Shown: positions 1 through 64,000 of the stretch, piece after piece
How positions within the stretch are numbered: the first letter of the stretch is position 1
Layout of the letters: each line of letters starts with the position of its first letter
Source of the DNA: Thermobifida halotolerans
Lineage (GTDB): Bacteria; Actinomycetota; Actinomycetes; Streptosporangiales; Streptosporangiaceae
NCBI RefSeq assembly: GCF_003574835.2
Contig: NZ_CP063196.1
Span: 4,030,001-4,094,000 of the forward strand
DNA length: 64,000 bases
Reading direction: 5' to 3'
The notes under the pieces: generated by a model
Told to the model about the DNA's origin: nothing
Seen by the model: only the letters and a program-made list of their open reading frames with translations
Databases searched by the model: none
Program-made: the position numbers and the translations under genes

Positions 1-12
1 CCCCCGACAACG

Positions 13-53
13 CCGACGGGGCGCACCGGCCCCTGCTCGGTGCGCCCCGTCGG
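13..53 (-). terminator. Rho-independent-type terminator of acs
   Basis: A perfect 16-bp inverted repeat (arms 13-28 and 38-53, 9-nt loop) lies 14 nt beyond the acs stop codon on the minus strand. The stem is almost entirely G/C, as is usual for actinomycete terminators, and there is no long T tract. Confidence 0.8.
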
Positions 54-66
54 GTCGTCGGTCAGA

Positions 67-2040
67 TCACTCCTCGGACCCGCCGCCCCTGAGACCGGAG
101 GAGATGAGGTCCATCACCGACGAGTCCGCCAGCGTGGTGACGTCGCCGATCTCCCGGTTCTCCGCCACGTCGCGCAGCAGGCGGCGCATGATCTTGCCGG
201 AACGGGTCTTGGGCAGCTCCGGCACCACCATGATCTGCCGCGGCTTGGCGATCGGACCGATCTCCTTGGCCACGTGGTCGCGCAGCGCCCTGATCGCCTC
301 CTCACCGCTGGCCTCGTCCTGGGCGACGCCGCCGCGCAGGATCACGAACGCCACGATGCCCTGCCCGGTCGTGGGGTCGGAGGCGCCCACGACGGCGGCC
401 TCGGCCACCGTGGGGTGCGACACCAGCGCCGACTCCACCTCGGTGGTGGAGATGCGGTGCCCGGAGACGTTCATGACGTCGTCCACCCGGCCCAGCAGCC
501 AGATGTCGCCGTCGTCGTCGTACTTGGCGCCGTCACCGGCGAAGTAGAAGCCCAGGTCGGCGAAGCGCGACCAGTAGGTGTCGCGGTAGCGCTCCTCGTC
601 GCCCCAGATGCCGCGCAGCATCGACGGCCACGGCTTGTCGAGCACCAGGTAGCCGCCGGAGCCGTGCGGGACCTCCTCGCCCTTCTCGTTGATGACCCTG
701 GCACTGATGCCCGGCAGCGGACGCTGGGCGGAGCCCGGCTTGAGCGCGGTGACGCCGGGCAGCGGCGAGATCATGACCGCCCCGGTCTCGGTCTGCCACC
801 AGGTGTCCACGATCGGCAGCGAGCCGTCGCCGATGTGCCTGCGGTACCACAGCCACGCCTCGGGGTTGATGGGCTCGCCGACGCTGCCCAGCACGCGCAG
901 CGAGGACAGGTCGTAGCCCTCGGGGATCTGCTCGCCCCACTTCATGAAGGTGCGGATGAGGGTGGGCGCGGTGTAGTAGATCGTCACCTTGTAGTTCTGC
1001 ACGATCTCCCAGTGGCGGCCCTCGTGCGGGGTGTTGGGCGTGCCCTCGTAGACGACCTGGGTGGCGCGGTTGGACAGCGGCCCGTAGACGATGTAGCTGT
1101 GCCCGGTGACCCAGCCGATGTCGGCGGTGCACCAGTAGACGTCCTCGCCGGGCTTGTGGTCGAACACCACGTGGTGGGTGTAGGAGGTCTGGGTGAGGTA
1201 GCCGCCGGAGGTGTGCAGGATGCCCTTGGGCTTTCCGGTGGTTCCCGAGGTGTAGAGGATGAACAGCGGGTGCTCGGAGTCGAACGCCTCGGGGGTGTGC
1301 TCGGTGGACTGGGAGTCGACCAGGTCGTGCCACCACAGGTCGCGTCCCTCGGTCCACGGCGTGTCGATGTCGGTGCGCTTGACGACGACGACGCGCTCGA
1401 CCGTCTCGGCGCCCTGCAGCGCCTCGTCGACGCCCGCCTTCATCGGGACGGCCTTGCCGCGCCGGTACTGACCGTCGGCGGTGATGACGACCCTGGCGGC
1501 GGCGTCGTCGACCCGCGAGCGCAGCGCGGCCGGGGAGAACCCGCCGAAGACCACGCTGTGCACCAGGCCCAGCCGGGCGCAGGCCAGCATGGACACGATC
1601 GCCTCGGGGATCATCGGCAACTGGATGGCCACCCGGTCGCCCGCGCGCAGGCCCAGCGAGGCGAGCGCGTTGGCGGCCCGGCACACCTCGTCCTTGAGTT
1701 CGGCGTAGGTGATGTCGCGGGTGTCGCCCGGCTCGCCCACCCAGTGGATGGCGACCTGGTCGCCGTGGCCGCTCTCGACGTGCCGGTCCACGCAGTTGTA
1801 GGCGACGTTGAGCCTGCCGCCCACGAACCACTTGGCGAACGGCGCGTCGGACCAGTCCAGGACCTGGTTCCACCCGGTCTCCCAGTGCAGCCGCCCGGCC
1901 TGCTTCGCCCAGAAGCCCTCACGGTCGGCCTCCGCCTCGGCGTAGAGGTCCGCGGTGGCGTTGGCCTGTGCCGCGAACTGCGCGTCGGGGGGGAAGACCT
2001 GACTCTGCTGCATCAGGTTCGCCAGCACTTCGTCGCCCAT
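67..2040 (-). CDS. acs: Acetyl-CoA synthetase
   Basis: Cytosolic AMP-forming acetate:CoA ligase (acetate + ATP + CoA to acetyl-CoA + AMP + PPi). The 657-residue length is full for the family. The adenylate-forming motif YTSGTTGKPKG is present, and the C-terminal PKTRSGKIMRR carries the catalytic lysine that is a known acetylation site in Acs proteins. The ATG at 2040 has AGGAG six bases upstream. It is divergent from a LytS/LytTR two-component system, and two acetate-type symporters follow that system, so the neighbourhood is an acetate uptake and activation module. A stem-loop terminator follows the stop. Confidence 0.97.
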   Translation of the reverse strand: MGDEVLANLMQQSQVFPPDAQFAAQANATADLYAEAEADREGFWAKQAGRLHWETGWNQVLDWSDAPFAKWFVGGRLNVAYNCVDRHVESGHGDQVAIHWVGEPGDTRDITYAELKDEVCRAANALASLGLRAGDRVAIQLPMIPEAIVSMLACARLGLVHSVVFGGFSPAALRSRVDDAAARVVITADGQYRRGKAVPMKAGVDEALQGAETVERVVVVKRTDIDTPWTEGRDLWWHDLVDSQSTEHTPEAFDSEHPLFILYTSGTTGKPKGILHTSGGYLTQTSYTHHVVFDHKPGEDVYWCTADIGWVTGHSYIVYGPLSNRATQVVYEGTPNTPHEGRHWEIVQNYKVTIYYTAPTLIRTFMKWGEQIPEGYDLSSLRVLGSVGEPINPEAWLWYRRHIGDGSLPIVDTWWQTETGAVMISPLPGVTALKPGSAQRPLPGISARVINEKGEEVPHGSGGYLVLDKPWPSMLRGIWGDEERYRDTYWSRFADLGFYFAGDGAKYDDDGDIWLLGRVDDVMNVSGHRISTTEVESALVSHPTVAEAAVVGASDPTTGQGIVAFVILRGGVAQDEASGEEAIRALRDHVAKEIGPIAKPRQIMVVPELPKTRSGKIMRRLLRDVAENREIGDVTTLADSSVMDLISSGLRGGGSEE

Positions 2041-2094
2041 GTCAACTCCTGACCGGTGTGATGCCCGCTACTGCCCCCACGGTAGGACGTGAGG

Positions 2095-2110
2095 TGTTTC
2101 ATGGGAAACA
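2095..2110. promoter_or_regulatory. Inverted repeat in the acs/LytS divergent promoter
   Basis: TGTTTC-ATGG-GAAACA is a perfect 6-4-6 inverted repeat 55 nt upstream of the acs start, in the 212-bp gap shared with the kinase gene. It could be an operator. The rest of the gap includes an AT-richer stretch near 2200-2222 that may hold the promoters. Confidence 0.35.
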
Positions 2111-2252
2111 GGTGGTGCGGCGAAGTGCGGGTCTCCCGCGACGGAAAGCCCCGAAAACGGGACGAACGGTCGCTGAGGCCTCCTCCTGCGGCTGTTCGCA
2201 AACTACTATTTACCTTCACGTATCCATCTCACGGGAGTCGCCAGTCGCATCG

Positions 2253-3347
2253 ATGCTGAGGCCGCACATGGATTCGTCGGCCGGTCCACCGCCCCGCCCG
2301 GAGCAGTCCAGGGCGCGGCGGTCCCGGTCGCGCCACGATCCCCTGAGGGTGCTGCGCTCCGCTCGCGCGGTCGTGAGCGACCTCAAGGACGGACTCTCGG
2401 GGCCGGGCGCCCGCAGGGCCGCGCGGCGGCTGCGGCGGCTGCTGGACGTTCCCGGCCTGGGGTTGGCCGACCTGTCGGGGGCCCTGGTGTGGTCGGGGCA
2501 GACCGCCGGCACCGAGGCCGTCTCCGCGCTGGTCGACCAGGTGCTGCGCGGCGAGGTCGCCAAGGACCGGCCGCCCCTGATGGCCGTCCCGGTGTACGCG
2601 GGCGACGGGCTCGCCGGGGTTCTGGTGGTCGTCGGGCAGGTGCGCCGGGCCGCGGCGCGCGAGGCCGCCTCCTGGGTCGCCGACGCGGTGGAGCGCGGCC
2701 GCCTGGAGGCGTCCGCGGACCGCGCCGAACAGGCCGAACTGCGGGCGCTGCGGGCGGAGATCTCCCCGCACTTCGTCTACAACGCGCTCACCGTGATCTC
2801 CTCCCTGATGCGCTCCGACCCCGACCAGGCCAGTGAGCTGATGCTCGACTTCGCCGACTACACCCGCTACAGCCTCGCCCAGCGCGGCGACTACACGACA
2901 CTGTCCGACGAGTTCCACGCGATCGAGACCTACCTGGCCCTGCAGCGGGCGGTGCTGGGCGACCGGCTCCGCGTCCAGGTCAGGGTCGCCCCCGAGGTGC
3001 TGGGTGTGGCCGTGCCCTACCTTGTGCTGCAGCCGCTGGTGGAGAACGCCGTCCGGCACGGCGTCGAACCGCGGGCGGGCACCGGACTGATCCAGGTCAC
3101 CGGGGAGGCCCAGGGCAACGACTGCGTGATCAGCGTGGAGGACGACGGCGTGGGCATGGACCCCGAGCGCGCCCGGGACATCCTGGCGGGCCGGGGCGGC
3201 TCCGACAGCGTGGGGCTGGCGAACGTGGACCGCCGACTGCGCCACGTCTACGGCCCCTGGTACGGACTCGTCGTGGAGACCGCGGTGGACGCGGGCACCC
3301 GCGTGGTCGTGCGCGTCCCCAGATTCCAGCCAGGAGTGATGCCGTGA
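2253..3347 (+). CDS. LytS-family sensor histidine kinase
   Basis: Soluble-looking sensor kinase of 364 residues from the ATG at 2253. GGGAG lies upstream, and an ATG five codons later is an alternative start. No membrane segment is visible; the N-terminal half resembles a GAF-like sensory domain. The phospho-acceptor block EISPHFVYNAL is at about residue 170, followed by a HATPase domain with LVENAVRHG (N box, about 262) and DDGVGMD (G1 box, about 297). This is the His_kinase/HATPase arrangement of LytS/YehU proteins. The GTGA overlap with the next gene makes the two an operon. The neighbours suggest control of acetate uptake or activation; that role is inferred. Confidence 0.9.
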   Translation: MLRPHMDSSAGPPPRPEQSRARRSRSRHDPLRVLRSARAVVSDLKDGLSGPGARRAARRLRRLLDVPGLGLADLSGALVWSGQTAGTEAVSALVDQVLRGEVAKDRPPLMAVPVYAGDGLAGVLVVVGQVRRAAAREAASWVADAVERGRLEASADRAEQAELRALRAEISPHFVYNALTVISSLMRSDPDQASELMLDFADYTRYSLAQRGDYTTLSDEFHAIETYLALQRAVLGDRLRVQVRVAPEVLGVAVPYLVLQPLVENAVRHGVEPRAGTGLIQVTGEAQGNDCVISVEDDGVGMDPERARDILAGRGGSDSVGLANVDRRLRHVYGPWYGLVVETAVDAGTRVVVRVPRFQPGVMP

Positions 3348-4141
3348 TGCTGCCCTCCCCCAACGGCCTACGCGTGCTGGCGGTCGACGACGTCCCGTTG
3401 GCGCTGACCGAACTGTGCCGCCTGCTGCGCGCGGCGCCCGAGGTCGGTGAGGTGGTCGCCGCCGACGACCCGCTCAGCGCGCTCCGCAGCATCCAGGGCG
3501 ACCGGTTCGACGCGGTCTTCCTGGACATCTCGATGCCCGGACTCGACGGGGTGGAGCTCGCCTCGCTGCTGGCCAAACTCAGCGAACCCCCGGTGATCGT
3601 GTTCGTGACCGCGCACGAGGAGCACGCGGTCACCGCCTACGGCATCGGCGCGGTCGACTACCTGCTCAAACCGGTCCGGGCCGAACGGCTGGCCATGGCG
3701 TTGGCGAAGGTGGTCCGCATGGCCTCGGCCGGCGGCGCTCCCGTGAACACGGGGGCCGTGCGGCGACCCGACGCGATGGCGGTGCTGCCGGTGGAGACGG
3801 CCGGGCGCACCCGCTACGTGCGCCGCGGTGACGTGCGGTTCGTCGAGGCCAACGGCGACTACGTGCGGCTGCACACGCCCGAGGGCGTGCACCTGGTCCG
3901 GATGCCGATCTCCCGGCTGGAGGAGTACTGGTCCGACTCCGGTTTCCTGCGGGTGCACCGCGGCTACCTGGTGGCGCTGGGCGCGATCCGCGAGTTGCGC
4001 AGCGACTCCGCGGGCGGACTGCTGGCGCACACCGATCTGGGAGACGTTCCGGTGAGCCGCCGCCACGCCCGTGAGCTGCGGGAGCAGTTGCTCCGTGCCG
4101 CGCAGACCGGTGTGTTCGACAGCTCCGAGCGGGGGGCGTGA
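3344..4141 (+). CDS. LytTR-family response regulator
   Basis: The 265-residue protein has an N-terminal receiver domain and a C-terminal LytTR DNA-binding domain. The receiver shows the acidic pocket VDD near residue 16, phospho-acceptor Asp in VFLDISMPG and the conserved Lys in YLLKPV. The LytTR domain spans about residues 150-255 (RYVRRGDVRFVEANGDYVRLH...LRVHRGYLV). The GTG at 3344 overlaps the kinase stop, with AGGAG about eight bases upstream. It is the cognate regulator of the preceding kinase. Target genes are probably the symporters downstream and/or acs. Confidence 0.92.
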   Translation: MMLPSPNGLRVLAVDDVPLALTELCRLLRAAPEVGEVVAADDPLSALRSIQGDRFDAVFLDISMPGLDGVELASLLAKLSEPPVIVFVTAHEEHAVTAYGIGAVDYLLKPVRAERLAMALAKVVRMASAGGAPVNTGAVRRPDAMAVLPVETAGRTRYVRRGDVRFVEANGDYVRLHTPEGVHLVRMPISRLEEYWSDSGFLRVHRGYLVALGAIRELRSDSAGGLLAHTDLGDVPVSRRHARELREQLLRAAQTGVFDSSERGA

Positions 4142-4491
4142 TGTCGCACCGGCCCAGACGGGTGGCGGTGACGAGCCCGCAGACCCGGCTGGCGCACCTG
4201 CGCGGCAGGGCGCGCGGCCGGTGGCGGGTGCCGCGCCTGGACTCCGAGGACGCCGAACGCGCGGCCGTGCTCTACCGCGCCCAGCGCAGACAGGGACTGA
4301 TCGCCCTGGCGACGGCCGTCACGGTGCTGCTGGGACTGCCGATGGCCTTCGCCGCCTGGCCGGTCCTGGACGGGGTCCGCCTGGCGGGCATCCCGCTGTC
4401 CTGGCTGATGCTGGCGGTCCTGCCGTACCCGGCGATGGCGCTGCTGGCCTTCTGGCAGTTGCGCCGGGCCGAACGGCTTGAGCGGCGCTGA
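4141..4491 (+). CDS. Small two-helix membrane protein preceding symporter
   Basis: A 116-residue protein with a basic N-terminus (about 1-50) and two hydrophobic segments near residues 55-75 and 82-102. It starts by TGATG overlap with the regulator and ends by TGATG overlap with the symporter. Position and topology match the DUF485-type partners that precede SSS-family acetate permeases; compare 6447-6797. Sequence similarity to DUF485 is weak, so it is described by position and topology. Confidence 0.75.
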   Translation: MSHRPRRVAVTSPQTRLAHLRGRARGRWRVPRLDSEDAERAAVLYRAQRRQGLIALATAVTVLLGLPMAFAAWPVLDGVRLAGIPLSWLMLAVLPYPAMALLAFWQLRRAERLERR

Positions 4492-6179
4492 TGGCGGCGC
4501 TTGTCGCGGTGGCCGTCGTCATGGTGGTGACCCTGCTGATCGGGCTGCACGGGGTGGCCGCGATGCGCACCACCTCCGACTTCCTGGTGGCCTCCCGGCG
4601 GGTCTCACCGCTGCTGAACTCAGCGGCGGTGTCGGGCGAGTACCTGTCGGCGGCGTCGTTCCTGGGGGTGGCGGGGCTGGTGGTCCGGGACGGGATCGGC
4701 GCGCTGTGGTACCCGGTGGGGTTCACCGCGGGCTACATCGCGATGCTCATCCTGGTCGCCGCGCCGATGCGCCGCTCCGGGGCGTTGACCGTCCCCGACT
4801 TCGCCGAGGCGCGGCTGGCCTCGCCGGGGCTGCGCCGGCTGAGCGCGCTGGTGGTGCTGGCGATCGGAACGCTCTACCTGGTGCCGCAGTTGCGCACCGC
4901 CGGACTGGTGCTCGGCGCGGTCAGCGGTCTGCCCTACTGGGTGGGCGTGGTGATCGCGGGCGTGGTGGTCAGCGCGACGCTCGCGCTCGGCGGGATGCGC
5001 GCCGCCACCTACGTGCAGGCGTTCCAGTTCCTGGTGAAACTGCTGCTGTTCATCGTTCCGGCGGTGTGGCTGATCGTGGCGGTGGGGCCGCAGGTGCGCC
5101 ACGACGCCGTGCACCCGGTGGAGTTCACCCGCTTCTCCGAGGACACCACCGTGGAGTTCCAGGTGGACGTCACGCTGGAGCTGTCCGAGCCGGTGGCGGT
5201 GCGCTCCTCCGACGGGACGGACGTCGTGCTCGGCCCCGGCGAGGTGACCGTGGAGGCGGGCGAGACCCTGGAGTTCCCCGGGGGAGCCCCCGTTCCCGGG
5301 GTGGGGGGCGGCGGCCCTCCGGGAGGCGAGGGGTGGCACCGGCCGCTGCTCAACCTGAGCGACTACGGGCATCCGCTGCTGGCCACCCTGGCGGTGCTGA
5401 CCGCCACCGCGCTGGGCACGATGGGGCTGCCGCACGTCCTCATGCGTTTCCACACCAGTCCCGACGGGCGTGCGGCGCGGCGCACCGCGGCGTTCACGGT
5501 GGCGCTGCTGGGGGTCTTCTACCTGTTCCCCGGCGTCTACGGGGCGTTGGGGCGGGTGCTGGTGCCGGAGTTGTACCTGTCGGGTGTCACCGACACCGTG
5601 GTGGTGGCGCTGCCCTCCCAGGTGTCGGACGGCTGGACGGGCACGCTGATGACCACGCTGCTGACCGTGGGGGCGTTCGCGGCGTTCCTGGCGACCTCGG
5701 TGGGGCTGCTGCTGGTGATCTCCGGGGCGATCGCCCACGACCTGCTGCCCGGCGGACTGCGCAGGCTGCGGATCACGGTGCTGGGAGCGGCGGCCGTTCT
5801 GGTGCTGTTGGCGCTGCCGTCCGCGCCGCTGGCCGCCGGAGTGCTGGTGACGTGGGGGTTCACGGTGGCCGCGGCGACGTTCTGCCCGTTGCTGGTGCTG
5901 GGCATCTGGTGGCCGCGGCTGACCAGGACGGGAGCGGTCAGCGGGGTGCTGGCGGGGCTGCTGAGCACGCTGGGCGCGATCGCCGTGGCGCTGTTCGGTC
6001 CGCCGTTGGAGGGGTGGCAGGCGCTCCTCATCACCCAGCCCGCGCCGTGGACGGTGCCGTTGGCGTTCGCGACGATGGTGCTGGTCTCCCTGCGCGGCCA
6101 GGCTCCGCCGTGGTCGCGTACCGCGATGCTCCGCCTGCACCTGGACGAGCCGCCCCGCGACGAGCCGCTGGGCCGGTAG
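4491..6179 (+). CDS. Sodium:solute symporter (SSS family)
   Basis: A 562-residue multi-span transporter of the SSS family. The SGEYLSAASFLGVAG motif near residue 45 and the GTMGLPHVLMRFHTSPDGR block near residue 310 are shared with the ActP protein at 6794-8410, which points to a monocarboxylate such as acetate as substrate. An acidic, beta-rich insertion of about 75 residues (206-281), ending in a Gly/Pro linker, lies in a predicted loop. ActP has only a short loop there. It is co-transcribed with the sensor pair by TGATG overlap. Confidence 0.88.
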   Translation: MAALVAVAVVMVVTLLIGLHGVAAMRTTSDFLVASRRVSPLLNSAAVSGEYLSAASFLGVAGLVVRDGIGALWYPVGFTAGYIAMLILVAAPMRRSGALTVPDFAEARLASPGLRRLSALVVLAIGTLYLVPQLRTAGLVLGAVSGLPYWVGVVIAGVVVSATLALGGMRAATYVQAFQFLVKLLLFIVPAVWLIVAVGPQVRHDAVHPVEFTRFSEDTTVEFQVDVTLELSEPVAVRSSDGTDVVLGPGEVTVEAGETLEFPGGAPVPGVGGGGPPGGEGWHRPLLNLSDYGHPLLATLAVLTATALGTMGLPHVLMRFHTSPDGRAARRTAAFTVALLGVFYLFPGVYGALGRVLVPELYLSGVTDTVVVALPSQVSDGWTGTLMTTLLTVGAFAAFLATSVGLLLVISGAIAHDLLPGGLRRLRITVLGAAAVLVLLALPSAPLAAGVLVTWGFTVAAATFCPLLVLGIWWPRLTRTGAVSGVLAGLLSTLGAIAVALFGPPLEGWQALLITQPAPWTVPLAFATMVLVSLRGQAPPWSRTAMLRLHLDEPPRDEPLGR

Positions 6180-6389
6180 GGGCCGCGCCTCGGGGCTGGC
6201 TTCCCGGTGGCGGGGACCGGGGCCGACGGCCGGAGCGGTGCCCCACCCGGTCCGCGGGCGCACGACTCTCCCGTTTTGGGTGGTTCTGTCACGCTCGTGT
6301 GCCGTTCGTCGACCGTTGGTCGCGTACCTCGTCGCACAGCTCGTCGTTCGATCTCGGGGGTCTTATCGCCCCCATCCCCGCATGCCTAC

Positions 6390-6405
6390 TGTGGCGCAAG
6401 CCACA
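6390..6405. promoter_or_regulatory. CRP/GlxR-like palindrome upstream of DUF485-actP
   Basis: TGTGGCGCAAGCCACA is a perfect 16-bp palindrome with the TGTG-N8-CACA layout of actinobacterial CRP/GlxR sites. It ends 41 nt before the GTG start at 6447. GlxR-type control of acetate genes is known in corynebacteria; its use here is inferred. Confidence 0.45.
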
Positions 6406-6446
6406 TGTGTTCTCCCGCACATCCTTACTGCTGGGGAGGTCCACCA

Positions 6447-6797
6447 GTGACCCATACCGAGTACGGAAAACCCGTCCAACACGGCCCCGAGCCCGACTGG
6501 GAGGCGGTACAGACCAGTCCCGAGTTCCAGGAGCTACGGAGGCGGCTGCGCGTCTTCGTGTTCCCGATGACCGCCTTCTTCCTCGCCTGGTACCTGCTCT
6601 ATGTCGTGGTCGCCGCCTACGCGTCCGACTTCATGGCGGTCAAACTCGTCGGCAACATCAACATCGGCATCGTCTTCGGGCTGCTGCAGTTCGTGTCGAC
6701 CTTCGTCATCACCGGTCTGTACGTGCGTTACGCCGGCAGCCGCCTCGACCCCATCGCGGACAAGATCCGCCACGAGATCGAAGGTGAGGACAAGTGA
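6447..6797 (+). CDS. DUF485 family membrane protein
   Basis: A 116-residue inner-membrane protein with a soluble N-terminus (about 1-40) and two hydrophobic helices near residues 45-65 and 80-100, as usual for DUF485 proteins encoded just before acetate permeases. The GTG at 6447 has GGGGAGGT nine bases upstream. The stop overlaps the actP start (GTGA), so the pair is one transcript. Confidence 0.9.
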   Translation: MTHTEYGKPVQHGPEPDWEAVQTSPEFQELRRRLRVFVFPMTAFFLAWYLLYVVVAAYASDFMAVKLVGNINIGIVFGLLQFVSTFVITGLYVRYAGSRLDPIADKIRHEIEGEDK

Positions 6798-8410
6798 CCG
6801 AAACGATGCACTCCGCACAGGTCCTGGACTCGATCAACCCGGTCCTCAACTTCAGCGTCTTCGCCGCCTTCGTTCTGATCACCCTGGTGATCGTGTTCCG
6901 GGCGAGCCGCAACTCCAAGACCGCCGCCGACTACTACGCGGCGGGACGCTCCTTCAGCGGCGCGCAGAACGGTCTGGCGATCTCGGGCGACTACCTGTCC
7001 GCCGCGTCCTTCCTCGGCATCTGCGGCGCCATCGCCATCAACGGCTACGACGGCTTCCTGTACTCCATCGGGTTCCTGGTCGCCTGGCTGGTGGCGCTGC
7101 TGCTCGTCGCCGAACTGATGCGCAACACCGCCAAGTACACCATGGGCGACGTGCTGGCCTTCCGCATGCGGCAGCGGCCCATCCGCGCGGCGGCGGCCGT
7201 CTCCACCCTCGCGGTCTCCTTCTTCTACCTGCTCGCCCAGATGGCCGGCGGCGGCGCGCTGGTCAACCTGCTGCTGGGCATCGACGGCGAGGCCGCGCAG
7301 AACGCGATCATCGCCACCGTCGGCGTCGTGATGATCCTCTACGTGCTGATCGGCGGCATGCGCGGCACCACCTGGGTGCAGATCATCAAGGCCGCGCTGC
7401 TCATCAGCGGTGCGGCCGCGATGACCGTGTGGGTGCTGGGCCTGCACGGGTTCAACCTCTCCACCCTGCTCGCCGAGGCGGTGGCCATGGAGGGCGGCAA
7501 GGGCGAGGCGCTTCTGGAGCCGGGCGCCAAGTACGGCATCAACGAGATCACCAAGCTGGACTTCCTGTCGCTGGGTCTGGCGCTGGTGCTGGGCACCGCG
7601 GGCCTGCCGCACGTCCTGATGCGCTTCTACACGGTGCCCACCGCCAAGGAGGCGCGTCGCTCGGTGGTGTGGGCGATCGCCCTGATCGGCCTGTTCTACC
7701 TGTTCACCCTGGTCCTGGGCTACGGAGCGGGTGCGCTGGTGGGTGCCGAGGAGATCGCGGCGGCACCGGGCGGGGCGAACTCCGCCGCTCCGCTGCTGGC
7801 ACTCGCCCTGGGCGGTCCGGTGCTGCTCGGATTCATCGCCGCGGTGGCCTTCGCCACCATCCTGGCGGTGGTCGCGGGCCTGACGATCACCGCGTCGGCG
7901 TCGTTCGCGCACGACGTCTACGCCAGCGTGCTCAAGAAGGGCAACACCGCCCCGGGCAGCGAGGTCCGGGTGGCCCGGATCACCTCCCTGGTGATCGGCG
8001 CGGTGGCCATCGTCGGCGGCATCCTCGCCAAGGAGCAGAACGTGGCGTTCCTGGTGGCGCTGGCCTTCGCGGTGGCGGCCTCGGCCAACCTGCCGACGAT
8101 CCTCTACACGCTGTTCTGGAAGCGGTTCAACACCCAGGGCGCGCTGTGGAGCATCTACGGCGGTCTGGTCATCACGATCACGCTGATCGTCTTCTCCCCT
8201 GCGGTGTCGGGGACGGAGACGTCGATGATTCCCAACGCGGACTTCTCCTTCTTCCCGCTCTCCAACCCCGGCCTGGTCTCCATCCCGCTGGCCTTCTTCC
8301 TCGGCTGGCTCGGCACCGTGCTCTCCTCGGAGCACAACGCCAAGAAGCAGGCCGAAATGGAGGTCCGCTCCCTCACCGGAGCGGGCGCGGAAAAAGCCGT
8401 CTCCCACTGA
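6794..8410 (+). CDS. actP: Cation/acetate symporter, ActP type
   Basis: A 538-residue SSS-family permease predicted to import acetate with sodium or protons. The SGDYLSAASFLGICG motif and the AGLPHVLMRFYTVPTAKEARRS block are typical of ActP/MctC. It follows a DUF485 gene with a 4-nt overlap and precedes a strong terminator. With the symporter at 4491-6179 the locus has two related permeases. The LytTR system or the CRP-like site may set which is used; this is inferred. Confidence 0.93.
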   Translation: MTETMHSAQVLDSINPVLNFSVFAAFVLITLVIVFRASRNSKTAADYYAAGRSFSGAQNGLAISGDYLSAASFLGICGAIAINGYDGFLYSIGFLVAWLVALLLVAELMRNTAKYTMGDVLAFRMRQRPIRAAAAVSTLAVSFFYLLAQMAGGGALVNLLLGIDGEAAQNAIIATVGVVMILYVLIGGMRGTTWVQIIKAALLISGAAAMTVWVLGLHGFNLSTLLAEAVAMEGGKGEALLEPGAKYGINEITKLDFLSLGLALVLGTAGLPHVLMRFYTVPTAKEARRSVVWAIALIGLFYLFTLVLGYGAGALVGAEEIAAAPGGANSAAPLLALALGGPVLLGFIAAVAFATILAVVAGLTITASASFAHDVYASVLKKGNTAPGSEVRVARITSLVIGAVAIVGGILAKEQNVAFLVALAFAVAASANLPTILYTLFWKRFNTQGALWSIYGGLVITITLIVFSPAVSGTETSMIPNADFSFFPLSNPGLVSIPLAFFLGWLGTVLSSEHNAKKQAEMEVRSLTGAGAEKAVSH

Positions 8411-8423
8411 CCAGCCACAACCC

Positions 8424-8466
8424 GAGACCGCCCCGGAGTTTCCTCCCCTCCGGGGCGGTCTCCCCT
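8424..8466 (+). terminator. Terminator of the actP operon
   Basis: A perfect 14-bp inverted repeat (8424-8437 and 8449-8462, 11-nt loop) is followed by CCCCTTTT, just after the actP stop. Confidence 0.9.
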
Positions 8467-8572
8467 TTTCGGACGGCCCCGCCCCGAGGGGGTCGAGACC
8501 ACAAAACCCCCGGGTCGACCCCCGGAGCCTTCCCCTCGGTGTTCCGTTCGGTGCGGAGACGTCGCGGGAGGG

Positions 8573-9442
8573 TCAGCAGCACGGTCCAGCGTGTTCCTCC
8601 GGGAGTTCGTCGTCGGCGCGGCGGCGTTCCAGGAAGATGGTGTCGCGCCAGCGGCCGTCGAGGCGGCCGATGCGCTCGCGTACGCCCAGGGTGCGAAAGC
8701 CCGCGCTGCGGTGCAGGGCGAGGCTGGCCTTGTTCTCGGGGAAGATCGAGGTCTGCAGGGTCCACAGACCACCCCTGTCGGCGGCGGTGACCTGCTGGTA
8801 CAGCAGTGACCGGCCCACGCCCCGGCCCCGCGCCCCCTCCCCCACGTACACGGAGGTCTCGGCGACGCCCGCGTAGCACTCGCGCGCGGAGACGGGGGAG
8901 GCGGCCGCCCAGCCGACGACCGCGCCGTCGATCTCGGCGACCCAGCGGTGGTCGGGCAGCCACCTGGCGTCCAGCTCCGACACCTCGGGCACGTCGGTCT
9001 CGAAGGTGGCGTTCCCGGTGGCGATCCCCTCGGCGTAGATGCGGCGCACCTCGGGGAAGTCGCCGTGCTCCATGTGCCGGACGTGCACGTCGGCGGGCAG
9101 GTCGGCCGGGCAGCAGGGGCGGGCCGCGAGCACGCCCATGACGACGTCGGCCGCGTGCGGCAGGCCGGTGCAGCAGGCCAGGTTGATCGACACGCGGGTG
9201 GCGGTGCCCTCCTTCCGCAACTGCACGAACCTGACGTCGGCGAGTTTGCGCAGGTGGTGTGAGCAGGTGGCCTGGCTGATGCCCAGGACGGCGGCCAGTT
9301 CGCCGACCGTGACCTCACCGGGGGCGGTGGCGACCGCGTGCAGCAGTCGCACCCGGGTGGGTTCGGCCAGGGTGGCGAACCAGGAGGCGTAGGTCGCGGC
9401 GGCGTCGGCGTCGATCGGGGCGGGAGGTGGCGACACGGTCAT
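8573..9442 (-). CDS. ArsR regulator fused to GNAT acetyltransferase (ArsN-like)
   Basis: A 289-residue two-domain protein. Residues about 10-90 are an ArsR/SmtB winged helix with recognition segment ATCSHHLRKL. Residues about 125-285 are a GNAT domain of the phosphinothricin/arsinothricin acetyltransferase group (ATFETDVPE, VGWAAASPVS, AGVAETSVYV, acetyl-CoA loop GARGRGVGRSLL). ArsN1 enzymes N-acetylate the antibiotic arsinothricin. Paired cysteines occur at ACCTGLP, ARPCCPADLP and the terminal GPCC, so As(III) sensing is plausible. The start is the ATG at 9442; upstream alternatives in frame are blocked by a stop. It is divergent from a flavoprotein gene across an operator-rich gap. Confidence 0.88.
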   Translation of the reverse strand: MTVSPPPAPIDADAAATYASWFATLAEPTRVRLLHAVATAPGEVTVGELAAVLGISQATCSHHLRKLADVRFVQLRKEGTATRVSINLACCTGLPHAADVVMGVLAARPCCPADLPADVHVRHMEHGDFPEVRRIYAEGIATGNATFETDVPEVSELDARWLPDHRWVAEIDGAVVGWAAASPVSARECYAGVAETSVYVGEGARGRGVGRSLLYQQVTAADRGGLWTLQTSIFPENKASLALHRSAGFRTLGVRERIGRLDGRWRDTIFLERRRADDELPEEHAGPCC

Positions 9443-9461
9443 GACTTCATTATCGACCACG

Positions 9462-9483
9462 ATCGATGGTTGCGTCCATCGAT
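9462..9483. promoter_or_regulatory. ArsR-type operator 1
   Basis: ATCGATGG-N6-CCATCGAT is a perfect inverted repeat in the 93-bp gap between the divergent ArsR-GNAT and flavoprotein genes, so it probably serves both promoters. The TCGAT core repeats several times in the gap. Confidence 0.6.
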
Positions 9484-9500
9484 GAATGTCGATAGATTCG

Positions 9501-9522
9501 CATCGATCGATTTCCGTCGATG
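9501..9522. promoter_or_regulatory. ArsR-type operator 2
   Basis: CATCGA-N10-TCGATG shares the half-site of the neighbouring palindrome. It sits immediately before the ribosome-binding site of the gene at 9536, where a bound repressor would block transcription. Confidence 0.5.
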
Positions 9523-9535
9523 AAAGGATCGGACG

Positions 9536-10867
9536 ATGTCCGAACAGCTTCCTGTCGTGGTGATCGGCGCCGGACCGGTCGGCCTGGCCGCCGCCGCGCA
9601 CGCGGTCGAACGCGGTCTGCCGGTCACAGTGCTGGAGAGGGGTTCGGGGCCGGGCGCGGCGGTGCGCGAGTGGGGACACGTGCGGCTGTTCTCGATGTGG
9701 CGGGACCTGGTCGACCCGGCCGCCGAGCGACTGCTCACGCCGACCGGCTGGACGCGCCCCGACGACGCCCGCTACCCCACCGGCGCCGAGTGGGTCGAGG
9801 ACTACCTGGCCCCGCTGGCCGCGGCGCTGGGCGAGCGGGTGCGGTTCGACGCCGAGGTCGTGGGCGTGAGCAGGCGGGGCCGGGACCGTCTGGTGGACGC
9901 CGGACGCGCCGAGTCCCCGTTCACCGTCCGGGTGCGCACCGGCGGCGGCGAGGAGCGCCTGCTCGCCCGCGCCGTGGTCGACGCCTCCGGCACCTGGGTC
10001 GCCCCCAACCCGCTGGGCGGCGACGGCCTGCCCGCGATCGGCGAGACGGCCGCGGCCGAGCGGATCACCTACCGCATCCCCGACCTGTCCGACCCCGCCA
10101 CCCGTGAGCGGTACGCCGGGCGCCGCACCGCCGTGGTGGGCCGCGGCCACTCGGCGCTGACCGCGCTGGTGGCCCTGGCCGAACTCGCCGAGACCGCACC
10201 CGGCACGCGGGCGGTGTGGGTGCTGCGCCGCGGCGAGATCGGCGACGCGTTCGGCGGCGGGGAGGCCGACCAGTTGGCCGCGCGCGGCGCGCTGGGCCTG
10301 CGCGCCAGGGCCGCGGTCGAGGCCGGCTCCATCGAGGTGGTGACCGGGTTCCGCACCACCGAGGTGCGCCGCGACGGCGACGGCGTGGTGCTGGTCGACG
10401 AGAGCGGCCGCGCTCTGGAGGCGGCCGGGGTGGTGGCGCTGACCGGGTTCCGTCCGGACCTGTCGTGGCTGTCGGAGATCCGGCTCGGCCTGGACCCCGC
10501 CCTCCAGGCCCCGGTGAAGCTGGCCCCGCTGATCGACCCCAACGTGCACTCGTGCGGCACCGTCTACCCGCACGGGGCCGCCGAACTGGCCCATCCCGAA
10601 CCCGGTTTCTTCCTGGCGGGCATGAAGAGCTACGGCCGCGCTCCGACCTTCCTCGCGCTCACCGGCTTCGAGCAGGCGCGCAGCGTGGTGGCGGAGATCG
10701 CCGGGGACCACGAGTCGGCGGCACGTGTGGAGCTGACCCTGCCGGAGACCGGGGTGTGCGGCGGATCCGGCCTGTTCGACGACCCGGACTCCACGGCCGA
10801 GGGCGGCTGCTGCGGCGGAGGGGCGCCCCAGGTCGTCGAACTGGGACAGCCGTCCCTGTCGAGCTGA
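9536..10867 (+). CDS. FAD-dependent NAD(P)-binding monooxygenase of the ars island
   Basis: A 443-residue flavoprotein with an N-terminal FAD motif (VIGAGPVGLAAAAHA, about residues 6-22), a second Rossmann motif (VVGRGHSALTALVAL, about 199-213) and the ATG-like motif ALTGFRPD (about 302). The tail carries GGCCGGG about 20 residues from the end, an unusual cysteine pair that could bind arsenite or another metal. ATG at 9536 with GAAAGGA upstream. It is divergent from the ArsR-GNAT fusion and followed nine bases later by an MFS transporter. A role in arsenical oxidation, like ArsO flavoproteins, is inferred from context; no substrate can be read from the sequence. Confidence 0.82.
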   Translation: MSEQLPVVVIGAGPVGLAAAAHAVERGLPVTVLERGSGPGAAVREWGHVRLFSMWRDLVDPAAERLLTPTGWTRPDDARYPTGAEWVEDYLAPLAAALGERVRFDAEVVGVSRRGRDRLVDAGRAESPFTVRVRTGGGEERLLARAVVDASGTWVAPNPLGGDGLPAIGETAAAERITYRIPDLSDPATRERYAGRRTAVVGRGHSALTALVALAELAETAPGTRAVWVLRRGEIGDAFGGGEADQLAARGALGLRARAAVEAGSIEVVTGFRTTEVRRDGDGVVLVDESGRALEAAGVVALTGFRPDLSWLSEIRLGLDPALQAPVKLAPLIDPNVHSCGTVYPHGAAELAHPEPGFFLAGMKSYGRAPTFLALTGFEQARSVVAEIAGDHESAARVELTLPETGVCGGSGLFDDPDSTAEGGCCGGGAPQVVELGQPSLSS

Positions 10868-10875
10868 CCGACCGT

Positions 10876-12105
10876 ATGGAGACAACCGACACCTCCCGCG
10901 CGGCCGGACCGGTCCGGGTCCGGCCGCGCGGGGCGGCGGCGGCCCTGGCCGCCCTGTGCGTGACGGTGACCACGAGCTACGGGGTGCTCTTCTACGCCTT
11001 TCCGGTGCTGGCGCTGCCGATCACCGCCGACACCGGGTGGCCTCTGGTGGCGACCACGGCCGCGTTCTCCCTCGCCCAGGTCGTGGGGGCGCTGGTCGGC
11101 GTCCCGGTGGGCCGGTGGCTGGACCGGTACGGGCCGCGCACGGTGATGACCCTCGGCGCCGCCGTCGCCGCCCCCGCCCTGGCGGGGATCGCGCTCGCCC
11201 CCGACCTGTGGTCCTTCGCCGCGGCGTGGCTCGTGGCCGGGGCGACGATGGCCGCGCTGTTCTACCCTCCGGCGTTCGCGGCGCTCACCCGCTGGTACGG
11301 CCCCGACCGGGTGCGCGCGCTGACCGCGCTCACCCTGGTCGCCGGACTCGCCAGCACGATCTTCGCGCCGCTGACCGCCGCCCTCGACGGCTGGCTGGGC
11401 TGGCGGGGCGCCTATCTCGTACTGGCGGCGGTCATGCTGGTGGTCGCCGTACCGCTGCACGCCCTCGCGCTGCGGCCGCCCTGGACCCCCGCGGCCGACG
11501 CGCCGCCGCACGACGACGCGCGGGAGCCGGGAACGGTCCGCTCCGTGGTGCTGAGTCCGGCGTTCCTCGCCCTGACCGGAGCGCTGACGCTGGGCGCGTT
11601 CGGGGTGTACGCGGTTCCGGTCAACATGGTCCCGCTGCTGGACGAGCGTGGTGTGGCCGCGGGTGCCGCGGCGTGGGTGCTGGGCGTCACGGGCATCGGC
11701 CAGGTGCTCGGCCGCCTCCTCTACGCCCCGCTGGACCGGCACACGGGTGCCGCCACCCGCCTGGCGGCCGTACTCGCGGTCTGCGCGCTCACGACGGCGT
11801 TGCTCGCCGCGGTGCCCGGACCGGTGTCGGTGCTCCTCGCCGTGTCGATGCTGGCGGGGGTGGGGCGGGGTGTCTTCACCCTGCTGCACGCCACCGCGGT
11901 CAGCGACCGGTGGGGCACCGCCCGCTACGGCACCCTCAACGGCATCCTGCACGCGCCGCTGTCCCTGGTCAGTGCGGTGGCCCCGGCGGCGGGCGCCTTC
12001 CTGGCCGGGCTCCTCGGCGGCTATCCCGCGCTCTTCGCGCTGCTCGCGGCCACCGCGGTGGCGGGTGTTGTCCTCGCGCCGCTTTCGCGGCCCTCCCGCG
12101 GGTGA
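10876..12105 (+). CDS. MFS transporter (copy 1)
   Basis: A 409-residue major facilitator with about 12 hydrophobic segments and the loop motif GRWLDRYGPRTV after TM2. The ATG at 10876 is nine bases past the preceding stop with no clear SD, so translational coupling to the flavoprotein is likely. It is a close paralogue of 12745-14019. Export of an arsenical, for example an organoarsenical or its acetylated product, is a reasonable inference from the ars setting. The substrate is unknown. Confidence 0.87.
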   Translation: METTDTSRAAGPVRVRPRGAAAALAALCVTVTTSYGVLFYAFPVLALPITADTGWPLVATTAAFSLAQVVGALVGVPVGRWLDRYGPRTVMTLGAAVAAPALAGIALAPDLWSFAAAWLVAGATMAALFYPPAFAALTRWYGPDRVRALTALTLVAGLASTIFAPLTAALDGWLGWRGAYLVLAAVMLVVAVPLHALALRPPWTPAADAPPHDDAREPGTVRSVVLSPAFLALTGALTLGAFGVYAVPVNMVPLLDERGVAAGAAAWVLGVTGIGQVLGRLLYAPLDRHTGAATRLAAVLAVCALTTALLAAVPGPVSVLLAVSMLAGVGRGVFTLLHATAVSDRWGTARYGTLNGILHAPLSLVSAVAPAAGAFLAGLLGGYPALFALLAATAVAGVVLAPLSRPSRG

Positions 12106-12145
12106 TCCCGCGCGCCGGAGAGCGCCCGCACCGACCTGACCGTGG

Positions 12146-12202
12146 AAAGGAGGAGTCTCCGTGGCGTCCGCGCCGGTTCCCGTTGGCACCGGGGTGTCTC
12201 GT
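12146..12202 (+). pseudogene. Start of a gene cut off by the dispersed repeat
   Basis: A strong AAAGGAGGAG ribosome-binding site precedes a GTG at 12161. About 14 credible codons (MASAPVPVGTGVSRR) follow before the sequence turns into the repeat that also occurs at 57362-57627. The beginning resembles the N-terminal leader of the ACR3 protein at 16492-17628, but this is too short to identify. Confidence 0.35.
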
Positions 12203-12597
12203 CGAGGTCTGAGTGTTGGGTTCTGCGGTGGGCGCGGGGGTCTTCGCGGAGCACACGAGGAAAGGACGAGGCATTCCACCCCGGCCGTCCGGAGTGGGTC
12301 CCCACGGGTTGGCGGCGACTGGTCGAGGCGCCCCGGGCGCCGAGTCCGGGCACGCCTCCACGGGCGGACCAGCCGAAGGAACACCGGCCACCCCGGGGGC
12401 AGCGCCCTGTGGGGCGGGACCGTCGCCGAGGGTGCGGGAAGGTGGGGCCGTGTCCGGACTCGGCGCCCGGGGCGCCTCGACCGGACATCGGCAGCCGGTG
12501 GTGTCCCGCTTCTGGAGGGTTCTGTGGAATGCCTCGACCTCGTCGGGGCGCGGCGGAACCGCATCCGCCGCGAACCCGACCATCAAACCTCGACCGG
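12203..12597 (+). repeat. Dispersed non-coding repeat, copy A
   Basis: Large parts match the reverse complement of 57362-57627, from GAGGTCTGAGTGTT at the left to ACCATCAAACCTCGA at the right. Copy A has about 120 bp more than copy B in the middle. No convincing protein is encoded in any frame. It separates the two MFS genes and appears to interrupt a gene start at 12161. Confidence 0.7.
12321..12482. repeat. 29-bp perfect inverted repeat inside copy A
   Basis: Arms 12321-12349 and 12454-12482 are exact reverse complements, separated by 104 nt, and continue past one mismatch. Copy B retains only one arm. The structure could form a long cruciform or RNA hairpin. Confidence 0.85.
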
Positions 12598-12744
12598 TGT
12601 CGTGCAGCGGCGCGCCGAAACGGCGCCGGCACGGGGAACCGGGTGCCCCCGACCATTTTCTTCGCAGGTCAAAGGAGTGTCGCCGGAGAAGCGGAGTTCG
12701 GCGAACCACCGAACTGGAACGCCGCTCCGTGCTCCACTTACTGT

Positions 12745-14019
12745 ATGGAGTCAATTGGTGACGCTTATGTAATAAATACAGTTCAGAGCAGGTCTCACCG
12801 GGCGACAACGGTACTGGTGACGCTGTGCGTCACCGTGACCCTCAGTCGCGGCGTGCTGTACTACAGCTTCCCGGTGCTGGCGCTGCCGATCACCGCCGAC
12901 ACCGGGTGGCCGCTGGTGGCGACCACGGCCGCGTTCTCCCTCGCCCAGATCGTCGCGGCGGTGGCCGGAATCCCGGTGGGCCGGTGGCTGGACCGGTACG
13001 GGCCGCGCACGGTGATGACCCTCGGCGCCGCCGTCGCCGCCCCCGCCCTGGTCGCCGTCGCGTTCGCCCCCGGCCTGTGGTCCTTCGCCGCGGCGTGGCT
13101 CGTGGCCGGGTCGACGATGGCCGCCCTTTCCTACTCCCCCGCGTTCGTGGCGCTCACCCGCTGGTACGGCCCCGACCGGATACGGGCGTTGACGACGTTG
13201 ACCCTGGTCGCCGGACTCGCCAGCACGATCTTCGCCCCGCTGGCCGCCGCCCTCGACGGCTGGCTGGGCTGGCGGGAGGCCTACCTGGTCCTGGCGGCGG
13301 TCATGCTGGTGGTCGCCGTACCGCTGCACGCCCTCGCGCTGCGCCTGCCCTGGCCGCCGGATTCCGCGGACCGGTCGGAGGACGCCGCGCGGGAGTGCGG
13401 CGGCGTCCGCTCCGTCGTGTGCAGCAGGGCGTTCCTCGTGCTGACCGGGGCACTGACCCTGGGCGCGTTCGGTGCCTACGCGGTACCGACGAACCTGGTG
13501 CCGCTGCTGGTCGAACGCGGACTGGACACCAACGTCGCGGCGTGGGTCCTGGGCGCCGGCGGGATCGGCCAACTGCTCGGCCGACTCGCCTACGGTCCGC
13601 TGCACCGGCGCACCGGAGTCCGCGCCTGCTCGGTCACCGTACTCGCGACCTGCGCGTTCACCGTCATGCTGTTCGCCGCGGTGCCCGGACCCGTGGCGGC
13701 GCTGTTCGCCGTCTCCGTACTGGCGGGAACGGGACGGGGCCTGTTCATCCTGCTCCAGGCCACCGCGGTCAGCGACCGGTGGGGCACCGCGCACTACGGA
13801 ACCCTCAGCGGTGTCCTGCACACTCCGGCGACCGTCGCCATCGCCCTGGGCCCCGGAGCGGGCACCCTCCTCGCCGAGTTCCTCGGCAGCTACCCCGAAC
13901 TCTTCGCCCTGCTCGCGGCCACCGCGGCGACCGGCACCGCCCTGGCGTCGGGTTCGTGTCCCCCGCGGCGGTCACACCCGCGGGAGTCCGCGTGCCCGGG
14001 AAGCCCGGAGGGCGCCTGA
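12745..14019 (+). CDS. MFS transporter (copy 2)
   Basis: A 424-residue transporter, highly similar throughout to the MFS protein at 10876-12105 and sharing GRWLDRYGPRTVMTLGAA; the two are a tandem duplication. The start at 12745 is uncertain because no good SD is visible. The first ~20 codons are AT-richer than the rest and differ from copy 1, which suggests the 5' end was rebuilt after the repeat at 12203-12597 arrived. The substrate is unknown; the ars setting suggests arsenical efflux. Confidence 0.82.
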   Translation: MESIGDAYVINTVQSRSHRATTVLVTLCVTVTLSRGVLYYSFPVLALPITADTGWPLVATTAAFSLAQIVAAVAGIPVGRWLDRYGPRTVMTLGAAVAAPALVAVAFAPGLWSFAAAWLVAGSTMAALSYSPAFVALTRWYGPDRIRALTTLTLVAGLASTIFAPLAAALDGWLGWREAYLVLAAVMLVVAVPLHALALRLPWPPDSADRSEDAARECGGVRSVVCSRAFLVLTGALTLGAFGAYAVPTNLVPLLVERGLDTNVAAWVLGAGGIGQLLGRLAYGPLHRRTGVRACSVTVLATCAFTVMLFAAVPGPVAALFAVSVLAGTGRGLFILLQATAVSDRWGTAHYGTLSGVLHTPATVAIALGPGAGTLLAEFLGSYPELFALLAATAATGTALASGSCPPRRSHPRESACPGSPEGA

Positions 14020-14068
14020 ACCTCTCCCTCCTCCCCTCCCCTCTCCCCACTCTCTTCGGAAGGCGGTC

Positions 14069-14875
14069 ATGGAACGTTTCCCCCTCATCGTCATCGGCGG
14101 CGGCCAGTCCGGTCTGGCCACCGCGCACGCCGCCGCCCGGATGGGCGTGCGCGCCCTCGTCCTGGAGGCCGCCGCCGTGACCGCCGCGACCGGAGGTTTC
14201 TCCCGGCCGCACCGCCCCGACCTTCCCGGTCTGGCCGACTTCACCGGACGGGTGCTGCACTCGGCCGAGTACCGCACGCCGGAGCCGTTCGCGGACCAGC
14301 GGATCGTGGTGGTGGGCGGCGGGAACTCCGCGGTGCAGATCGCCGTGGAACTGGCCGGGACCGCGCGCGTCAGCCTGGCCACGCGCGCGCCGCTGTCCTT
14401 CCTCCCCCAGCGCCCGCTCGGCCGCGACCTGCACTGGTGGCTCGTCCGCAGCGGTCTGGACGCCGCCCCGATCATGCGGCTCCCGCGCTCCGGGGCCACC
14501 CCGGTGCTCGACGACGGCCGCTACCGCGCCGCGCTGGCCTCGGGCAACCCGGACCGGCGCCCCCTGTTCGCCCGGCTGCGGCGGGGAGTCATCGAACTCG
14601 ACCCGCTGGGCTACACCCTGCGGGTCGCGGGCCGCCTGGTCGACCTGTCCCCGCGCGAGTTCGAACTGCTGCGCCACCTGCTGGAGCACGCGGGGCGGGT
14701 GGTCAGCCGGAACCAGTTGTGGCGCGAGGTCTGGCGCAAGACCACGCCCATGGCGAACAACACGATCACCGTCCACATCCGCCGGCTGCGCAACAAGCTC
14801 GGGGAGAGCGAGATCAACCCCCGCTTCGTCCACACCGTGCGCGGCCTGGGCTACCGGCTCGACCCGGAGGGGTGA
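14069..14875 (+). CDS. Flavoprotein/OmpR-type winged-helix chimera
   Basis: A 268-residue protein with an unusual architecture. Residues 1-35 are an FAD-type Rossmann start (VIGGGQSGLATAHAAARMG). Residue ~39 then jumps directly to ATGGFSRPHRPDLPGL and the NAD(P) motif VVVGGGNSAVQIAVELA (about 80-96), so about 90 residues present in ordinary ArsO-like monooxygenases are missing. After RRPLFARL (about 169) the C-terminal 98 residues are an OmpR/PhoB winged helix (LSPREFELLRHLLEHAGRVV, ITVHIRRLRNKLGE, VHTVRGLGYRLD). The frame is clean, with ATG at 14069 and GGAAGG upstream. It could be a redox-responsive regulator or a deletion fusion of two genes. Confidence 0.8.
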   Translation: MERFPLIVIGGGQSGLATAHAAARMGVRALVLEAAAVTAATGGFSRPHRPDLPGLADFTGRVLHSAEYRTPEPFADQRIVVVGGGNSAVQIAVELAGTARVSLATRAPLSFLPQRPLGRDLHWWLVRSGLDAAPIMRLPRSGATPVLDDGRYRAALASGNPDRRPLFARLRRGVIELDPLGYTLRVAGRLVDLSPREFELLRHLLEHAGRVVSRNQLWREVWRKTTPMANNTITVHIRRLRNKLGESEINPRFVHTVRGLGYRLDPEG

Positions 14876-14881
14876 GCCCCG

Positions 14882-14902
14882 GCCGGGAGCCCGTCTCCCG
14901 GC
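14882..14902 (+). terminator. Hairpin after the chimera gene
   Basis: GCCGGGAG-N5-CTCCCGGC (8-bp stem) begins seven bases after the stop. It probably terminates the MFS2-chimera transcript. Confidence 0.6.
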
Positions 14903-14979
14903 TCCGCGCGCGGTCCGCCACGCGCTCCGTGGCGCCGCCGCCACGTCGGAGGTCCTGGGGAGCCCACTAAACTGCGGCT

Positions 14980-15336
14980 GTGAACCAGGCGGATTTCAGC
15001 ACGCATCCCGCGGAGCCGGGCACGGGGGACGGACGTCCGCCGCCCAACTCCGAGGCCGCCCTGTCCGCCGAGACCGCCGAACGCATCGCGGACACCCTGC
15101 GCGCCCTCGCCGATCCCACGCGGCTGCGGCTGCTGACCATGCTGCTGAACGCCCCCTCGGGAGAGGCGTGCGTGCAGGACCTGGCCACGCCGCTGGCGAC
15201 CTCGCAGCCCACGGTCAGCCACCACCTGAAGATCCTCGCCGCGGCCGGGCTGGTGCGCCGGGACAGACGCGGCAAGCGGTCGTGGTACTCCATCCGTGAG
15301 GAGCGGGTCGCTCTGGTACGCGGTCTGCTGGGTTGA
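14980..15336 (+). CDS. ArsR/SmtB-family transcriptional regulator
   Basis: A 118-residue repressor with an ArsR winged helix over about residues 30-115 (ALADPTRLRLL; recognition helix TSQPTVSHHLKIL; wing RRGKRSWYSI). A single Cys in GEACVQDL sits where ArsR proteins often place a metal ligand, but the CxC pair of classical ArsR is absent, so the inducer is uncertain. GTG at 14980. An inverted-repeat operator and the ArsR-ArsC fusion gene follow on the same strand. Confidence 0.9.
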   Translation: MNQADFSTHPAEPGTGDGRPPPNSEAALSAETAERIADTLRALADPTRLRLLTMLLNAPSGEACVQDLATPLATSQPTVSHHLKILAAAGLVRRDRRGKRSWYSIREERVALVRGLLG

Positions 15337-15359
15337 GGTCTCTCATCCGTGGACAGTCA

Positions 15360-15393
15360 TATAGACAACCATAAAAATAGGAGAGTGTCTATA
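15360..15393. promoter_or_regulatory. Operator upstream of the arsR-arsC fusion
   Basis: TATAGACA (15360-15367) and TGTCTATA (15386-15393) form a perfect inverted repeat with an 18-nt spacer just before the ATG at 15400. A related AT-rich sequence lies before the ArsC gene at 18309. Confidence 0.6.
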
Positions 15394-15399
15394 TCTCCC

Positions 15400-16434
15400 A
15401 TGCTTGCCGACGCCACGGCCCAGCGGTTGGCCGCCCAACTCAAACTCCTCGGCGAGCCGGTGCGCCTGCGCCTGATGAGCCTGGCCGAGGCCGCCCCCGC
15501 CTCCGGGGTGCGCGCGGGTGAGCTCGCGGCCGCCTTCGACCTGACCCAGCCGACCGTCAGCCACCACCTCAAAGCCCTGAACGAGGCGGGGCTCGTGGCC
15601 TGCGAGCGGGACGGCAACCAACTCCTCTACCGGGCCACCCCCGCGGCCCGGCGGCTGCTCGCGGTCCTGCGCGGACTGCTCGGCGGAGACGGCGGAACGC
15701 TTCCCGACTCGGCCGACGACCTGCGCGGCATCCTCGACGCGCTCGGCGGCGCGGAAGAGCCCCGCCCCTCCTCCCCGCCGCGGCCCTCGCCCCGCCCGCT
15801 GCCCGGTCTGCTCGACCCCGAGGACCTGCTCCACCGTGTGCAGGAGCGCCTCGTCATCCGCTTCACCGGGGTCTTCAGCGCCGAGACCGTCCGCCGCTAC
15901 CTGCGCGACTCCTACGAGCGACTCGCCGCCAGCGCCGCCGTCACCGCCCACCTGCCCGCGCTGACCGAGCGCTTCGCCGCCGACCGTCTGGCCTCCATCG
16001 CCCGCCGCGAGGGCCTCCTGCACAAGGCCGTGCCCGAGGTGCTGTTCGTGTGCGTGCACAACGCGGGCCGCTCCCAGATGGCCGCCGGCCTGCTGCGCAG
16101 CCTGGCGGGCGAGCGGGTCGTCATCCGCTCGGCCGGCTCCACCCCCGCCGAGGGCGTCGACAGCGGGGTCCGCGCCGCGATGGCGGAGATCGGCATCGAC
16201 CTGGCCGCCGAGTACCCCAAACCGCTCACCGACGACGTGGTGCACGCCGCCGACATCGTGGTGACCATGGGCTGCGGCGACGCCTGCCCCGTCTACCCGG
16301 GCAAGCGCTACCTGGACTGGGAGATCCCCGAACCGGCGAACCGCTCCACGGTGGACGTGCGGGGCATCCGCGACGAGATCGAGCGGCGCATCCGCACCGA
16401 ACTCCTCCCCGAACTGCTGCACGGCGCTCCCTAG
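15400..16434 (+). CDS. ArsR-ArsC fusion: regulator plus arsenate reductase
   Basis: A 344-residue protein. Residues about 1-95 are an ArsR winged helix (LGEPVRLRLM, LTQPTVSHHLKAL). A Pro/Ser-rich linker follows, then a three-helix segment (about 130-205), then a low-molecular-weight-phosphatase-fold arsenate reductase with active-site loop CVHNAGRSQMAAGLL (about 218) and MGCGDACPVYPGKRYLDW. Actinobacterial enzymes of this type reduce As(V) with mycothiol or thioredoxin partners. The start is uncertain: the ATG at 15400 and a GTG at 15385 are both in frame, and the operator favours 15400. Confidence 0.9.
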   Translation: MLADATAQRLAAQLKLLGEPVRLRLMSLAEAAPASGVRAGELAAAFDLTQPTVSHHLKALNEAGLVACERDGNQLLYRATPAARRLLAVLRGLLGGDGGTLPDSADDLRGILDALGGAEEPRPSSPPRPSPRPLPGLLDPEDLLHRVQERLVIRFTGVFSAETVRRYLRDSYERLAASAAVTAHLPALTERFAADRLASIARREGLLHKAVPEVLFVCVHNAGRSQMAAGLLRSLAGERVVIRSAGSTPAEGVDSGVRAAMAEIGIDLAAEYPKPLTDDVVHAADIVVTMGCGDACPVYPGKRYLDWEIPEPANRSTVDVRGIRDEIERRIRTELLPELLHGAP

Positions 16435-16443
16435 AACGCGTGC

Positions 16444-16473
16444 GGCGGCGGACGGGCCACGCCGTCCGCCGCC
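16444..16473. terminator. Bidirectional terminator between arsR-arsC and acr3
   Basis: A perfect 12-bp inverted repeat (16444-16455 and 16462-16473) lies in the 57-bp gap between the convergent genes. Confidence 0.8.
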
Positions 16474-16491
16474 GTCGGGAGGGATCGGGGA

Positions 16492-17628
16492 TCAGGCGGT
16501 ATCGGCCGCCTTGACGGGGGTCGGCCGCTCCGTGCCGCCCGGGAAGAAGCGCCGCACCCACAGCGACACGTAGACCAGGCCGACCAGCACCGGCACCTCG
16601 ATGAGCGGACCGACGACCCCGGCCAGCGCCTGGCCGGAGGCCGCGCCGAACACGCCGATCGCCACGGCGATGGCCAGCTCGAAGTTGTTGCCCGCGGCGG
16701 TGAACGCCAGCGTCGTCGCCCGCTCGTAGCGCAGCCGGACCAGCCATCCCAGCAGCATCGACAGGCCCCACATGAGGGCGAAGTAGAGCAGCAGCGGGTT
16801 GGCGATGCGCGCCACGTCCAGCGGCTGGGAGGTGATCGCGTCGCCCTGGAGGGCGAAGAGGAGCACGATGGTGAACAGCAGTCCGTACAGGGCGACCGGG
16901 CCGATACGGGGCAGGAAGCGCTCCTCGTACCAGGCGCGGCCCCTGGCGCGCTCGCCGAGGGTGCGGGTGAGGTAGCCCGCGACCAGGGGGATGCCGAGGA
17001 AGATCAGCACGCTCTTGGCGATGTCCCAGGCCGACACGTCGATACCGGACTGCGGCAGGCCCAGCCAGCCGGGCAGCACCTCCAGGTAGAACCAGCCCAG
17101 CACGCCGAACATGAACACCTGGAAGACGGAGTTGAGCGCCACGAGGACGGCGGCGGCCTCGCGGTCGCCGCAGGCCAGGTCGTTCCAGATGATCACCATC
17201 GCGATGCAGCGGGCCAGGCCGACGATGATCAGCCCGGTGCGGTACTCGGGCAGGTCGGGCAGGAACAGCCAGGCGAGCGCGAACATCACCGCCGGGCCGA
17301 CCAGCCAGTTCAGCACCAGGGAGGGGATGAGCAGCCGGTGGTCGCGGGTGACGGTGTCCAACCGGTCGTAGCGGACCTTGGCCAGCACCGGGTACATCAT
17401 CAGCAGCAGGCCCAGGGCGATCGGCAGCGACACCCCGTCGATCTCGACGGCCTCCAGCACTCCCTGGAGCCCGGGCACCATCCGGCCCAGCAGGAGTCCG
17501 GCGGCCATCGCCAGGCCGATCCACACCGGCAGGAACCGGTCGAGCGTGGACAGCCGTCCGGTCGCCCGCGCGGCGGGCGCGCGGCTGTCCATCGTGGATT
17601 CAGCCACCGTCGCGACCTCCTCTGTCAT
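16492..17628 (-). CDS. acr3: ACR3-family arsenite efflux permease
   Basis: A 378-residue membrane carrier of the ACR3 (bile acid/arsenite/riboflavin transporter) superfamily that exports As(III). Ten hydrophobic segments are visible, with the signature VGLARCIAMVIIWNDLACG that carries the conserved cysteine of TM4 and the TAAGNNFELAIAVAIG motif. The ATG at 17628 is chosen because the ArsR operator at 17677-17697 would overlap the 5' end of a transcript starting at the other in-frame ATG (17667). Divergent from arsC. Confidence 0.93.
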   Translation of the reverse strand: MTEEVATVAESTMDSRAPAARATGRLSTLDRFLPVWIGLAMAAGLLLGRMVPGLQGVLEAVEIDGVSLPIALGLLLMMYPVLAKVRYDRLDTVTRDHRLLIPSLVLNWLVGPAVMFALAWLFLPDLPEYRTGLIIVGLARCIAMVIIWNDLACGDREAAAVLVALNSVFQVFMFGVLGWFYLEVLPGWLGLPQSGIDVSAWDIAKSVLIFLGIPLVAGYLTRTLGERARGRAWYEERFLPRIGPVALYGLLFTIVLLFALQGDAITSQPLDVARIANPLLLYFALMWGLSMLLGWLVRLRYERATTLAFTAAGNNFELAIAVAIGVFGAASGQALAGVVGPLIEVPVLVGLVYVSLWVRRFFPGGTERPTPVKAADTA

Positions 17629-17676
17629 CGTCGTGTCAGTGTGGGAAACACCCCGAACACCATACATCGACTCACG

Positions 17677-17697
17677 TTGATATCAACAGCTATTGAT
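17677..17697. promoter_or_regulatory. ArsR operator between acr3 and arsC
   Basis: ATCAA-N6-TTGAT at 17682-17697, preceded by the palindrome TTGATATCAA at 17677-17686. The layout equals the palindrome at 20352-20373 at the start of the ArsR gene, so the same ArsR probably controls both sites. Confidence 0.7.
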
Positions 17698-17773
17698 GTA
17701 TCGTCGTGGTGTCGCACAATATCCCCTGGTCCGCCACTGACCAGGGGACCGTTCCCGAAGAGAGGTCGTCCCG

Positions 17774-18187
17774 GTGTCGGACAAACCCAGCGTGCTCTTC
17801 GTCTGCGTGCACAACGCAGGCCGCTCCCAGATGGCCGCCGGCCTGCTCGCCCACCTGTCGGGCGGCGCGGTGGAGGTCCGCTCCGCGGGCTCCGCCCCCG
17901 CCGAGTCGATCAACCCGGTCGCGGTGGAGGCGATGCGCGAGATCGGCATCGACATCACCGCCGAGCACCCCAAGGTGCTCACCGACGACGCGGTGCAGGC
18001 CAGCGACGTCGTCATCACCATGGGCTGCGGCGACGCCTGCCCCTACTTCCCCGGCAGGCGCTACCTCGACTGGGAGCTCGACGACCCGGCCGGGCAGCCC
18101 CTGGAGAAGGTGCGTCCCGTCCGCGACGAGATCCGCCGCCGCGTCGAGGGCCTGCTCGCCGAGCTCGGCGTCACCCCGGTGCGCTGA
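17774..18187 (+). CDS. arsC: Arsenate reductase (LMW-phosphatase fold)
   Basis: A 137-residue single-domain arsenate reductase. The active-site loop CVHNAGRSQMAAGLL is at residues about 11-25, and MGCGDACPYFPGRRYLDW carries the second cysteine region. GTG at 17774 with AGAGAGGT upstream. It is divergent from acr3 across the ArsR operator, so reduction and efflux are switched together. Confidence 0.95.
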   Translation: MSDKPSVLFVCVHNAGRSQMAAGLLAHLSGGAVEVRSAGSAPAESINPVAVEAMREIGIDITAEHPKVLTDDAVQASDVVITMGCGDACPYFPGRRYLDWELDDPAGQPLEKVRPVRDEIRRRVEGLLAELGVTPVR

Positions 18188-18198
18188 CCCCCGGCTCC

Positions 18199-18214
18199 GC
18201 CGCCCTCGGGCGGC
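18199..18214 (+). terminator. Short hairpin after arsC
   Basis: GCCGCCC-TC-GGGCGGC, a 7-bp stem 12 bases beyond the stop. It is a possible terminator with a tight loop. Confidence 0.45.
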
Positions 18215-18246
18215 ACAGCCATGGACTTTCACATAGAGACTCATCA

Positions 18247-18266
18247 AAATAGACATGTCCCTATTT
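18247..18266. promoter_or_regulatory. Operator upstream of the second arsC
   Basis: AAATAG-N8-CTATTT inverted repeat in an AT-rich stretch 42 nt before the ATG at 18309. The surrounding CATAGAGACTCATCAAAATAG resembles the sequence before the ArsR-ArsC fusion gene, suggesting a shared regulator distinct from the ATCAA/TTGAT one. Confidence 0.5.
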
Positions 18267-18308
18267 AGACAGTTGTCGTAGTTGTCCTGGAAGGCGGAGA
18301 CCACAACG

Positions 18309-18989
18309 ATGAGGCCCGACCAGCCGCTGCCCGGCCTGCTCTCCCCCCAAGCCCTGCTCGGACGGGTCAGCGACCGGCTCGCCGCCCGCTTCACCGGCGT
18401 GTTCGCCGCCGAGACCGTACACCGGCACGTCGACGAGGCCTATCGGGCGCTCGCCGTCACCGCGTCGGTCGCCGCCTACCTGCCCGCGATCACCGAGAAG
18501 TTCGCCGCCGAACAGCTCACCGCGGTGGCCCAGGCCCGGGGCCTGATTCCCAAGGAGCGTCCCGAGGTGCTGTTCGTGTGCGACCACAACGCCGGGCGCT
18601 CCCAGCTCGCCGCGGCGCTGCTGCGCGAACACACGGGCGGCCGGGTCGGCATCCGCTCGGCCGGTTCGCGTCCGGCGGACTCGGTCGACCCGAACGTGCG
18701 CGAGGCACTGCGCGAGATCGGCCTGGACACCGCCGACGCCTTCCCCAAACCGCTCACCGACGCCGTGGTCCAGGCGGCCGACGTCGTGGTGACCATGGGC
18801 TGCGGCGACGCCTGCCCCGTCTACCCGGGCAAGCGCTACCTCGACTGGAACGTCTCCGACCCCATGGGCCGCCCCCTGGACGAGGTCCGCGCGATCCGCG
18901 CCGCGATCGAGGTGCGGGTGGTACGGCTGACCGCCGAACTCACCCGGGCCGACAGCGCCGAAGGGGAGTCAGGCGTCCGGTCGCAGTGA
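18309..18989 (+). CDS. arsC: Arsenate reductase with N-terminal three-helix domain
   Basis: A 226-residue protein. The first ~85 residues form the helical segment also found in the middle of the ArsR-ArsC fusion (LPGLLSPQALLGRVSDRL...RFTGVFAAETV). The rest is an ArsC domain with active-site loop CDHNAGRSQLAAALL (about 97) and MGCGDACPVYPGKRYLDW. It is therefore the same enzyme as in 15400-16434 without the ArsR part. The loop reads CDHN instead of CVHN. ATG at 18309 with AAGGCGGAGA upstream. Its end overlaps the convergent flavoprotein gene by 21 nt. Confidence 0.92.
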   Translation: MRPDQPLPGLLSPQALLGRVSDRLAARFTGVFAAETVHRHVDEAYRALAVTASVAAYLPAITEKFAAEQLTAVAQARGLIPKERPEVLFVCDHNAGRSQLAAALLREHTGGRVGIRSAGSRPADSVDPNVREALREIGLDTADAFPKPLTDAVVQAADVVVTMGCGDACPVYPGKRYLDWNVSDPMGRPLDEVRAIRAAIEVRVVRLTAELTRADSAEGESGVRSQ

Positions 18990-20042
18990 CGCGGTGATCT
19001 CGGCGACCGCCTGCTTGGCGGCCCGACCCGCGCCGATGATCGTGGCCGACGCCGGACCGGTCCAGTCGCCGTAGCCGACCAGGTGCAGCCGGGGCTCGGC
19101 CACACTGCGGGTGCCCTCCGTGGCGATCCGGCCGTCCGGGCCGCGCGGGTCCAGCGGCGCCAGGTGGTCCAGTACCGGACGGAATCCCGTGCACCACAGC
19201 ACGGCGTCGAAGTCCCGCGCGGTGCCGTCGGCCCACACCGCCCCGGTCTCGGTCAGCCGCTCGAACATCGGGTCGGCCTTCAGCGCGCCCCTCTCGCGCG
19301 CCGCCCGGACAGCGGGCACCACCACGATGTCCCCCAGTCCCGCCACCCCGCCGTCGCCGTCCGCTCCCGCGGCACGCGCGCGGACGTGGCGGGTGGCGAC
19401 AGCGAACAGCGCACGCCCGTCCAGGTCGTCGGGCAGGAAGCGGGGCGGCCGCAGTGTCGCCCACACGGTGTCGGCGACCTCGGACACCTCGGCGAGGATC
19501 TGCGCCGCCGAGTTGCCGCCGCCCACCACGAGCACCCGCTGCCCGGCGAACCCGTCGGGACGGCGGTAGTCGACCGTGTGCAGCTGCCGCCCGGCGAAAC
19601 GGTCGCGGCCGGGGCAGTGCGGCACGTACGGCGCACGCCAGGTCCCGGTGGCGCTGACCACGCGGCGCGCCCGCCACGTACCGGCGTCGGACTCCACCGC
19701 CAACAGCCGCCCGGCACGGCGCACCGCCGCCACCCGGACGGGGCGGCGCACCGGCAGCGCGTAGCGCTCCTCGTAGGCGGTGAGGTAGCGCACGACGTGG
19801 TCGGCGGTCGGGTACTCCTCCCCCTCCTGCTCGGGCATCCACCAGCCGGGCAGCGGGCTGTGCGCGGCGGGGGAGAACAGCCGCAGCGAGTCCCAGTAGT
19901 GCTGCCAGGAGCCGCCGGGGCGCTCCTCCGCGTCGAGGATCACATACGCAAGCCCCGAGCGGCGCAGGAAGTACCCGGCAGCCAGTCCGGCCTGGCCGCC
20001 GCCGACCACGACGACGTCGTGGATCCGGTCGGGTTCGGCCAT
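18969..20042 (-). CDS. ArsO-like flavin-dependent monooxygenase
   Basis: A 357-residue FAD/NAD(P) monooxygenase of the group commonly found in ars operons as ArsO. FAD motif [20 protein letters not shown] (about 11-30), NADPH motif VLVVGGGNSAAQILAEV (about 165-181), and LWCTGFRPVLDHL near residue 285. ATG at 20042 overlaps the arsR stop (TGATG), so it is translated with the upstream ArsR. Proposed role: oxidation of a trivalent arsenical; the substrate is inferred only. It is the intact counterpart of the truncated flavoprotein half at 14069-14875. Confidence 0.87.
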   Translation of the reverse strand: MAEPDRIHDVVVVGGGQAGLAAGYFLRRSGLAYVILDAEERPGGSWQHYWDSLRLFSPAAHSPLPGWWMPEQEGEEYPTADHVVRYLTAYEERYALPVRRPVRVAAVRRAGRLLAVESDAGTWRARRVVSATGTWRAPYVPHCPGRDRFAGRQLHTVDYRRPDGFAGQRVLVVGGGNSAAQILAEVSEVADTVWATLRPPRFLPDDLDGRALFAVATRHVRARAAGADGDGGVAGLGDIVVVPAVRAARERGALKADPMFERLTETGAVWADGTARDFDAVLWCTGFRPVLDHLAPLDPRGPDGRIATEGTRSVAEPRLHLVGYGDWTGPASATIIGAGRAAKQAVAEITASLRPDA

Positions 20043-20362
20043 CAGTCGCACGGCCGGTAGGAGCCCCGCGCCCGCTCGGCGTCGGCCGCCAGGCTCCCGA
20101 TGGCCCGCGCCACCTCGGCGACGGCGTCGGGACGCAGCCGGTAGTAGGTGAACCGGCCTCTCGGTTCGGTCTCCACGAACCCGGCCTCCCGCAGGATCCT
20201 CAGGTGGTGGCTGATCGTGGGCTGCCGCGCCCCGGTCTCCTCGACCAGGTGGCAGGTGCACATCTGCTCCCCGGCCAGCAGGCGGACGATCCGTGCGCGC
20301 AGCGGATCGCCGAACAGTTTGACCACGGCTTCGTCTGCGACCCCGTCAGCAGATATCAACAT
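20042..20362 (-). CDS. arsR: ArsR repressor with CxC metal site
   Basis: A 106-residue classical ArsR. The helix carrying MCTCHLVEETG (about residues 33-44) holds the CxC arsenite ligands. The recognition helix is ARQPTISHHLRIL, and a late Cys (YRPCD) ends the protein. The ATG at 20362 lies inside the palindromic operator at 20352-20373, which implies a leaderless or very short-leader autoregulated mRNA. It is translationally coupled to the monooxygenase gene. Confidence 0.93.
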   Translation of the reverse strand: MLISADGVADEAVVKLFGDPLRARIVRLLAGEQMCTCHLVEETGARQPTISHHLRILREAGFVETEPRGRFTYYRLRPDAVAEVARAIGSLAADAERARGSYRPCD

Positions 20363-20373
20363 TCTTTGATATC
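20352..20373. promoter_or_regulatory. ArsR autoregulatory operator over the start codon
   Basis: GATATCAA-N6-TTGATATC is a perfect palindrome covering the first four codons of arsR and also the last codons and stop of the upstream methyltransferase gene. Its core matches the acr3/arsC operator at 17682-17697. Confidence 0.75.
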
Positions 20374-21198
20374 ACCATGCCTCCCGCGCCCCGTCAAACC
20401 TCTGCGCCGCGGCGTCGGCGCGCCCGGCCCGCCGCCCGTCTCCACGAGCGTCCACAGCGCGGCCCACTGCCGCGCGGTGAGGTCCTTGGGCAGGGCGCGC
20501 GGGGCCACGCGGTGGGCGCACAGCCAGTCGCGCAGCGCCGGGCGGGGAATCCGGCCGGTCCGGGCGAGGATCTCGGCCAGGCCGCGCCCCGGTCCGGTGA
20601 ACACCTGGGCGACGAACCGCTGGTAGCGCCTCCGGTCGGCGACCAGGGGCTCGGGTCTGCGGGTGACGGAGAGCAGACCGCCGTCGACGGACGGGACCGG
20701 CCGGAATGACCGTGCGGGGATGCGCGCGTGCACGGTGAACTCGTACCAGGGCCACCAGGACGCGGTCAGCAGCGACGCGCCTCCGATTCCGGCCCGGCGG
20801 CGGGCGGCCTCCCACTGCGTCACCAGGATCGCGGTGTGCCAGTGCGGTACCGCGAGCAGGCGGCGCAGCGCGGCCGTGGTGAGGTGGAACGGGATGTTTC
20901 CGACAACGACGTGCGGGACCCGCGGCAGCCGGAACCGCAGCAGGTCGTCGTTGACGACGGTGACGCCGTCGGCGACCCGCCGCCTCAGCCGCCGCGCGCG
21001 CCGGGGGTCGAGTTCGACGGCCGTGAGCGGCCTGCCCAGTCGGCTCAGCGGGAGGGTGAGGGCTCCGTCGCCCGCCGCGATCTCGACGATCGGCCCGCGG
21101 ATCGCGGAGACGAGATGGTGGATGTCGGCGATGACCGCCCGGTCGACGAGGAAGTTCTGACCGAGTTCGTGGCGTCCGCCATGACGGGAGTGGGACAT
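20356..21198 (-). CDS. Erm-type 23S rRNA adenine-N6 methyltransferase
   Basis: A 280-residue member of the Erm/KsgA family. HELGQNFLVD (about residues 11-20) begins the SAM-binding fold, followed by motif I EIAAGDGALT (about 39-48) and catalytic motif IV NIPFHLTT (about 102-109). Erm enzymes methylate A2058 of 23S rRNA and give macrolide-lincosamide-streptogramin B resistance. GQNFL and the Arg/Pro-rich tail resemble actinomycete Erm proteins more than housekeeping KsgA. The ATG at 21198 is preferred over an upstream in-frame start. It ends inside the arsR operator, so ars repressor binding could affect its transcript end. Confidence 0.85.
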   Translation of the reverse strand: MSHSRHGGRHELGQNFLVDRAVIADIHHLVSAIRGPIVEIAAGDGALTLPLSRLGRPLTAVELDPRRARRLRRRVADGVTVVNDDLLRFRLPRVPHVVVGNIPFHLTTAALRRLLAVPHWHTAILVTQWEAARRRAGIGGASLLTASWWPWYEFTVHARIPARSFRPVPSVDGGLLSVTRRPEPLVADRRRYQRFVAQVFTGPGRGLAEILARTGRIPRPALRDWLCAHRVAPRALPKDLTARQWAALWTLVETGGGPGAPTPRRRGLTGRGRHGDIKEC

Positions 21199-21289
21199 GG
21201 GTGTGGGCTCCGCGTAGCAGGTGGAGCCGGGCAGCACAGAACGCCGCACCGGCGCTGGACCCGGACGCGGCGGAACCGGAGACGGTGGT

Positions 21290-21318
21290 CGGCTCCGCCG
21301 CTAGGCGCGGCGGAGCCG
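21290..21318 (-). promoter_or_regulatory. Hairpin in the leader of the erm-type gene
   Basis: A perfect 12-bp stem (21290-21301 and 21307-21318, 5-nt loop) lies about 90 nt before the methyltransferase start. It may be an attenuator in the erm leader or a second terminator of the upstream RDD gene. No convincing leader peptide was identified. Confidence 0.45.
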
Positions 21319-21370
21319 GATCATGAAGAACGCTGCTGTTGCACCCACGGACGGCACCGTAACAGGATGG

Positions 21371-21405
21371 CGGGGCGGCGGCACGCCGTTTTCTCCGCCG
21401 CCCCG
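21371..21405 (-). terminator. Terminator after the RDD gene
   Basis: An 11-bp G/C stem (21371-21381 and 21395-21405, 13-nt loop) lies 22 bases downstream of the RDD stop on the minus strand. Confidence 0.65.
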
Positions 21406-21426
21406 GCGGACGCCGGAGCGCGCCGG

Positions 21427-22149
21427 TCAGCCCACGTGGGGAGGCCAGGGGTACTGAGGAGGGTGGGAGGGCTGGGGGGCGTACGGGGCGAAGACGGGCT
21501 GCGGCGGATACAGCTCACGGAGCCGCTTCTCGTCAATGACCACCGTCCTGGCCACCTTGTCGTGCAGGCACTGCCACCCCGGCCGGTCCCACACCATCCA
21601 CAGCACGTTGAGCTGCGCGAGCACGGGAATCCAGTTGACCAGGTAGTAGAGGCCCGGCGAGTAGCACAGCGCCCGCAGCGCGGCCCGCCCGGAGGAGACC
21701 CGACCGCCGTCGGCGGCGTTGACGATCCGCATGCCGAGCAGGCGTTTGCCGGCACTCTGGCCGAGGGAGCGGACCAGCAGCCACTCGTACCAGAAACCCG
21801 CACTGACCAGAGCCCCGGGCAGGAAGAACATCTGCCACAGGGGCGCGTTGTCCAGGTCACCGCCGTTGATGACGAGGAGTACGGCGGTCACGGTCAGCCC
21901 GGCCACGAGACTGCAGATGAATACCAGGGCCCCGTCGAGAATCCGGGCGAGCAGGCGCATGAAGGGGTCGGCGATCGGCAGCAGCGGCGGCTGCCCCGGC
22001 TTCGGCTCCGGCACCTGGTAGAGCCTGTCCTGCGAGGTCGGCGCCGTCGCAACGTAGGGGTGGGGTCCGGCGGGGAACCGCTGCGGGACGGGTTGATGGG
22101 GATAACCGCCCTGGTGAGGCTGTGGCGGCATGGGCTGTTGGGGGTACAT
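21427..22149 (-). CDS. RDD-family membrane protein
   Basis: A 240-residue protein with a Pro/Gln/Tyr-rich N-terminal cytoplasmic stretch (about 1-60) and an RDD domain. The RDD signature is LLARILDGALVF, with further helices near residues 75-95, 105-125 and 165-185. GQSAGKRLLGMRIV is the conserved RDD middle motif. ATG at 22149 with AGGAGACCCC upstream. RDD proteins are poorly characterised membrane proteins; no specific role follows from the neighbours. Confidence 0.88.
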   Translation of the reverse strand: MYPQQPMPPQPHQGGYPHQPVPQRFPAGPHPYVATAPTSQDRLYQVPEPKPGQPPLLPIADPFMRLLARILDGALVFICSLVAGLTVTAVLLVINGGDLDNAPLWQMFFLPGALVSAGFWYEWLLVRSLGQSAGKRLLGMRIVNAADGGRVSSGRAALRALCYSPGLYYLVNWIPVLAQLNVLWMVWDRPGWQCLHDKVARTVVIDEKRLRELYPPQPVFAPYAPQPSHPPQYPWPPHVG

Positions 22150-22722
22150 GGGGTCTCCTGGTTCCGCTTTCGTGGGGAGATCCGCGGGCCGGCGGCTCGC
22201 CGCGTGCGTCGCGTGGAATAGCGCCGGGTGTGACTCGATCGGAGCGCGCCGACCGGTTCCGTAGGCCGCGGCGAACAGGACGCCCGGTCGTGGCGACCGC
22301 GTCAAGAGTGGGAGGAATCTCCTCCGGAGTCAAGTCGACACCGACGGTGGCCGTGGACGTCACGGAAGACCGCCCCGACCCGGGCGTGCCCACACGGGTC
22401 CCGAGACGGTTTCCGAAGCGCCGCCTCGGTTCTCCGACGACAGCGCTGGTGTGAGGCCCGGTGGCGTGCGCGGCATCCCACCGCCGGGCCGCGCGACCGT
22501 GCGAAGCGGCGCCTCTCGACTCACGGAGCGCCCGGGGCGAACGGTCCCGCTTCAGTGGCCGTATGTGGCCATCCGGTCGGCGTGTCGTTCCCGCCTCGCG
22601 GACGCGGGACTCGCCTCTGTGAGGCGGCACAACCCGGCCTTACGCCCCCGGATGCCGCACTCCGCCCGAAAAACCGTTACGCTTACAGGAGCGTGTATGG
22701 CACCCTAGGCGGTGCGACGCTC
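22150..22722. other. Intergenic region before tRNA-Lys
   Basis: About 570 bp without a supportable gene. Open frames here are GC-bias artefacts. It should hold the RDD promoter (left) and the tRNA promoter (right); no clear promoter boxes were identified. Confidence 0.5.
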
Positions 22723-22798
22723 GGGCCATTAGCTCAACTGGCAGAGCAGCGGACTTTTAATCCGCGGGTTCAGGGTTCGATCCCCTGGTGGCCCACCA
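22723..22798 (+). tRNA. tRNA-Lys (anticodon UUU)
   Basis: Cloverleaf with acceptor GGGCCAT/GTGGCCC (last pair U-G), D arm TAGCTCAACTGGCAGAGCA, anticodon stem GCGGA/TCCGC around CTTTTAA, T arm GGTTCGATCC and encoded CCA. The 3' half (from 22754) is the left copy of the 137-bp repeat that bounds the island, so the tRNA stays intact after integration. Confidence 0.97.
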
Positions 22799-22890
22799 CA
22801 CAACCCCAGGTCAGAGCCGGTTTCACCGAGGCCCGGGCCTGGGGTTTCGCGCTGTGTTGGCTCTGTGTTGGCTCTTAAGTTCGCGCTCCC
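22754..22890 (+). repeat. attL: 137-bp direct repeat at the tRNA-Lys 3' end
   Basis: Identical to 30909-31045, and after two mismatches identical for about 14 more bases. It begins within the anticodon loop of tRNA-Lys and runs 92 bp past the gene. This is the signature of site-specific integration into a tRNA gene. Confidence 0.92.
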
Positions 22891-23346
22891 AACATCCGCG
22901 CAGGCCGAACCTCCGATTGCGGGTTCTCCCAGCCACCAGAGATGGCCGGTATCGGCCATGTGCCCTGTTCCGCCGCGATCAGATAGGGGCGCACCAACGG
23001 GCCGGGATCGTTGTCCTCAACGTCCACGGACCGGCGGGGGGTGGGAACCAGGACCGGTTCACTGCCGCGGTGGCGTCCCCGGTAGGTCTGCCCGCTCGCC
23101 CCGGAACCGGGAGCACCTTGCTGGTGGCCACGCAGGGCGGCCCACTGGCGGATCAGCGCGGCGAGTTGCTGGTCCGCCGGGTCCTGCTCTGCTTTCTCGG
23201 TCCGCCACCGGATGGGCGGGACGTTTTGGACGCTCGGCGCGGGAGTGCGGTCGTGCGGGGCCCGCGCCGGGGTGGGCGGTCGGGGTCCGGTCGCGGTGCC
23301 CTCTGGCCGGAGCCTGCGGACGGGGGCTGGTTCGCAGACGAAGAGG
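22875..23346 (-). pseudogene. Truncated conserved hypothetical protein
   Basis: The C-terminal part reads ALIRQWAALRG, then YRGRHRG and LVRPYL, and is clearly homologous to the intact hypothetical at 56413-56961 (YRGRHRR, LLVRPYL). The 5' end is cut by the IS3 element at 23347; codons beyond that point come from the IS. The 3' end runs into attL. Function unknown. Confidence 0.65.
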
Positions 23347-23364
23347 TGTTCCGTACCGGGTTCT

Positions 23365-24216
23365 TTAGAGACTCGGAACCAACGCTTCGACTTCTGCTGA
23401 GGCAGACTCATACTGGTAGAAGTCGTCTTCGAACTCCGCTGGCGGGACCAGGCCGATCTCGCCGTGCAGACGGCGGTGGTTGAACCAGTCCACGTACTCG
23501 GCCACCGCGATCTCCACCTCGTCCAGGTTCTTCCAGCGCCCGCGGTTGCGGATCAACTCGGCCTTGAACAAGGAGTGGAACGCCTCGGCCAGGCGTTGGG
23601 TGGAGCGCACCGCCAGGTACCGCACGCCCCGGTCGGAGTGGTGGACCAGGCCGTCGACGCTGCGGCCGACGTGCGCCCGGTTGCCCACCGCCATCTCCAA
23701 CGCGTCCAACGCCAGGTCAGTGCGCAGCGACTTCGACACCTGCCAGCCCACCACACGGCGGGAGAACACATCGATCACGAACGCCGCGTAGACCCACCCG
23801 GCAAAGGTGCGGATGTAGGTGATGTCGGCCACCCACAACCGGTTGGGCGCATCAGCGACGAACGCGCGTTCCACCAGGTCCGGGCGCGTGTCCGGGACTG
23901 ATCCCGGCACGGTGGTGCGCGGGTTCTTGCCGCGGGTGATGCCGCGCAGACCCGCCCGACGCATCAGCCGGTGGACGGTGCAGCGGGCCACCCGGTGGCC
24001 TTGGCGGTTGAGTTCGGCGTGGACCTTACGCACCCCGTCCACGCCGTGGTTGTCGGCGTGCACGGGGCGGATCTTTTCGGTGGTGGCCTCATCGGTACGT
24101 GAGCGCAGCGAGGAAGGCCTGGTCTTGGCCGCGTGGTAGGTGGATGGGGCGACCTGCAAAGTGGTGCAGATCGGCTCGACCCCGAACTGGGCACGGTAGG
24201 TGTCGATGTAGGCCAC
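23365..24216 (-). CDS. IS3 transposase OrfB with internal deletion
   Basis: A 283-residue DDE integrase-core protein (LWVADITYIRTFAGWVYAAF, HHSDRGVRY, DWFNHRRLHGEIGLVPP). Compared with the remnant at 28834-29342 it lacks 20 residues between two LAEA motifs, removing the segment with GDSYDNA. The frame stays open but the distance between the second Asp and the catalytic Glu is shortened, so it is probably inactive. GTG at 24216 overlaps the orfA stop; expression is expected by -1 frameshift from orfA. Confidence 0.85.
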   Translation of the reverse strand: MAYIDTYRAQFGVEPICTTLQVAPSTYHAAKTRPSSLRSRTDEATTEKIRPVHADNHGVDGVRKVHAELNRQGHRVARCTVHRLMRRAGLRGITRGKNPRTTVPGSVPDTRPDLVERAFVADAPNRLWVADITYIRTFAGWVYAAFVIDVFSRRVVGWQVSKSLRTDLALDALEMAVGNRAHVGRSVDGLVHHSDRGVRYLAVRSTQRLAEAFHSLFKAELIRNRGRWKNLDEVEIAVAEYVDWFNHRRLHGEIGLVPPAEFEDDFYQYESASAEVEALVPSL

Positions 24217-24536
24217 TACCTGGTGTGTGGGCGGTCGAGCTCCGCCGCGAAAAAAGCCGAGGCCGACTTCGGGATCGCGTTGGCCCGGCGCAGTTCACGC
24301 ACCTCGCGCTCGAGCTCGGCCAGACGCTGGGCCTGGTCGGTGGTGGTGCCAGGCCGGTCACCGGCATCCACCTCGGCTTGGGTGACCCAGTTGCGCAGAG
24401 TCTCGCGGTTGACACCGAGCTGATCGGCGATGCGTGCGATGGCGCCGTCGCGGGTGGCCGCGTTCCGGCGGGCCTCCACTGCCAAGCGGGTGGCGCGTTC
24501 GCGCAGCTCATCGGGGTACTTCCTCGGTGCTGGCAT
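24216..24536 (-). CDS. IS3 transposase OrfA
   Basis: A 106-residue helix-turn-helix protein starting MPAPRKYPDELRERA, with a leucine-zipper-like C-terminus (LAELEREVRELRRAN) and the standard ending FFAAELDRPHTR. It binds IS ends and supplies the N-terminal part of the OrfAB transposase. The T6C stretch near its 3' end is a likely programmed frameshift site. Confidence 0.88.
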   Translation of the reverse strand: MPAPRKYPDELRERATRLAVEARRNAATRDGAIARIADQLGVNRETLRNWVTQAEVDAGDRPGTTTDQAQRLAELEREVRELRRANAIPKSASAFFAAELDRPHTR

Positions 24537-24588
24537 GTCTCTCACCCTTCCCAGGATTGAAAGCCTCCATCACACCCGGCACGAAACA

Positions 24589-24945
24589 GCTCACTGTCGG
24601 AATCGGTTCGTGGCACTCGAGCAGCTCGGATCTGCAAGGATCGCCGGGCGGATCGAGGCTACGGGGCTGCTCGGTCTGGCTGACAGGGACTGTGTCAGCC
24701 AGACCCCGAAAATGGCGTTCGTTCAAGGGGCGGAGAAAGCCTGCAGCGGAAGAAAGACGTCAACTTCACCCACACCAGGCTCCGTGGCCCCGGTGAGCAG
24801 GCTGTCACTCAACTCAAGGGTCGGCACGTCCTTTGCAGGTTGCGCTGCTGCCCCCACCGGGTCGGTGAACTCGTCCGAGCGGTACTGGTCCTTCAACTTC
24901 CGTGAAGCAGGATGAAAAGACCCATCAAGAAAACCCCAATAGAGA
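24589..24945. other. Gap between IS3 and the candidate immunity gene
   Basis: No gene supported with confidence. A minus-strand open frame (24723-24953, starting MTFNLYWGFLDGSFHP) has a plausible composition but no recognisable domain and overlaps the preceding gene. Confidence 0.4.
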
Positions 24946-25275
24946 TTAAATGTCATCCGAAGGAGAAGTGTCTCTCTTCTCATTCCAAACTTTGATTATA
25001 GATTCTCGGGCGTCCAGCCTGAGTTCTCCGTCAGGCGTAAAAGCGACCACAATAGCACTTATTTCCGAGCCCACTTCAGGGAAGCATTCCTCATAGGCCC
25101 TCGAGCGGTCGTCAAAAAGAAGAACAGCGTCAACAAAGGCAGGAAATTTAATCTCTCTGGAGATTATTTCAACATCCACCCCAAAGCGGCCGCGGTGAGC
25201 AGTCACACGAACTCGAACCAGCATTCCTCGATACAATCCGGTTTTCCGCTGCATTTCAAGATCACTCGTTACCAC
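24946..25275 (-). CDS. Candidate immunity protein of the RHS toxin
   Basis: A 109-residue hypothetical of markedly lower GC than the chromosome. GTG at 25275 has GGGGG six bases upstream and overlaps an out-of-frame TGG TAA that would be a natural toxin stop, the usual toxin/immunity junction. The sequence looks beta-rich (LVRVRVTAHRGRFGVDVEII, GSEISAIVVAFTPDGELRL), resembling small S1/OB-like folds. It matches no immunity family I can name. Role inferred from position. Confidence 0.6.
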   Translation of the reverse strand: MVTSDLEMQRKTGLYRGMLVRVRVTAHRGRFGVDVEIISREIKFPAFVDAVLLFDDRSRAYEECFPEVGSEISAIVVAFTPDGELRLDARESIIKVWNEKRDTSPSDDI

Positions 25276-27346
25276 GTGCAACCCCCATAGAAGTTTACCC
25301 AGCGCTGACCAATGATCAATTCATTGAATCGAGGAATTTTATCCAAGGGGATCTTCCACTGAAGCCCTGGACCTCCGCCATGAGGAAAACCAACAAATTC
25401 ATTCAGGAAATCCGGATGCATTTCGTATTCATAGTATCCATGCTCATATCCTCCTTGGCCCGCGTAGCTCTCGGTAACAACTGACTTATCACCGACATAT
25501 GCGCTTTTACTCCGACCTGATGCAGTTCCGGATTCAGACTGTTGGCCTCAGCTGCCCTGTTACCTGCCCTAGGGGAGCGGTAAACCATGGGGTTGCAGTT
25601 GTGAACGAGTACCGGGGTCTTGTCCGCGAATACATGGTAGGTGTGGATGTCTTGGACGGTGAGGTTGTGGACGGTGGCTGCCTGGATCCATGCCTGGATG
25701 GCGGTGATCTGGACCCAGGTGCCGGCCGAGGTCTGCAGCCACATCCCGGGGACCAGGTCGATGGCATCGACCCACTGGCCGAGTTCGGGGACCCAGAAGG
25801 GGTGGCCGTCGGTGGCGAGAATGACGTCGCCGGCCGCGGTCGGCCCGGGAACGCCGTTGCCGTCTCCCTCGTCACCCGCGGGTTTCTCGGTGGTGGCATC
25901 CACGGTGATCTCGACCAGGGTCTTGGCCCCCGTGCCGACGATGGTGGCCAGCACTGTTCTGGGACCCTGTTCGCCGGTTTCGGGATCGGTGGCCAGCACT
26001 GTTCTGGGACCCTGTTCGCCGGTTTCGGGATCGGTGGCCAGCACCTGGTCGCCGGCCTTGACCTTCTCAATCGGCTTGGACGTGCCATCGGCCATCAACA
26101 CCCGGGTACCGGGCACGAAGCTGTTGCATCCTCGAACGGCGTTCCGGACCTTCTGCCAGCCGCTCCTCACAGCACTGCCCGCACTCCTGGCGCCGTTCGC
26201 CGCAGCCGCCCCCAGTCCCCTCAGCCCGCTCGCCGCCCTGGCTCCGGCGCCGGCCCATCCTCCCGGGGAGATCAGCGTGCCGACGAAGGACTGGATGTAG
26301 CCCGCCTTGTACCAGCCGGAGTCCTTGTTCACCCCGAAGACCCGCATGCCCTCGGACATGGTCGTTCCGGTGAGGTGCTCGGTGGCCCACGACATGGGTG
26401 ACATCTCGTACAGGGCCATCATGGAACCGACGCTGGCATCCCTGAACTGCGGGGCGAACGGGACCCGGTTCACCATCGAGTTCGCTCTGTGGATGCTGTG
26501 GCGGACCGTCTGCTGGAAGGTCGGGCGCGGCGGGCGCCACCACCGTCCTACCGCCCCCGAAGAAGGAGCGCTGCTCGCAGCCCTGGCCTTGGCCGCCGCC
26601 CTGGCCTTGGCTTTGAACATGCCGCCACGTCTCGTGTACCTTCTCACCTTCAGCCCGTCGGGGTCGCTGAAGCTGACGGGGTTGTTGTTGGCGTAGACGT
26701 AGCCGTGGACCTGCTGGGGGTCGGTGAAGTCGATGACCGGGTCGATGGAGACGAACCGGCCGATCGCCGAATCGTGGGCGCACGCCCCCAACTGGACCAG
26801 CCCGGTCGACTCGTCGAGGGTGCCGCCCACGAACCCCTTCTCGTCCACCCACTGTCCGGTGGAACTGCGGACGGAGCCGAACGCGGTGAACCGGCGCTGC
26901 ACGGTCTGCCCACTCTGCGCGTCGATGGTGAGTCCGCCGGTGCCGTGGTGGTCGGCGAACAGCCAGTGAAGGGTTTCGTCGTCCTGGCGGAACGCGACCG
27001 TCTCGCCGCCGTGGTCGTAGTAGCGGGTGGCCTCACGCAGCAGCGCGATCTTGTCCAGGCGCACCTCTATGCCGGGCAGGTACAGGGTCGCGTCCTGGGG
27101 TGTTTCGCGGATCAGGCGCTGGCCGTCGGCGTCGTAGCGGAACTCTGTCTCGCCGCCGTTCTCGACGACCCGGACCAGGTGGCCTTCGGCGTCCCATTCC
27201 AGTTCCTGGCCGTAGTTGGGGGTGAGGCGGCTGGTCATGTTGCCCGCACCGTCGTAGCCGTACTGCTCCAACTGGGTACCGGTGGGGCCGGTCTGCTCGA
27301 CCTGGGTGAAGGTGTGCGGCTGGGGCTGCCCGGCCGCGACGTCGGC
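25268..27346 (-). pseudogene. 5'-truncated RHS-Hint polymorphic toxin with frameshifted toxin tip
   Basis: The open part (25403-27346) begins in mid RHS repeat (YGYDGAGNMTSR, FRYDADGQRLIRETPQ) and contains the RHS core end (IGRFVSIDPVIDF, GYVYANNNPVSFSDPDG). A Hint autoprocessing domain follows (NSFVPGTRVLMADG ... VQDIHTYHVFADKTPVLVHN). Past the Hint domain the annotated frame ends in unrelated residues. A different frame continues with YEHGYYEYEMHPDFLNEFV and GGPGLQWKIPLDKIPRFNEL, and a third frame gives RWVNFYGGCTW and a stop overlapping the immunity start. At least two frameshifts separate delivery and toxin parts. The N-terminal ~80% of a normal RHS protein is missing. Confidence 0.8.
25943..26044 (-). 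repeat. 45-bp tandem duplication in the Hint domain
   Basis: Two identical 45-bp units (25943-25987 and 25988-26032) plus the first 12 bases of a third. They duplicate 15 residues in frame (ATDPETGEQGPRTVL twice) between the first Hint strands. Confidence 0.95.
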
Positions 27347-27379
27347 GAGGAACTGCACGTCTGCACTGTGGCAACGACC

Positions 27380-27600
27380 TTGCTGTCACCGTGACCAGGG
27401 ATCTGACCTGGACATGCAGCTCGTCCAAGACCTGGCGCAGTCGCGTGGCCTTCCTGGCCAAGCACGTCGATGCCTTCGTGCACCTACCGGTAGGCAGTGG
27501 CCAGACTGATGGAATGGTCGCGTACCAGAGCGTCGATGTGGTTGCCGTCACGGAAGCGGCGCAGCACCAGGACCACTTGGTGACGAAACGGGGTCAGTGC
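27380..27600 (-). pseudogene. IS5-family transposase N-terminal remnant
   Basis: Reads VVLVLRRFRDG, then DHSISLATAYR, a stop, then VHEGIDVL, and in another frame LARKATRLRQVLDELHVQ. This is the helix-turn-helix start of an IS5-group DDE transposase broken by a stop and a frameshift. It abuts the truncated RHS gene and probably marks the insertion that removed its 5' end. Confidence 0.6.
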
Positions 27601-27836
27601 CTGAGATCGGCGGGGAGTACCGACGGCGCGGCGGGGTGATCAACCACGGGGCCGTGGAAGGTCAAGCACGGCAGAACAAGAAACCATCGGGAAGATTCTT
27701 TCAGTGGGCGTGGTCTTGTGGCGAGAACCGTCCTGCCAGGGATTTCACTCCTGTCAGAAGCCAGGATCCCCCTCACCGCCACCCAGCCCATTTTGTTGAG
27801 AGAAACCCACTGAAACTCCCAATCCATAAAGACTTT

Positions 27837-28382
27837 TCACAAAGTTGCCAGAAAAGCAAGGAGGGTGAAGAACCCGACATACGAACCAATAACTACAGAA
27901 ATTCCCATTACGGGAATCCTCAGCTGTCCCAAGAGGACATCAGGTTCGCCTTCCAATCGAGAAAGCAGTCTGGAACGCTCCAGATGCTTCTTCGCAATCC
28001 GCACCAGTCTGCGGTGTGTGAGGTAACCGGTCAGCTCTCCGATCAACGACCCTCCGTACTGCACGGAGACTATCTCTTCCCCCGAGACAAGTCGAATCAT
28101 AAAACTACCATTCTGTTCTACTGACTCCACATGACACCAGGGGATACGACTGTAGAAAAATCCATTGACGACCGTAATACCCTGATCATCGACTCGGACT
28201 CGGGAATGCCATCCTATGAGCCAGAGAAAGGCCAGCAGGCAGGCAAAAACTCCAGAACCGAAGAACATCTGCCACGGAGCCGGAGATTCCGCCCACATTG
28301 CAATTCCAGGAAGAAGCGAGAAAGAAGAAGAGAACCACATCAGGATCTGAAAGAGAGGCCTCCGCACAACCATTCTTCCCAC
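27837..28382 (-). CDS. PH-domain membrane protein
   Basis: A 181-residue protein of lower GC than the chromosome. Two N-terminal hydrophobic helices (about 10-28 and 38-58) precede a bacterial PH-like beta domain (VRVDDQGITVVNGFFYSRIP, about 60-110), and a last hydrophobic helix lies near residues 155-178. Similar small PH proteins occur as cargo or immunity-like genes in polymorphic toxin loci; that link is inferred. ATG at 28382, with a second ATG three codons later. Confidence 0.75.
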   Translation of the reverse strand: MGRMVVRRPLFQILMWFSSSFSLLPGIAMWAESPAPWQMFFGSGVFACLLAFLWLIGWHSRVRVDDQGITVVNGFFYSRIPWCHVESVEQNGSFMIRLVSGEEIVSVQYGGSLIGELTGYLTHRRLVRIAKKHLERSRLLSRLEGEPDVLLGQLRIPVMGISVVIGSYVGFFTLLAFLATL

Positions 28383-28489
28383 CTATCCATGAAGAAGGGA
28401 GAGTACGTAGTTGACAGAGAATCCCAAACCAGAGACCACCGAATTGACCCCCATGTTCTTTGCGTTTTCCCTGAAGTTTATTGAGGTTT

Positions 28490-28830
28490 TCTCAACGACT
28501 TGAGTGCTCGTAGCGGTGGAGGACCAGGGCGGCCCGGACGATGCGGCCGACCGCGGAGGACCTGAGGCTGATGCGGTGCAGGGCGGTGCAGGGCGGTGCA
28601 GCGTCCAACCAGCACAACCATGGCCCGTTCGCCCACCGCGCGCAAGACCCGGAGCAGCCGGCCGCGGGCCCGGTTGTCCACGTGCATGCGCGCATGGGAG
28701 ACCTCCCGGGAGGCCCGAAACGGCGTGTGGACGCCGACACCGGCACCGTCGTAGCCACCGTCGAAACACCACCAGGCCCTCGTGCGCGGCCGCATACCGC
28801 AGCAACGGCAGAGCATGCAGGCACGCGGCG
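28490..28830 (-). pseudogene. IS5-family transposase C-terminal remnant
   Basis: Pieces resembling the C-terminal end of IS5-group transposases are spread over two frames: WWCFDGGYDGAGVGVHTPFR, LRAVGERAMVVL, and AVGRIVRAALVLH. Several frame changes show it is decayed. It may be the other end of the remnant at 27380-27600, split by the PH-domain gene. Confidence 0.5.
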
Positions 28831-28833
28831 GTG

Positions 28834-29342
28834 AGGTGCACCGCCTTCGTCATCGACGTGTTCTCCCGCCGCGTGGTGGGCCGGCAGGTGTCGAAGTCGC
28901 TGCGCACCGACCCGGCCCTGGACACCCCGGAGATGGCAGCGGGCAACCGCGAGCAGCACATCGGCCGCAGCGTCGACGGCCTGGTCCACCACTCCGGCCG
29001 CGGCGTGCGGTATCTCGCGGTGCGCTCCACCCAACGCCTGGCCGAGGCTCGCGCGGTGGTCTCGGTCGAATCCACCGGCGACTCCTACGACAATGCCCTG
29101 GCCGAGGCGCTCCACTCGCTGTTCAAGGCCGAGCCGGTCCGCAACCGCGGCCCGTGGAAGAACATCGACGACCTTGAACTCGCGGTCGCCGAGTACATCG
29201 ACTGGTTCAACCACCGCCGCCTGCACGGCGAGATCGGACTGGTCCCACCAGCGGAGTCCGAGACCGACTTCTACCAGCACAATCCCGCTTCGGTATCCGT
29301 CGACGCGTTGGTTCCCAGCCTCCAAAAACCCGGCACGAAACA
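28834..29342 (+). pseudogene. IS3-family OrfB remnant with right terminal repeat
   Basis: Encodes the C-terminal half of an OrfB close to that at 23365-24216 (AFVIDVFSRRVVG, TGDSYDNALAEALHSLFKAE, DWFNHRRLHGEIGLVPP) and ends with the terminal repeat CCCGGCACGAAACA. The orfA half and the N-terminus of OrfB are gone. It retains the 20 residues deleted from the other copy. Confidence 0.8.
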
Positions 29343-29982
29343 CCTTGTAGCCGATGCCGAGTTCGGCCGCCACCTCGGCGAGCCTGCGCCCCTCCAACCG
29401 GGTGGCGCCGATCAGCTCCGCCTCAAAGCGGGTGACCACGCCCGCGGCCACGGCCGCGTCCAGCACCTGGTCGGGATGGCCTTCTGCGACCGGCGCGCCG
29501 ATCCGCGCCTCCACGGCCTCCCCCTCCGGCTCGGGCCGCTGCACCTCGGCCCGGCGGGCGCTCAGCGCGGCCCGCTGTGCCCGGCAGCGCAGGTACCAGG
29601 CCAGCCGCGCGTACCGCAGGTCGATGTTGCGCACCGCCTCCACGAACCCCAGCAGTGCCGCCGCCTCGACCTCGGCCACTCCCTCGGCGTCCAGGCCCCG
29701 CGTCGCCCGGCGGGCCACCGCCCGCAGCCCCGGCATGCCCAGCCCGACCGCGCCCACCATCCAGTCGGCCGAGACCCGGGCCGAGCGGATCACCCGCCGC
29801 CACACCTCATCGCGCAGCCTCTGCTCGGTGGTGCGCGCCATCAGCACGTCGCGGACTTCCACCAGTCCGTAGCCGCGGTCCTCCAGCCCGTCGAAACCGC
29901 CGCCGTCCACGCACAGCACATCGGGCACCAGCCGCAGGAACTCCCGCTCGGCCATCCGCAGCGGAGCAGTACCGAACCCCAT
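29343..29982 (-). pseudogene. Sigma-70-like regulator truncated by IS3
   Basis: About 200 residues from the ATG at 29982 (GGGAGGTCTGTG upstream). The region around EVEAAALLGFVEAVRNIDLRYARLAWYLR resembles sigma region 2 and LEGRRLAEVAAELGIGYKVFR a region-4 helix-turn-helix. The C-terminus runs into the IS3 end, so the protein is cut within its last DNA-binding helix. Such sigma-like regulators occur in actinomycete integrative elements. Confidence 0.65.
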
Positions 29983-30270
29983 CACAGACCTCCCTGGTCA
30001 AACATCCAGAAACGGACGCCCACCAGGGAAGGCGGCCCCGCGAACACCCGACGGGCAGCGGGCAGCCGCACCGCAGGCAGACCGCGATCAGGACGCTGCC
30101 ACAGCGTCGGCACCGGAGAGGGAAAGCGGGGCCAGGAGCGGCACCGCCGAAGCCCGCGGCAGAGGGACTGACAGCCTACTGCACACCGTATGAGCTGAGA
30201 AAACGTGCCAGATCCCGCCAGTGACAGCCAAGAGCTAACCCGCTTTCCAGCTCTCACCCACTCTGCTCAT
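29983..30270. other. Gap between sigma-like gene and CRISPR array
   Basis: About 290 bp with no supportable gene. It should contain the promoter of the minus-strand sigma-like gene. Confidence 0.4.
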
Positions 30271-30452
30271 GTTGCGATCCTCAGCCGTCCCGGAAAGCGG
30301 CTGCCAGCTCGATCTCGATGGGCAGGAAGTCGGCGATGTTGTTGTTGCGATCCTCAGCCGCCCCGGAGGGCGGTTGCCACGGCAGCCCCTCGGTGGCCGG
30401 GGTTTCCCCGTCGTAGTTGCGATCCTCAGCCGCCCCGGAGGGCGGCTGCCAC
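30271..30452 (-). CRISPR. Orphan CRISPR array, 3 repeats and 2 spacers
   Basis: 37-bp repeats at 30271-30307, 30344-30380 and 30416-30452 share GTTGCGATCCTCAGCCG followed by a palindromic G/C core. The first is degenerate (four or five differences), as expected for the leader-distal repeat, so the array is probably read on the minus strand with its leader to the right and repeats ending GATCGCAAC. The spacers are 36 bp (30308-30343) and 35 bp (30381-30415). Both are open in a minus-strand frame (NNIADFLPIEIE and YDGETPATEGLP), as if taken from coding DNA. No cas gene lies in the window. Confidence 0.85.
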
Positions 30453-30908
30453 GGCGCCTGAAGTGCGCAAACGCCACATCGCTTGGCGATGCTCACGACT
30501 CAGAAAGGAGTGAAAGTTCCCAAGCAGGCACGAACCTCCTTGGGAACCTCCCTGTAGATCCATGACCACTTCAGGTTCCGAACTACAGCATCAACAAGGC
30601 TGTCTTATGGGGGAAGGTGTCGGACTGGATACTACTCCGACCCTCTGTCACAGATCTTGAGACCGGCTCTCAAGGCCCAGGAAACAAAGCCCCCGGACCA
30701 ATGCGGACCATGTTCGCTCCGTGTTGGCTCTTAAGTTCCGTACGTCGCTGGCACCGCGCGGCACGGCCCGGCATTCGGTGGCTCCCCGAACCGCAGCCTC
30801 GGTACCGCAGTGCCGGAAGTGCCTACCCCGCCGCATGACCGGCATCCCTTACTCCACCGGGGTTTCCGCCCCATCCCCGCAACGCCTCTTCCCTCGCCGT
30901 CGAGGGGT
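30453..30908. other. CRISPR leader side and gap to attR
   Basis: No supportable gene. The first ~100 bp right of the array is a candidate leader. An 18-base copy of sequence from the att repeat (GTGTTGGCTCTTAAGTTC) lies at 30721-30738. Confidence 0.4.
30721..30738 (+). repeat. Third partial copy of the att sequence
   Basis: GTGTTGGCTCTTAAGTTC is identical to 22865-22882 and 31020-31037, the distal part of both att repeats. It may be a scar of an earlier integration or an integrase arm site. Confidence 0.7.
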
Positions 30909-31045
30909 CTTTTAATCCGCGGGTTCAGGGTTCGATCCCCTGGTGGCCCACCACACAACCCCAGGTCAGAGCCGGTTTCACCGAGGCCCGGGCCTGGGGT
31001 TTCGCGCTGTGTTGGCTCTGTGTTGGCTCTTAAGTTCGCGCTCCC
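30909..31045 (+). repeat. attR: 137-bp direct repeat with tRNA-Lys 3' half
   Basis: Exact copy of 22754-22890, offset 8155 bp. It starts with the anticodon-loop and T-arm half of tRNA-Lys without the 5' half, so it is not a functional tRNA. It marks the right end of the island. Confidence 0.92.
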
Positions 31046-31120
31046 CGCATCCGCGCAGGCCACAACCCTGGAGCGGGTGCTCCACCCGGTGCTCCACTGA
31101 CCGCACGCGGACGGTTCCTC

Positions 31121-31299
31121 TCAATCCTCGACGTCCGGATTGACCAGATCGTCACGGTTGATGGTCACCGGTCGCGCGGTTCCTAGTCTGCTGGCCGAGA
31201 CGACCCACTTGGCCCAGACCGTGGCGAGGTACACCCGCACCCCGGCGAGGTCGATGTAGGGCGGCCAGGTCTTATACTCGCCGTCGGTCGGCAACTCCA
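31121..31299 (-). pseudogene. C-terminal fragment of an unknown gene, cut by IS701
   Basis: About 60 residues (ELPTDGEYKTWPPYIDLAGV ... INRDDLVNPDVED, stop). The composition looks like real protein, but no domain is recognised. The upstream part would lie to the right and was displaced by the IS701 insertion. Confidence 0.45.
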
Positions 31300-32767
31300 G
31301 TACTCCAGTTGGACTTCCGGTTTGAAACACAATGATCGTGTTCGTAGGGATCTAGTGGTGTTCGACCGCGCTGATCTGGTCGTTTCCCGGACACAGCAAC
31401 GGCCACCGCCCGATCATCGATGGTTGTGAAGACAACAAATCCCGAGGCGGTGGCCGCAGCCACCACCCTAGCGGCCAACCGCTGGCCCCACCTGCTGAAC
31501 GAGACCACCAACACGATCATCGACCCCCACCTGGCCCGGCCCGAGACCCGCACCAGTGCCCGCGAGGTGATCCGAGCCCTGCTCGCTCCGCTGGCCCGCA
31601 AGAACTGCTGGACCCTGGCCGAGCACGCCGGACATCCCGCCCCTTACCGGATCCAGCACCTGCTCAACCGGGCTGTACTGGACGAAGCGGCCCTGGCCGC
31701 CTGCCTGCGCGGCTACGTCATCAGCCACCTGGGCACCGAGGACGTGGTCCTGGTCGTGGACGAGACCGGCGATCTGAAGAAGGGCACCCACACCGCCGGG
31801 GTGGCCCGCCAATATACGGGCACCACCGGCCAGATCGAGAACTGCCAGGTCGCGGTCTACCTCGCCTACACCACAGGCGACGCTCACGCGTTGATCGACC
31901 ACCGCCTCTACCTCCCCTCTTCCTGGTGTGAGGATCCCGACCGACTCCGCACGGCGGGGGTGCCCGAGCAAGTGGAGTTCGCCACCAAGCCGGAGCCGGC
32001 CCGCCGGATGATCGCCACCGCCTTGGAGCACACACCCCACGCGTGGGTGGCCGGCGACGAGGTGTACGGCCGTAACCCCGGTCTGCGCGCCTACCTGGAG
32101 AAACGAGGGGTGGGGTATGTGATGGAGATGGCCGCCACCGACACGGTCACGACCCCGCGCGGGCCTTTGGCGGTCAAGGAGCTGGCCGTCCTGGTTCCCG
32201 GGCAGGCCTGGCGGAAGCGCTCGGCTGGGGCCGGTGCCAAGGGTGAGCGGTTCTACGACTGGGCGCTCATCGACGACCACGCCGACACCCGCGGGGTGCG
32301 GTGGGTGCTGATCCGGCGTAGCCGCACCAGTGGTGATCTGGCGTTCTTCCACTGCTATGCACCCGAGGCAGTGCCGTTGGCGAGGTTGGTGGCGGTGGCC
32401 GGACGCCGGTGGCGGGTGGAGGAGTCCTTCCAGCAGGGAAAGGGCCTGGCCGGACTGGACGAACACCAGGTGCGGACGTGGACGTCGTGGCATCGGTGGA
32501 GCTTGCTGGCCATGACCGCCTACGCCTTTCTCGCCCTGTGCCGGGCCCGGGAACTGCGCCACCATCCGGTGCCGATCGGGGTGGTAGAGCTGGCCTGCAA
32601 CGAGATCGCCCGTCTGCTGGAGGCCCTGTTCCCGCCCGAGTCCGATCTGGAGCACGTGCTGGCCTGGTCGGTGTTCAGACGCGTCCATCAAGCACACGCT
32701 CGGCGCTGCCACTACCGGAGACAGACGGTCCAGGAATCATGACAAACCGGAAGTCCAACTGGAGTAC
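31300..32767 (+). mobile_element. IS701-family insertion sequence
   Basis: Bounded by 25-bp perfect inverted repeats (31300-31324 and 32743-32767; core CCAGTTGGACTTCCGG). It contains one intact transposase and looks complete. The flanks differ in origin: an unknown gene fragment on the left, an IS5-like fragment on the right. The exact ends may be a few bases inside the repeat. Confidence 0.88.
31420..32742 (+). CDS. IS701-family transposase
   Basis: A 440-residue DDE transposase. Candidate catalytic residues are the Asp in VVDETGDLKKGTH (about 110), the Asp in WVAGDEVYGRNP (about 212) and the Glu in WRVEESFQQGKGLAGLDEHQ (about 335). Full length, no interruption, ATG at 31420. It probably remains active. 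Confidence 0.92.
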   Translation: MVVKTTNPEAVAAATTLAANRWPHLLNETTNTIIDPHLARPETRTSAREVIRALLAPLARKNCWTLAEHAGHPAPYRIQHLLNRAVLDEAALAACLRGYVISHLGTEDVVLVVDETGDLKKGTHTAGVARQYTGTTGQIENCQVAVYLAYTTGDAHALIDHRLYLPSSWCEDPDRLRTAGVPEQVEFATKPEPARRMIATALEHTPHAWVAGDEVYGRNPGLRAYLEKRGVGYVMEMAATDTVTTPRGPLAVKELAVLVPGQAWRKRSAGAGAKGERFYDWALIDDHADTRGVRWVLIRRSRTSGDLAFFHCYAPEAVPLARLVAVAGRRWRVEESFQQGKGLAGLDEHQVRTWTSWHRWSLLAMTAYAFLALCRARELRHHPVPIGVVELACNEIARLLEALFPPESDLEHVLAWSVFRRVHQAHARRCHYRRQTVQES

Positions 32768-33183
32768 CGGGCAGGCCACCACCTGCACGTTCATGCCGTG
32801 CCGGCGATGTTTGCCCGAGGAGAACGGTCGATCAGCCGCCAGACGATCAGCGGCAATGAGGGTGCCGTCGACCACCACGCAAGGCGTGGCCGCGTCGTCG
32901 GACGCGGCGTAGCCCCTGTTCCAGGGTGGGGGCCTGGGCAGCGAGCAGGCGGGTGGTTGTGCGTACGTACCGCCAGGCGGTGGTGGTCGAGACGCCGAAC
33001 CCGGCGGCCAACTGGGTGGAGGGGTTCGTCTTTACGCGGGTGGGCCAGGACGAGCAGGGCCTGGGCAGCGGGTTCCAGCTTGCGCCACCGCGACCGGTTG
33101 GCGGTGCGGTGGGTGCGGATGGTGCGGGCGAGGAGGTTCAGGGTATGGCGTGACCACGGTAGACAGGCACGGTGGAACAGCAT
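32768..33183 (-). pseudogene. IS5-family transposase fragment
   Basis: Reads MVVDGTLIAADRLAADRPF and KHRRHGMNVQVVACP up to the IS701 end. Upstream pieces in other frames read KLEPAAQALLVLAH, FGVSTTTAWRYV and APTLEQGL. At least two frameshifts plus truncation by IS701 make it non-functional. Confidence 0.7.
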
Positions 33184-33409
33184 CCAAGCCTCTGGCGGAA
33201 CGGTTGATCTTGGTCGACAACCCGTTTACCAGGGGCTTCCTGCTGTTCAGAAGGAGACTGGGGCAACCGGTACGAGGCTGTGACCAGCACCGCCAGGATG
33301 AAAAAGACTCACGACCTGCGATGCGTCGGCGAGCGCGATGGCGGTACCCACCACCAGCCCAGGAAGGGTGTTGCGCCGCACCACGACGAGCCCGCCCGCG
33401 CCCGGTGCG

Positions 33410-33820
33410 TTAGAGAGGGCGGCCCCTCCATTGTCCGGAGACGAGCATGAAAGTCAGGGGTATAAGAAGAAAGCTCAGGGGCAGCCAGATACCCCCCTGG
33501 AAGGGGAGCAGGCCGACCAGAACGAGAGCTACTATCCCACAGCCCACCCGAAAGCCGGACCCGCCGGCCATCTGCCTTTTCGCGATCTCCAGGACCTCAT
33601 GCCCCGAAGGTGGCCAGGAGACAGTCGCCTTCCTCCTTCCACCTGCGAACAGAACACCCCCGACATCAAGCACCAAACACACAAGAACAACGAAGACAGC
33701 ATAGACCGGAAAGAAGGAAGTCTTGTGAATAACAAGAGTTCCAGCCACCATAAGCACAATGGCAACCGATATCTCCCACCAGGTCCTGGCTTTTTCTCTT
33801 CTGTTCGCGACATCACCCAT
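33410..33820 (-). CDS. Small four-helix membrane protein of unknown function
   Basis: A 136-residue protein with hydrophobic segments near residues 16-32, 38-60, 90-108 and 112-128, and lower GC than the chromosome. ATG at 33820, with an in-frame TTG one codon upstream. No family recognised. It lies next to the remains of another membrane protein, as accessory toxin/immunity cargo often does; that is a guess. Confidence 0.55.
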   Translation of the reverse strand: MGDVANRREKARTWWEISVAIVLMVAGTLVIHKTSFFPVYAVFVVLVCLVLDVGGVLFAGGRRKATVSWPPSGHEVLEIAKRQMAGGSGFRVGCGIVALVLVGLLPFQGGIWLPLSFLLIPLTFMLVSGQWRGRPL

Positions 33821-33855
33821 CAATGAATTCCATTTCTTGACAATCTACGAACGGC

Positions 33856-33911
33856 GGGGCCTGAAGTCCTCCCCGGACTGCTGGTCAAGACCGGGGAGGA
33901 CTTCAGGCCCC
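33856..33911 (-). terminator. Strong terminator with 21-bp perfect stem
   Basis: Arms 33856-33876 and 33891-33911 are exact reverse complements with a 14-nt loop. It lies downstream of the fragment at 33936-34436 and upstream of the gene at 33410-33820 on the same strand. Confidence 0.85.
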
Positions 33912-33935
33912 TCTTCGCTTCAGAAGCTCAGTACT

Positions 33936-34436
33936 TCAGAAGCGCCCAGGAGGCTTGGGCATACTGATTCCCAGACCTCGTCTCCACGTGTAGAACAAGT
34001 TCACCAGGTCCTTGAGCTCGTCCAGTTTACTCAGCGATCCCGAACCGATGGCACCGATTGCAGTAAATATCAAGAGCTCTATCCAGTTTCTGGAATCCCT
34101 GTCAGGATTGCTGATGAGATAGATGATTGCACCGGTGACCGCCCCGATTGCCGACAGCCATATCACAGCAGCTGGATCACATATTCCCACAGTGGACATA
34201 GCGCATACAAGCCCGGCGATAGCGAAGAACACCGTGGCAGCTGCGGGGAGCCATTTGACGAACCAAGGGGGCACAGACTTGAGGAACTCCTCGAGCTGCA
34301 AGTCGAGTTCGGCAATCCAGGCATTGAACCCTATTACCAGTTCGGCAAACGGATCCACGATCAGGCATTGATACATGTTCGGCAAGCAATCGAAATGCTC
34401 AAGAGGAGGAACTGGGCTGTATCCAGCCTTGACTCC
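33936..34436 (-). pseudogene. C-terminal fragment of a membrane protein cut by IS630
   Basis: About 165 residues with three hydrophobic segments (WLPAAATVFFAIAGLVCAM, VIWLSAIGAVTGAIIYLIS, WIELLIFTAIGAIGSGSL), ending GISMPKPPGRF. The 5' end is replaced by an IS630 remnant at 34437. No family recognised; GC is lower than the chromosome. Confidence 0.55.
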
Positions 34437-34898
34437 ATCCGGCGACCGGTTCGGTGTCAACGCGATGAGCGCGATCAGCCCCACCGGCAAGCTGTACTTC
34501 ACCGTGTTCGAGGACTCCTTCACCGCCCAGGTGTTCCTCGGCTTCCTGGATCGGTGGGTGGGGCACTTCAGCACCAAGGTGCACCTGGTCGTGGACCAGC
34601 ACTCGGTCCACGGGTCCCGGGCGGTGCGGGAGTGGGTCCACGATCATGCCGAGCGGATCGAGCCGCACTTCCTACCGCCGTATTCGCCCCATCTGAGCCC
34701 TGACGAGCTGGTCAACGCCGATCTGAAGCGGTACCTGGCCGATGAGGTCATGACCGATCGCCACCGTATGCGGGCCCAGGTCCGCTCGTTCTTCCGTAGC
34801 GTTCAGCGACTCACCGGCCATGTCCGGGGTTACTTCCAGGCCCCGCACACCAGCTACACACCACCAGAACCATCTAGTTCCGGTTCATTCCGGCTCAA
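34437..34898 (+). pseudogene. IS630-family transposase remnant
   Basis: The C-terminal ~150 residues of a DDE transposase almost identical to that in the IS630 at 36382-37489 (RFGVNAMSAISPTGKLYF, VVDQHSVHGSRAV, FLPPYSPHLSPDELVNADLK). It ends with the IS terminus CCGGCTCAATA and a ten-base duplication near the end. Confidence 0.8.
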
Positions 34899-34931
34899 TA
34901 GGCCCTTCCACGCAGTGAACTCCAGGATGGT

Positions 34932-35195
34932 CTACTTGAGCGCGGATTCCTCACCCTCGGTGAGGAACCGGCCCGTTCCGGTATTGCGGCCCGGCTTGCC
35001 CGAGCGGAGCGCCTCGGCCCCTCCAGCCTCGCTGCGAGCCTTCCACCGCGCGATCGACTTGGTCGAGACCCCGAAGACCTCGGCAGCCTGGTCCTCCTCC
35101 AGACCGCGGTCGATGGCGTCCATCACCCGCATCCGCACCGCTTCCTGCTGCGCCGGAGAGAGTTTCCGCATGTCCACCAGAAGTTCATCAGCCAC
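34932..35195 (-). pseudogene. Second IS630-type OrfA remnant
   Basis: An 87-residue helix-turn-helix protein (MADELLVDMRKLSPAQQEAV, AAEVFGVSTKSIARWKARS) related to but distinct from the OrfA at 37036-37449. Its orfB is missing, so it is the leftover of another IS630-group element. Confidence 0.7.
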
Positions 35196-35248
35196 AACTA
35201 CACAACGAACGAGACACCGTTGAGTGATGGATCACTATCGCCGATCAG

Positions 35249-35286
35249 CACCCCGCATGGGACGTGCGAGCGTCCCATGCGGGGTG
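35249..35286 (-). terminator. Terminator of the MarR gene
   Basis: A perfect 16-bp stem (35249-35264 and 35271-35286) with a 6-nt loop, 45 bases downstream of the marR-type stop. Confidence 0.85.
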
Positions 35287-35330
35287 TGGTCGTAGGTATC
35301 TCCGTTGCAGAGAGTTCGTCCCACTGCTGG

Positions 35331-35753
35331 TCACAGCAATCGGCCGATGATTGCCCTGAGCGCTGTCACATCGTCGGGCCCGAGTCGGTCCAGCAGGTGA
35401 CGATGGGTCGAGGCGTCCAGAGCCGGCACCGAAGCCTCGATCGTGCGTCGCCCCTCCGGTCGCAGCGCCACTTCGACACCGTTCGCGACCTTGTCCCGCA
35501 CCACATAGTCCCGTTGCTCCATTCTGGTCAGTAGGTGCGAAAGCCGTGTCCGATCCCAGCCCAGGGCCGCGGCAATGGCCGCCTGCCGCAGGACACCACC
35601 GGCATCGTGCAGGCACACCAGGACGCTCAACTCGGGCTCCGAGAGACCCGACGCCACAGTCATGTCGGCGATGACCGCAGCGCGAACCGTCTCGTAGGCA
35701 CGCTTCCACAGCAACCACAGCGCAGTAGCCTCACCCGGCCTTGGTGTTGACAT
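35331..35753 (-). CDS. MarR-family transcriptional regulator
   Basis: A 140-residue winged-helix regulator with recognition region ALGWDRTRLSHLLTRMEQRD (about 63-82) and wing KVANGVEVALRPEG. It starts at the ATG at 35753, which lies inside the palindrome 35743-35762, so autoregulation is expected. Divergent from a membrane protein gene that is its likely target. Confidence 0.9.
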   Translation of the reverse strand: MSTPRPGEATALWLLWKRAYETVRAAVIADMTVASGLSEPELSVLVCLHDAGGVLRQAAIAAALGWDRTRLSHLLTRMEQRDYVVRDKVANGVEVALRPEGRRTIEASVPALDASTHRHLLDRLGPDDVTALRAIIGRLL

Positions 35754-35762
35754 ATCAACACC
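35743..35762. promoter_or_regulatory. MarR-type palindromic operator
   Basis: GGTGTTGA-CATA-TCAACACC has perfect 8-bp arms and covers the start of the MarR gene, 52 nt before the divergent membrane-protein gene. Confidence 0.7.
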
Positions 35763-35813
35763 TTTCTTTAGAATCCAAGACCACAAGACAAACTACAAGC
35801 AAGGATTACAGCG

Positions 35814-36344
35814 ATGCTCGATCCCCGACGGCCCTATCTCAGCCTGCGCGTCGTGGCGCTACTTCCGCTCGTGCTGTTCTTCCCAGCCGTGGTCGCCTTC
35901 TTCGTCAACCCGACAGTGGTGTGGGGCGAATACCTGGGGGTCTTCTTCCACCTCTCCATCCTCTTCCTCGTCTCGCGCCTGGATGCGGCATCGTGGGCCA
36001 AGGCCGCCGGCTACGGATGGGTGACCTTGGACGTGCTCGCCGGCATTCTGATGATCAACGACATTCCCTACGACACGGCCTGGGCGGTCCGGCTCGGCGG
36101 GCATGTCCTCGCCGGCGTCTGGATCGTGTCGAGCTCCCTGGTCTCCAAAGTCTGGCCGGTCCGCATAGTCGGTGTGATCACCGGACTCTGGCTCGCCTCG
36201 TACTCTTTCGTAGGGGACGTGCTTCCGGAGTCGTTCCTGAGTCCGGCCGGCATCTGCATCCTGGTCTGGTTCGCCCTCCTGGCGATCTTCCACCGATCAA
36301 CCGGGGAGCGATCCGCGGGCTCGGCGAGCCCGGCGTTGGTGTAA
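35814..36344 (+). CDS. Membrane protein of unknown function beside MarR
   Basis: A 176-residue protein with about six hydrophobic helices, starting MLDPRRPYLSLRVVALLPLV. No transporter motif recognised. It is divergent from a MarR regulator across the palindromic operator, an arrangement typical of a ligand-inducible membrane protein. It is chromosome-like in codon use, unlike the low-GC genes to its left. Confidence 0.75.
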   Translation: MLDPRRPYLSLRVVALLPLVLFFPAVVAFFVNPTVVWGEYLGVFFHLSILFLVSRLDAASWAKAAGYGWVTLDVLAGILMINDIPYDTAWAVRLGGHVLAGVWIVSSSLVSKVWPVRIVGVITGLWLASYSFVGDVLPESFLSPAGICILVWFALLAIFHRSTGERSAGSASPALV

Positions 36345-36381
36345 CGGCTCTCTTGTCTGTCGCGACCTGCCCGGTCCCCTA

Positions 36382-37044
36382 TTGAGCCGGAACTAGATGG
36401 TTCTGGTGGTGTGTAGCTGGTGTGCGGGGCCTGGAAGTAACCCCGGACATGGCCGGTGAGTCGCTGAATGCTACGGAAGAACGAGCGGACCTGGGCCCGC
36501 ATACGGTGGCGATCGGTCATGACCTCATCGGCCAGGTACCGCTTCAGATCGGCGTTGACCAGCTCGTCAGGGTTCAGATGGGGCGAATACGGTGGTAGGA
36601 AGTGCGGCTCGATCCGCTCGGCATGATCGTGGACCCACTCCCGCACCGCCCGGGACCCGTGGACCGAGTGCTGGTCCACGACCAGGTGCACCTTGGTGCT
36701 GACGTGCCCCACCAACCGATCCAGGAAGCCGAGGAACACCTGGGCGGTGAAGGAGTCCTCGAACACGGTGAAGTACAGCTTGCCGGTGGGGCTGATCGCG
36801 CTCATCGCGTTGACACCGAACCGGTTGCCGGTCCCGGCCGTGGTCGGGGTGTGCCCTCGCAGACCCCAGGTGCGACCCGCCGGGTGGTCTGAGCGCACCC
36901 CGACCTGGTCGGCGAACACCACCCGCTCCCCGTGGGCGCGGGCCCGCTCGCGTAGAGCGGGCCAGGTGCGCCCGGTCCACTCCTGCTGGGCCCCGGGGTC
37001 GGTTTCGAACGCGCGCCGGTCCGGGCGTTGGAAGGTCAGCCCCA
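36382..37044 (-). CDS. IS630 transposase OrfB
   Basis: DDE domain of the transposase: VVFADQVGVRSDHPAGRTWG, VVDQHSVHGSRAVREW, LPPYSPHLNPDELVNADLK. It has no independent start and no stop inside the IS, since the frame runs out past the left end. It is made by frameshift from orfA around GGGG at about 37038, where ILRRWG is followed by LTFQRPDRR. Confidence 0.8.
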
Positions 37045-37449
37045 ACGGCGCAGGATCTTGCGTATGCCCCGGTCGGTGAAGGTGGTGCCGAACAGCTGTT
37101 GGACCAAAGCGGCGACCTTGACAGCGGTCCACAGGGTGCCGCCCAACCCCAACTCTTGGGGCTCGTACTCCAGGAGCGCCTGGGCCAGGGCCTGTTCCTG
37201 GGCAGGGGTGAGCTTGGTGTGCTCACCGGGTTTTCGGCCCGGCCTGCCCGAGCGCAGGCCTTGGGCCCGGTCTGCTTCTTGGCGGCGGCGCCAGTTGCGG
37301 ATCGAGTCGGGGCTGACGCCGAAGACGCGCACGGCTTCGGCCGGGCCCATGCCGTCGTTGACCGCGCCCATCACCCGCATCCGCAGTGCTTCCTGTTGGG
37401 CGGGTGCGAGTCTGCGCATGTCCACCCGCAGGTCACCGTCATCGCTCAT
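37036..37449 (-). CDS. IS630 transposase OrfA
   Basis: A 137-residue DNA-binding half with helix-turn-helix VFGVSPDSIRNWRRRQEA (about 42-59) and a second winged region (YEPQELGLGGTLWTAVKVA). It ends RKILRRWG at a TGA within a G-rich slippery run. Confidence 0.88.
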   Translation of the reverse strand: MSDDGDLRVDMRRLAPAQQEALRMRVMGAVNDGMGPAEAVRVFGVSPDSIRNWRRRQEADRAQGLRSGRPGRKPGEHTKLTPAQEQALAQALLEYEPQELGLGGTLWTAVKVAALVQQLFGTTFTDRGIRKILRRWG

Positions 37450-37541
37450 GTACCTGTAACACCACAGGAACCAACAGATTCCGGCTCAATACCAGACCCC
37501 GGCCGCGCCTCTCACCCTACTCGTAGGTACAGAAAACACCA

Positions 37542-38392
37542 TCACTCAGCGGGGTCGAGGAGGGCTGCGGTGGCTGCTGCGGCGGCTTTGGCGACGTCGG
37601 GGTAGACGTGCTGGTAGGTGTCCTGGGTGAAGTGGGTGGTGGCGTGCCCCAGCTCAGCGGAGACCACCTTCACGTCGACTCCGGCGGCGAGCATCATCGA
37701 GGCTGCGCCGTGGCGTAGCCCGTGCAGCCCGATCGGGGGCAGGCCCTCCCAGGAGGCGATGCGGTGGAACTGGTCGGTCACCCACGCCGGATGCAGCGCT
37801 TGGCCCTGTTCGTCGGTGAACACCAGGCCTGAGTCCTGCCAGTCGGCTCCGGCTCTGAGCCGTTCGGCGGCCTGCTGTCTGCGCCAGGCGCGCAGGACTC
37901 TGGTGGTGCCGTCGTCGAGGGTGACGGTGCGCTGCCCGGCCAGGCTCTTGGGAGTGGTGGTGATCGTCTCCCAGCCCAGTTGCACGATCTGGATGCGGAT
38001 GTCGATGGTGCCTTCGGCCAGGTGGGTTTCGGTCCAGGGCAGGCCCACGGCCTCGCCGCGGCGCAGTCCCTTCATCGCGATCAGGTGGAACAGCGCGTAG
38101 AGGCGGTGGCCTCTGGCGCGGCGCAGGAAGGCGCGGGTCTGCTCGGGCGTCCAGACCATGACCTGGCAGAGCACCCGACCGCTCCATTTCCACTGGGCAA
38201 CGCGTTCGGGGGTCCAGACCAGGGGCCGGGTGCGGGGCGCGCTCGGCAGGTGCACGTGGACGGCGGGGTTGAGGGACAGGGGCAGGTCGGGGCGGCGCAG
38301 TGCGGTGTTGAGTGCGCTGCGCAGGGTGGCGCGGACGCGGTGCTGGGTGGCGGCGCCGACGGTGCGCAGACCCCACACCCAGGCCCGCTGGA
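37542..38392 (-). pseudogene. 5'-truncated tyrosine recombinase
   Basis: The catalytic half is intact: Arg in GLRRGEAVGL, His-x-x-Arg in HGLRHGAAS, LGHATTHF and nucleophile Tyr in TQDTYQHV. Most of the N-terminal core-binding domain is missing. Upstream of about 38392 the frame fuses into the 3' end of the glycosyltransferase gene at 38402. It is probably the integrase of a former element whose end was deleted here. Confidence 0.8.
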
Positions 38393-38401
38393 TCCGCCGC
38401 C

Positions 38402-39487
38402 TCAGCTCCTGTCGATCAGGCGGCGGTAGAGGTCCAGGTGGCTGACGGCCGCCCTCTCCCAGCTGTAGCTGGCCGCGAGGGTTCGCCCCGCCGCTCGCAG
38501 GGACTCCGGGTCCTCGAGCGCGGCCCGCATCTGGACCGCGAACCCGGCGGGATCGGCGGCGAATCGGGCGGCACCCCCGAAAACCTCGCGCAGCACGGGA
38601 AGTTCACGGGTGACCAGCGGCACGCCAGCGGCGAGGGCCTCCATCGCGGCCAGCCCGAATCCCTCCTTCGTCGAGGGGAAGGCGAACACGCTCGCGGCGG
38701 CCACCAGAGACGGAAGGTCGCCATGGTCCACCGCGCCGAGCACCACCGGCTCGACGCCCAACTCGGCGGCGCGCTTGTCGAAACGGGTGCGGTAGTCGCG
38801 GTAGTCGAACAGGGTCTCCCCACCGGCGATCACGAGCCGCACACCGGGCACGGACCCGCGCAGGAGAGCGTAGGCCTCGAGCAGGTCCAGCGTGCCCTTG
38901 CGCGGCTCGATGCCGCCGACGGTGAGCACGTAGCGGCCCAGCTCCGAGCGCCACCGCCGCGTGGCGGCTCGGTCCTCGGCGGCGAGCGCGAACCGGCGCG
39001 CGTCGACGCCGTTGGGAATGACGGCGGCCTCGATTCCCCAGCCCTGCCGGAGTTCTTCCGCCACCGCCGCGGACACGCAGACATGGGCGAACGGGCGCAC
39101 GATGGCCCGCTCGTGGCAGGCAGCCAACTCCGGGGTGGTGAAGTGGTCGACGTGGTGCACCGTCCGGACGCACCGTTGCGCCGCGTTGGCGCTGATGCAG
39201 TCCTGGGCGTGCACGATGTCGTGGTCGGCCGGTTCGAACGCGGCGCGCAGCGTCTCGATCGAGCGCAGGATGCGCGGGCCGACGCCTTCGCCCTCGCGGT
39301 CGGGGAACGGCACGATCCGCAGCCGGACCCTGGGGTCGACCGGCCGGAAGAAACCGCTGTCGCCACCCCGTCCCAGGGCCCACACGGTGACCTCCTGGCC
39401 AGCCGCGGCCAGCGCCTCGGCGAGCGCGAGGGTGTGCACGACTCCACCGCGTGGCCTGGTCGAGTAGCTCAGCAGCGCGATCCTCAC
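38402..39487 (-). CDS. MSMEG_0565-family glycosyltransferase (Nit1C cluster)
   Basis: A 361-residue GT-B fold glycosyltransferase of the GT4 type: N-terminal LLSYSTRPRGGVVHTLALAE, C-terminal nucleotide-sugar site FPSTKEGFGLAAMEALAAG (about 270). The ATG overlaps the preceding nitrilase stop by 4 nt (ATGA), so it is the last gene of the Nit1C operon. The family is consistently found with these clusters, but its acceptor is unknown. Its end abuts the recombinase remnant. Confidence 0.9.
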   Translation of the reverse strand: MRIALLSYSTRPRGGVVHTLALAEALAAAGQEVTVWALGRGGDSGFFRPVDPRVRLRIVPFPDREGEGVGPRILRSIETLRAAFEPADHDIVHAQDCISANAAQRCVRTVHHVDHFTTPELAACHERAIVRPFAHVCVSAAVAEELRQGWGIEAAVIPNGVDARRFALAAEDRAATRRWRSELGRYVLTVGGIEPRKGTLDLLEAYALLRGSVPGVRLVIAGGETLFDYRDYRTRFDKRAAELGVEPVVLGAVDHGDLPSLVAAASVFAFPSTKEGFGLAAMEALAAGVPLVTRELPVLREVFGGAARFAADPAGFAVQMRAALEDPESLRAAGRTLAASYSWERAAVSHLDLYRRLIDRS

Positions 39488-40317
39488 AGGGTTCTCCGGT
39501 AGGCGGCCACCTTGCGTTCACGGAGGTGGTCATGCACGCGCCGGGCGTTGGCGATCGCCATGGCCACGTCGACCTCGGCGACCGCGATTCCGGCCTTGCT
39601 CCAGGTGCGGGCCAGGATGTCCCCGCCCGGCCCGACCACCTTGGCCTGGCCGAGGAAGCGCATCCCGCCCATCGCACCGGTCTGGTTCGACGAGGCCAGC
39701 ACCACCTGGTTTTCGGCGGCCCGCGCCTGGTCGTAGAGATCGAAGAGGCGGGACTGCCGGTCCTGCGCCATCCGGGGCGCGCGGTTGGTGATGCTCGTCG
39801 GCCACGCCGACAGGCAGGCCACGATCTCCGCGCCGTCCAGGGCGAGGCTGCGTGCCGACTCGGGGAAGGTCTTGTCGTAGTCGATGAGCATGCCGACCCG
39901 GCCGACCGGGGTGTCGAAGGCGGCGAAGGTGTCCCCCGCGGAGTACGCGGCGACCTCACCCGGTGGCTGGTGCACCTTCCGGTGATGCCCGAGAATCCCG
40001 TCCCCGGTCACGCACACCGCGGCGTTGTACCGGTCGCCCCCCGCCGCTTCGCAGTATCCGACGCACACGACCATCTCCGCCGCCAGCGCCGCGATCTGCT
40101 TGAGGCGGGGGCTGTCCCGCTCGAGCGCGGGCGGCAGCACCTCCGGGTCGGGATGTCGCAGGTCGGCCAGGTAGCCGCCGAGCGCGGCGTCCGGCAGCAC
40201 CAGCAGGGAGACCCCGGAACCACGGGCGTGCTCGATGAGCGTGGCGATGCGCTGCAGGTCGAAATCGAGGTCGCGGCCGAAGTGCGCGGCCACCGCCCCG
40301 ATGCGTGTCACACCCAT
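39484..40317 (-). CDS. Nitrilase-superfamily pseudoenzyme (Asp-Lys-Asp)
   Basis: A 277-residue protein aligned end to end with its neighbour at 40322-41161. The catalytic Glu is replaced by Asp43 (LVLPDAALGGYL), Lys114 is kept (HHRKVHQP), and the nucleophilic Cys is Asp146 (GMLIDYDKTFPE). Both changes are clean GAC codons, so it should not work as a nitrilase or amidase. The fold is otherwise conserved (SAWPTSITNRAP, LASSNQTG). Starts four bases after the active paralogue. It may be a regulatory or structural subunit, or have another chemistry. Confidence 0.88.
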   Translation of the reverse strand: MGVTRIGAVAAHFGRDLDFDLQRIATLIEHARGSGVSLLVLPDAALGGYLADLRHPDPEVLPPALERDSPRLKQIAALAAEMVVCVGYCEAAGGDRYNAAVCVTGDGILGHHRKVHQPPGEVAAYSAGDTFAAFDTPVGRVGMLIDYDKTFPESARSLALDGAEIVACLSAWPTSITNRAPRMAQDRQSRLFDLYDQARAAENQVVLASSNQTGAMGGMRFLGQAKVVGPGGDILARTWSKAGIAVAEVDVAMAIANARRVHDHLRERKVAAYRRTL

Positions 40318-40321
40318 ACGG

Positions 40322-41161
40322 TCAGCACCTCGTCGCGGCGAGGTCTTCGTAGGCCTCGGGTCGCCGGTCCCGCAGGTGGCTCATGGACCGCCGAGCCGTC
40401 TCCAGCGCCTGCCGCACGTCGAACTCGGCGACCGCGAGGCCCTCGCGGACCCCGGTGTCGGAGACGATCTCGCCGCCCGGGTCGACCACCTTGGCGCTGG
40501 CCACGAACCGCAGGTCGCCGAAGGTACCGGACTGGTTCGCCGACAGCCACACGATCTGGTTCTCCAGTGCGCGCGCCCGGTCGAACAGGTCGAAGCGGCG
40601 CTTCCACCGGTCCTGCGTGAGGTCCGCCGCGGCGTTGGTCCGGCTACCGGGCCAGGCCGACACACACACCACGATCTCGGCGCCGTCCAGTGCCAGGGAC
40701 CGCGCCGCCTCGGGGAAGGCCTTGTCGTAGCAGATCATCATGCCGAGTCGGCCGACCGGCGTGTCGAAGGCGGCGAACTCGTTGCCCGCCCAGTAGGTGG
40801 CGTCCTCGGACAGCGGCTGGTGCACCTTGCGGTGGTTGCCGAGCACGCCGTCGCCGTGGACGCAGACCACGCTGTTGTACAGGCGGTCACCGGCGTCCTC
40901 GCAGTATCCCGCGGTCACCACCATGTCGCCGGCCAGCGCGGCGAGCCGGCGGATCTCGGGACCGTCCAACGCCAGCGCCGGCGGACCGGCCGCGCCCCCG
41001 TCGAGGTTCGCCAGGTACCCGCCGAGGCACGCTTCGGGCAGGGCGAGCAGCCGGACCCCACTCGCGCGTGCCTGGTCGATCAGGGAGGAGATCCGCGCGA
41101 AATCGGCCTCCAGATCGCGGTCGAACGGCGCGGCCACCGCCGCCATGCGCAGGCTACTCAA
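40322..41161 (-). CDS. Nit1-type nitrilase (carbon-nitrogen hydrolase)
   Basis: A 279-residue nitrilase with the full catalytic triad: Glu43 (LALPEACLGGYL), Lys112 (NHRKVHQP) and Cys144 (GMMICYDKAFPE). In Nit1C clusters this enzyme is associated with nitrile or cyanide-derived nitrogen assimilation. The TTG start at 41161 overlaps the preceding stop (TTGA) and has GGGGA five bases upstream. An ATG at 41146 is an alternative, but homologous N-termini extend further. Confidence 0.9.
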   Translation of the reverse strand: MSSLRMAAVAAPFDRDLEADFARISSLIDQARASGVRLLALPEACLGGYLANLDGGAAGPPALALDGPEIRRLAALAGDMVVTAGYCEDAGDRLYNSVVCVHGDGVLGNHRKVHQPLSEDATYWAGNEFAAFDTPVGRLGMMICYDKAFPEAARSLALDGAEIVVCVSAWPGSRTNAAADLTQDRWKRRFDLFDRARALENQIVWLSANQSGTFGDLRFVASAKVVDPGGEIVSDTGVREGLAVAEFDVRQALETARRSMSHLRDRRPEAYEDLAATRC

Positions 41162-42540
41162 GAAATCCCCAATCCCGTCACACCGGACTCGATCACCCGG
41201 GTCCGCTCTCCATCCGGCCAGCGCAGCATCACGCCGCTGCCGGTCACCAGCTCCCCGCACTGGGCGCTCACCGCTGGTCCGGCCGGCAACGGCTCGCCGC
41301 CGGGTGCGTCCGCGGTGAGCATCGCGAACCCCGGGAAGCAGGTGAGCCAGTCCCCGACCGTCGCCCCGGCCGGCCGCGGCACGTCGGCGACGTCCAGCAC
41401 CGCCCCGCAACCGCTGGCCTCGGCGAGCATTCCCAGGGTGCCGACGATGCCCGCCATCGACACGTCCTTGGCGGCGGCGGGCCGGGCCGCCGCGACGGAG
41501 GCCAGCATCGCCCGTAACTCGGGGGTCCGCCGCGAGGTGGTGGAATCCCACTGCCTGCCCGCGTGTCCGGGCCGCCAACGCCCGGCGAGGTCGGCGGTGA
41601 GCCGCACCCGGTGCCCGGCTTTCCCTCCGCCGCCCGGAACCGGCCGGGCGGTGCGGCCGAGCGCGGTGACCGACAGTGCGGCGGGTACCCCGAGCTGCGT
41701 GTGCCCGCCGAGCACGGGCACGTCGTACGCCTGGCTCGCCCGCCGCAGGCCGGCCAGCACGCGGGAGGCGAACGACCGGTCCCTCGCCCCCAGCGCGTCG
41801 AGCAGGCCCACCGGGGCGGCGCCCATCGCGGCGAGGTCGTTGACGTTGACCAGCACCGAGCACCAGCCCGCCCAGTCCGGATCGCGCTCCACCATCGACG
41901 GAACGATCGCGTCGCACGCCGCCACCACATCGCTGCCCGGCACCGGAACGCCGTCGTCACCCACGAAGCCCGGGACACCGGTCAACCCGGTCAGCAGCGG
42001 CCCGAGATCGCTCTTGGTGGTCTTCGCCAGCGCGGCGATCCGGCCGATCGGCCACCGCATCAGCACGTGCGGGCGGTCGGCCACGGTCACCGGGCGCACG
42101 GCGTCCCAGCCGAGCCGGCGGAACAGGCGCTCGTTGCGGGCCTGCACCGTGGCCTCGAACCGCAGCACGCCGGCGTTCTCGGCATGCGCGCACGCCGCCC
42201 GGACCAGTGCGGGGCCGATCCGCCCGCGGCTCGACGGGGCGACCACCAGCCGCCCGCCGAGCCACCAGCCCAGGTCCGGTCCCGCGTCGGCGGGTCCCAG
42301 CCGGACCCCGCCGAGGACCGCGCCCTCACGGTCACGGGCGACCAGCACGATCGTCCGGGGGTCGTCGTCGTGCGCGTCGAGGTCGTGCCCGGTGAACAGG
42401 CCCTGCTCGTGCACGAACACCTCGGTCCGCAGGGCGCGGTAGGCCGCGACCGTCGCCGCGTCCTCGGCCCGCTCGATGCGGAAGGCCGGCTGCCGCGCGA
42501 TGCTGGCCTGGTCGCCCAAGACCGCGAGGACGTCCATCAT
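41158..42540 (-). CDS. MSMEG_0567-family GNAT/AIR-synthase-like fusion
   Basis: A 460-residue protein. Residues about 15-160 are a GNAT domain (FRIERAEDAATVAAYRALR, VVAPSSRGRIGPALVRAAC). Residues about 165-450 are a PurM/AIR-synthase-like ATP-binding domain (LVNVNDLAAMGAAPVGLLDA, VLGGHTQLGVPAALSVTALG). In some bacteria these are separate genes. The family is named for nitrogen-starvation-induced MSMEG_0567/Sll0786. ATG at 42540, two bases after the radical SAM stop. The substrate is unknown. Confidence 0.9.
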   Translation of the reverse strand: MMDVLAVLGDQASIARQPAFRIERAEDAATVAAYRALRTEVFVHEQGLFTGHDLDAHDDDPRTIVLVARDREGAVLGGVRLGPADAGPDLGWWLGGRLVVAPSSRGRIGPALVRAACAHAENAGVLRFEATVQARNERLFRRLGWDAVRPVTVADRPHVLMRWPIGRIAALAKTTKSDLGPLLTGLTGVPGFVGDDGVPVPGSDVVAACDAIVPSMVERDPDWAGWCSVLVNVNDLAAMGAAPVGLLDALGARDRSFASRVLAGLRRASQAYDVPVLGGHTQLGVPAALSVTALGRTARPVPGGGGKAGHRVRLTADLAGRWRPGHAGRQWDSTTSRRTPELRAMLASVAAARPAAAKDVSMAGIVGTLGMLAEASGCGAVLDVADVPRPAGATVGDWLTCFPGFAMLTADAPGGEPLPAGPAVSAQCGELVTGSGVMLRWPDGERTRVIESGVTGLGIS

Positions 42541-42542
42541 GG

Positions 42543-43625
42543 TCACGCCCCCGCCGCGCTCAGGGCACCGCAGGCCCCGCACGCCGCGCATCCGGCTCCC
42601 TGGTCGGCACCCCTCATCCCGGCCCCGCGCAGCAGGGCGGCCACCCGCTCGGTGACGTCGCGGACCAGCGCCGGCTCGGGGGCCTTGGCACCGTCGCGGC
42701 GGGCCAGCGTGCCCAGCATCGGCCGCATCGGCACGACGAACGGGTACACCCCGCGCTCGATCAGCCGTGCCGCGCCGTCCACCAGCTCGTCGGGATCCTC
42801 GCCGAGACCGATCAGGAGGTAGGTCGAGACCCGGTTACGGCCGAACACGCGCACCGCCTCGTCCCACGCGGCCTCGTACTCGCCCAACGGCACGGTCGAC
42901 TTGCCCGGCATCCACCGTCTGCGCACCTCGTCGTCCAGTGACTCGACGTGGATGCCGATCGAGGTCGCTCCCGCCTCCCGTAGCTCGGCCAGCACCGCGA
43001 GGTCGCCGGGCGGCTCGATCTGGACCTGGACCGGCAGGCCGGGTACCGCCTCCAGCACCGCCCGCACACACCGCACGAGGTGCCGCGCACCGCGATCCGG
43101 CCCAGCGGTGGTGCCGGTGGTCATCACCATCTGCCGGACGCCGTCCAGCCGCACCGCGGCCTCGGCGACCTCGGCCAGTTGCGCCGGGGTCTTCGCCGCG
43201 ACCGTCGAGCCGGATCGCAACGACTCCTCGATGGTGCAGAACCGGCAGCGCTGGTCCTCCCCGTACCGGACGCAGGTCTGCACCACCGTGGTGGCGAGCA
43301 CGTCCCGGCCGTGCAGCAGGGCGATCTTCCGGTACGGCACGCCGTCCGCGGTCGTCAGATCGTAGAACCGTGGCCGCGCGACGGGTTCCACCGACAGGCC
43401 GAGATCGATGGCGCCGTCGAACACCCGCCCGTCCCGGACCGTGTAGGGGCTCTCCGGGTTCAACGGCAGCGCCGCGTTGGCACCGTCGACCACCAGGTGT
43501 CCGTCATCACTCGGCCCGGCGCCCTTGCTCCGTCGCACCGGCGTGTCCACCCGCACGCCCCGCACGGCGAGATCGACCCTCGCCGCGAGCTTCTCCGCCG
43601 TCTGCTCATCTACGTCAACGCGCAC
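42543..43625 (-). CDS. MSMEG_0568-family radical SAM protein
   Basis: A 360-residue radical SAM enzyme. The cluster-binding cysteines are in CVRYGEDQRCRFCTI (about 121-135), a spaced variant of CX3CX2C typical of this family. A cysteine-rich end (GAGCAACGACG) may bind a second Fe-S cluster. GTG at 43625 with GGGAG upstream. Part of the Nit1C operon; it would generate a radical on an unknown substrate. Confidence 0.9.
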   Translation of the reverse strand: MRVDVDEQTAEKLAARVDLAVRGVRVDTPVRRSKGAGPSDDGHLVVDGANAALPLNPESPYTVRDGRVFDGAIDLGLSVEPVARPRFYDLTTADGVPYRKIALLHGRDVLATTVVQTCVRYGEDQRCRFCTIEESLRSGSTVAAKTPAQLAEVAEAAVRLDGVRQMVMTTGTTAGPDRGARHLVRCVRAVLEAVPGLPVQVQIEPPGDLAVLAELREAGATSIGIHVESLDDEVRRRWMPGKSTVPLGEYEAAWDEAVRVFGRNRVSTYLLIGLGEDPDELVDGAARLIERGVYPFVVPMRPMLGTLARRDGAKAPEPALVRDVTERVAALLRGAGMRGADQGAGCAACGACGALSAAGA

Positions 43626-44225
43626 GACACTCCCTGAAAGCTCCGGCCCCGTCGGAATCGAGTCAATACGGGGTCCGTTTCCTCGCCATGACATCCGGAC
43701 TACGGCTGTATTAGCCGTGCTATGTGGATACTTCGGAAGAAAACGGCGCGCGGGACGAGCGCGCCGCCGCGCCCACCCCGCGCACTGACACTCGGGCCTC
43801 CCTGCGTTGTGGGATCGACTTGCCCAGCGCGGGCGGCACGGCCGGGGTCGGGAAGACGTACAGCGGGGCGGGGGTGAGATCACACCGAGCACCTTTGCCC
43901 GGCATCCGGTCGTACGTGGGGTCACCGCGACGGACAGGAAGGCGGTCAGCCGGACGACCGGGACCGGCGACAGCACCGGCTTCCGTCGGGGAACTCCCAC
44001 CAGAACAGCGGCACGGTCGCCACCGCGACAGCGAGGTTGCCGATCGGTTGGGGACCGGGCCTCCTGTCGGACCGAGTGCCACGGAGAACGTGACGGTTCC
44101 CGTACGGGGAACTCCCGTGGCACCCGGTACCGTGGCGATGACGATGGCGGCCCGCGCGGAACCGGCGATGTCGGCAAGCCGCCCGGACGGACGGCAGCCC
44201 ACGGACACGGACTGGTCCGCGGCGG
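43626..44225. other. 600-bp non-coding gap inside the Nit1C cluster
   Basis: No supportable gene. It separates the first four Nit1C genes from the last five on the same strand, so a second promoter upstream of the radical SAM gene is likely. A short palindrome GTTCCC-GTACG-GGGAAC lies near 44095-44112 (inexact loop); no known riboswitch was recognised. Confidence 0.5.
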
Positions 44226-44738
44226 TTACCACATGTAGGTGGAGTTGATGATCGCACCCTTGCGGGCGTAGTGGATCAGGGCGTCCTGCACGTCGAGCGG
44301 GTGCGTCGGAATGACACCCTGGATCAGGTCCTCCTCCCGGAGTCCGTGCAGCGAGAGACCGAAGCGGCAGCAGTACACCTTGCCGCCCTCCTTGATGAAG
44401 GTCTTCAGCTGGTCGTTGATGTTGTGCTCACCGGGAAACGCGGAATTTCCGGTGGTCGGGAATCCACGGGTCGCCATGCAGTTCATCGCGCCGGGTCCGT
44501 AGAAGTAGATCGCGGACTCGAACCCCTTGCGCAGCGCGCGGGTCGCCTGCAAGATCGCCACGAAACTCACCGACGACTCGTGCGCGATGCCGTGGACGAG
44601 GGTGAAGTACGACTGACCGGGCTCGGCCTGGTAGTCGGGAAAGACCTTCGTCCCGCCGTAGATGCTGGACCCTTCCGGCAGCGAAGGGTGCGGGATCTCC
44701 TCAAGGCTCTGCTTCTCGGTTTCGGTCAACTCGGACAC
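44226..44738 (-). CDS. MSMEG_0572/Sll0783-family nitrogen starvation protein
   Basis: A 170-residue protein of the Sll0783 family. GTG at 44738 with AAAGGAGAGCAC just upstream. A DsrE-like alpha/beta fold is suggested by FVAILQATRALRKGFESAIY and the Cys pair in KVYCCRFGLSLHG. Its cyanobacterial homologue is among the most strongly nitrogen-starvation-induced genes. Molecular function unknown. Confidence 0.93.
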   Translation of the reverse strand: MSELTETEKQSLEEIPHPSLPEGSSIYGGTKVFPDYQAEPGQSYFTLVHGIAHESSVSFVAILQATRALRKGFESAIYFYGPGAMNCMATRGFPTTGNSAFPGEHNINDQLKTFIKEGGKVYCCRFGLSLHGLREEDLIQGVIPTHPLDVQDALIHYARKGAIINSTYMW

Positions 44739-44780
44739 GTGCTCTCCTTTTGTTCGGTGGATACTCTTCTCACCACGGTG

Positions 44781-45608
44781 CTATCCGTAGAGCTTTTCGA
44801 AAGTGCCGCGGAAAACGAGGTCCGCGAGTTCACCGCCACCCGTGGCGGCGCGCAGCCGCGCGTACTCGCCCTCGTGGTCTCCCCAGGGCTGGTCGCTGGC
44901 GAACAGGATCCGGTCGTGCCCGATCCCGCGCCGGTCGATCTCCTGGGCCAGCCAGCGAGGCGCGAAACCGATCGACCACGAAAGGTCGGTGTAAACCCGC
45001 TTACCGGCCTCGATCCAGTCGAAGAACCGGTGCGAGACCAGCTTGATGTGACCGCTCATGCCGCCACCGAAATGCACCAGGTGCACCGCCACGTCGTCGC
45101 CGTAGGTGTCGACGAGGTTCCCGACCTCGTCGATATCCGAAGCCGCGCCGGGCGAGGTGTGCACATGGACCACGAGCCCGTGCTCGCGGGCCACCGCGAA
45201 GATCCGGTCCAGGCCGGCACGGCACGCCGGATCGTCCGGTCGGCCGCCGAGCAGGAAGCTGAGCTTGAGCGCCCGCACGCCCGGTTCCCCCGCCAGGGCC
45301 AGCGCGGCCGCGGTCCGCTCCGCGTCGCGCGCCAGCGGGGAGACCCACAGCCCGGCCCGGATCCGGTCGTCGCGGCCCGCCGCCTCCACGCACAATTCGT
45401 TGAAGGAGAAGGCGATATCCGGATCAGGAACACCGTAATTGGGAATGACGAGCGCCCGCTCGGTACCCTCGGCGTCCAGATCCGAGATGAGTTCGTCGAT
45501 CGTCGCCCGGGCGCTGATGTCGGGCCGCACCGCGGGACCCCCGTAAAAGGGGTACGCGGGCATCACACCGATATGCCGGTGCGCGTCGTGAACGCCTCGG
45601 TCAGCCAT
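44781..45608 (-). CDS. Nit1C amidohydrolase
   Basis: A 275-residue metal-dependent hydrolase (amidohydrolase_2-like TIM barrel). The N-terminal DAHRHIG supplies the metal-binding His pair, VVHVHTSPGA and the LVHFGGG region add further His residues, and LFASDQPWGDH carries the catalytic Asp. ATG at 45608. It sits between the flavin oxidoreductase and the Sll0783-family gene, and may hydrolyse the product formed by the other enzymes. Confidence 0.88.
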   Translation of the reverse strand: MADRGVHDAHRHIGVMPAYPFYGGPAVRPDISARATIDELISDLDAEGTERALVIPNYGVPDPDIAFSFNELCVEAAGRDDRIRAGLWVSPLARDAERTAAALALAGEPGVRALKLSFLLGGRPDDPACRAGLDRIFAVAREHGLVVHVHTSPGAASDIDEVGNLVDTYGDDVAVHLVHFGGGMSGHIKLVSHRFFDWIEAGKRVYTDLSWSIGFAPRWLAQEIDRRGIGHDRILFASDQPWGDHEGEYARLRAATGGGELADLVFRGTFEKLYG

Positions 45609-45694
45609 GGCACCAATTCCACCGGTCGATCATTTCCGAATCATGTCCTCAGGAAAAAAGCGGCGTTTCATGACTTCAGGAAGGTTGGACCGCT

Positions 45695-47032
45695 TCAGGC
45701 CACGGTGCGGGTCGCCGTCCAGTACTCGTCGCTGGGAAAGGTGCTCTCCGGCGTCCCCGCGATCCACGGCACCTCGCTGGCGGCCCCGTCGCGCCGCGCC
45801 GACGCGATGCACGACGCGAGATACGCGGCGTCGTCGGCCACCCCGCAGAACCGGCCGGAGCCCCAGGTGTGCTGCCAGGGCAGCCCGATGAAGTACAGGC
45901 CCGGGCAGCTGGTGACGCCGCGCTCGTGTGCGGGATACCCCCGCCCGTCGAAGACGGGGACGTCGATCCAGCGGTAGTCCCGGCCGAACCCGGTGCACCA
46001 CACCACCGAGGTGATCTGTGACGTGTTGACGTCCAGTTCGGACGGTTCCGCGCCCGGTTCCCACACCGGCACGTAGCGAGCCTCGATGGGGGCGTCCACC
46101 CCGCTGGCACGGATGTGGGCGTCGATCGCGTCCTTGATTCCCTCCGACACCGCGTCGGCATGATCGAGGTTCTGCTTCAGATCGGGTGCGAAGCGCAGCA
46201 CCCCGTCGCGGATGTCGGTGAGCCTGCCGTACAGCCGCATCCCGCCGCGGGCGAACGCCCGCAGATCGATGTCTCGGCCGCCGTCGCGACCGGTGACATA
46301 GTGGTTGGCCCGGAACCGCACCGCGTCGGCGTCCTCGAACTCGTCGATGCTCCGCCGGTAGTACCCCATGTCCTCCAGCCAGGCGACCACGTCACGCCCC
46401 CGGTAGAACCGCGCGACCCGCGGCGCGCTGCCCACCGCGAGATGCACCCGCCGCCCCGCCAGATGGAGGTCCTCCGCGATCTGGCAGCCGGACTGGCCGG
46501 TGCCGACGACGAGTACCTCGCCCGGCGGCAGTTCCGCGGCGTTGCGGTATTCGGAGGAGTGCAGTTGCACCACGTCCGCGGGCATCCGCTCGGCGAGCCG
46601 CGGCTTGAGCGGCACCTGGTACGGTCCGGTCGCCAGCACGACCTGGTCCGCGGTCAGCTCTCCGTGCGTGGTGGCTATCCGGAACCCGCCTCCCTCGGCG
46701 AGCCGCAACCGGGTCGCGGTCACTCCCTGGACGAGCGGGACGTCGAAGGACTCCGCGTAGTCCTCGATGTAGCGCACGATCTCGTCGCGGACCATGAACC
46801 CGTCGGGATCGGCGCCCCGGTAGGGGAAACCGGGCAGTCGGCACTGCCAGTTCGGGGTGACCAGGCAGAACGAGTCCCAGCGCCGGTTCCGCCATTCGCT
46901 CCCCGGGCGGTCCCGCTCCAGCACGACGTGGTCGATGCCCGCCCGGCACAGGTGGTAGCTCGTGGACAGCCCGGCCTGCCCGCCGCCCACGACCACCACC
47001 GAGCGGTGCACCCCCTCCAGGTCCGTCTTCAC
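45695..47032 (-). CDS. MSMEG_0569-family flavin-dependent oxidoreductase
   Basis: A 445-residue FAD/NAD(P) monooxygenase-type protein with FAD motif [20 protein letters not shown] (about 12-31), NADPH motif [17 protein letters not shown] (about 170-186) and [15 protein letters not shown] near residue 350. GTG at 47032 overlaps the MSMEG_0570-family stop by 4 nt (GTGA). One of the conserved redox enzymes of the Nit1C pathway; the reaction is unknown. Confidence 0.92.
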
Positions 47033-47313
47033 CGCTCGAATCCCTCCACCACGACGCTCGCCTCCTGGTCGGCGAACTCGGCGGCCTTGCTCTCGATGTC
47101 CGCCATCTGCACCACCGTCTGCGCGCATCCGAATCCGTAGATCTCGCGCACCCGCTCCGAGGCGGCGGTCAGCGCCTTTCTGCTCAACGTGACGAACTCG
47201 GCCACGGAGTAGGAGCCGCCAGCGCGGAAGACGTCCTCGACCACGGTCGAGGGGGAGTAGCAGCGGTGGACCGAGTCGTCCGGCCAGCGCACGCGGAACA
47301 ACACTTCAGGCAC
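47029..47313 (-). CDS. MSMEG_0570-family nitrogen starvation protein
   Basis: A 94-residue protein, first gene of the Nit1C cluster. The GTG at 47313 ([14 protein letters not shown]) is chosen because AGGAGG lies six bases upstream. A further upstream GTG would place that SD inside the gene. It contains one Cys in [11 protein letters not shown]. Small conserved protein of unknown function. Confidence 0.92.
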
Positions 47314-47638
47314 GATCGCCTCCTGCACTCCATTGACGACGGAGACCAGTGGACCGGGCGCCCGTTTCCGACCTGTTTCATCCGGAACATCTGCGAGTTA
47401 TCGATCGCCGGAGGCCGTTACAGTACGGTTCCGACTCGTGCCGGTGGCAGAGGTGCGGCGGCTCGGTCGCAGCCGCACAGCACGGTCCCACGCCGCGTGG
47501 CGGCCGTCGGCCCCGATCACTGGCCTCGACGCCTCACCGCGCGGCTCTCCGGCCCACCACGGCATCCCGCTCGCGCCCACGCTGACCGGCACGGCGCCAC
47601 CCGACTCCTGCCGCTGCTCGACGCGCTGTCGTCACAGC

Positions 47639-47757
47639 GGTGTGGGCACCGTCACCCACGTCGGCGCCGCGACCGTCCCGCTGGAGGTCGGCGGACTGCG
47701 CCTGATCACCGATCCGGTGTTCGACCCCGTCCACTCGGAGTACGACCACGGGTCGCG
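47639..47757 (+). pseudogene. Metallo-beta-lactamase-fold gene remnant
   Basis: About 40 residues (GTVTHVGAATVPLEVGGLRL, then ITDPVFDPVHSEY) match the N-terminus of MBL-fold hydrolases and then stop matching where the TetR remnant begins. No start with an SD and no catalytic HxHxDH remain. Confidence 0.5.
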
Positions 47758-48265
47758 GTGCGCGACCGGAACGCGATCCTGGGCGCGGACCGCCACCTGC
47801 TCGCCGACCGCGGCTACCACGTGCCGCTCAGCGTGGTCGCGCGAGGCCGGTGTGCGACCGGGCTGCTCTGTACCGGTGCTTTCCCAGCCGTCCGCACCTC
47901 GCCCTCGCCGTGTTCGAGGAGAACTTCGCCGGACTGGAGGCCCTCGCCGCCGAACCGGACCCGGGCGCCTTCGCACGGCTGTGGCGCAGGCTGCCGGACC
48001 CCACCGTCGAGGAGACCGCGTTTGTCGAGATGGGATGGACGCCCGCCGCAGCGTCCCCGACCACGACGGCGACCGGCGACTGCGGGCGCTGGTCGAGGAC
48101 CCGTTGCGCCGCGTCCGCCGGGCCGGACTCGTGGACGCCTACCCCACCCCCGACGACGTGCTGCTGGCCCAGCGCATGGTGCACGGCGTGGCCGTGACGG
48201 CGCTGGGCCGCTTCCCCGCGTTCGCCGGATCTCCGCGACGTCCACCCCGCTCTGCTGCGTCTTCT
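47749..48265 (+). pseudogene. TetR-family regulator, frameshifted
   Basis: The TetR helix-turn-helix reads RDRNAILGADRHLLADRGYH and VPLSVVA in one frame. RAALYRCFPSRPHLALAVFE and the following ~50 residues are in a second frame, and LRALVEDPLRRVRRAGLVDA and LLAQRMVHGVAVTALG are in a third. Two frameshifts make it non-functional. Confidence 0.7.
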
Positions 48266-48298
48266 GTTCCGGCCGTGCGGCGGCGGGTGCGGCCGGTG

Positions 48299-48676
48299 TC
48301 AGGAGTCGCGGCGGGAGGTCCAGGGGACGGTCGGCTGGAGCACGGCCTCGGTCAGGGCACGGGTGCGCAGGCCGGTGATCTGCTGGTACCCGGGGTCGGC
48401 GACCATGCGGCCGAACGCCTCCCGGCTTGGGTAGCGCACGAGCAGCACCGCGTCCCAGGCCTGCCCCTCCTCGGCGACCAGGGGTGTCGCACCGTCCCCG
48501 GCGTAGAGCACCTCGGCTCCGTACCGCTTCAGAAACTCCCCTGCCCGCCGTGTGTACTCCGCGTACGAGGAGCGGCCGTCCGGGGTGAACCGCAGCAGGT
48601 TGAGCATGATGACGGGGCCGCCCGGGTCCTCGTCCAGCATGCGTGCGAGATCGGCTCCTGCGGGGTCGACTGCCAT
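48299..48676 (-). CDS. DUF1330-family protein
   Basis: A 125-residue ferredoxin-like-fold protein ([38 protein letters not shown]). ATG at 48676 is preferred over an upstream in-frame start. DUF1330 proteins are dimeric alpha/beta-barrel-like proteins without an established reaction. No operon partner is evident. Confidence 0.8.
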
Positions 48677-48981
48677 GGTGGCTCCTTGTCCTGGTCGGCC
48701 GCCGCGACGCGGCCGCACTCGCCGTGCCGGGGCGGCGGAAAGCCCGGGCGTGCCACGCCAGTCTTACATACCATCTGGTCGGTATCCGCGTCGGGGGTGC
48801 TTCCGTGCGGGCGTTCCGGGCACCGCCGCGAGAAATACGACAGGCCGCTCGAGCAAGCACGGGCGACCGGGTCGGAAGCAGGCGACACACCGCGATGCGG
48901 CGAACGTGTCCACCGCGGTCCGGGTGGGACGGGTCGCGACAGCGGAGACAACCCGTCCCACCGTGTCCGCGAGGGCCTCGG

Positions 48982-51375
<2,394 letters not shown>

Positions 51376-51530
51376 CGTGTCTCCATCTGTCGCGCGGGGC
51401 CGCCTGTGCGGTCTCCGTCAGGTGTCGCCTGGCTCGATCCAACCAGTCCCCGGGGACACTTCCGTGCTCTCGTCGGCGTGGTCGCGGCAACGGTCCGTTG
51501 TCCGCCTGGTCGGCGGTGTCGGCCGAGACG

Positions 51531-51983
51531 TCAGACCAGCCAGCGGCCGTCGCGCATCAGCTCGCGGCCGGGCATCTCGTTCACCTCGCGCCACGCCTGG
51601 ACGCGGCGCGGGGAGACGCGGAACCAGCGGTACGGCGTGGCCAGCGCACGCGGGTCGAAGCCGGTGCGCGCGGCGAACCGGTCGCCCCGCTCCCGCGGCA
51701 GCGCGTCGATCTCGAGGACCTCGACTTCGCCCTCGATCATGGACACGTCGCGGGTGTGGCCCAGCCCCAGCCGAACAGTCCGGTGGGCCGCCAGGTTCCT
51801 GCCGGTCGGGCTGTCCGTCGGCGTGGACAGCAGCAGTGTCTCGCCGTCCCAGTCGAAGGACAGCGGCACCAGGTACGGCGCACCGTCCGCCGAGGCACTG
51901 GCCACCCAGACATCGATGTCACGGGTGAGCCGGTGCTCGGTGTCGCGGCGGCGCTGAGCGCGGGAGCGGGGGGCGGCACTCAT
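51531..51983 (-). CDS. Pyridoxamine 5'-phosphate oxidase-family protein
   Basis: A 150-residue split-barrel flavin-binding protein (RDIDVWVASASADGAPYLVP, LLLSTPTDSPTGRNLAAH). The family includes FMN- and F420-dependent reductases; the cofactor cannot be fixed from the sequence. ATG at 51983. It lies 115 bp downstream of the VOC protein on the same strand. Confidence 0.85.
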   Translation of the reverse strand: MSAAPRSRAQRRRDTEHRLTRDIDVWVASASADGAPYLVPLSFDWDGETLLLSTPTDSPTGRNLAAHRTVRLGLGHTRDVSMIEGEVEVLEIDALPRERGDRFAARTGFDPRALATPYRWFRVSPRRVQAWREVNEMPGRELMRDGRWLV

Positions 51984-52098
51984 CGGTCCTGAATCAGCTC
52001 GGGGACATTGCCGTCGGGGCCGGTGACGGTGTCCGTCAGGCCGCCGGCGTCGCGCGCGGGCTCCTCCACGGTGCCGTCTGTACGGTCCACGGGGCGGC

Positions 52099-52506
<408 letters not shown>

Positions 52507-52511
52507 GGCAG

Positions 52512-52961
<450 letters not shown>

Positions 52962-52968
52962 CTGCGTG

Positions 52969-52997
52969 ATCGTGCCATGTCCCACCGGAGTGTTCAA
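52969..52997 (-). promoter_or_regulatory. Promoter of the araC-VOC operon
   Basis: TTGAAC (52992-52997) and CACGAT (52969-52974) on the minus strand are spaced by exactly 17 bp and end seven bases before the GTG at 52961. Confidence 0.5.
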
Positions 52998-53186
52998 GTC
53001 CGTTGACGTGGTGTATCCGGGGTGATCCTGCGGCTGGACCAGGCCGTCCCGTCCGCGGGGCGGCCGTGTCCGCTCCATGGTGGCTTCCGGGTTCCGTACT
53101 TCCCCGACACCACGCGGCGTCCGTCGGTACGCGGCGGCACCGCGAGTAGCCCGCGCGTTCCCGGCGGGGAGGAACCGTGGCCGGGG

Positions 53187-53726
53187 TCACGCGTCGGGTC
53201 CGCCGATCCGGTGCCCGTCCCGCACGTCCCCGAAGAGGTCGCGGTCGGGCTGCCCCGGCCCGTGCAGCACGCTGATGTCGCCGGTCGTCTCCAACACGAC
53301 CGCGCGGACCGACTCCATGTCCCTGACGTTGGCGCTGCGCAGCTTCGACACGATGTCGTCCCGGGTGACGCGCGCCTTCCTCATGTTCTCCCGGAGCATC
53401 GTTCCGTCGACCATGAGCAGCAGGGGCGTGTTGTCGACGGCGCTCTTGAAGGGGGAGAAGCGGCGCAGCAGGGCGACGGCGACCTGCGTCAGGTACAGCA
53501 CGGCCAGCGCGGTCATCCCCTCCACCAGGGAGACCTGGGCCACCGCGACGGTCGCCATGAGCGAGCCGACGGCGACGGTCATGGCGAAGTCGAAGCTCGA
53601 CATCGTGGAGAAGCTGCGCAGCCCGGCGATACGCGTGTAGGTGATGACGGTGACGAAGATTCCGATCGTGGACACGAGCACGAGCAGCAGTTGGCTGCCC
53701 GGAACCAGGAGCAGGCTGTCTAGCAT
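53187..53726 (-). CDS. DUF421 (YetF/YcaP-like) membrane protein
   Basis: A 179-residue protein with three N-terminal hydrophobic helices (about 8-30, 42-60, 65-85) followed by a cytosolic domain with RSFSTMSSFDFAMTVAVGS, LLLMVDGTMLRENMRKARVT and DDIVSKLRSANV, the DUF421 signature. ATG at 53726. Function unknown; stress or spore roles are proposed for Bacillus homologues. Confidence 0.88.
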   Translation of the reverse strand: MLDSLLLVPGSQLLLVLVSTIGIFVTVITYTRIAGLRSFSTMSSFDFAMTVAVGSLMATVAVAQVSLVEGMTALAVLYLTQVAVALLRRFSPFKSAVDNTPLLLMVDGTMLRENMRKARVTRDDIVSKLRSANVRDMESVRAVVLETTGDISVLHGPGQPDRDLFGDVRDGHRIGGPDA

Positions 53727-53824
53727 GCCGCTGCCCCTACCCGTCTCCTCCGGAGAAACGCCGCCGGGTGCCGGATCGGTGCCCTGCCGGGCAGGGGCTT
53801 CTGCGTGGAATGCCTTCGGGGCGT

Positions 53825-54556
53825 TCAGTCCGGTCCGGGGCCGGGCGGACGGGCCGGTGAGTCTGCCGGGGCGGTCCTCGGCGCGTCGTCCGCATTGTCC
53901 TGGTTGAGGAAGAAGGCGCCGAACGCCGCGGCGAGGGAGGCGAAGACGACCACCGAGTACACGGCGAGCAGCACCTCCAGGACCTGGGCGAAACCGTCGT
54001 CGGCGGTCAGCGGTTCCCCGTTGACGGTGGCGAGCGCCGCGTCGTGCAGTGCGGTGCCGTAGTCGGTGTAGGAGCCCGTGAGGTACAGCAGCTGACTGGA
54101 ACTCAGCAGCACGATTCCGGTCACCGCGGCCAGCCAGGCGATGCGCCCGGACAGCAGCCGCCCGGCCGAACGGGAGCCCCGCACCGCCGCCGACACCACC
54201 CCGCCGAGCCGTGCCGTCCGCAGTAGCGTGAGGGCGCGGGCGAACCGCAGGAACGGCAGGACGAGGAAGAGGACCTGCCACCAGTTGCGTGCCCAGAAGC
54301 GGCGCCGGTCAGGTGCGAGGTAGGCGCGCAGGGCGAACTCCGCGACGAAGACCAGCCACAGCAGCCAGCCCAGCCACGTCAGCACGGTGACTATCAGGGG
54401 TTCGGTGGCCAGCGCCTGACCGAGGACGACGAGCACGAACACCAGTCCCAGCGCCCCCATCGGCCTGTCCAGTCGACGGGCCAGGGCCTCGGCGCCCTCC
54501 GAATCGCGCCACGTCCGCAGAGACCGCTGCTGTTCCTGTTCGGTGGAGGTACTCAC
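53825..54556 (-). CDS. Ion-channel-like membrane protein
   Basis: A 243-residue protein with a coiled N-terminus and about five hydrophobic helices resembling the voltage-sensor-like part of VIC-superfamily channels (LFLVLPFLRFARALTLLRTA with regularly spaced Arg, about 95-115). The pore signature GYG is not present; the loop reads YTDYGTALHDA. It is therefore a channel-like protein of uncertain conductance. GTG at 54556. Confidence 0.65.
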   Translation of the reverse strand: MSTSTEQEQQRSLRTWRDSEGAEALARRLDRPMGALGLVFVLVVLGQALATEPLIVTVLTWLGWLLWLVFVAEFALRAYLAPDRRRFWARNWWQVLFLVLPFLRFARALTLLRTARLGGVVSAAVRGSRSAGRLLSGRIAWLAAVTGIVLLSSSQLLYLTGSYTDYGTALHDAALATVNGEPLTADDGFAQVLEVLLAVYSVVVFASLAAAFGAFFLNQDNADDAPRTAPADSPARPPGPGPD

Positions 54557-54590
54557 GGACGCCCCACTACCCGCCCCACGACCGACCACC

Positions 54591-54623
54591 GGCCTCCCCG
54601 CCTCCACCGCAGGCGGGGAGGCC
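54591..54623. terminator. G/C hairpin, 13-bp perfect stem
   Basis: Arms 54591-54603 and 54611-54623 with a 7-nt loop, upstream of the channel-like gene. It probably terminates rightward or leftward read-through at the border with the Lsr2 region. Confidence 0.6.
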
Positions 54624-54720
54624 GCCCGCCGCGGTCCCCGCGTTCTCCCGCTCCTCGGGGAGACCGTGTGCGCCGGAACGGGCCTCCGGGAACCGCCCTC
54701 ACGGTGCCCGCGGAATCGAC

Positions 54721-54880
54721 GGGGTGCTGCGCGTCGGCCTCGGTTCGGCGGCCAACGGGCTGTCCCCGCGCATCCTGGGCGCCTTGCGCACCCGGTGTCC
54801 CGGCCGCGCGCTGATGGTGGTGGGGACGCACTTCGCCGATCCGCCCGGGCCGTTGCGCCGAGGCGGATCGGTGAGCGGTC
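54721..54880 (+). pseudogene. LysR-type regulator fragment
   Basis: LRVGLGSAANGLSPRILGAL followed by RTRCPG and a FADPPGPLRRGG segment resembles the start of a LysR substrate-binding domain. There is no DNA-binding domain upstream and the similarity ends after about 50 residues. Confidence 0.4.
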
Positions 54881-55100
54881 GGCCCCGACAGCCCCCCGGA
54901 AGACCGGTCGGGAATGGCCGGAACCGCGCTCGGGAAGAGCTGGACAGGCGCACCGGCCTCACGCGCCGAGGACGCTTCCCCCCGTCACGGAAGAAACGGA
55001 GCGGTTCCGCGGCCGGTGCGAACCACCTGAAATAAACCACAAAACAGCAGTAAAGGGGACGGAGTATTCCGCCCCCTTCGCCTCGGGTAAGATGTACCGC

Positions 55101-55433
55101 TCACCCGTGGGCCGCCTCGTATTCCTCCACGATGGACTTCGGGATACGACCGCGTTCACTGATCGACTTGCCCTGTTCCTGCGCCCACGCCCGGATCTGC
55201 GCGCTCCTCTCGCGGCTGAGCACGGTCCGCTGCTTGCCCCGGGACGCGCCGCGCCTGGTCGGAATCCTGCGGGCGGCTTCGACGAACGGGGCGAGTTCCT
55301 CACGCAACCGCTTGGCGTTGGGACTGCTGAGGTCGATCTCGTAGGAAGTGCCGTCGAGTGCGAACGAGACCGTCTCCTCGGCCTCACCGCCGTCGAGATC
55401 GTCAACGAGAAGCACCTGAACTTTCTGCGCCAT
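55101..55433 (-). CDS. lsr2: Lsr2-family nucleoid-associated protein
   Basis: A 110-residue H-NS-like xenogeneic silencer of actinobacteria. N-terminal dimerisation domain (VQVLLVDDLDGGEAEETVSF) and C-terminal AT-hook-like DNA-binding domain with the RGRIPKSIVEEY motif (here SERGRIPKS, about residues 91-99). ATG at 55433 with GGAGAGATTC upstream. It would be expected to silence AT-rich acquired DNA such as the low-GC island genes. Confidence 0.93.
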   Translation of the reverse strand: MAQKVQVLLVDDLDGGEAEETVSFALDGTSYEIDLSSPNAKRLREELAPFVEAARRIPTRRGASRGKQRTVLSRERSAQIRAWAQEQGKSISERGRIPKSIVEEYEAAHG

Positions 55434-56183
55434 GAATCTCTCCTGAGGGAACCGGAAAACAATTGGCCGCACCGGCCGATACTCCCCCTTCATCCCCCAG
55501 GGGTGGGGATCAAACATGGGAGGAGAATCGTCGGCCCTCCAGCACCTGGAACAACATAATTGTCGCCTGTTTTCCGTGCCCGCTCACACCCGCCGAAGGT
55601 GCCTGACGGACGGAAACGTCGTTTGCCGACCGTGGCCGGTGGCCGGAACGGTCCGGGAGTCCCGCCCCGGCCACCGCACTCCGCCGGGCTCAGTGGCCGC
55701 GGTCGGTCCGCTCCTGGGGGCGGGGCGCTCCTCGCCGATGGTGGCCACGAACCTCGTGTGCCCTCGGCTCCACTTTCTGTGGACGGAGCGGTCAGGTGCA
55801 GCGGCGCGTGCCGCGTCTGCCGCCAAGGCGCGGTGTGCCGCCGGAGAATCCGTGACCTCGTAGCACTGGGACGGTGGACGACGGGCCGTCCCTCCGCTCC
55901 GTGCCGAACCGGTCGAAGCCAGCGGTCCGCGAACGTCCCGTACTCCGCACGGACGACGCGGGTCCGCCCGTGTGGACCGCGGTCGGCCGCGCGGCGGAAC
56001 ATCGTGAGATGTTCCTGCCCTTCGGAATCGCTGCTCCGGCTACGTCGACGAATGCCGTTCTCATCAGAACCGCGGCCAGGACTCCACCCGGTCGTCCGGG
56101 GGAAGGACAGCCCCGGGGCGGCCCGCGGGCGGGTGGAGGGACCGCCGGGGCGTCGGTGCGGGCGGGAACGGCCGCCGGGCCGC
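55434..56183. other. 750-bp region without a supportable gene
   Basis: Open frames here follow GC bias on both strands and match nothing recognised. It should contain the lsr2 promoter near 55440-55520. Confidence 0.5.
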
Positions 56184-56285
56184 TCAGCCGCAGGAACTGA
56201 GGATCAGCAACAGCAGAAGCGTCCCGCCGATCGAGACCGCGAGCGAGAGCAGACAGCCGAGTCGGCTGCTGAAGAAAACGAACAT
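56184..56285 (-). CDS. 33-residue membrane microprotein
   Basis: An ATG-started 33-codon frame: a short polar start (MFVFFSSRLG) then CLLSLAVSIGGTLLLLLIL and a Cys-Gly end. The single hydrophobic helix and the FSSRLGCL start resemble small conserved actinobacterial membrane proteins I have seen annotated as hypotheticals. It lies on the same strand 127 bp downstream of the conserved hypothetical at 56413-56961. No SD is obvious beyond GGAAGCC upstream. Confidence 0.6.
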   Translation of the reverse strand: MFVFFSSRLGCLLSLAVSIGGTLLLLLILSSCG

Positions 56286-56412
56286 GGCTTCCCCCGGTTC
56301 CTCGGTATCCGGCCGCTGCCCTGTCAGGAGCACCCCAACCGTCGCCGGGCGTCAGGACTCGCGCGGCGGGACGGCGGCCGGACGGGCGGTCCCGCCGCCG
56401 TCCCCGCCTTCC

Positions 56413-56961
56413 TCAGGAATTGCGTTCGACGACCTTCAGATAGGGCCGAACCAGCAGGGAGGGATCGGGGTCGTCCACCGGAGGGGCGTCCGACCGGTCG
56501 GGCCGCGCGACGGCGTGCGACCCGGATCTGCGGTGGCGTCCCCGGTAGTCGGATTCCGGTCGCCCCGCCGGACGAACGCGCCCGGCCTCCTGGGGGGTGT
56601 CTCCGTGGACCGCGATCCACTGACGCACCGCCGAGGCGAGCTGGCGCTCCACCGCTGCCGTGACCTGCGCGCCGTTGTCCCCTCCCACCTTGCCGGGACG
56701 GTGGTGGGGGGGAACGGGAGGCTGCGAGTCGCGCTTCCGGTCGTACCCGGGACGTTCCGGCGCGGGGGGCCGCCGCAGGGGCTTGGTGTGCTGCCGACGC
56801 GGCGGTCGGGTGTCCGTGCCCGTCCGGAACGGCGGCGGTCGGAATTCGAGAACGACCTGGCGCGTCCGTTCCGCCGCGTTGTCCAACAACTGCCACGCCC
56901 TCGCGAGGAATCTTTCCGGTTCGGGCTTCCGGTGCCGGGGATGATCGGTACTCTCTGCCAT
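56413..56961 (-). CDS. Conserved hypothetical with YRGRHR/LVRPYL motif
   Basis: A 182-residue Arg/Pro-rich protein. The C-terminal third (SAVRQWIAVHGDTP, DYRGRHRR, LLVRPYLKVVERNS) matches the truncated gene at 22875-23346, so this is a real, repeated family. No catalytic motif is visible; low-complexity middle region. ATG at 56961 with GGTGGAGAC upstream. Function unknown. Confidence 0.72.
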   Translation of the reverse strand: MAESTDHPRHRKPEPERFLARAWQLLDNAAERTRQVVLEFRPPPFRTGTDTRPPRRQHTKPLRRPPAPERPGYDRKRDSQPPVPPHHRPGKVGGDNGAQVTAAVERQLASAVRQWIAVHGDTPQEAGRVRPAGRPESDYRGRHRRSGSHAVARPDRSDAPPVDDPDPSLLVRPYLKVVERNS

Positions 56962-57361
56962 GTCTCCACCTGGTTGAGCAGGTCGGGGTCCGCGCCCCGG
57001 AGGTGTTGCCGCACCTGCCGGGGTCCTGTGCCGCTCCAGGCGTATTCGTCTGGTCCTGTCACGGCCGGGGGAGAAGGCTCCGAAGGGGGAGCCGCGGTAA
57101 CGCCTGCCCCGGAAACCGGAAAACGAACTTCGGGTATGTCGCGAATTGGTCTCGGATGGTTCGCTCCTCCCGGCCGCGGCACTCCCGGGTCGGCCCTGAC
57201 CTCTCCCATCACGGACGGCGTCCCTGCGTCGGGTGCTTCGGAAACGGGACGGCCGAGGTCTGCGTGGACAGTCGGATATCCGGCCGCCGACAGCGGGTCA
57301 GCGGCGCGCGGGGCACAAAAGCGCCGAGGTGCCGACCGTCCGGAGAATCCGGAGTCCGGAA

Positions 57362-57627
57362 ACCAGATCGAGGTTTGATGGCCGGATTCCGCGGCGGACA
57401 CGGTTCCGCCGCCACTCCCGGCGAGGTCGAGGCATTCCACCGAACCCTCCAGAAGCGGGCCACCACCGGCTGCCGGTGTCCGGTCGAGGCGCCCCCGGCG
57501 CCGAGCCCAGGCGCCGCCAACCCGTGGCGGCCCGCCCCGGACGGCCGGGGGGGGAATGCCCCACCCCTCCCCGGGGTCTCCGGAAAGAACCCCCGCGCCC
57601 ACCGCAGAAGCGAACACTCACACCTCG
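57362..57627 (-). repeat. Dispersed non-coding repeat, copy B
   Basis: Read on the minus strand it matches copy A at 12203-12597 over GGTGGGCGCGGGGGT, GGCGCCTCGACCGGACA, GTGGAATGCCTCGACCTC and CATCAAACCTCGA, in the same order, but lacks about 120 bp of the centre including one arm of the inverted repeat. It ends about 70 bp before the serine hydrolase start. Confidence 0.7.
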
Positions 57628-57698
57628 AAGAGGTGCCTGTCCTCAGCGGAATGTAACGTGGGCGACCTGCAGTTGGCGTTCACGACGAGGAGCAGCCC

Positions 57699-58889
57699 GT
57701 GGGAACCGGTGGATTCTCCCCTTCCCGACTCGACCGCATGCACGAGGCCATGGCCGCCCATGTCGCACGGGGGGAGCTTCCCGGTCTGGTGACTCTGGTG
57801 CACCGCCGGGGTGAGACGCACGTCGACGCGATCGGCACGATGGCGGTCGGGGGCGGGACTCCGATGCGCCGCGACACGATCTTCCGCATCGCGTCGATGA
57901 CCAAGCCGGTCCTCGCCGTGGCCGCGATGGTCCTGGTGGAGGAGTGCCGTCTGCGGTTGGACGACCCGGTGGACCCCCTCCTGCCCGAACTGGCCCACCG
58001 CAGGGTCCTGCGGCGGGTCGACGGGCCGCTGGAGGACACCGTTCCCGCGAGGCGGCCGATCACCCTGCGCGACCTGCTGACCTTCCGGTGCGGTTTCGGG
58101 CTGGTGCTCGACCCGCAGGACTGCCCGATCCAGCGGGCGGTGCACGAGGCCGGGATCGCGGCCGGACCGGACCCCTTCCCGCACTCCCCCGACGAGTTCA
58201 TGCGGCGGCTGGGAGAGTTGCCGCTCGTCTGCCAGCCCGGCGAGCGGTGGCTGTACCACACCGGTTTCGACGTTCTGGGGGTGCTGGTCGAGCGTGCCGT
58301 CGACCGGCCTCTGGAGTCCTTCCTGCGGGAGCGGATCTTCGAGCCACTGGGCATGCGCGACACCGGTTTCCACCTGCCGTCGGAGAAGTCCGACCGGCTG
58401 CCGCCCCTGTACCTGACCGATCCGCGCACCGGCGCGCCCGTGGTCGCGCGGAGTCCCCACGACTGGAGCCGCCCGCCCGCCTTCGCGTCGGGTGGCGCCG
58501 GACTCCTCTCCACCGCCGGCGACTACCTGGCGTTCCTGCGGATGCTGCTGAACGGGGGCCGCCACGGCGGCGAGCGTGTGCTGTCCCGCCGTTCGGTGGA
58601 GTTGATGACCACCAACCACCTCACCCCGGAGCAGCGGGCGGGCGCGGGAGAGATCCTGGACGACAACGCCGGGTGGGGGTTCGGGGTCACCGTCACCCTC
58701 ACCCGCGACCGACTGGAGGCGACTCCGGGGCGGTTCGGCTGGGAGGGCGGTCGGGGCACGGCCGCCTACGCCGACCCCGCGGAGGACATGGTGGGCGTCC
58801 TGCTGACCCAACTGGGCATGGACTCTCCCCACTCCCCGAAGGTCTTCTCCGACTTCTGGACCTCGGCCTACCAGGCGATCGACGACTGA
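57699..58889 (+). CDS. Serine hydrolase (beta-lactamase/class C family)
   Basis: A 396-residue penicillin-binding-fold hydrolase. The SxxK nucleophile motif is SMTK (about residue 67), the Tyr motif is YHTGF (about 187), and a GWEGGRGTAAY block takes the place of the HTG/KTG triad. No signal peptide is visible, so it is probably cytosolic, an EstB-type esterase or peptidase rather than a true beta-lactamase. GTG at 57699 with AGGAG upstream. Confidence 0.88.
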   Translation: MGTGGFSPSRLDRMHEAMAAHVARGELPGLVTLVHRRGETHVDAIGTMAVGGGTPMRRDTIFRIASMTKPVLAVAAMVLVEECRLRLDDPVDPLLPELAHRRVLRRVDGPLEDTVPARRPITLRDLLTFRCGFGLVLDPQDCPIQRAVHEAGIAAGPDPFPHSPDEFMRRLGELPLVCQPGERWLYHTGFDVLGVLVERAVDRPLESFLRERIFEPLGMRDTGFHLPSEKSDRLPPLYLTDPRTGAPVVARSPHDWSRPPAFASGGAGLLSTAGDYLAFLRMLLNGGRHGGERVLSRRSVELMTTNHLTPEQRAGAGEILDDNAGWGFGVTVTLTRDRLEATPGRFGWEGGRGTAAYADPAEDMVGVLLTQLGMDSPHSPKVFSDFWTSAYQAIDD

Positions 58890-58907
58890 GCGGCCGACAG
58901 GCCCGGC

Positions 58908-59378
58908 TCAGGCGTCCGCCCGCTTCCTGCGGCGGACGTAGACCTGTCGGCGCACCCTCGCCACCAACCGACCGTCGGCGTCGACGATGGTCGTGTCGTA
59001 CCACTTCAGGAACTTGTCGCCGTTCTTCGTCGCGGCGCGGATCTGCTCGGCCTCCTCGGGCGGCAGTGTCATCGTGGAGGTGAGTGTGCCGCGCCCGGGA
59101 GACACGAACTCAATCTCGGCGGCCTTGTCCCAGACGATGTAACCGCGTCCCAACTGGTGGAGTGCCAGGAGCGCGAAGAACGGATCGGTCATCGCCGACA
59201 GCGAGCCGCCGAACGCGGTTCCGAAGGCGTTGCGGTTGAGCACCCCCAGTTTCAGACGGACCGTGGCGCTGCTCCAGTCGTCGGCGATGTGGACCACCCT
59301 GATGCCCGCGCACCGAAAGGTGGGCCACAGGTTCATCAGCCGCCGCAGGCGTGCCGGAGTCGCGGTCATCAGAGCCAT
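58908..59378 (-). CDS. DUF4442 / hotdog-fold thioesterase-like protein
   Basis: A 156-residue protein (MNLWPTFRCAGIRVVHIADD, GGSLSAMTDPFFALLALHQL) of the DUF4442 hotdog family, related to PaaI/YiiD thioesterases. Convergent with the serine hydrolase, 19 bases apart. Substrate unknown. Confidence 0.85.
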   Translation of the reverse strand: MALMTATPARLRRLMNLWPTFRCAGIRVVHIADDWSSATVRLKLGVLNRNAFGTAFGGSLSAMTDPFFALLALHQLGRGYIVWDKAAEIEFVSPGRGTLTSTMTLPPEEAEQIRAATKNGDKFLKWYDTTIVDADGRLVARVRRQVYVRRRKRADA

Positions 59379-60132
59379 CGCGACTGTGTCCTCTCTGGGG
59401 CGTCCGCTCTCCGTCTGGCGGGTCGGCGGTTGCCCGTCCGGGAACCGAGCAGTTCTCCCGGAATCCTATTCGGGCTTCGGAGGAGCGGGGGAAACGGATT
59501 CCGGCCTCGGGTGCGGTTCCCGGCAGGGCGGATCGCGGTGCGGGGCGTCCCCCGGACCGCGACCGGTGGCGCCGCCGGAGACTCCGTGGGCCTCGCCCGA
59601 AGTTCTGGGGCCGTCTCGGTGCCGCGCCGCGGTGCCAGGAGGCTTTTTCGGCTGTTACAGCCATGCGGAAAACACCAAAGAGGCGAACCGTAACAGGTTC
59701 CGCCTTCCCGCTTCTTGCCCTGGGACATCATCCGCCGGTCCGCCCTCCGCCCACAGTTCGCGAACGACACGGAACGCTCCGGAACACGGCCGGACCGGCT
59801 GGAGCACGGTCGGACGCCGATGCGCACAAACGTCGGCGCTCTCCCGTTGGACCGGGAGGTCCCCCTGTCCTCCGGCGGACGTCCGGAGCGGACACAGCGG
59901 GCTCATTCCCCGTGCTGGGGATTGCACCGTACGACCGTTCCGGTAACTTCTCTTCCACGGTTCATGGATTTGTGAAGGGATTCACCGTTTTTTTCTCCCA
60001 CGGCGACGGCCCGTCCTTTCCGGGCCGTGTCCTGGCAGGCGGCCCGTTCACGTTCGCTTTTCGAGGGAGTGGTGGCTCCGTGATCGTTTGCCCCAGTACC
60101 AGCGAGTCCGCCGGAGTCCGGGAGGTGCGGGC
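59379..60132. other. 750-bp region without a supportable gene
   Basis: No convincing coding frame. AT-richer segments near 59935-60000 may hold the promoter of the gene at 60133. Confidence 0.45.
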
Positions 60133-60702
60133 ATGACCTCTGACATTCTCAACCCCAGCGGTCCGAACTCCTCGATGCGCAGGCCCGCGCCACCGACCGT
60201 CTACCGGATCGCTCCCGACGCCCACCCGCGGCGGGTGCGCCGCGGCCCCGACGGGGTGCTCTACGGCGAGGTGCCGCTGGTCCCCGACACGGACGGCGAG
60301 ACCGGCCGTCACGACCGGGACGGCCGGCAGCAGGGGAAGCCGGACCGGCCCCCGAGACTCAGGGCCGTGCCCGACCTGGACGGCCACGACAACCGGCCCG
60401 ACCCCATGGCCGCCACCACTCCAGCGGAGTTCGTGGCGGCCATGCGTCTCTTCCGCCGCTGGGCGGGCAGTCCCTCCTACCGCCAGATGCAGCAGAACTG
60501 CGGTGGTCGGTGCTCGGCGACCTCGTTCCACACCGCGCTGAGTCAGAAGCGGCTGCCCAAGCTCCCCCTCGTCGAGGCGTTCATCACCGCGTGCGGTGGA
60601 GACGACGCGGAGTACCGCCGCTGGGCCACCGCCTGGCGCAGACTGGAACTGGGAGTCGGGGAGGAACCCGACCGGACCCCGCCGCGGCGTCCCGCCTCCT
60701 GA
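60133..60702 (+). CDS. Hypothetical with C-terminal helix-turn-helix-like domain
   Basis: A 189-residue protein. The N-terminal ~95 residues are Pro/Arg-rich and low in complexity. The C-terminal ~90 (TPAEFVAAMRLFRRWAGSPS, LPKLPLVEAFITACGG, YRRWATAWRRLE) matches the helical DNA-binding-like segment common at the start of actinomycete regulatory proteins. ATG at 60133 with GGAGG upstream. Its role is unknown. Confidence 0.7.
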   Translation: MTSDILNPSGPNSSMRRPAPPTVYRIAPDAHPRRVRRGPDGVLYGEVPLVPDTDGETGRHDRDGRQQGKPDRPPRLRAVPDLDGHDNRPDPMAATTPAEFVAAMRLFRRWAGSPSYRQMQQNCGGRCSATSFHTALSQKRLPKLPLVEAFITACGGDDAEYRRWATAWRRLELGVGEEPDRTPPRRPAS

Positions 60703-60766
60703 CCGGGGCGGCGCGCCCGGCCCGCCGGGGCCTGGGCCCAGTACACCACCAGGAAGAGGACACGAC

Positions 60767-61408
60767 ATGACACAGCCACACGAGACGTTCCTGCCCCGGG
60801 TGAGGGCGTCCCAGGACGCGCTCGTCACCGATCTCTCCCGGTTCCGCGCCGACGACGCGTGGGCACGGAAGGACTCCCTGCTGCCGGGGTGGAGCCGCGG
60901 CCACGTCCTGACCCATCTGGCCCGGCAGGCCGACGCCGTGTCGACCATGCTGGAGCGGGCGCTGGCCGGTGAACTGGTCGCCCAGTACCCGGGCGGCGAG
61001 GAGCAGCGCTCCGGCGACATCGAGCGGGGCGCGCACCGCCCGGTGGAGGTGCTGCTCGACGACGTGGCCACGGCGTCGCGGCGACTGGTCACCGCGGCCG
61101 AGGCGTTTCCCGCCGACCGCTGGGACGACGACCTGCTGTTCCGTTCCGGTCCGAGGCCCGCGTACCAGGCGCTGGTGGCCCGGTGGCGCGAGGTCGAGAT
61201 CCACCGGGTGGATCTGGGCTACGGCTACCGTCCCGAGGACTGGCCCGAGGAGTTCGTGGCCTTCGTGCTCCCCCTGGAACTGGACCGCCTGCCCCAGCGC
61301 GCCCCGGGCGTCGCCGTGCCCGAGGGGCACGGCGACGCCGCGGTGCTCGCCTGGCTGCTGGGCCGCTCCGACGACCCGGCCCTGCCGGAGCTGCCGCCGT
61401 GGCTGTGA
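60767..61408 (+). CDS. Maleylpyruvate isomerase-family mycothiol-dependent enzyme
   Basis: A 213-residue DinB/MDMPI-fold protein: LLPGWSRGHVLTHLARQADA (metal His, about 41-60), RWREVEIHRVDLGYGYRPED (metal-binding EIHRVDL) and a C-terminal MDMPI domain. Mycothiol is the actinobacterial thiol, and homologues transfer it to maleylpyruvate or xenobiotics. ATG at 60767 with AGGAAGAGGA upstream. Confidence 0.9.
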   Translation: MTQPHETFLPRVRASQDALVTDLSRFRADDAWARKDSLLPGWSRGHVLTHLARQADAVSTMLERALAGELVAQYPGGEEQRSGDIERGAHRPVEVLLDDVATASRRLVTAAEAFPADRWDDDLLFRSGPRPAYQALVARWREVEIHRVDLGYGYRPEDWPEEFVAFVLPLELDRLPQRAPGVAVPEGHGDAAVLAWLLGRSDDPALPELPPWL

Positions 61409-61427
61409 CCCCGGGGCCCTCCCGGGC

Positions 61428-62843
61428 TCAGGTGCTCCTCGCGACGAACAGGTCGACGACGAGGAAGCCCGCCAGGGAGACCGCCCAGACCGGCATCAGC
61501 CACCCCAGGCCGACGGCCGCCGCGACGACGGCGATCTTCGCCCACAGCGGCAGGCGGCGCCAGGTTCCCCTGGGGAACGGCCGCCCCATGGCGAACCCCT
61601 CGCGCGCGGTGGGGCGGCGCTGCCACCACATGCGGTACCCCCACGCCACCAGGGTCAGGAGCGCCAGCACCAGAACGGTCAGCGCCAACTGGTTGGGCAG
61701 CCCGAACAGCAGCCCCATGTGCGCGGCGATCCCCCAGGTGGTGAGCTTGGCCATGAGGGGGTAGTCGGCGAAGCGCAGGGTCTCGACCACCTCGCCCGTC
61801 ATGGGGTCGACCAGGGCCGAGTCCTGCTGGACCGGCCACTCCCGGCCGGTCTCGGCGACCTTGTAGGCCTGGGTCTCCGAGACCGGGTAGGTCACCTCGA
61901 CCGGTCCGTCGATCCCCGCCTCGCGCGCCTCGCCCACCACCTGGTCCACGCCCACGGCGAGGTGGTGGTGTTCGTGTCCGCCCGCGGCGGCCTCCCCGCT
62001 CTCGCCGTGGTGCCCCTCCTCGAAGATCTCCGCGCTCAACGAGGGGGTCTGCCAGCCCATCGCCCGGCGGATGTCGCCGATGTGCTGTCCGGCGTAGGCG
62101 GACCAGGTCAGCCCGGTGGCCGAGAACGCGAGCACCCCCAGCAGCACCCACACGCCAACGGACCCGTGCCAGGACATCGTCCGGCGCCGCCCGGCGGCGC
62201 CCTTCTCGGGGAGCAGGACGCGGCGCACCCGGGCTCCGGCGCGGCCGCGCCCCACCCACAGGACGACCCCGCCCAGCGCCACCACCCACAGCCAACTGGC
62301 GGCCAGTTCGCTGTAGAGGCGCCCGACGTCGCCCAGGTGCAGGTGGCGGTGGAGCATACTGATCCAGGTGCGCACCGGAAGCGCGCCGCTGGAGCCGTAG
62401 ACCTCCAGTGTGCCGAGCACCTCGCCGGTGTAGGGGTCGACGAAGACGCCGGAGCGTACGCTTTCGGGCAGGCCGTCGACATCGAACAGGACCCGGGTGC
62501 TGTCCTCGGGACCGCCGATGCGGACCGCGCTGAGCGTCCCCTCGGGATGGGCGGCCACGGCGGCGTCGACCCGCATGCTCACCGGGATCGGCTGCCCCCG
62601 GTCCACGACGCGCAACTGGTCGGCGTACATCCACTGCTCCAGTTGCGGGGTGTAGGCGTAGAGGAGCCCGGTCACCGCCGCGACCACGACGAACGGTGCG
62701 ACCAGGATTCCGGCGTAGAAGTGCAGGCGCAGGACCAGTGCCCGCAGCGGGACCCACGTCGACGTGTGGGGCGCGTTCCCGGCGTCCTCGGAGGTCGCGG
62801 TCGGTTTCGGGGAAGGACGCGGGGTGTGTTCCTGTGTGGACAT
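61428..62843 (-). CDS. PepSY-associated transmembrane protein
   Basis: A 471-residue protein with four main membrane helices (about 33-57, 165-185, 215-235, 380-400) and PepSY-type external domains (GVFVDPYTGEVLGTLEVYG; DSALVDPMTGEVVETLRFAD). A His-rich loop (GGHEHHHLAVG) sits near residue 290. Such proteins are often linked to metal or siderophore reduction. ATG at 62843 with GGAGAGGT just upstream. Confidence 0.88.
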   Translation of the reverse strand: MSTQEHTPRPSPKPTATSEDAGNAPHTSTWVPLRALVLRLHFYAGILVAPFVVVAAVTGLLYAYTPQLEQWMYADQLRVVDRGQPIPVSMRVDAAVAAHPEGTLSAVRIGGPEDSTRVLFDVDGLPESVRSGVFVDPYTGEVLGTLEVYGSSGALPVRTWISMLHRHLHLGDVGRLYSELAASWLWVVALGGVVLWVGRGRAGARVRRVLLPEKGAAGRRRTMSWHGSVGVWVLLGVLAFSATGLTWSAYAGQHIGDIRRAMGWQTPSLSAEIFEEGHHGESGEAAAGGHEHHHLAVGVDQVVGEAREAGIDGPVEVTYPVSETQAYKVAETGREWPVQQDSALVDPMTGEVVETLRFADYPLMAKLTTWGIAAHMGLLFGLPNQLALTVLVLALLTLVAWGYRMWWQRRPTAREGFAMGRPFPRGTWRRLPLWAKIAVVAAAVGLGWLMPVWAVSLAGFLVVDLFVARST

Positions 62844-62943
62844 ACCTCTCCTCTGTGTGTGCCCCCACGGTGGACAGAACCGAATGACCCCACACGTCCT
62901 CCCAAACGCCGGCCATTCACTCTGGATTGCCATACAACTACAC

Positions 62944-62963
62944 AAAGTAAGATAAGATACTTT
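62944..62963. promoter_or_regulatory. Inverted repeat upstream of the PepSY gene
   Basis: AAAGTA-N8-TACTTT in an unusually AT-rich patch about 100 bp upstream of the PepSY start and 108 bp before the divergent PNPOx-family gene. Candidate operator for a metal-responsive regulator. Confidence 0.4.
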
Positions 62964-63070
62964 CTGTTGCCCACTGGTCACCCTCCGGGCACAGAGCCGT
63001 GGTGGATCTCCTCCCACCGCGTGTCCACCGCGCAAAGAACCCGCGCCGACGGCGGGAGGCGTGAGAATCG

Positions 63071-63748
63071 GTGACCATGAGCGACCACACCGAACACGTC
63101 CCGCTACGCGACCGACTGCGCGCGATCCGGATGTTCGACACCGACCTGCCCGGCTTCGACCCGGCGGAGGCCCCCGACAGCCCGGTGGCGCTGTTCACGG
63201 AGTGGCTGGACCTGGCCCTGCGGTCAGGGGTCCCCGAACCGCACGTGGTGAACCTGGCCACCGCCGACGTGGCGGGCCGTCCGTCCTCGCGGTTCCTGAT
63301 CCTCAAGGACGTCGACGAGGCGGGCTGGCGCTTCGCCTCCAGTTCCGCCAGCCCCAAGGGCCGCGACCTGGCCGCCAACCCCAATGCGGCGATCGCCTGC
63401 TACTGGGCGAAGCAGGGACGCCAGATCCGGGCGCGCGGGCCGGTGGTTCCCGAACCGCCGGAGCGCAGCGCCGCGGACTTCCTGGCCCGCTCCCCGGACG
63501 CGCGCGCCGAGGCCCTCGCGGGCGGGCAGAGCGAGCCGCTGGACTCCGAGAAGCGTGCCGTGGCCGTGGCCGAGGCGCGGGCCAGGATCGCCGCCGATCC
63601 CGGCACCGTGGCGCCCGACTGGACGCTCTACACGCTGCAACCCGAAAGCGTCGAGTTCTGGCAGGCCGCCCGGAACCGCGAGCACGTCCGTCTGCGCTAC
63701 ACCCGTGAGGGGTCCGGCCGCTGGACGCGCACCCTGCTGCGCCCCTGA
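63071..63748 (+). CDS. Pyridoxamine 5'-phosphate oxidase-family protein (PdxH/PhzG-like)
   Basis: A 225-residue FMN-dependent split-barrel protein resembling PdxH and PhzG: VVNLATADVAGRPSSRFLIL (about 57-76), FASSSASPKGRDLAANPNAA and a C-terminal PESVEFWQ and RYTREG segment. PdxH oxidises pyridoxine/pyridoxamine phosphate; PhzG-like forms act in phenazine synthesis, but no phz genes are near. GTG at 63071, with ATG at 63077 equally possible. Confidence 0.85.
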   Translation: MTMSDHTEHVPLRDRLRAIRMFDTDLPGFDPAEAPDSPVALFTEWLDLALRSGVPEPHVVNLATADVAGRPSSRFLILKDVDEAGWRFASSSASPKGRDLAANPNAAIACYWAKQGRQIRARGPVVPEPPERSAADFLARSPDARAEALAGGQSEPLDSEKRAVAVAEARARIAADPGTVAPDWTLYTLQPESVEFWQAARNREHVRLRYTREGSGRWTRTLLRP

Positions 63749-63783
63749 CCGGGCCACCGGGGCGCCGGCAAAGGTCCCGGGGC

Positions 63784-64000
63784 TCAGCCGCCCAGGGTCA
63801 GCAGCAGGCCCGCCACCCCCGACACGAGCGCGCCGCCGCCCAGCAGCAGGGCGCGGGCGACGGGCTGCCCGGACACGGGCGGCGGCGCCTCCTCGCCGTG
63901 CTCGATGCTGAGGCGGCCGTCGTGGGGGGCGACCACCACAGGACGGCCGCCCCGCAACTCCACCCGGCCGCGCACGACGATGGGGTCACCGGCCCGGATG
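63784..64000 (-). CDS. Partial protein with C-terminal membrane helix
   Basis: The last 71 codons of a gene that continues beyond the window. RAGDPIVVRGRVELRGGRPV precedes a terminal hydrophobic helix (ARALLLGGGALVSGVAGLLL). The beta-rich part may be a GIDE/OB-like domain; too little is visible for identification. Confidence 0.7.
   Translation of the reverse strand, partial: IRAGDPIVVRGRVELRGGRPVVVAPHDGRLSIEHGEEAPPPVSGQPVARALLLGGGALVSGVAGLLLTLGG

What the first reader, a model, noticed from the sequence alone, without database searches (positions are those of the whole stretch)
39484..41161. Tandem nitrilases in a Nit1C cluster, one with the catalytic triad changed to Asp-Lys-Asp
Seen: two adjacent nitrilase-fold genes align along their length. 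The upstream one has Glu43, Lys112 and Cys144 (MICYDK). The downstream one has Asp43, Lys114 and Asp146 (LIDYDK), each encoded by a clean GAC. Known: nitrilase-superfamily chemistry needs Glu-Lys-Cys, and Nit1C clusters usually carry one nitrilase. Inference: the second copy is a pseudoenzyme that may form mixed filaments with, or regulate, the active one, or it binds the nitrile/cyanide product. I know of no described Asp-Lys-Asp partner in this cluster.
Basis: partly seen in the sequence, partly recalled or inferred. Interest (0 to 1): 0.8.

Follow-up and report, generated by a model that had tools for sequence, protein, structure and literature searches.

The report
Conserved cysteine-less nitrilase twin
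Many soil actinobacteria carry, inside a nitrogen-starvation gene cluster, a normal nitrilase-type enzyme and a twin whose reactive cysteine has been fixed as aspartate; the twin is better preserved than the enzyme itself, so it is not a wreck but a protein with a job still to be found.

Summary
P0001 (39484-40317, -) has D43, K114, E121, D146; its neighbour P0002 (40322-41161, -) has the full tetrad E43, K112, E119, C144. It is no private mutation: in 106 distinct proteins of the P0001 type, K114, E121 and D146 are invariant and position 43 is D 99, G 5, H 1, Q 1; 118/118 of the P0002 type are E-K-E-C. Of 32 other CN-hydrolases examined (of 105 matches in 21 related genomes), 31 could be aligned and all are E-K-E-C. 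The cysteine-less copies form one clade (UFBoot 100), are under purifying selection (median omega 0.13, active twin 0.17), and lie beside the twin in 79 of 80 named loci. The cluster resembles the Mycobacterium smegmatis gpr nitrogen-starvation operon; by gene order MSMEG_0566, annotated 'aliphatic amidase', should be this type. It is Nit1C-like but lacks the Nit1C nitrilase family. Most likely: an old thiol-free paralogue whose pocket is still used, for ligand binding or non-thiol chemistry. Mixed oligomers are untested; co-evolution gave no special support and rare orphan copies speak against an obligate partner.

The parts
39484..40317 (-). P0001, cysteine-less CN-hydrolase paralogue ('DKED' type)
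   Evidence: fold model mean pLDDT 90.1, nearest solved folds are nitrilase-superfamily amidases
39880..39882 (-). codon GAC for D146, at the place of the nucleophile Cys
   Evidence: D in 106 of 106 distinct proteins
40189..40191 (-). codon GAC for D43, at the place of the general-base Glu
   Evidence: D 99, G 5, H 1, Q 1 of 106
39976..39978 (-). codon for K114, retained tetrad Lys
   Evidence: 106 of 106
39955..39957 (-). codon for E121, retained second Glu of the tetrad
   Evidence: 106 of 106
40322..41161 (-). P0002, CN-hydrolase with intact E43-K112-E119-C144 (start TTG overlaps the stop of the gene before)
   Evidence: E-K-E-C in 118 of 118 distinct proteins
38402..39487 (-). MSMEG_0565-family glycosyltransferase; its start overlaps the stop of P0001
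   Evidence: TIGR04047, 471.5 bits, cut-off 259.85
41158..42591 (-). MSMEG_0567-family GNAT plus AIR-synthase-like fusion
   Evidence: TIGR04050 and TIGR04045 above cut-off
42543..44177 (-). MSMEG_0568-family radical SAM protein (the family match is residues 201-542 of this ORF, so the true start is probably later)
   Evidence: TIGR04043, 499.4 bits, cut-off 303.7
44226..44738 (-). MSMEG_0572/Sll0783 nitrogen-starvation protein
   Evidence: TIGR04044, 256.4 bits, cut-off 109.85
44781..45608 (-). Amidohydro_2 family hydrolase
   Evidence: PF04909, 73.5 bits, cut-off 26.4
45695..47128 (-). MSMEG_0569-family flavin-dependent oxidoreductase
   Evidence: TIGR04046, 661.2 bits, cut-off 498.35
47029..47328 (-). 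MSMEG_0570-family small protein
   Evidence: TIGR04042, 111.6 bits, cut-off 79.85

Best explanation
P0001 belongs to one old, fixed clade of CN-hydrolase paralogues that arose by duplication in actinobacterial Nit1C-like (gpr-type) nitrogen-starvation clusters. The clade exchanged the nucleophile Cys for Asp, lost the strict need for the general-base Glu, and kept the tetrad Lys and second Glu. Shown: the residues, their invariance, monophyly, purifying selection and linkage to the cluster. Inferred: it cannot run the thioester chemistry of the superfamily. Because the segments that carry the catalytic residues are conserved as well as or better than in the active twin (one loop marginally less), the pocket is still used, most likely with D146 pairing with K114 to bind a pathway intermediate (an amide, carbamoyl or amine compound) without splitting it through a thiol. 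It would work beside the active E-K-E-C twin in the same operon as a ligand-binding or ligand-responsive partner, or as a non-thiol catalyst.
For: K114, E121, D146 invariant in 106/106 and the twin E-K-E-C in 118/118. 31 of 32 other CN-hydrolases examined from 21 related genomes could be aligned and all 31 are E-K-E-C (32 of 105 matches), so the change is derived and unusual. Single clade: UFBoot 100 with 27 representatives, FastTree 1.0 with 106. Median omega 0.132 against 0.167 for the twin in 180 close pairs; dN lower than the twin's in 4846 of 5460 pairs of loci (pairs are not independent and some genomes occur twice). Segments with the catalytic residues: loop 40-54 0.94 v 0.85 in the twin, elbow 144-157 0.95 v 0.92, loop 168-182 0.90 v 0.75, but loop 112-122 0.86 v 0.88; whole alignment 0.83 v 0.79. 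Beside the twin in 79 of 80 named loci. Two matches, one of each type by identity, in 38 of 39 positive genomes of the window's family. Solved Cys-to-Ala/Ser mutants of this fold are listed with bound ligand (6ypa with glutaramide, 4izs with butyramide, 5h8l with a ligand whose name is cut at 'put'; titles), so a thiol-free pocket can hold a ligand. Expression of MSMEG_0566 under nitrogen limitation or starvation, or in biofilm, is reported in three papers (PMC4222082, PMC4617892, PMC6039565; passages and one section).
Against: No ligand, activity or interaction is known; pocket use rests on conservation, and this clade is more conserved overall, not only near the pocket. Model coordinates could not be read, so which residues line the pocket was not measured. 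That MSMEG_0566 is of this type rests on gene order alone; its sequence was not seen. 16 of 49 positive genomes in the class sample have only the active-type match (14 of the 16 read), so the pathway can run without it. One of the two patterns used to find the 80 named loci contains K114, which favours its conservation in that set; D146, E121 and position 43 lie in neither pattern.
Confidence: 0.6

Rival explanations
1. Dead-partner model: the cysteine-less copy is a structural or allosteric subunit that forms a hetero-dimer or mixed oligomer with the active twin and switches it on or off, as the dead paralogue 'prozyme' does for AdoMetDC in trypanosomes; its own pocket is incidental.
For: Same fold, apparently one operon, next to each other in 79 of 80 named loci. 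Known functional members of the superfamily have an underlying dimer (PMC4700190, start of abstract in a listing). 4 of the 11 positions that are at least 90% conserved in each copy but differ between them lie on one helix, 187-203 (Q188, L191, Y195, A201), which from recall belongs to the usual dimer surface. Dead-paralogue activators exist (PMC5201418, start of abstract in a listing).
Against: No special co-evolution with the twin: partial r 0.12, against 0.23 with MSMEG_0567 and 0.20 with the glycosyltransferase (81 loci). In the 26 class-sample loci with the copy, it is next to the glycosyltransferase in 24 but next to the twin in 7 (an eighth, L070, has 1.6 kb without a detected cluster gene between them); in the 80 named loci the figures are 76 and 79. 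Three copies without the active twin keep D-K-E-D (L066, read as L039; L228; L179). Pocket residues did not relax.
Confidence: 0.2
2. New-enzyme model: D146 on the nucleophile elbow is a working nucleophile or general acid/base with K114 and E121, making a thiol-free class of catalysts in the nitrilase fold.
For: D146, K114 and E121 are invariant (106/106) although single-base neighbours of Asp were available throughout; low omega. Asp nucleophiles on elbows, and Asp-Lys-Asp sites, are known in other hydrolase folds (recalled).
Against: No such chemistry is described in the superfamily to my knowledge; position 43 tolerates Gly, so at least one catalytic carboxylate is dispensable; nothing here tests catalysis.
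Confidence: 0.13
3. Decaying duplicate or sequencing error.
For: Loss of two catalytic residues is what decay can look like. One copy (G480) was flagged with one TGA inside the match.
Against: Same residues in 106 distinct proteins, no internal stops in the 224 copies extracted, median omega 0.13. The G480 stretch cut three bases shorter at each end reads open (L077), so that TGA is probably the gene's own stop.
Confidence: 0.01

Closest known systems
M. smegmatis gpr operon MSMEG_0565-0572 (PMC6039565, one section and passages; PMC4222082 and PMC4617892, passages)
   Same: Same gene families; gene order of a family-f6 locus (L080) matches gpr in all eight positions, which puts this cysteine-less type at MSMEG_0566 and the active type at MSMEG_0571.
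   Different: The papers call MSMEG_0566 an aliphatic amidase; in the passages read, a missing nucleophile is not remarked on. The window cluster has an extra amidohydrolase gene and a different order.
Nit1C cluster (Podar 2005, PMC1199592, passages)
   Same: Homologues of ORF1, radical SAM, GNAT, AIRS, ORF6 and flavoprotein; a glycosyltransferase also sits in some Nit1C clusters.
   Different: Podar's Nit1C is confined to subfamily-1 nitrilases, one per seven-gene cluster; here two CN-hydrolases of another branch take that place.
Nitrilase superfamily amidases (PH0642/6ypa, N-carbamoylputrescine amidohydrolase 5h8i-l, Nesterenkonia amidase 3hkx/4izs)
   Same: Fold (Foldseek probability 1.00, TM to query 0.74-0.83 in the 50 listed); tetrad Lys and second Glu (the latter by alignment to the family, not to these structures).
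   Different: Nucleophile Cys is Asp; first Glu is Asp, Gly, His or Gln.
Prozyme-type dead paralogues (T. brucei AdoMetDC prozyme, PMC5201418, start of abstract in a listing)
   Same: Fixed inactive-looking paralogue kept beside an active one.
   Different: Different fold (recalled); no complex shown here; no co-evolution signal; a few copies found without the active twin.

Membership tests
Nit1C gene cluster (sensu Podar) | Subfamily-1 (Nit6803-type) nitrilase | tested here: not met
   TIGR04048 31.8 (P0001) and 36.1 (P0002) bits, cut-off 502.6; own genome no match at E <= 1e-50
Nit1C gene cluster (sensu Podar) | ORF1, radical SAM, GNAT, AIRS-related, ORF6 and flavoprotein homologues in one cluster | tested here: met
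   TIGR04044, 04043, 04045, 04050, 04042, 04046 all above cut-off; TIGR04049 (sll0787-type AIRS) is below its cut-off, 184 v 321.3
gpr (GlnR-dependent) operon of M. smegmatis | Same eight gene families | tested here: met
   two CN-hydrolases, order rearranged, one amidohydrolase gene extra; MSMEG sequences themselves not compared
gpr (GlnR-dependent) operon of M. smegmatis | GlnR control and peroxide resistance | tested here: inconclusive
   One half-site-like match upstream at 47417-47432, but 4 matches in the window against 1.19 expected, and 2 against 1.17 for the other arrangement; phenotype not testable here
CN-hydrolase (nitrilase) superfamily, PF00795 | Family profile and alpha-beta-beta-alpha fold | tested here: met
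   P0001 124 bits, cut-off 23.2; model and Foldseek
CN-hydrolase (nitrilase) superfamily, PF00795 | Catalytic C-E-E-K tetrad in P0001 | tested here: not met
   Lys and second Glu present, Cys and first Glu absent
CN-hydrolase (nitrilase) superfamily, PF00795 | Catalytic C-E-E-K tetrad in P0002 | tested here: met
Pseudoenzyme | Homologue of an enzyme with essential catalytic residues lost and conserved as lost | tested here: met
Pseudoenzyme | No catalytic activity | not testable with these tools
   needs biochemistry

The most novel reading that the evidence does not exclude
D146, with K114 and E121, is a working thiol-free active site: the clade is a new catalytic class inside the nitrilase fold (Asp on the nucleophile elbow), acting on the next intermediate of the still unsolved Nit1C/gpr pathway, so that enzyme and cysteine-less twin carry out two successive steps in the same fold.
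Probability: 0.14. Interest if true: 0.85.

Novelty: new variant of a known kind. Interest (0 to 1): 0.62.

Why it matters
It gives a defined, widespread and strongly conserved case of a nitrilase-superfamily protein that has given up the family's essential cysteine. It suggests that MSMEG_0566, which three papers annotate as an aliphatic amidase, may not be a thiol hydrolase, in an operon whose role in nitrogen starvation and peroxide survival is reported while its chemistry is open. Because M. smegmatis is a laboratory organism and a deletion of the whole operon has a reported phenotype, the role of this copy can be tested directly.

Tried and rejected
Rejected: private mutation and decay. 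Rejected: strict Nit1C membership. Tried without result: a GlnR box (4 matches v 1.19 expected, 2 v 1.17); promoter scan (none; three terminator-like sites against 2.0 expected); co-evolution of the twins (no special link); rooting by own-genome CN-hydrolases (very long outgroup branch, root unresolved; support labels printed after re-rooting are misplaced, so split support was re-read unrooted). Twelve class-sample genomes have the MSMEG_0572 family but no nitrilase match; 10 of the 12 were fetched (G511 and G623 were not) and no nitrilase of this type was found in the stretches held. Structure models could be seen only as summaries, so no distances or complexes were computed. Literature: 10 searches; no title or abstract start listed dealt with a cysteine-less nitrilase partner, but some lists were cut and the library holds open-licence papers only. 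In my scripts the label 'AH0571' stands for the window's amidohydrolase (44781-45608) and is a misnomer: MSMEG_0571 is a CN-hydrolase.

Two further f6 genomes are not counted there: G868 has a partial match (residues 94-243, 79%) and G889 a 49% match, both unread. The 106 and 118 distinct proteins come from loci L060-L179 plus the window after dropping identical proteins; L001-L059 and L185-L214 are not in that count. Copies were sorted into the two types by the better tblastn score, not by residue. In one search, 32 of the 105 CN-hydrolase matches had a held locus and were taken (L184 could not be aligned and was dropped); these are mostly the best-scoring ones. One truncated extra copy beside an intact cysteine-less copy in L189 reads ?-E-E-C and is in none of the counts. 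The order-level search added four genomes to the family and no match.
Full report
What was reported is there. On the - strand, a CN-hydrolase with intact tetrad E43-K112-E119-C144 (P0002, 40322-41161) is followed, after four bases, by a second CN-hydrolase (P0001, 39484-40317) with D43-K114-E121-D146. They are 59% identical. Genes on both sides overlap by four bases (41158-41161 and 39484-39487), so they look like one transcription unit with the MSMEG_0565-0572-type families around them. The superfamily's catalytic set is a tetrad, C-E-E-K; in AtNIT4 it is E76, K163, E170, C197 (PMC6637149, passages). The spacing of Lys to second Glu is +7 there and in both window proteins. So P0001 keeps two of four catalytic residues and has lost the nucleophile and the general base.

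The pattern is fixed over a wide range of actinobacteria. In the window's own family 39 of 341 genomes have a match at E <= 1e-60, and 38 of these 39 have two; the 30 for which loci were held all read D-K-D, and the 29 twins among them all E-K-C. One of the two search patterns of that scan contains K114; D146, E121 and position 43 are in neither. The genera include Lentzea, Saccharothrix, Amycolatopsis, Kutzneria, Streptomyces, Rhodococcus, Microbispora, Sphaerisporangium, Planosporangium, Dactylosporangium, Paractinoplanes and Kineosporia. In a sample of 394 genomes of the class 49 have a match: 33 with the cysteine-less copy, all 33 read, and 16 with the active type only, 14 of them read. 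Of the 33, 32 also have the active-type match; the exception is G371. In the same sample 60 genomes carry the MSMEG_0572 family, among them all 48 that have an active-type match. In 251 genomes of family f6, 61 have a full-length cysteine-less copy; the 33 read all have K and D at the two places and D at 43. Over 106 distinct proteins K114, E121 and D146 are invariant and position 43 is D 99, G 5, H 1, Q 1; over 118 distinct twins E-K-E-C is invariant. D146 is GAC in 100 and GAT in 5 of 105 genes.

Is that more than the background? Of the 105 CN-hydrolase matches in 21 related genomes (which include the window's own pair), 32 others had a held locus; 31 could be aligned and all 31 are E-K-E-C. 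These are mostly the best-scoring ones, so weak members are under-sampled. The ancestral state is therefore most likely E-K-E-C. The cysteine-less copies form a single clade with a long stem: UFBoot 100 and 0.36 substitutions per site with 27 representatives, FastTree support 1.0 with 106. A moderately supported split (UFBoot 81, FastTree 0.93) joins them with the active copies of family-f19 clusters that have no cysteine-less copy. The root is not resolved because the outgroup is far away.

It is not decaying. Extracted copies have no internal stops; the one TGA flagged (G480) is probably the gene's own stop, since the stretch three bases shorter at each end reads open. In 180 close pairs of clusters the median omega (Nei-Gojobori) is 0.132 for the cysteine-less copy and 0.167 for the active one (maxima 0.64 and 0.81), lower for the former in 130 of 180. 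Over all 5460 pairs of 105 loci dN is lower in the cysteine-less copy in 4846; pairs are not independent, and some genomes occur twice, once named and once unnamed. In the 4705 pairs with dS 0.15-0.9 the medians are 0.29 and 0.31 (maxima 0.73 and 0.90), where dS in these G+C-rich genes is probably underestimated. The segments that carry the catalytic residues are not relaxed: loop 40-54 0.94 against 0.85 in the twin, elbow 144-157 0.95 v 0.92, loop 168-182 0.90 v 0.75, but loop 112-122 0.86 v 0.88, and the whole alignment 0.83 v 0.79. Eleven positions are at least 90% conserved in each copy but differ between them: 43, 146, 150, 188, 191, 195, 201, 222, 239, 262, 267. Four of them lie in helix 187-203 of the model, which I recall as part of the usual dimer surface; this was not measured.

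What it works with. The cluster is Nit1C-like: six of the seven Nit1C gene families are present above a family cut-off (the Nit1C definition is from passages of PMC1199592), but the Nit1C nitrilase family is not. Across 246 genomes of the class 23 have a TIGR04048 match at E <= 1e-50 and none passes that family's cut-off of 502.6 (the best, G413, has 484.3); the own genome has none. The closest described system is the M. smegmatis gpr operon, MSMEG_0565-0572, which is GlnR-dependent, induced in nitrogen-free medium (measured on MSMEG_0572), and needed for peroxide resistance there (PMC6039565). Gene order in L080 (0572, active copy, 0570, flavoprotein, radical SAM, 0567, cysteine-less copy, glycosyltransferase) matches MSMEG_0572 to 0565 in all eight places, so MSMEG_0566 ('aliphatic amidase') is inferred to be the cysteine-less copy and MSMEG_0571 the active one. 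Expression ratios under nitrogen limitation are 2.96 and 4.06 (PMC4617892); a nitrogen-starvation transcriptome table lists 8.94 and 48.04 (PMC4222082; its column heading was not in the passage). The sequence of MSMEG_0566 itself was not seen. Public annotation of a Rhodococcus plasmid cluster calls both copies 'carbon-nitrogen hydrolase family protein'.

How it most likely works. Shown: a fixed, selected, thiol-free paralogue inside a cluster of the nitrogen-starvation type. Inferred: loss of the nucleophile ends thioester chemistry, while the unchanging K114, E121 and D146 mean that the pocket still does something. Since Gly is tolerated at 43 but nothing except Asp was seen at 146, the simplest picture is that the carboxylate has moved from position 43 to 146, where it faces K114. 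That would give a site that holds an amide, carbamoyl or amine intermediate. Solved Cys-to-Ala or Cys-to-Ser mutants of this fold with bound ligand (titles of 6ypa, 4izs, 5h8l) show that such a site can hold a ligand. Whether the result is sensing, handing on, activation of the twin, or a non-thiol reaction cannot be decided here.

Evidence against a tight partnership of the twins. Distances of the two copies over 81 clusters correlate no better than with other cluster genes once the rest is held constant (partial r 0.12; 0.23 with MSMEG_0567, 0.20 with the glycosyltransferase). In the 26 class-sample loci with the copy it is next to the glycosyltransferase in 24 and next to the twin in 7, with one more (L070) unclear (read); in the 80 named loci the figures are 76 and 79. 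Three places have the copy without the twin: L066 (no other cluster gene in 18 kb and no second match in that genome), L179 (none in 20.8 kb; rest of that genome not searched) and L228 (a fragmented cluster, genome G031); all three keep D-K-E-D (as L039, 60). On the other side, where the copy is found the twin is nearly always in the same cluster, and the superfamily's basic unit is a dimer (start of the abstract of PMC4700190), so a mixed dimer remains open.

Verdict. A real and well-conserved nucleophile-swapped branch of the CN-hydrolase superfamily, not described in what ten literature searches listed: a new variant of a known kind. It is surprising for its fixity rather than for its mere existence, and directly testable in a laboratory strain.

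Noticed in passing
window 34375-38378: Next to the glycosyltransferase end of the cluster lie a phage-integrase-family gene (37542-38378, -) and two DDE_3 transposase stretches with HTH partners (36068-37132 and 37036-37449, -; 34375-35223, +, with HTH at 34932-35195, -) around a MarR-family gene (35331-35786, -). The three other genomes of the genus have no match to P0001 at E <= 1e-40, so the cluster may have been acquired.
   Followed up: partly
L086 9018-10616 and L088 9015-11078: In two clusters with only the active nitrilase that were looked at, a different large FAD-monooxygenase-like ORF (by eye, not searched) fills the gap before the glycosyltransferase, and no MSMEG_0569-type flavoprotein was detected.
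   Followed up: partly
L066 9342-10205: Orphan cysteine-less copy without cluster, directly before what looks by eye like an aldose epimerase gene (10207-11334).
   Followed up: partly
L189 2706-3212: A shortened extra copy beside an intact cysteine-less copy, reading ?-E-E-C at the catalytic places; that genome (G775) has another, unread 48% match on a different contig.
   Followed up: no
L214 (Rhodococcus qingshengii plasmid pN9T4-1): The cluster with both nitrilases lies on this large plasmid (E-K-E-C and D-K-E-D read); three more Rhodococcus plasmid records have 66-67% matches, unread.
   Followed up: partly
window 47417-47432: GGAAC-N6-GTAAC, resembling part of a GlnR site (motif recalled), about 90 bases before the first gene of the cluster; not significant by count (4 in the window against 1.19 expected).
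   Followed up: partly
L217-L227, L229: MSMEG_0572-family genes without a nitrilase of this type in the stretch held; L217 and L220 are second copies in genomes that also have a full or active-only cluster.
   Followed up: partly
PMC6039565, discussion passage: That paper proposes that MSMEG_0571 to 0569 are read through as one selenoprotein. In the syntenic loci here the active nitrilase, the 0570-type and the flavoprotein genes are separate matches. The proposal was not tested.
   Followed up: no
   Followed up: partly
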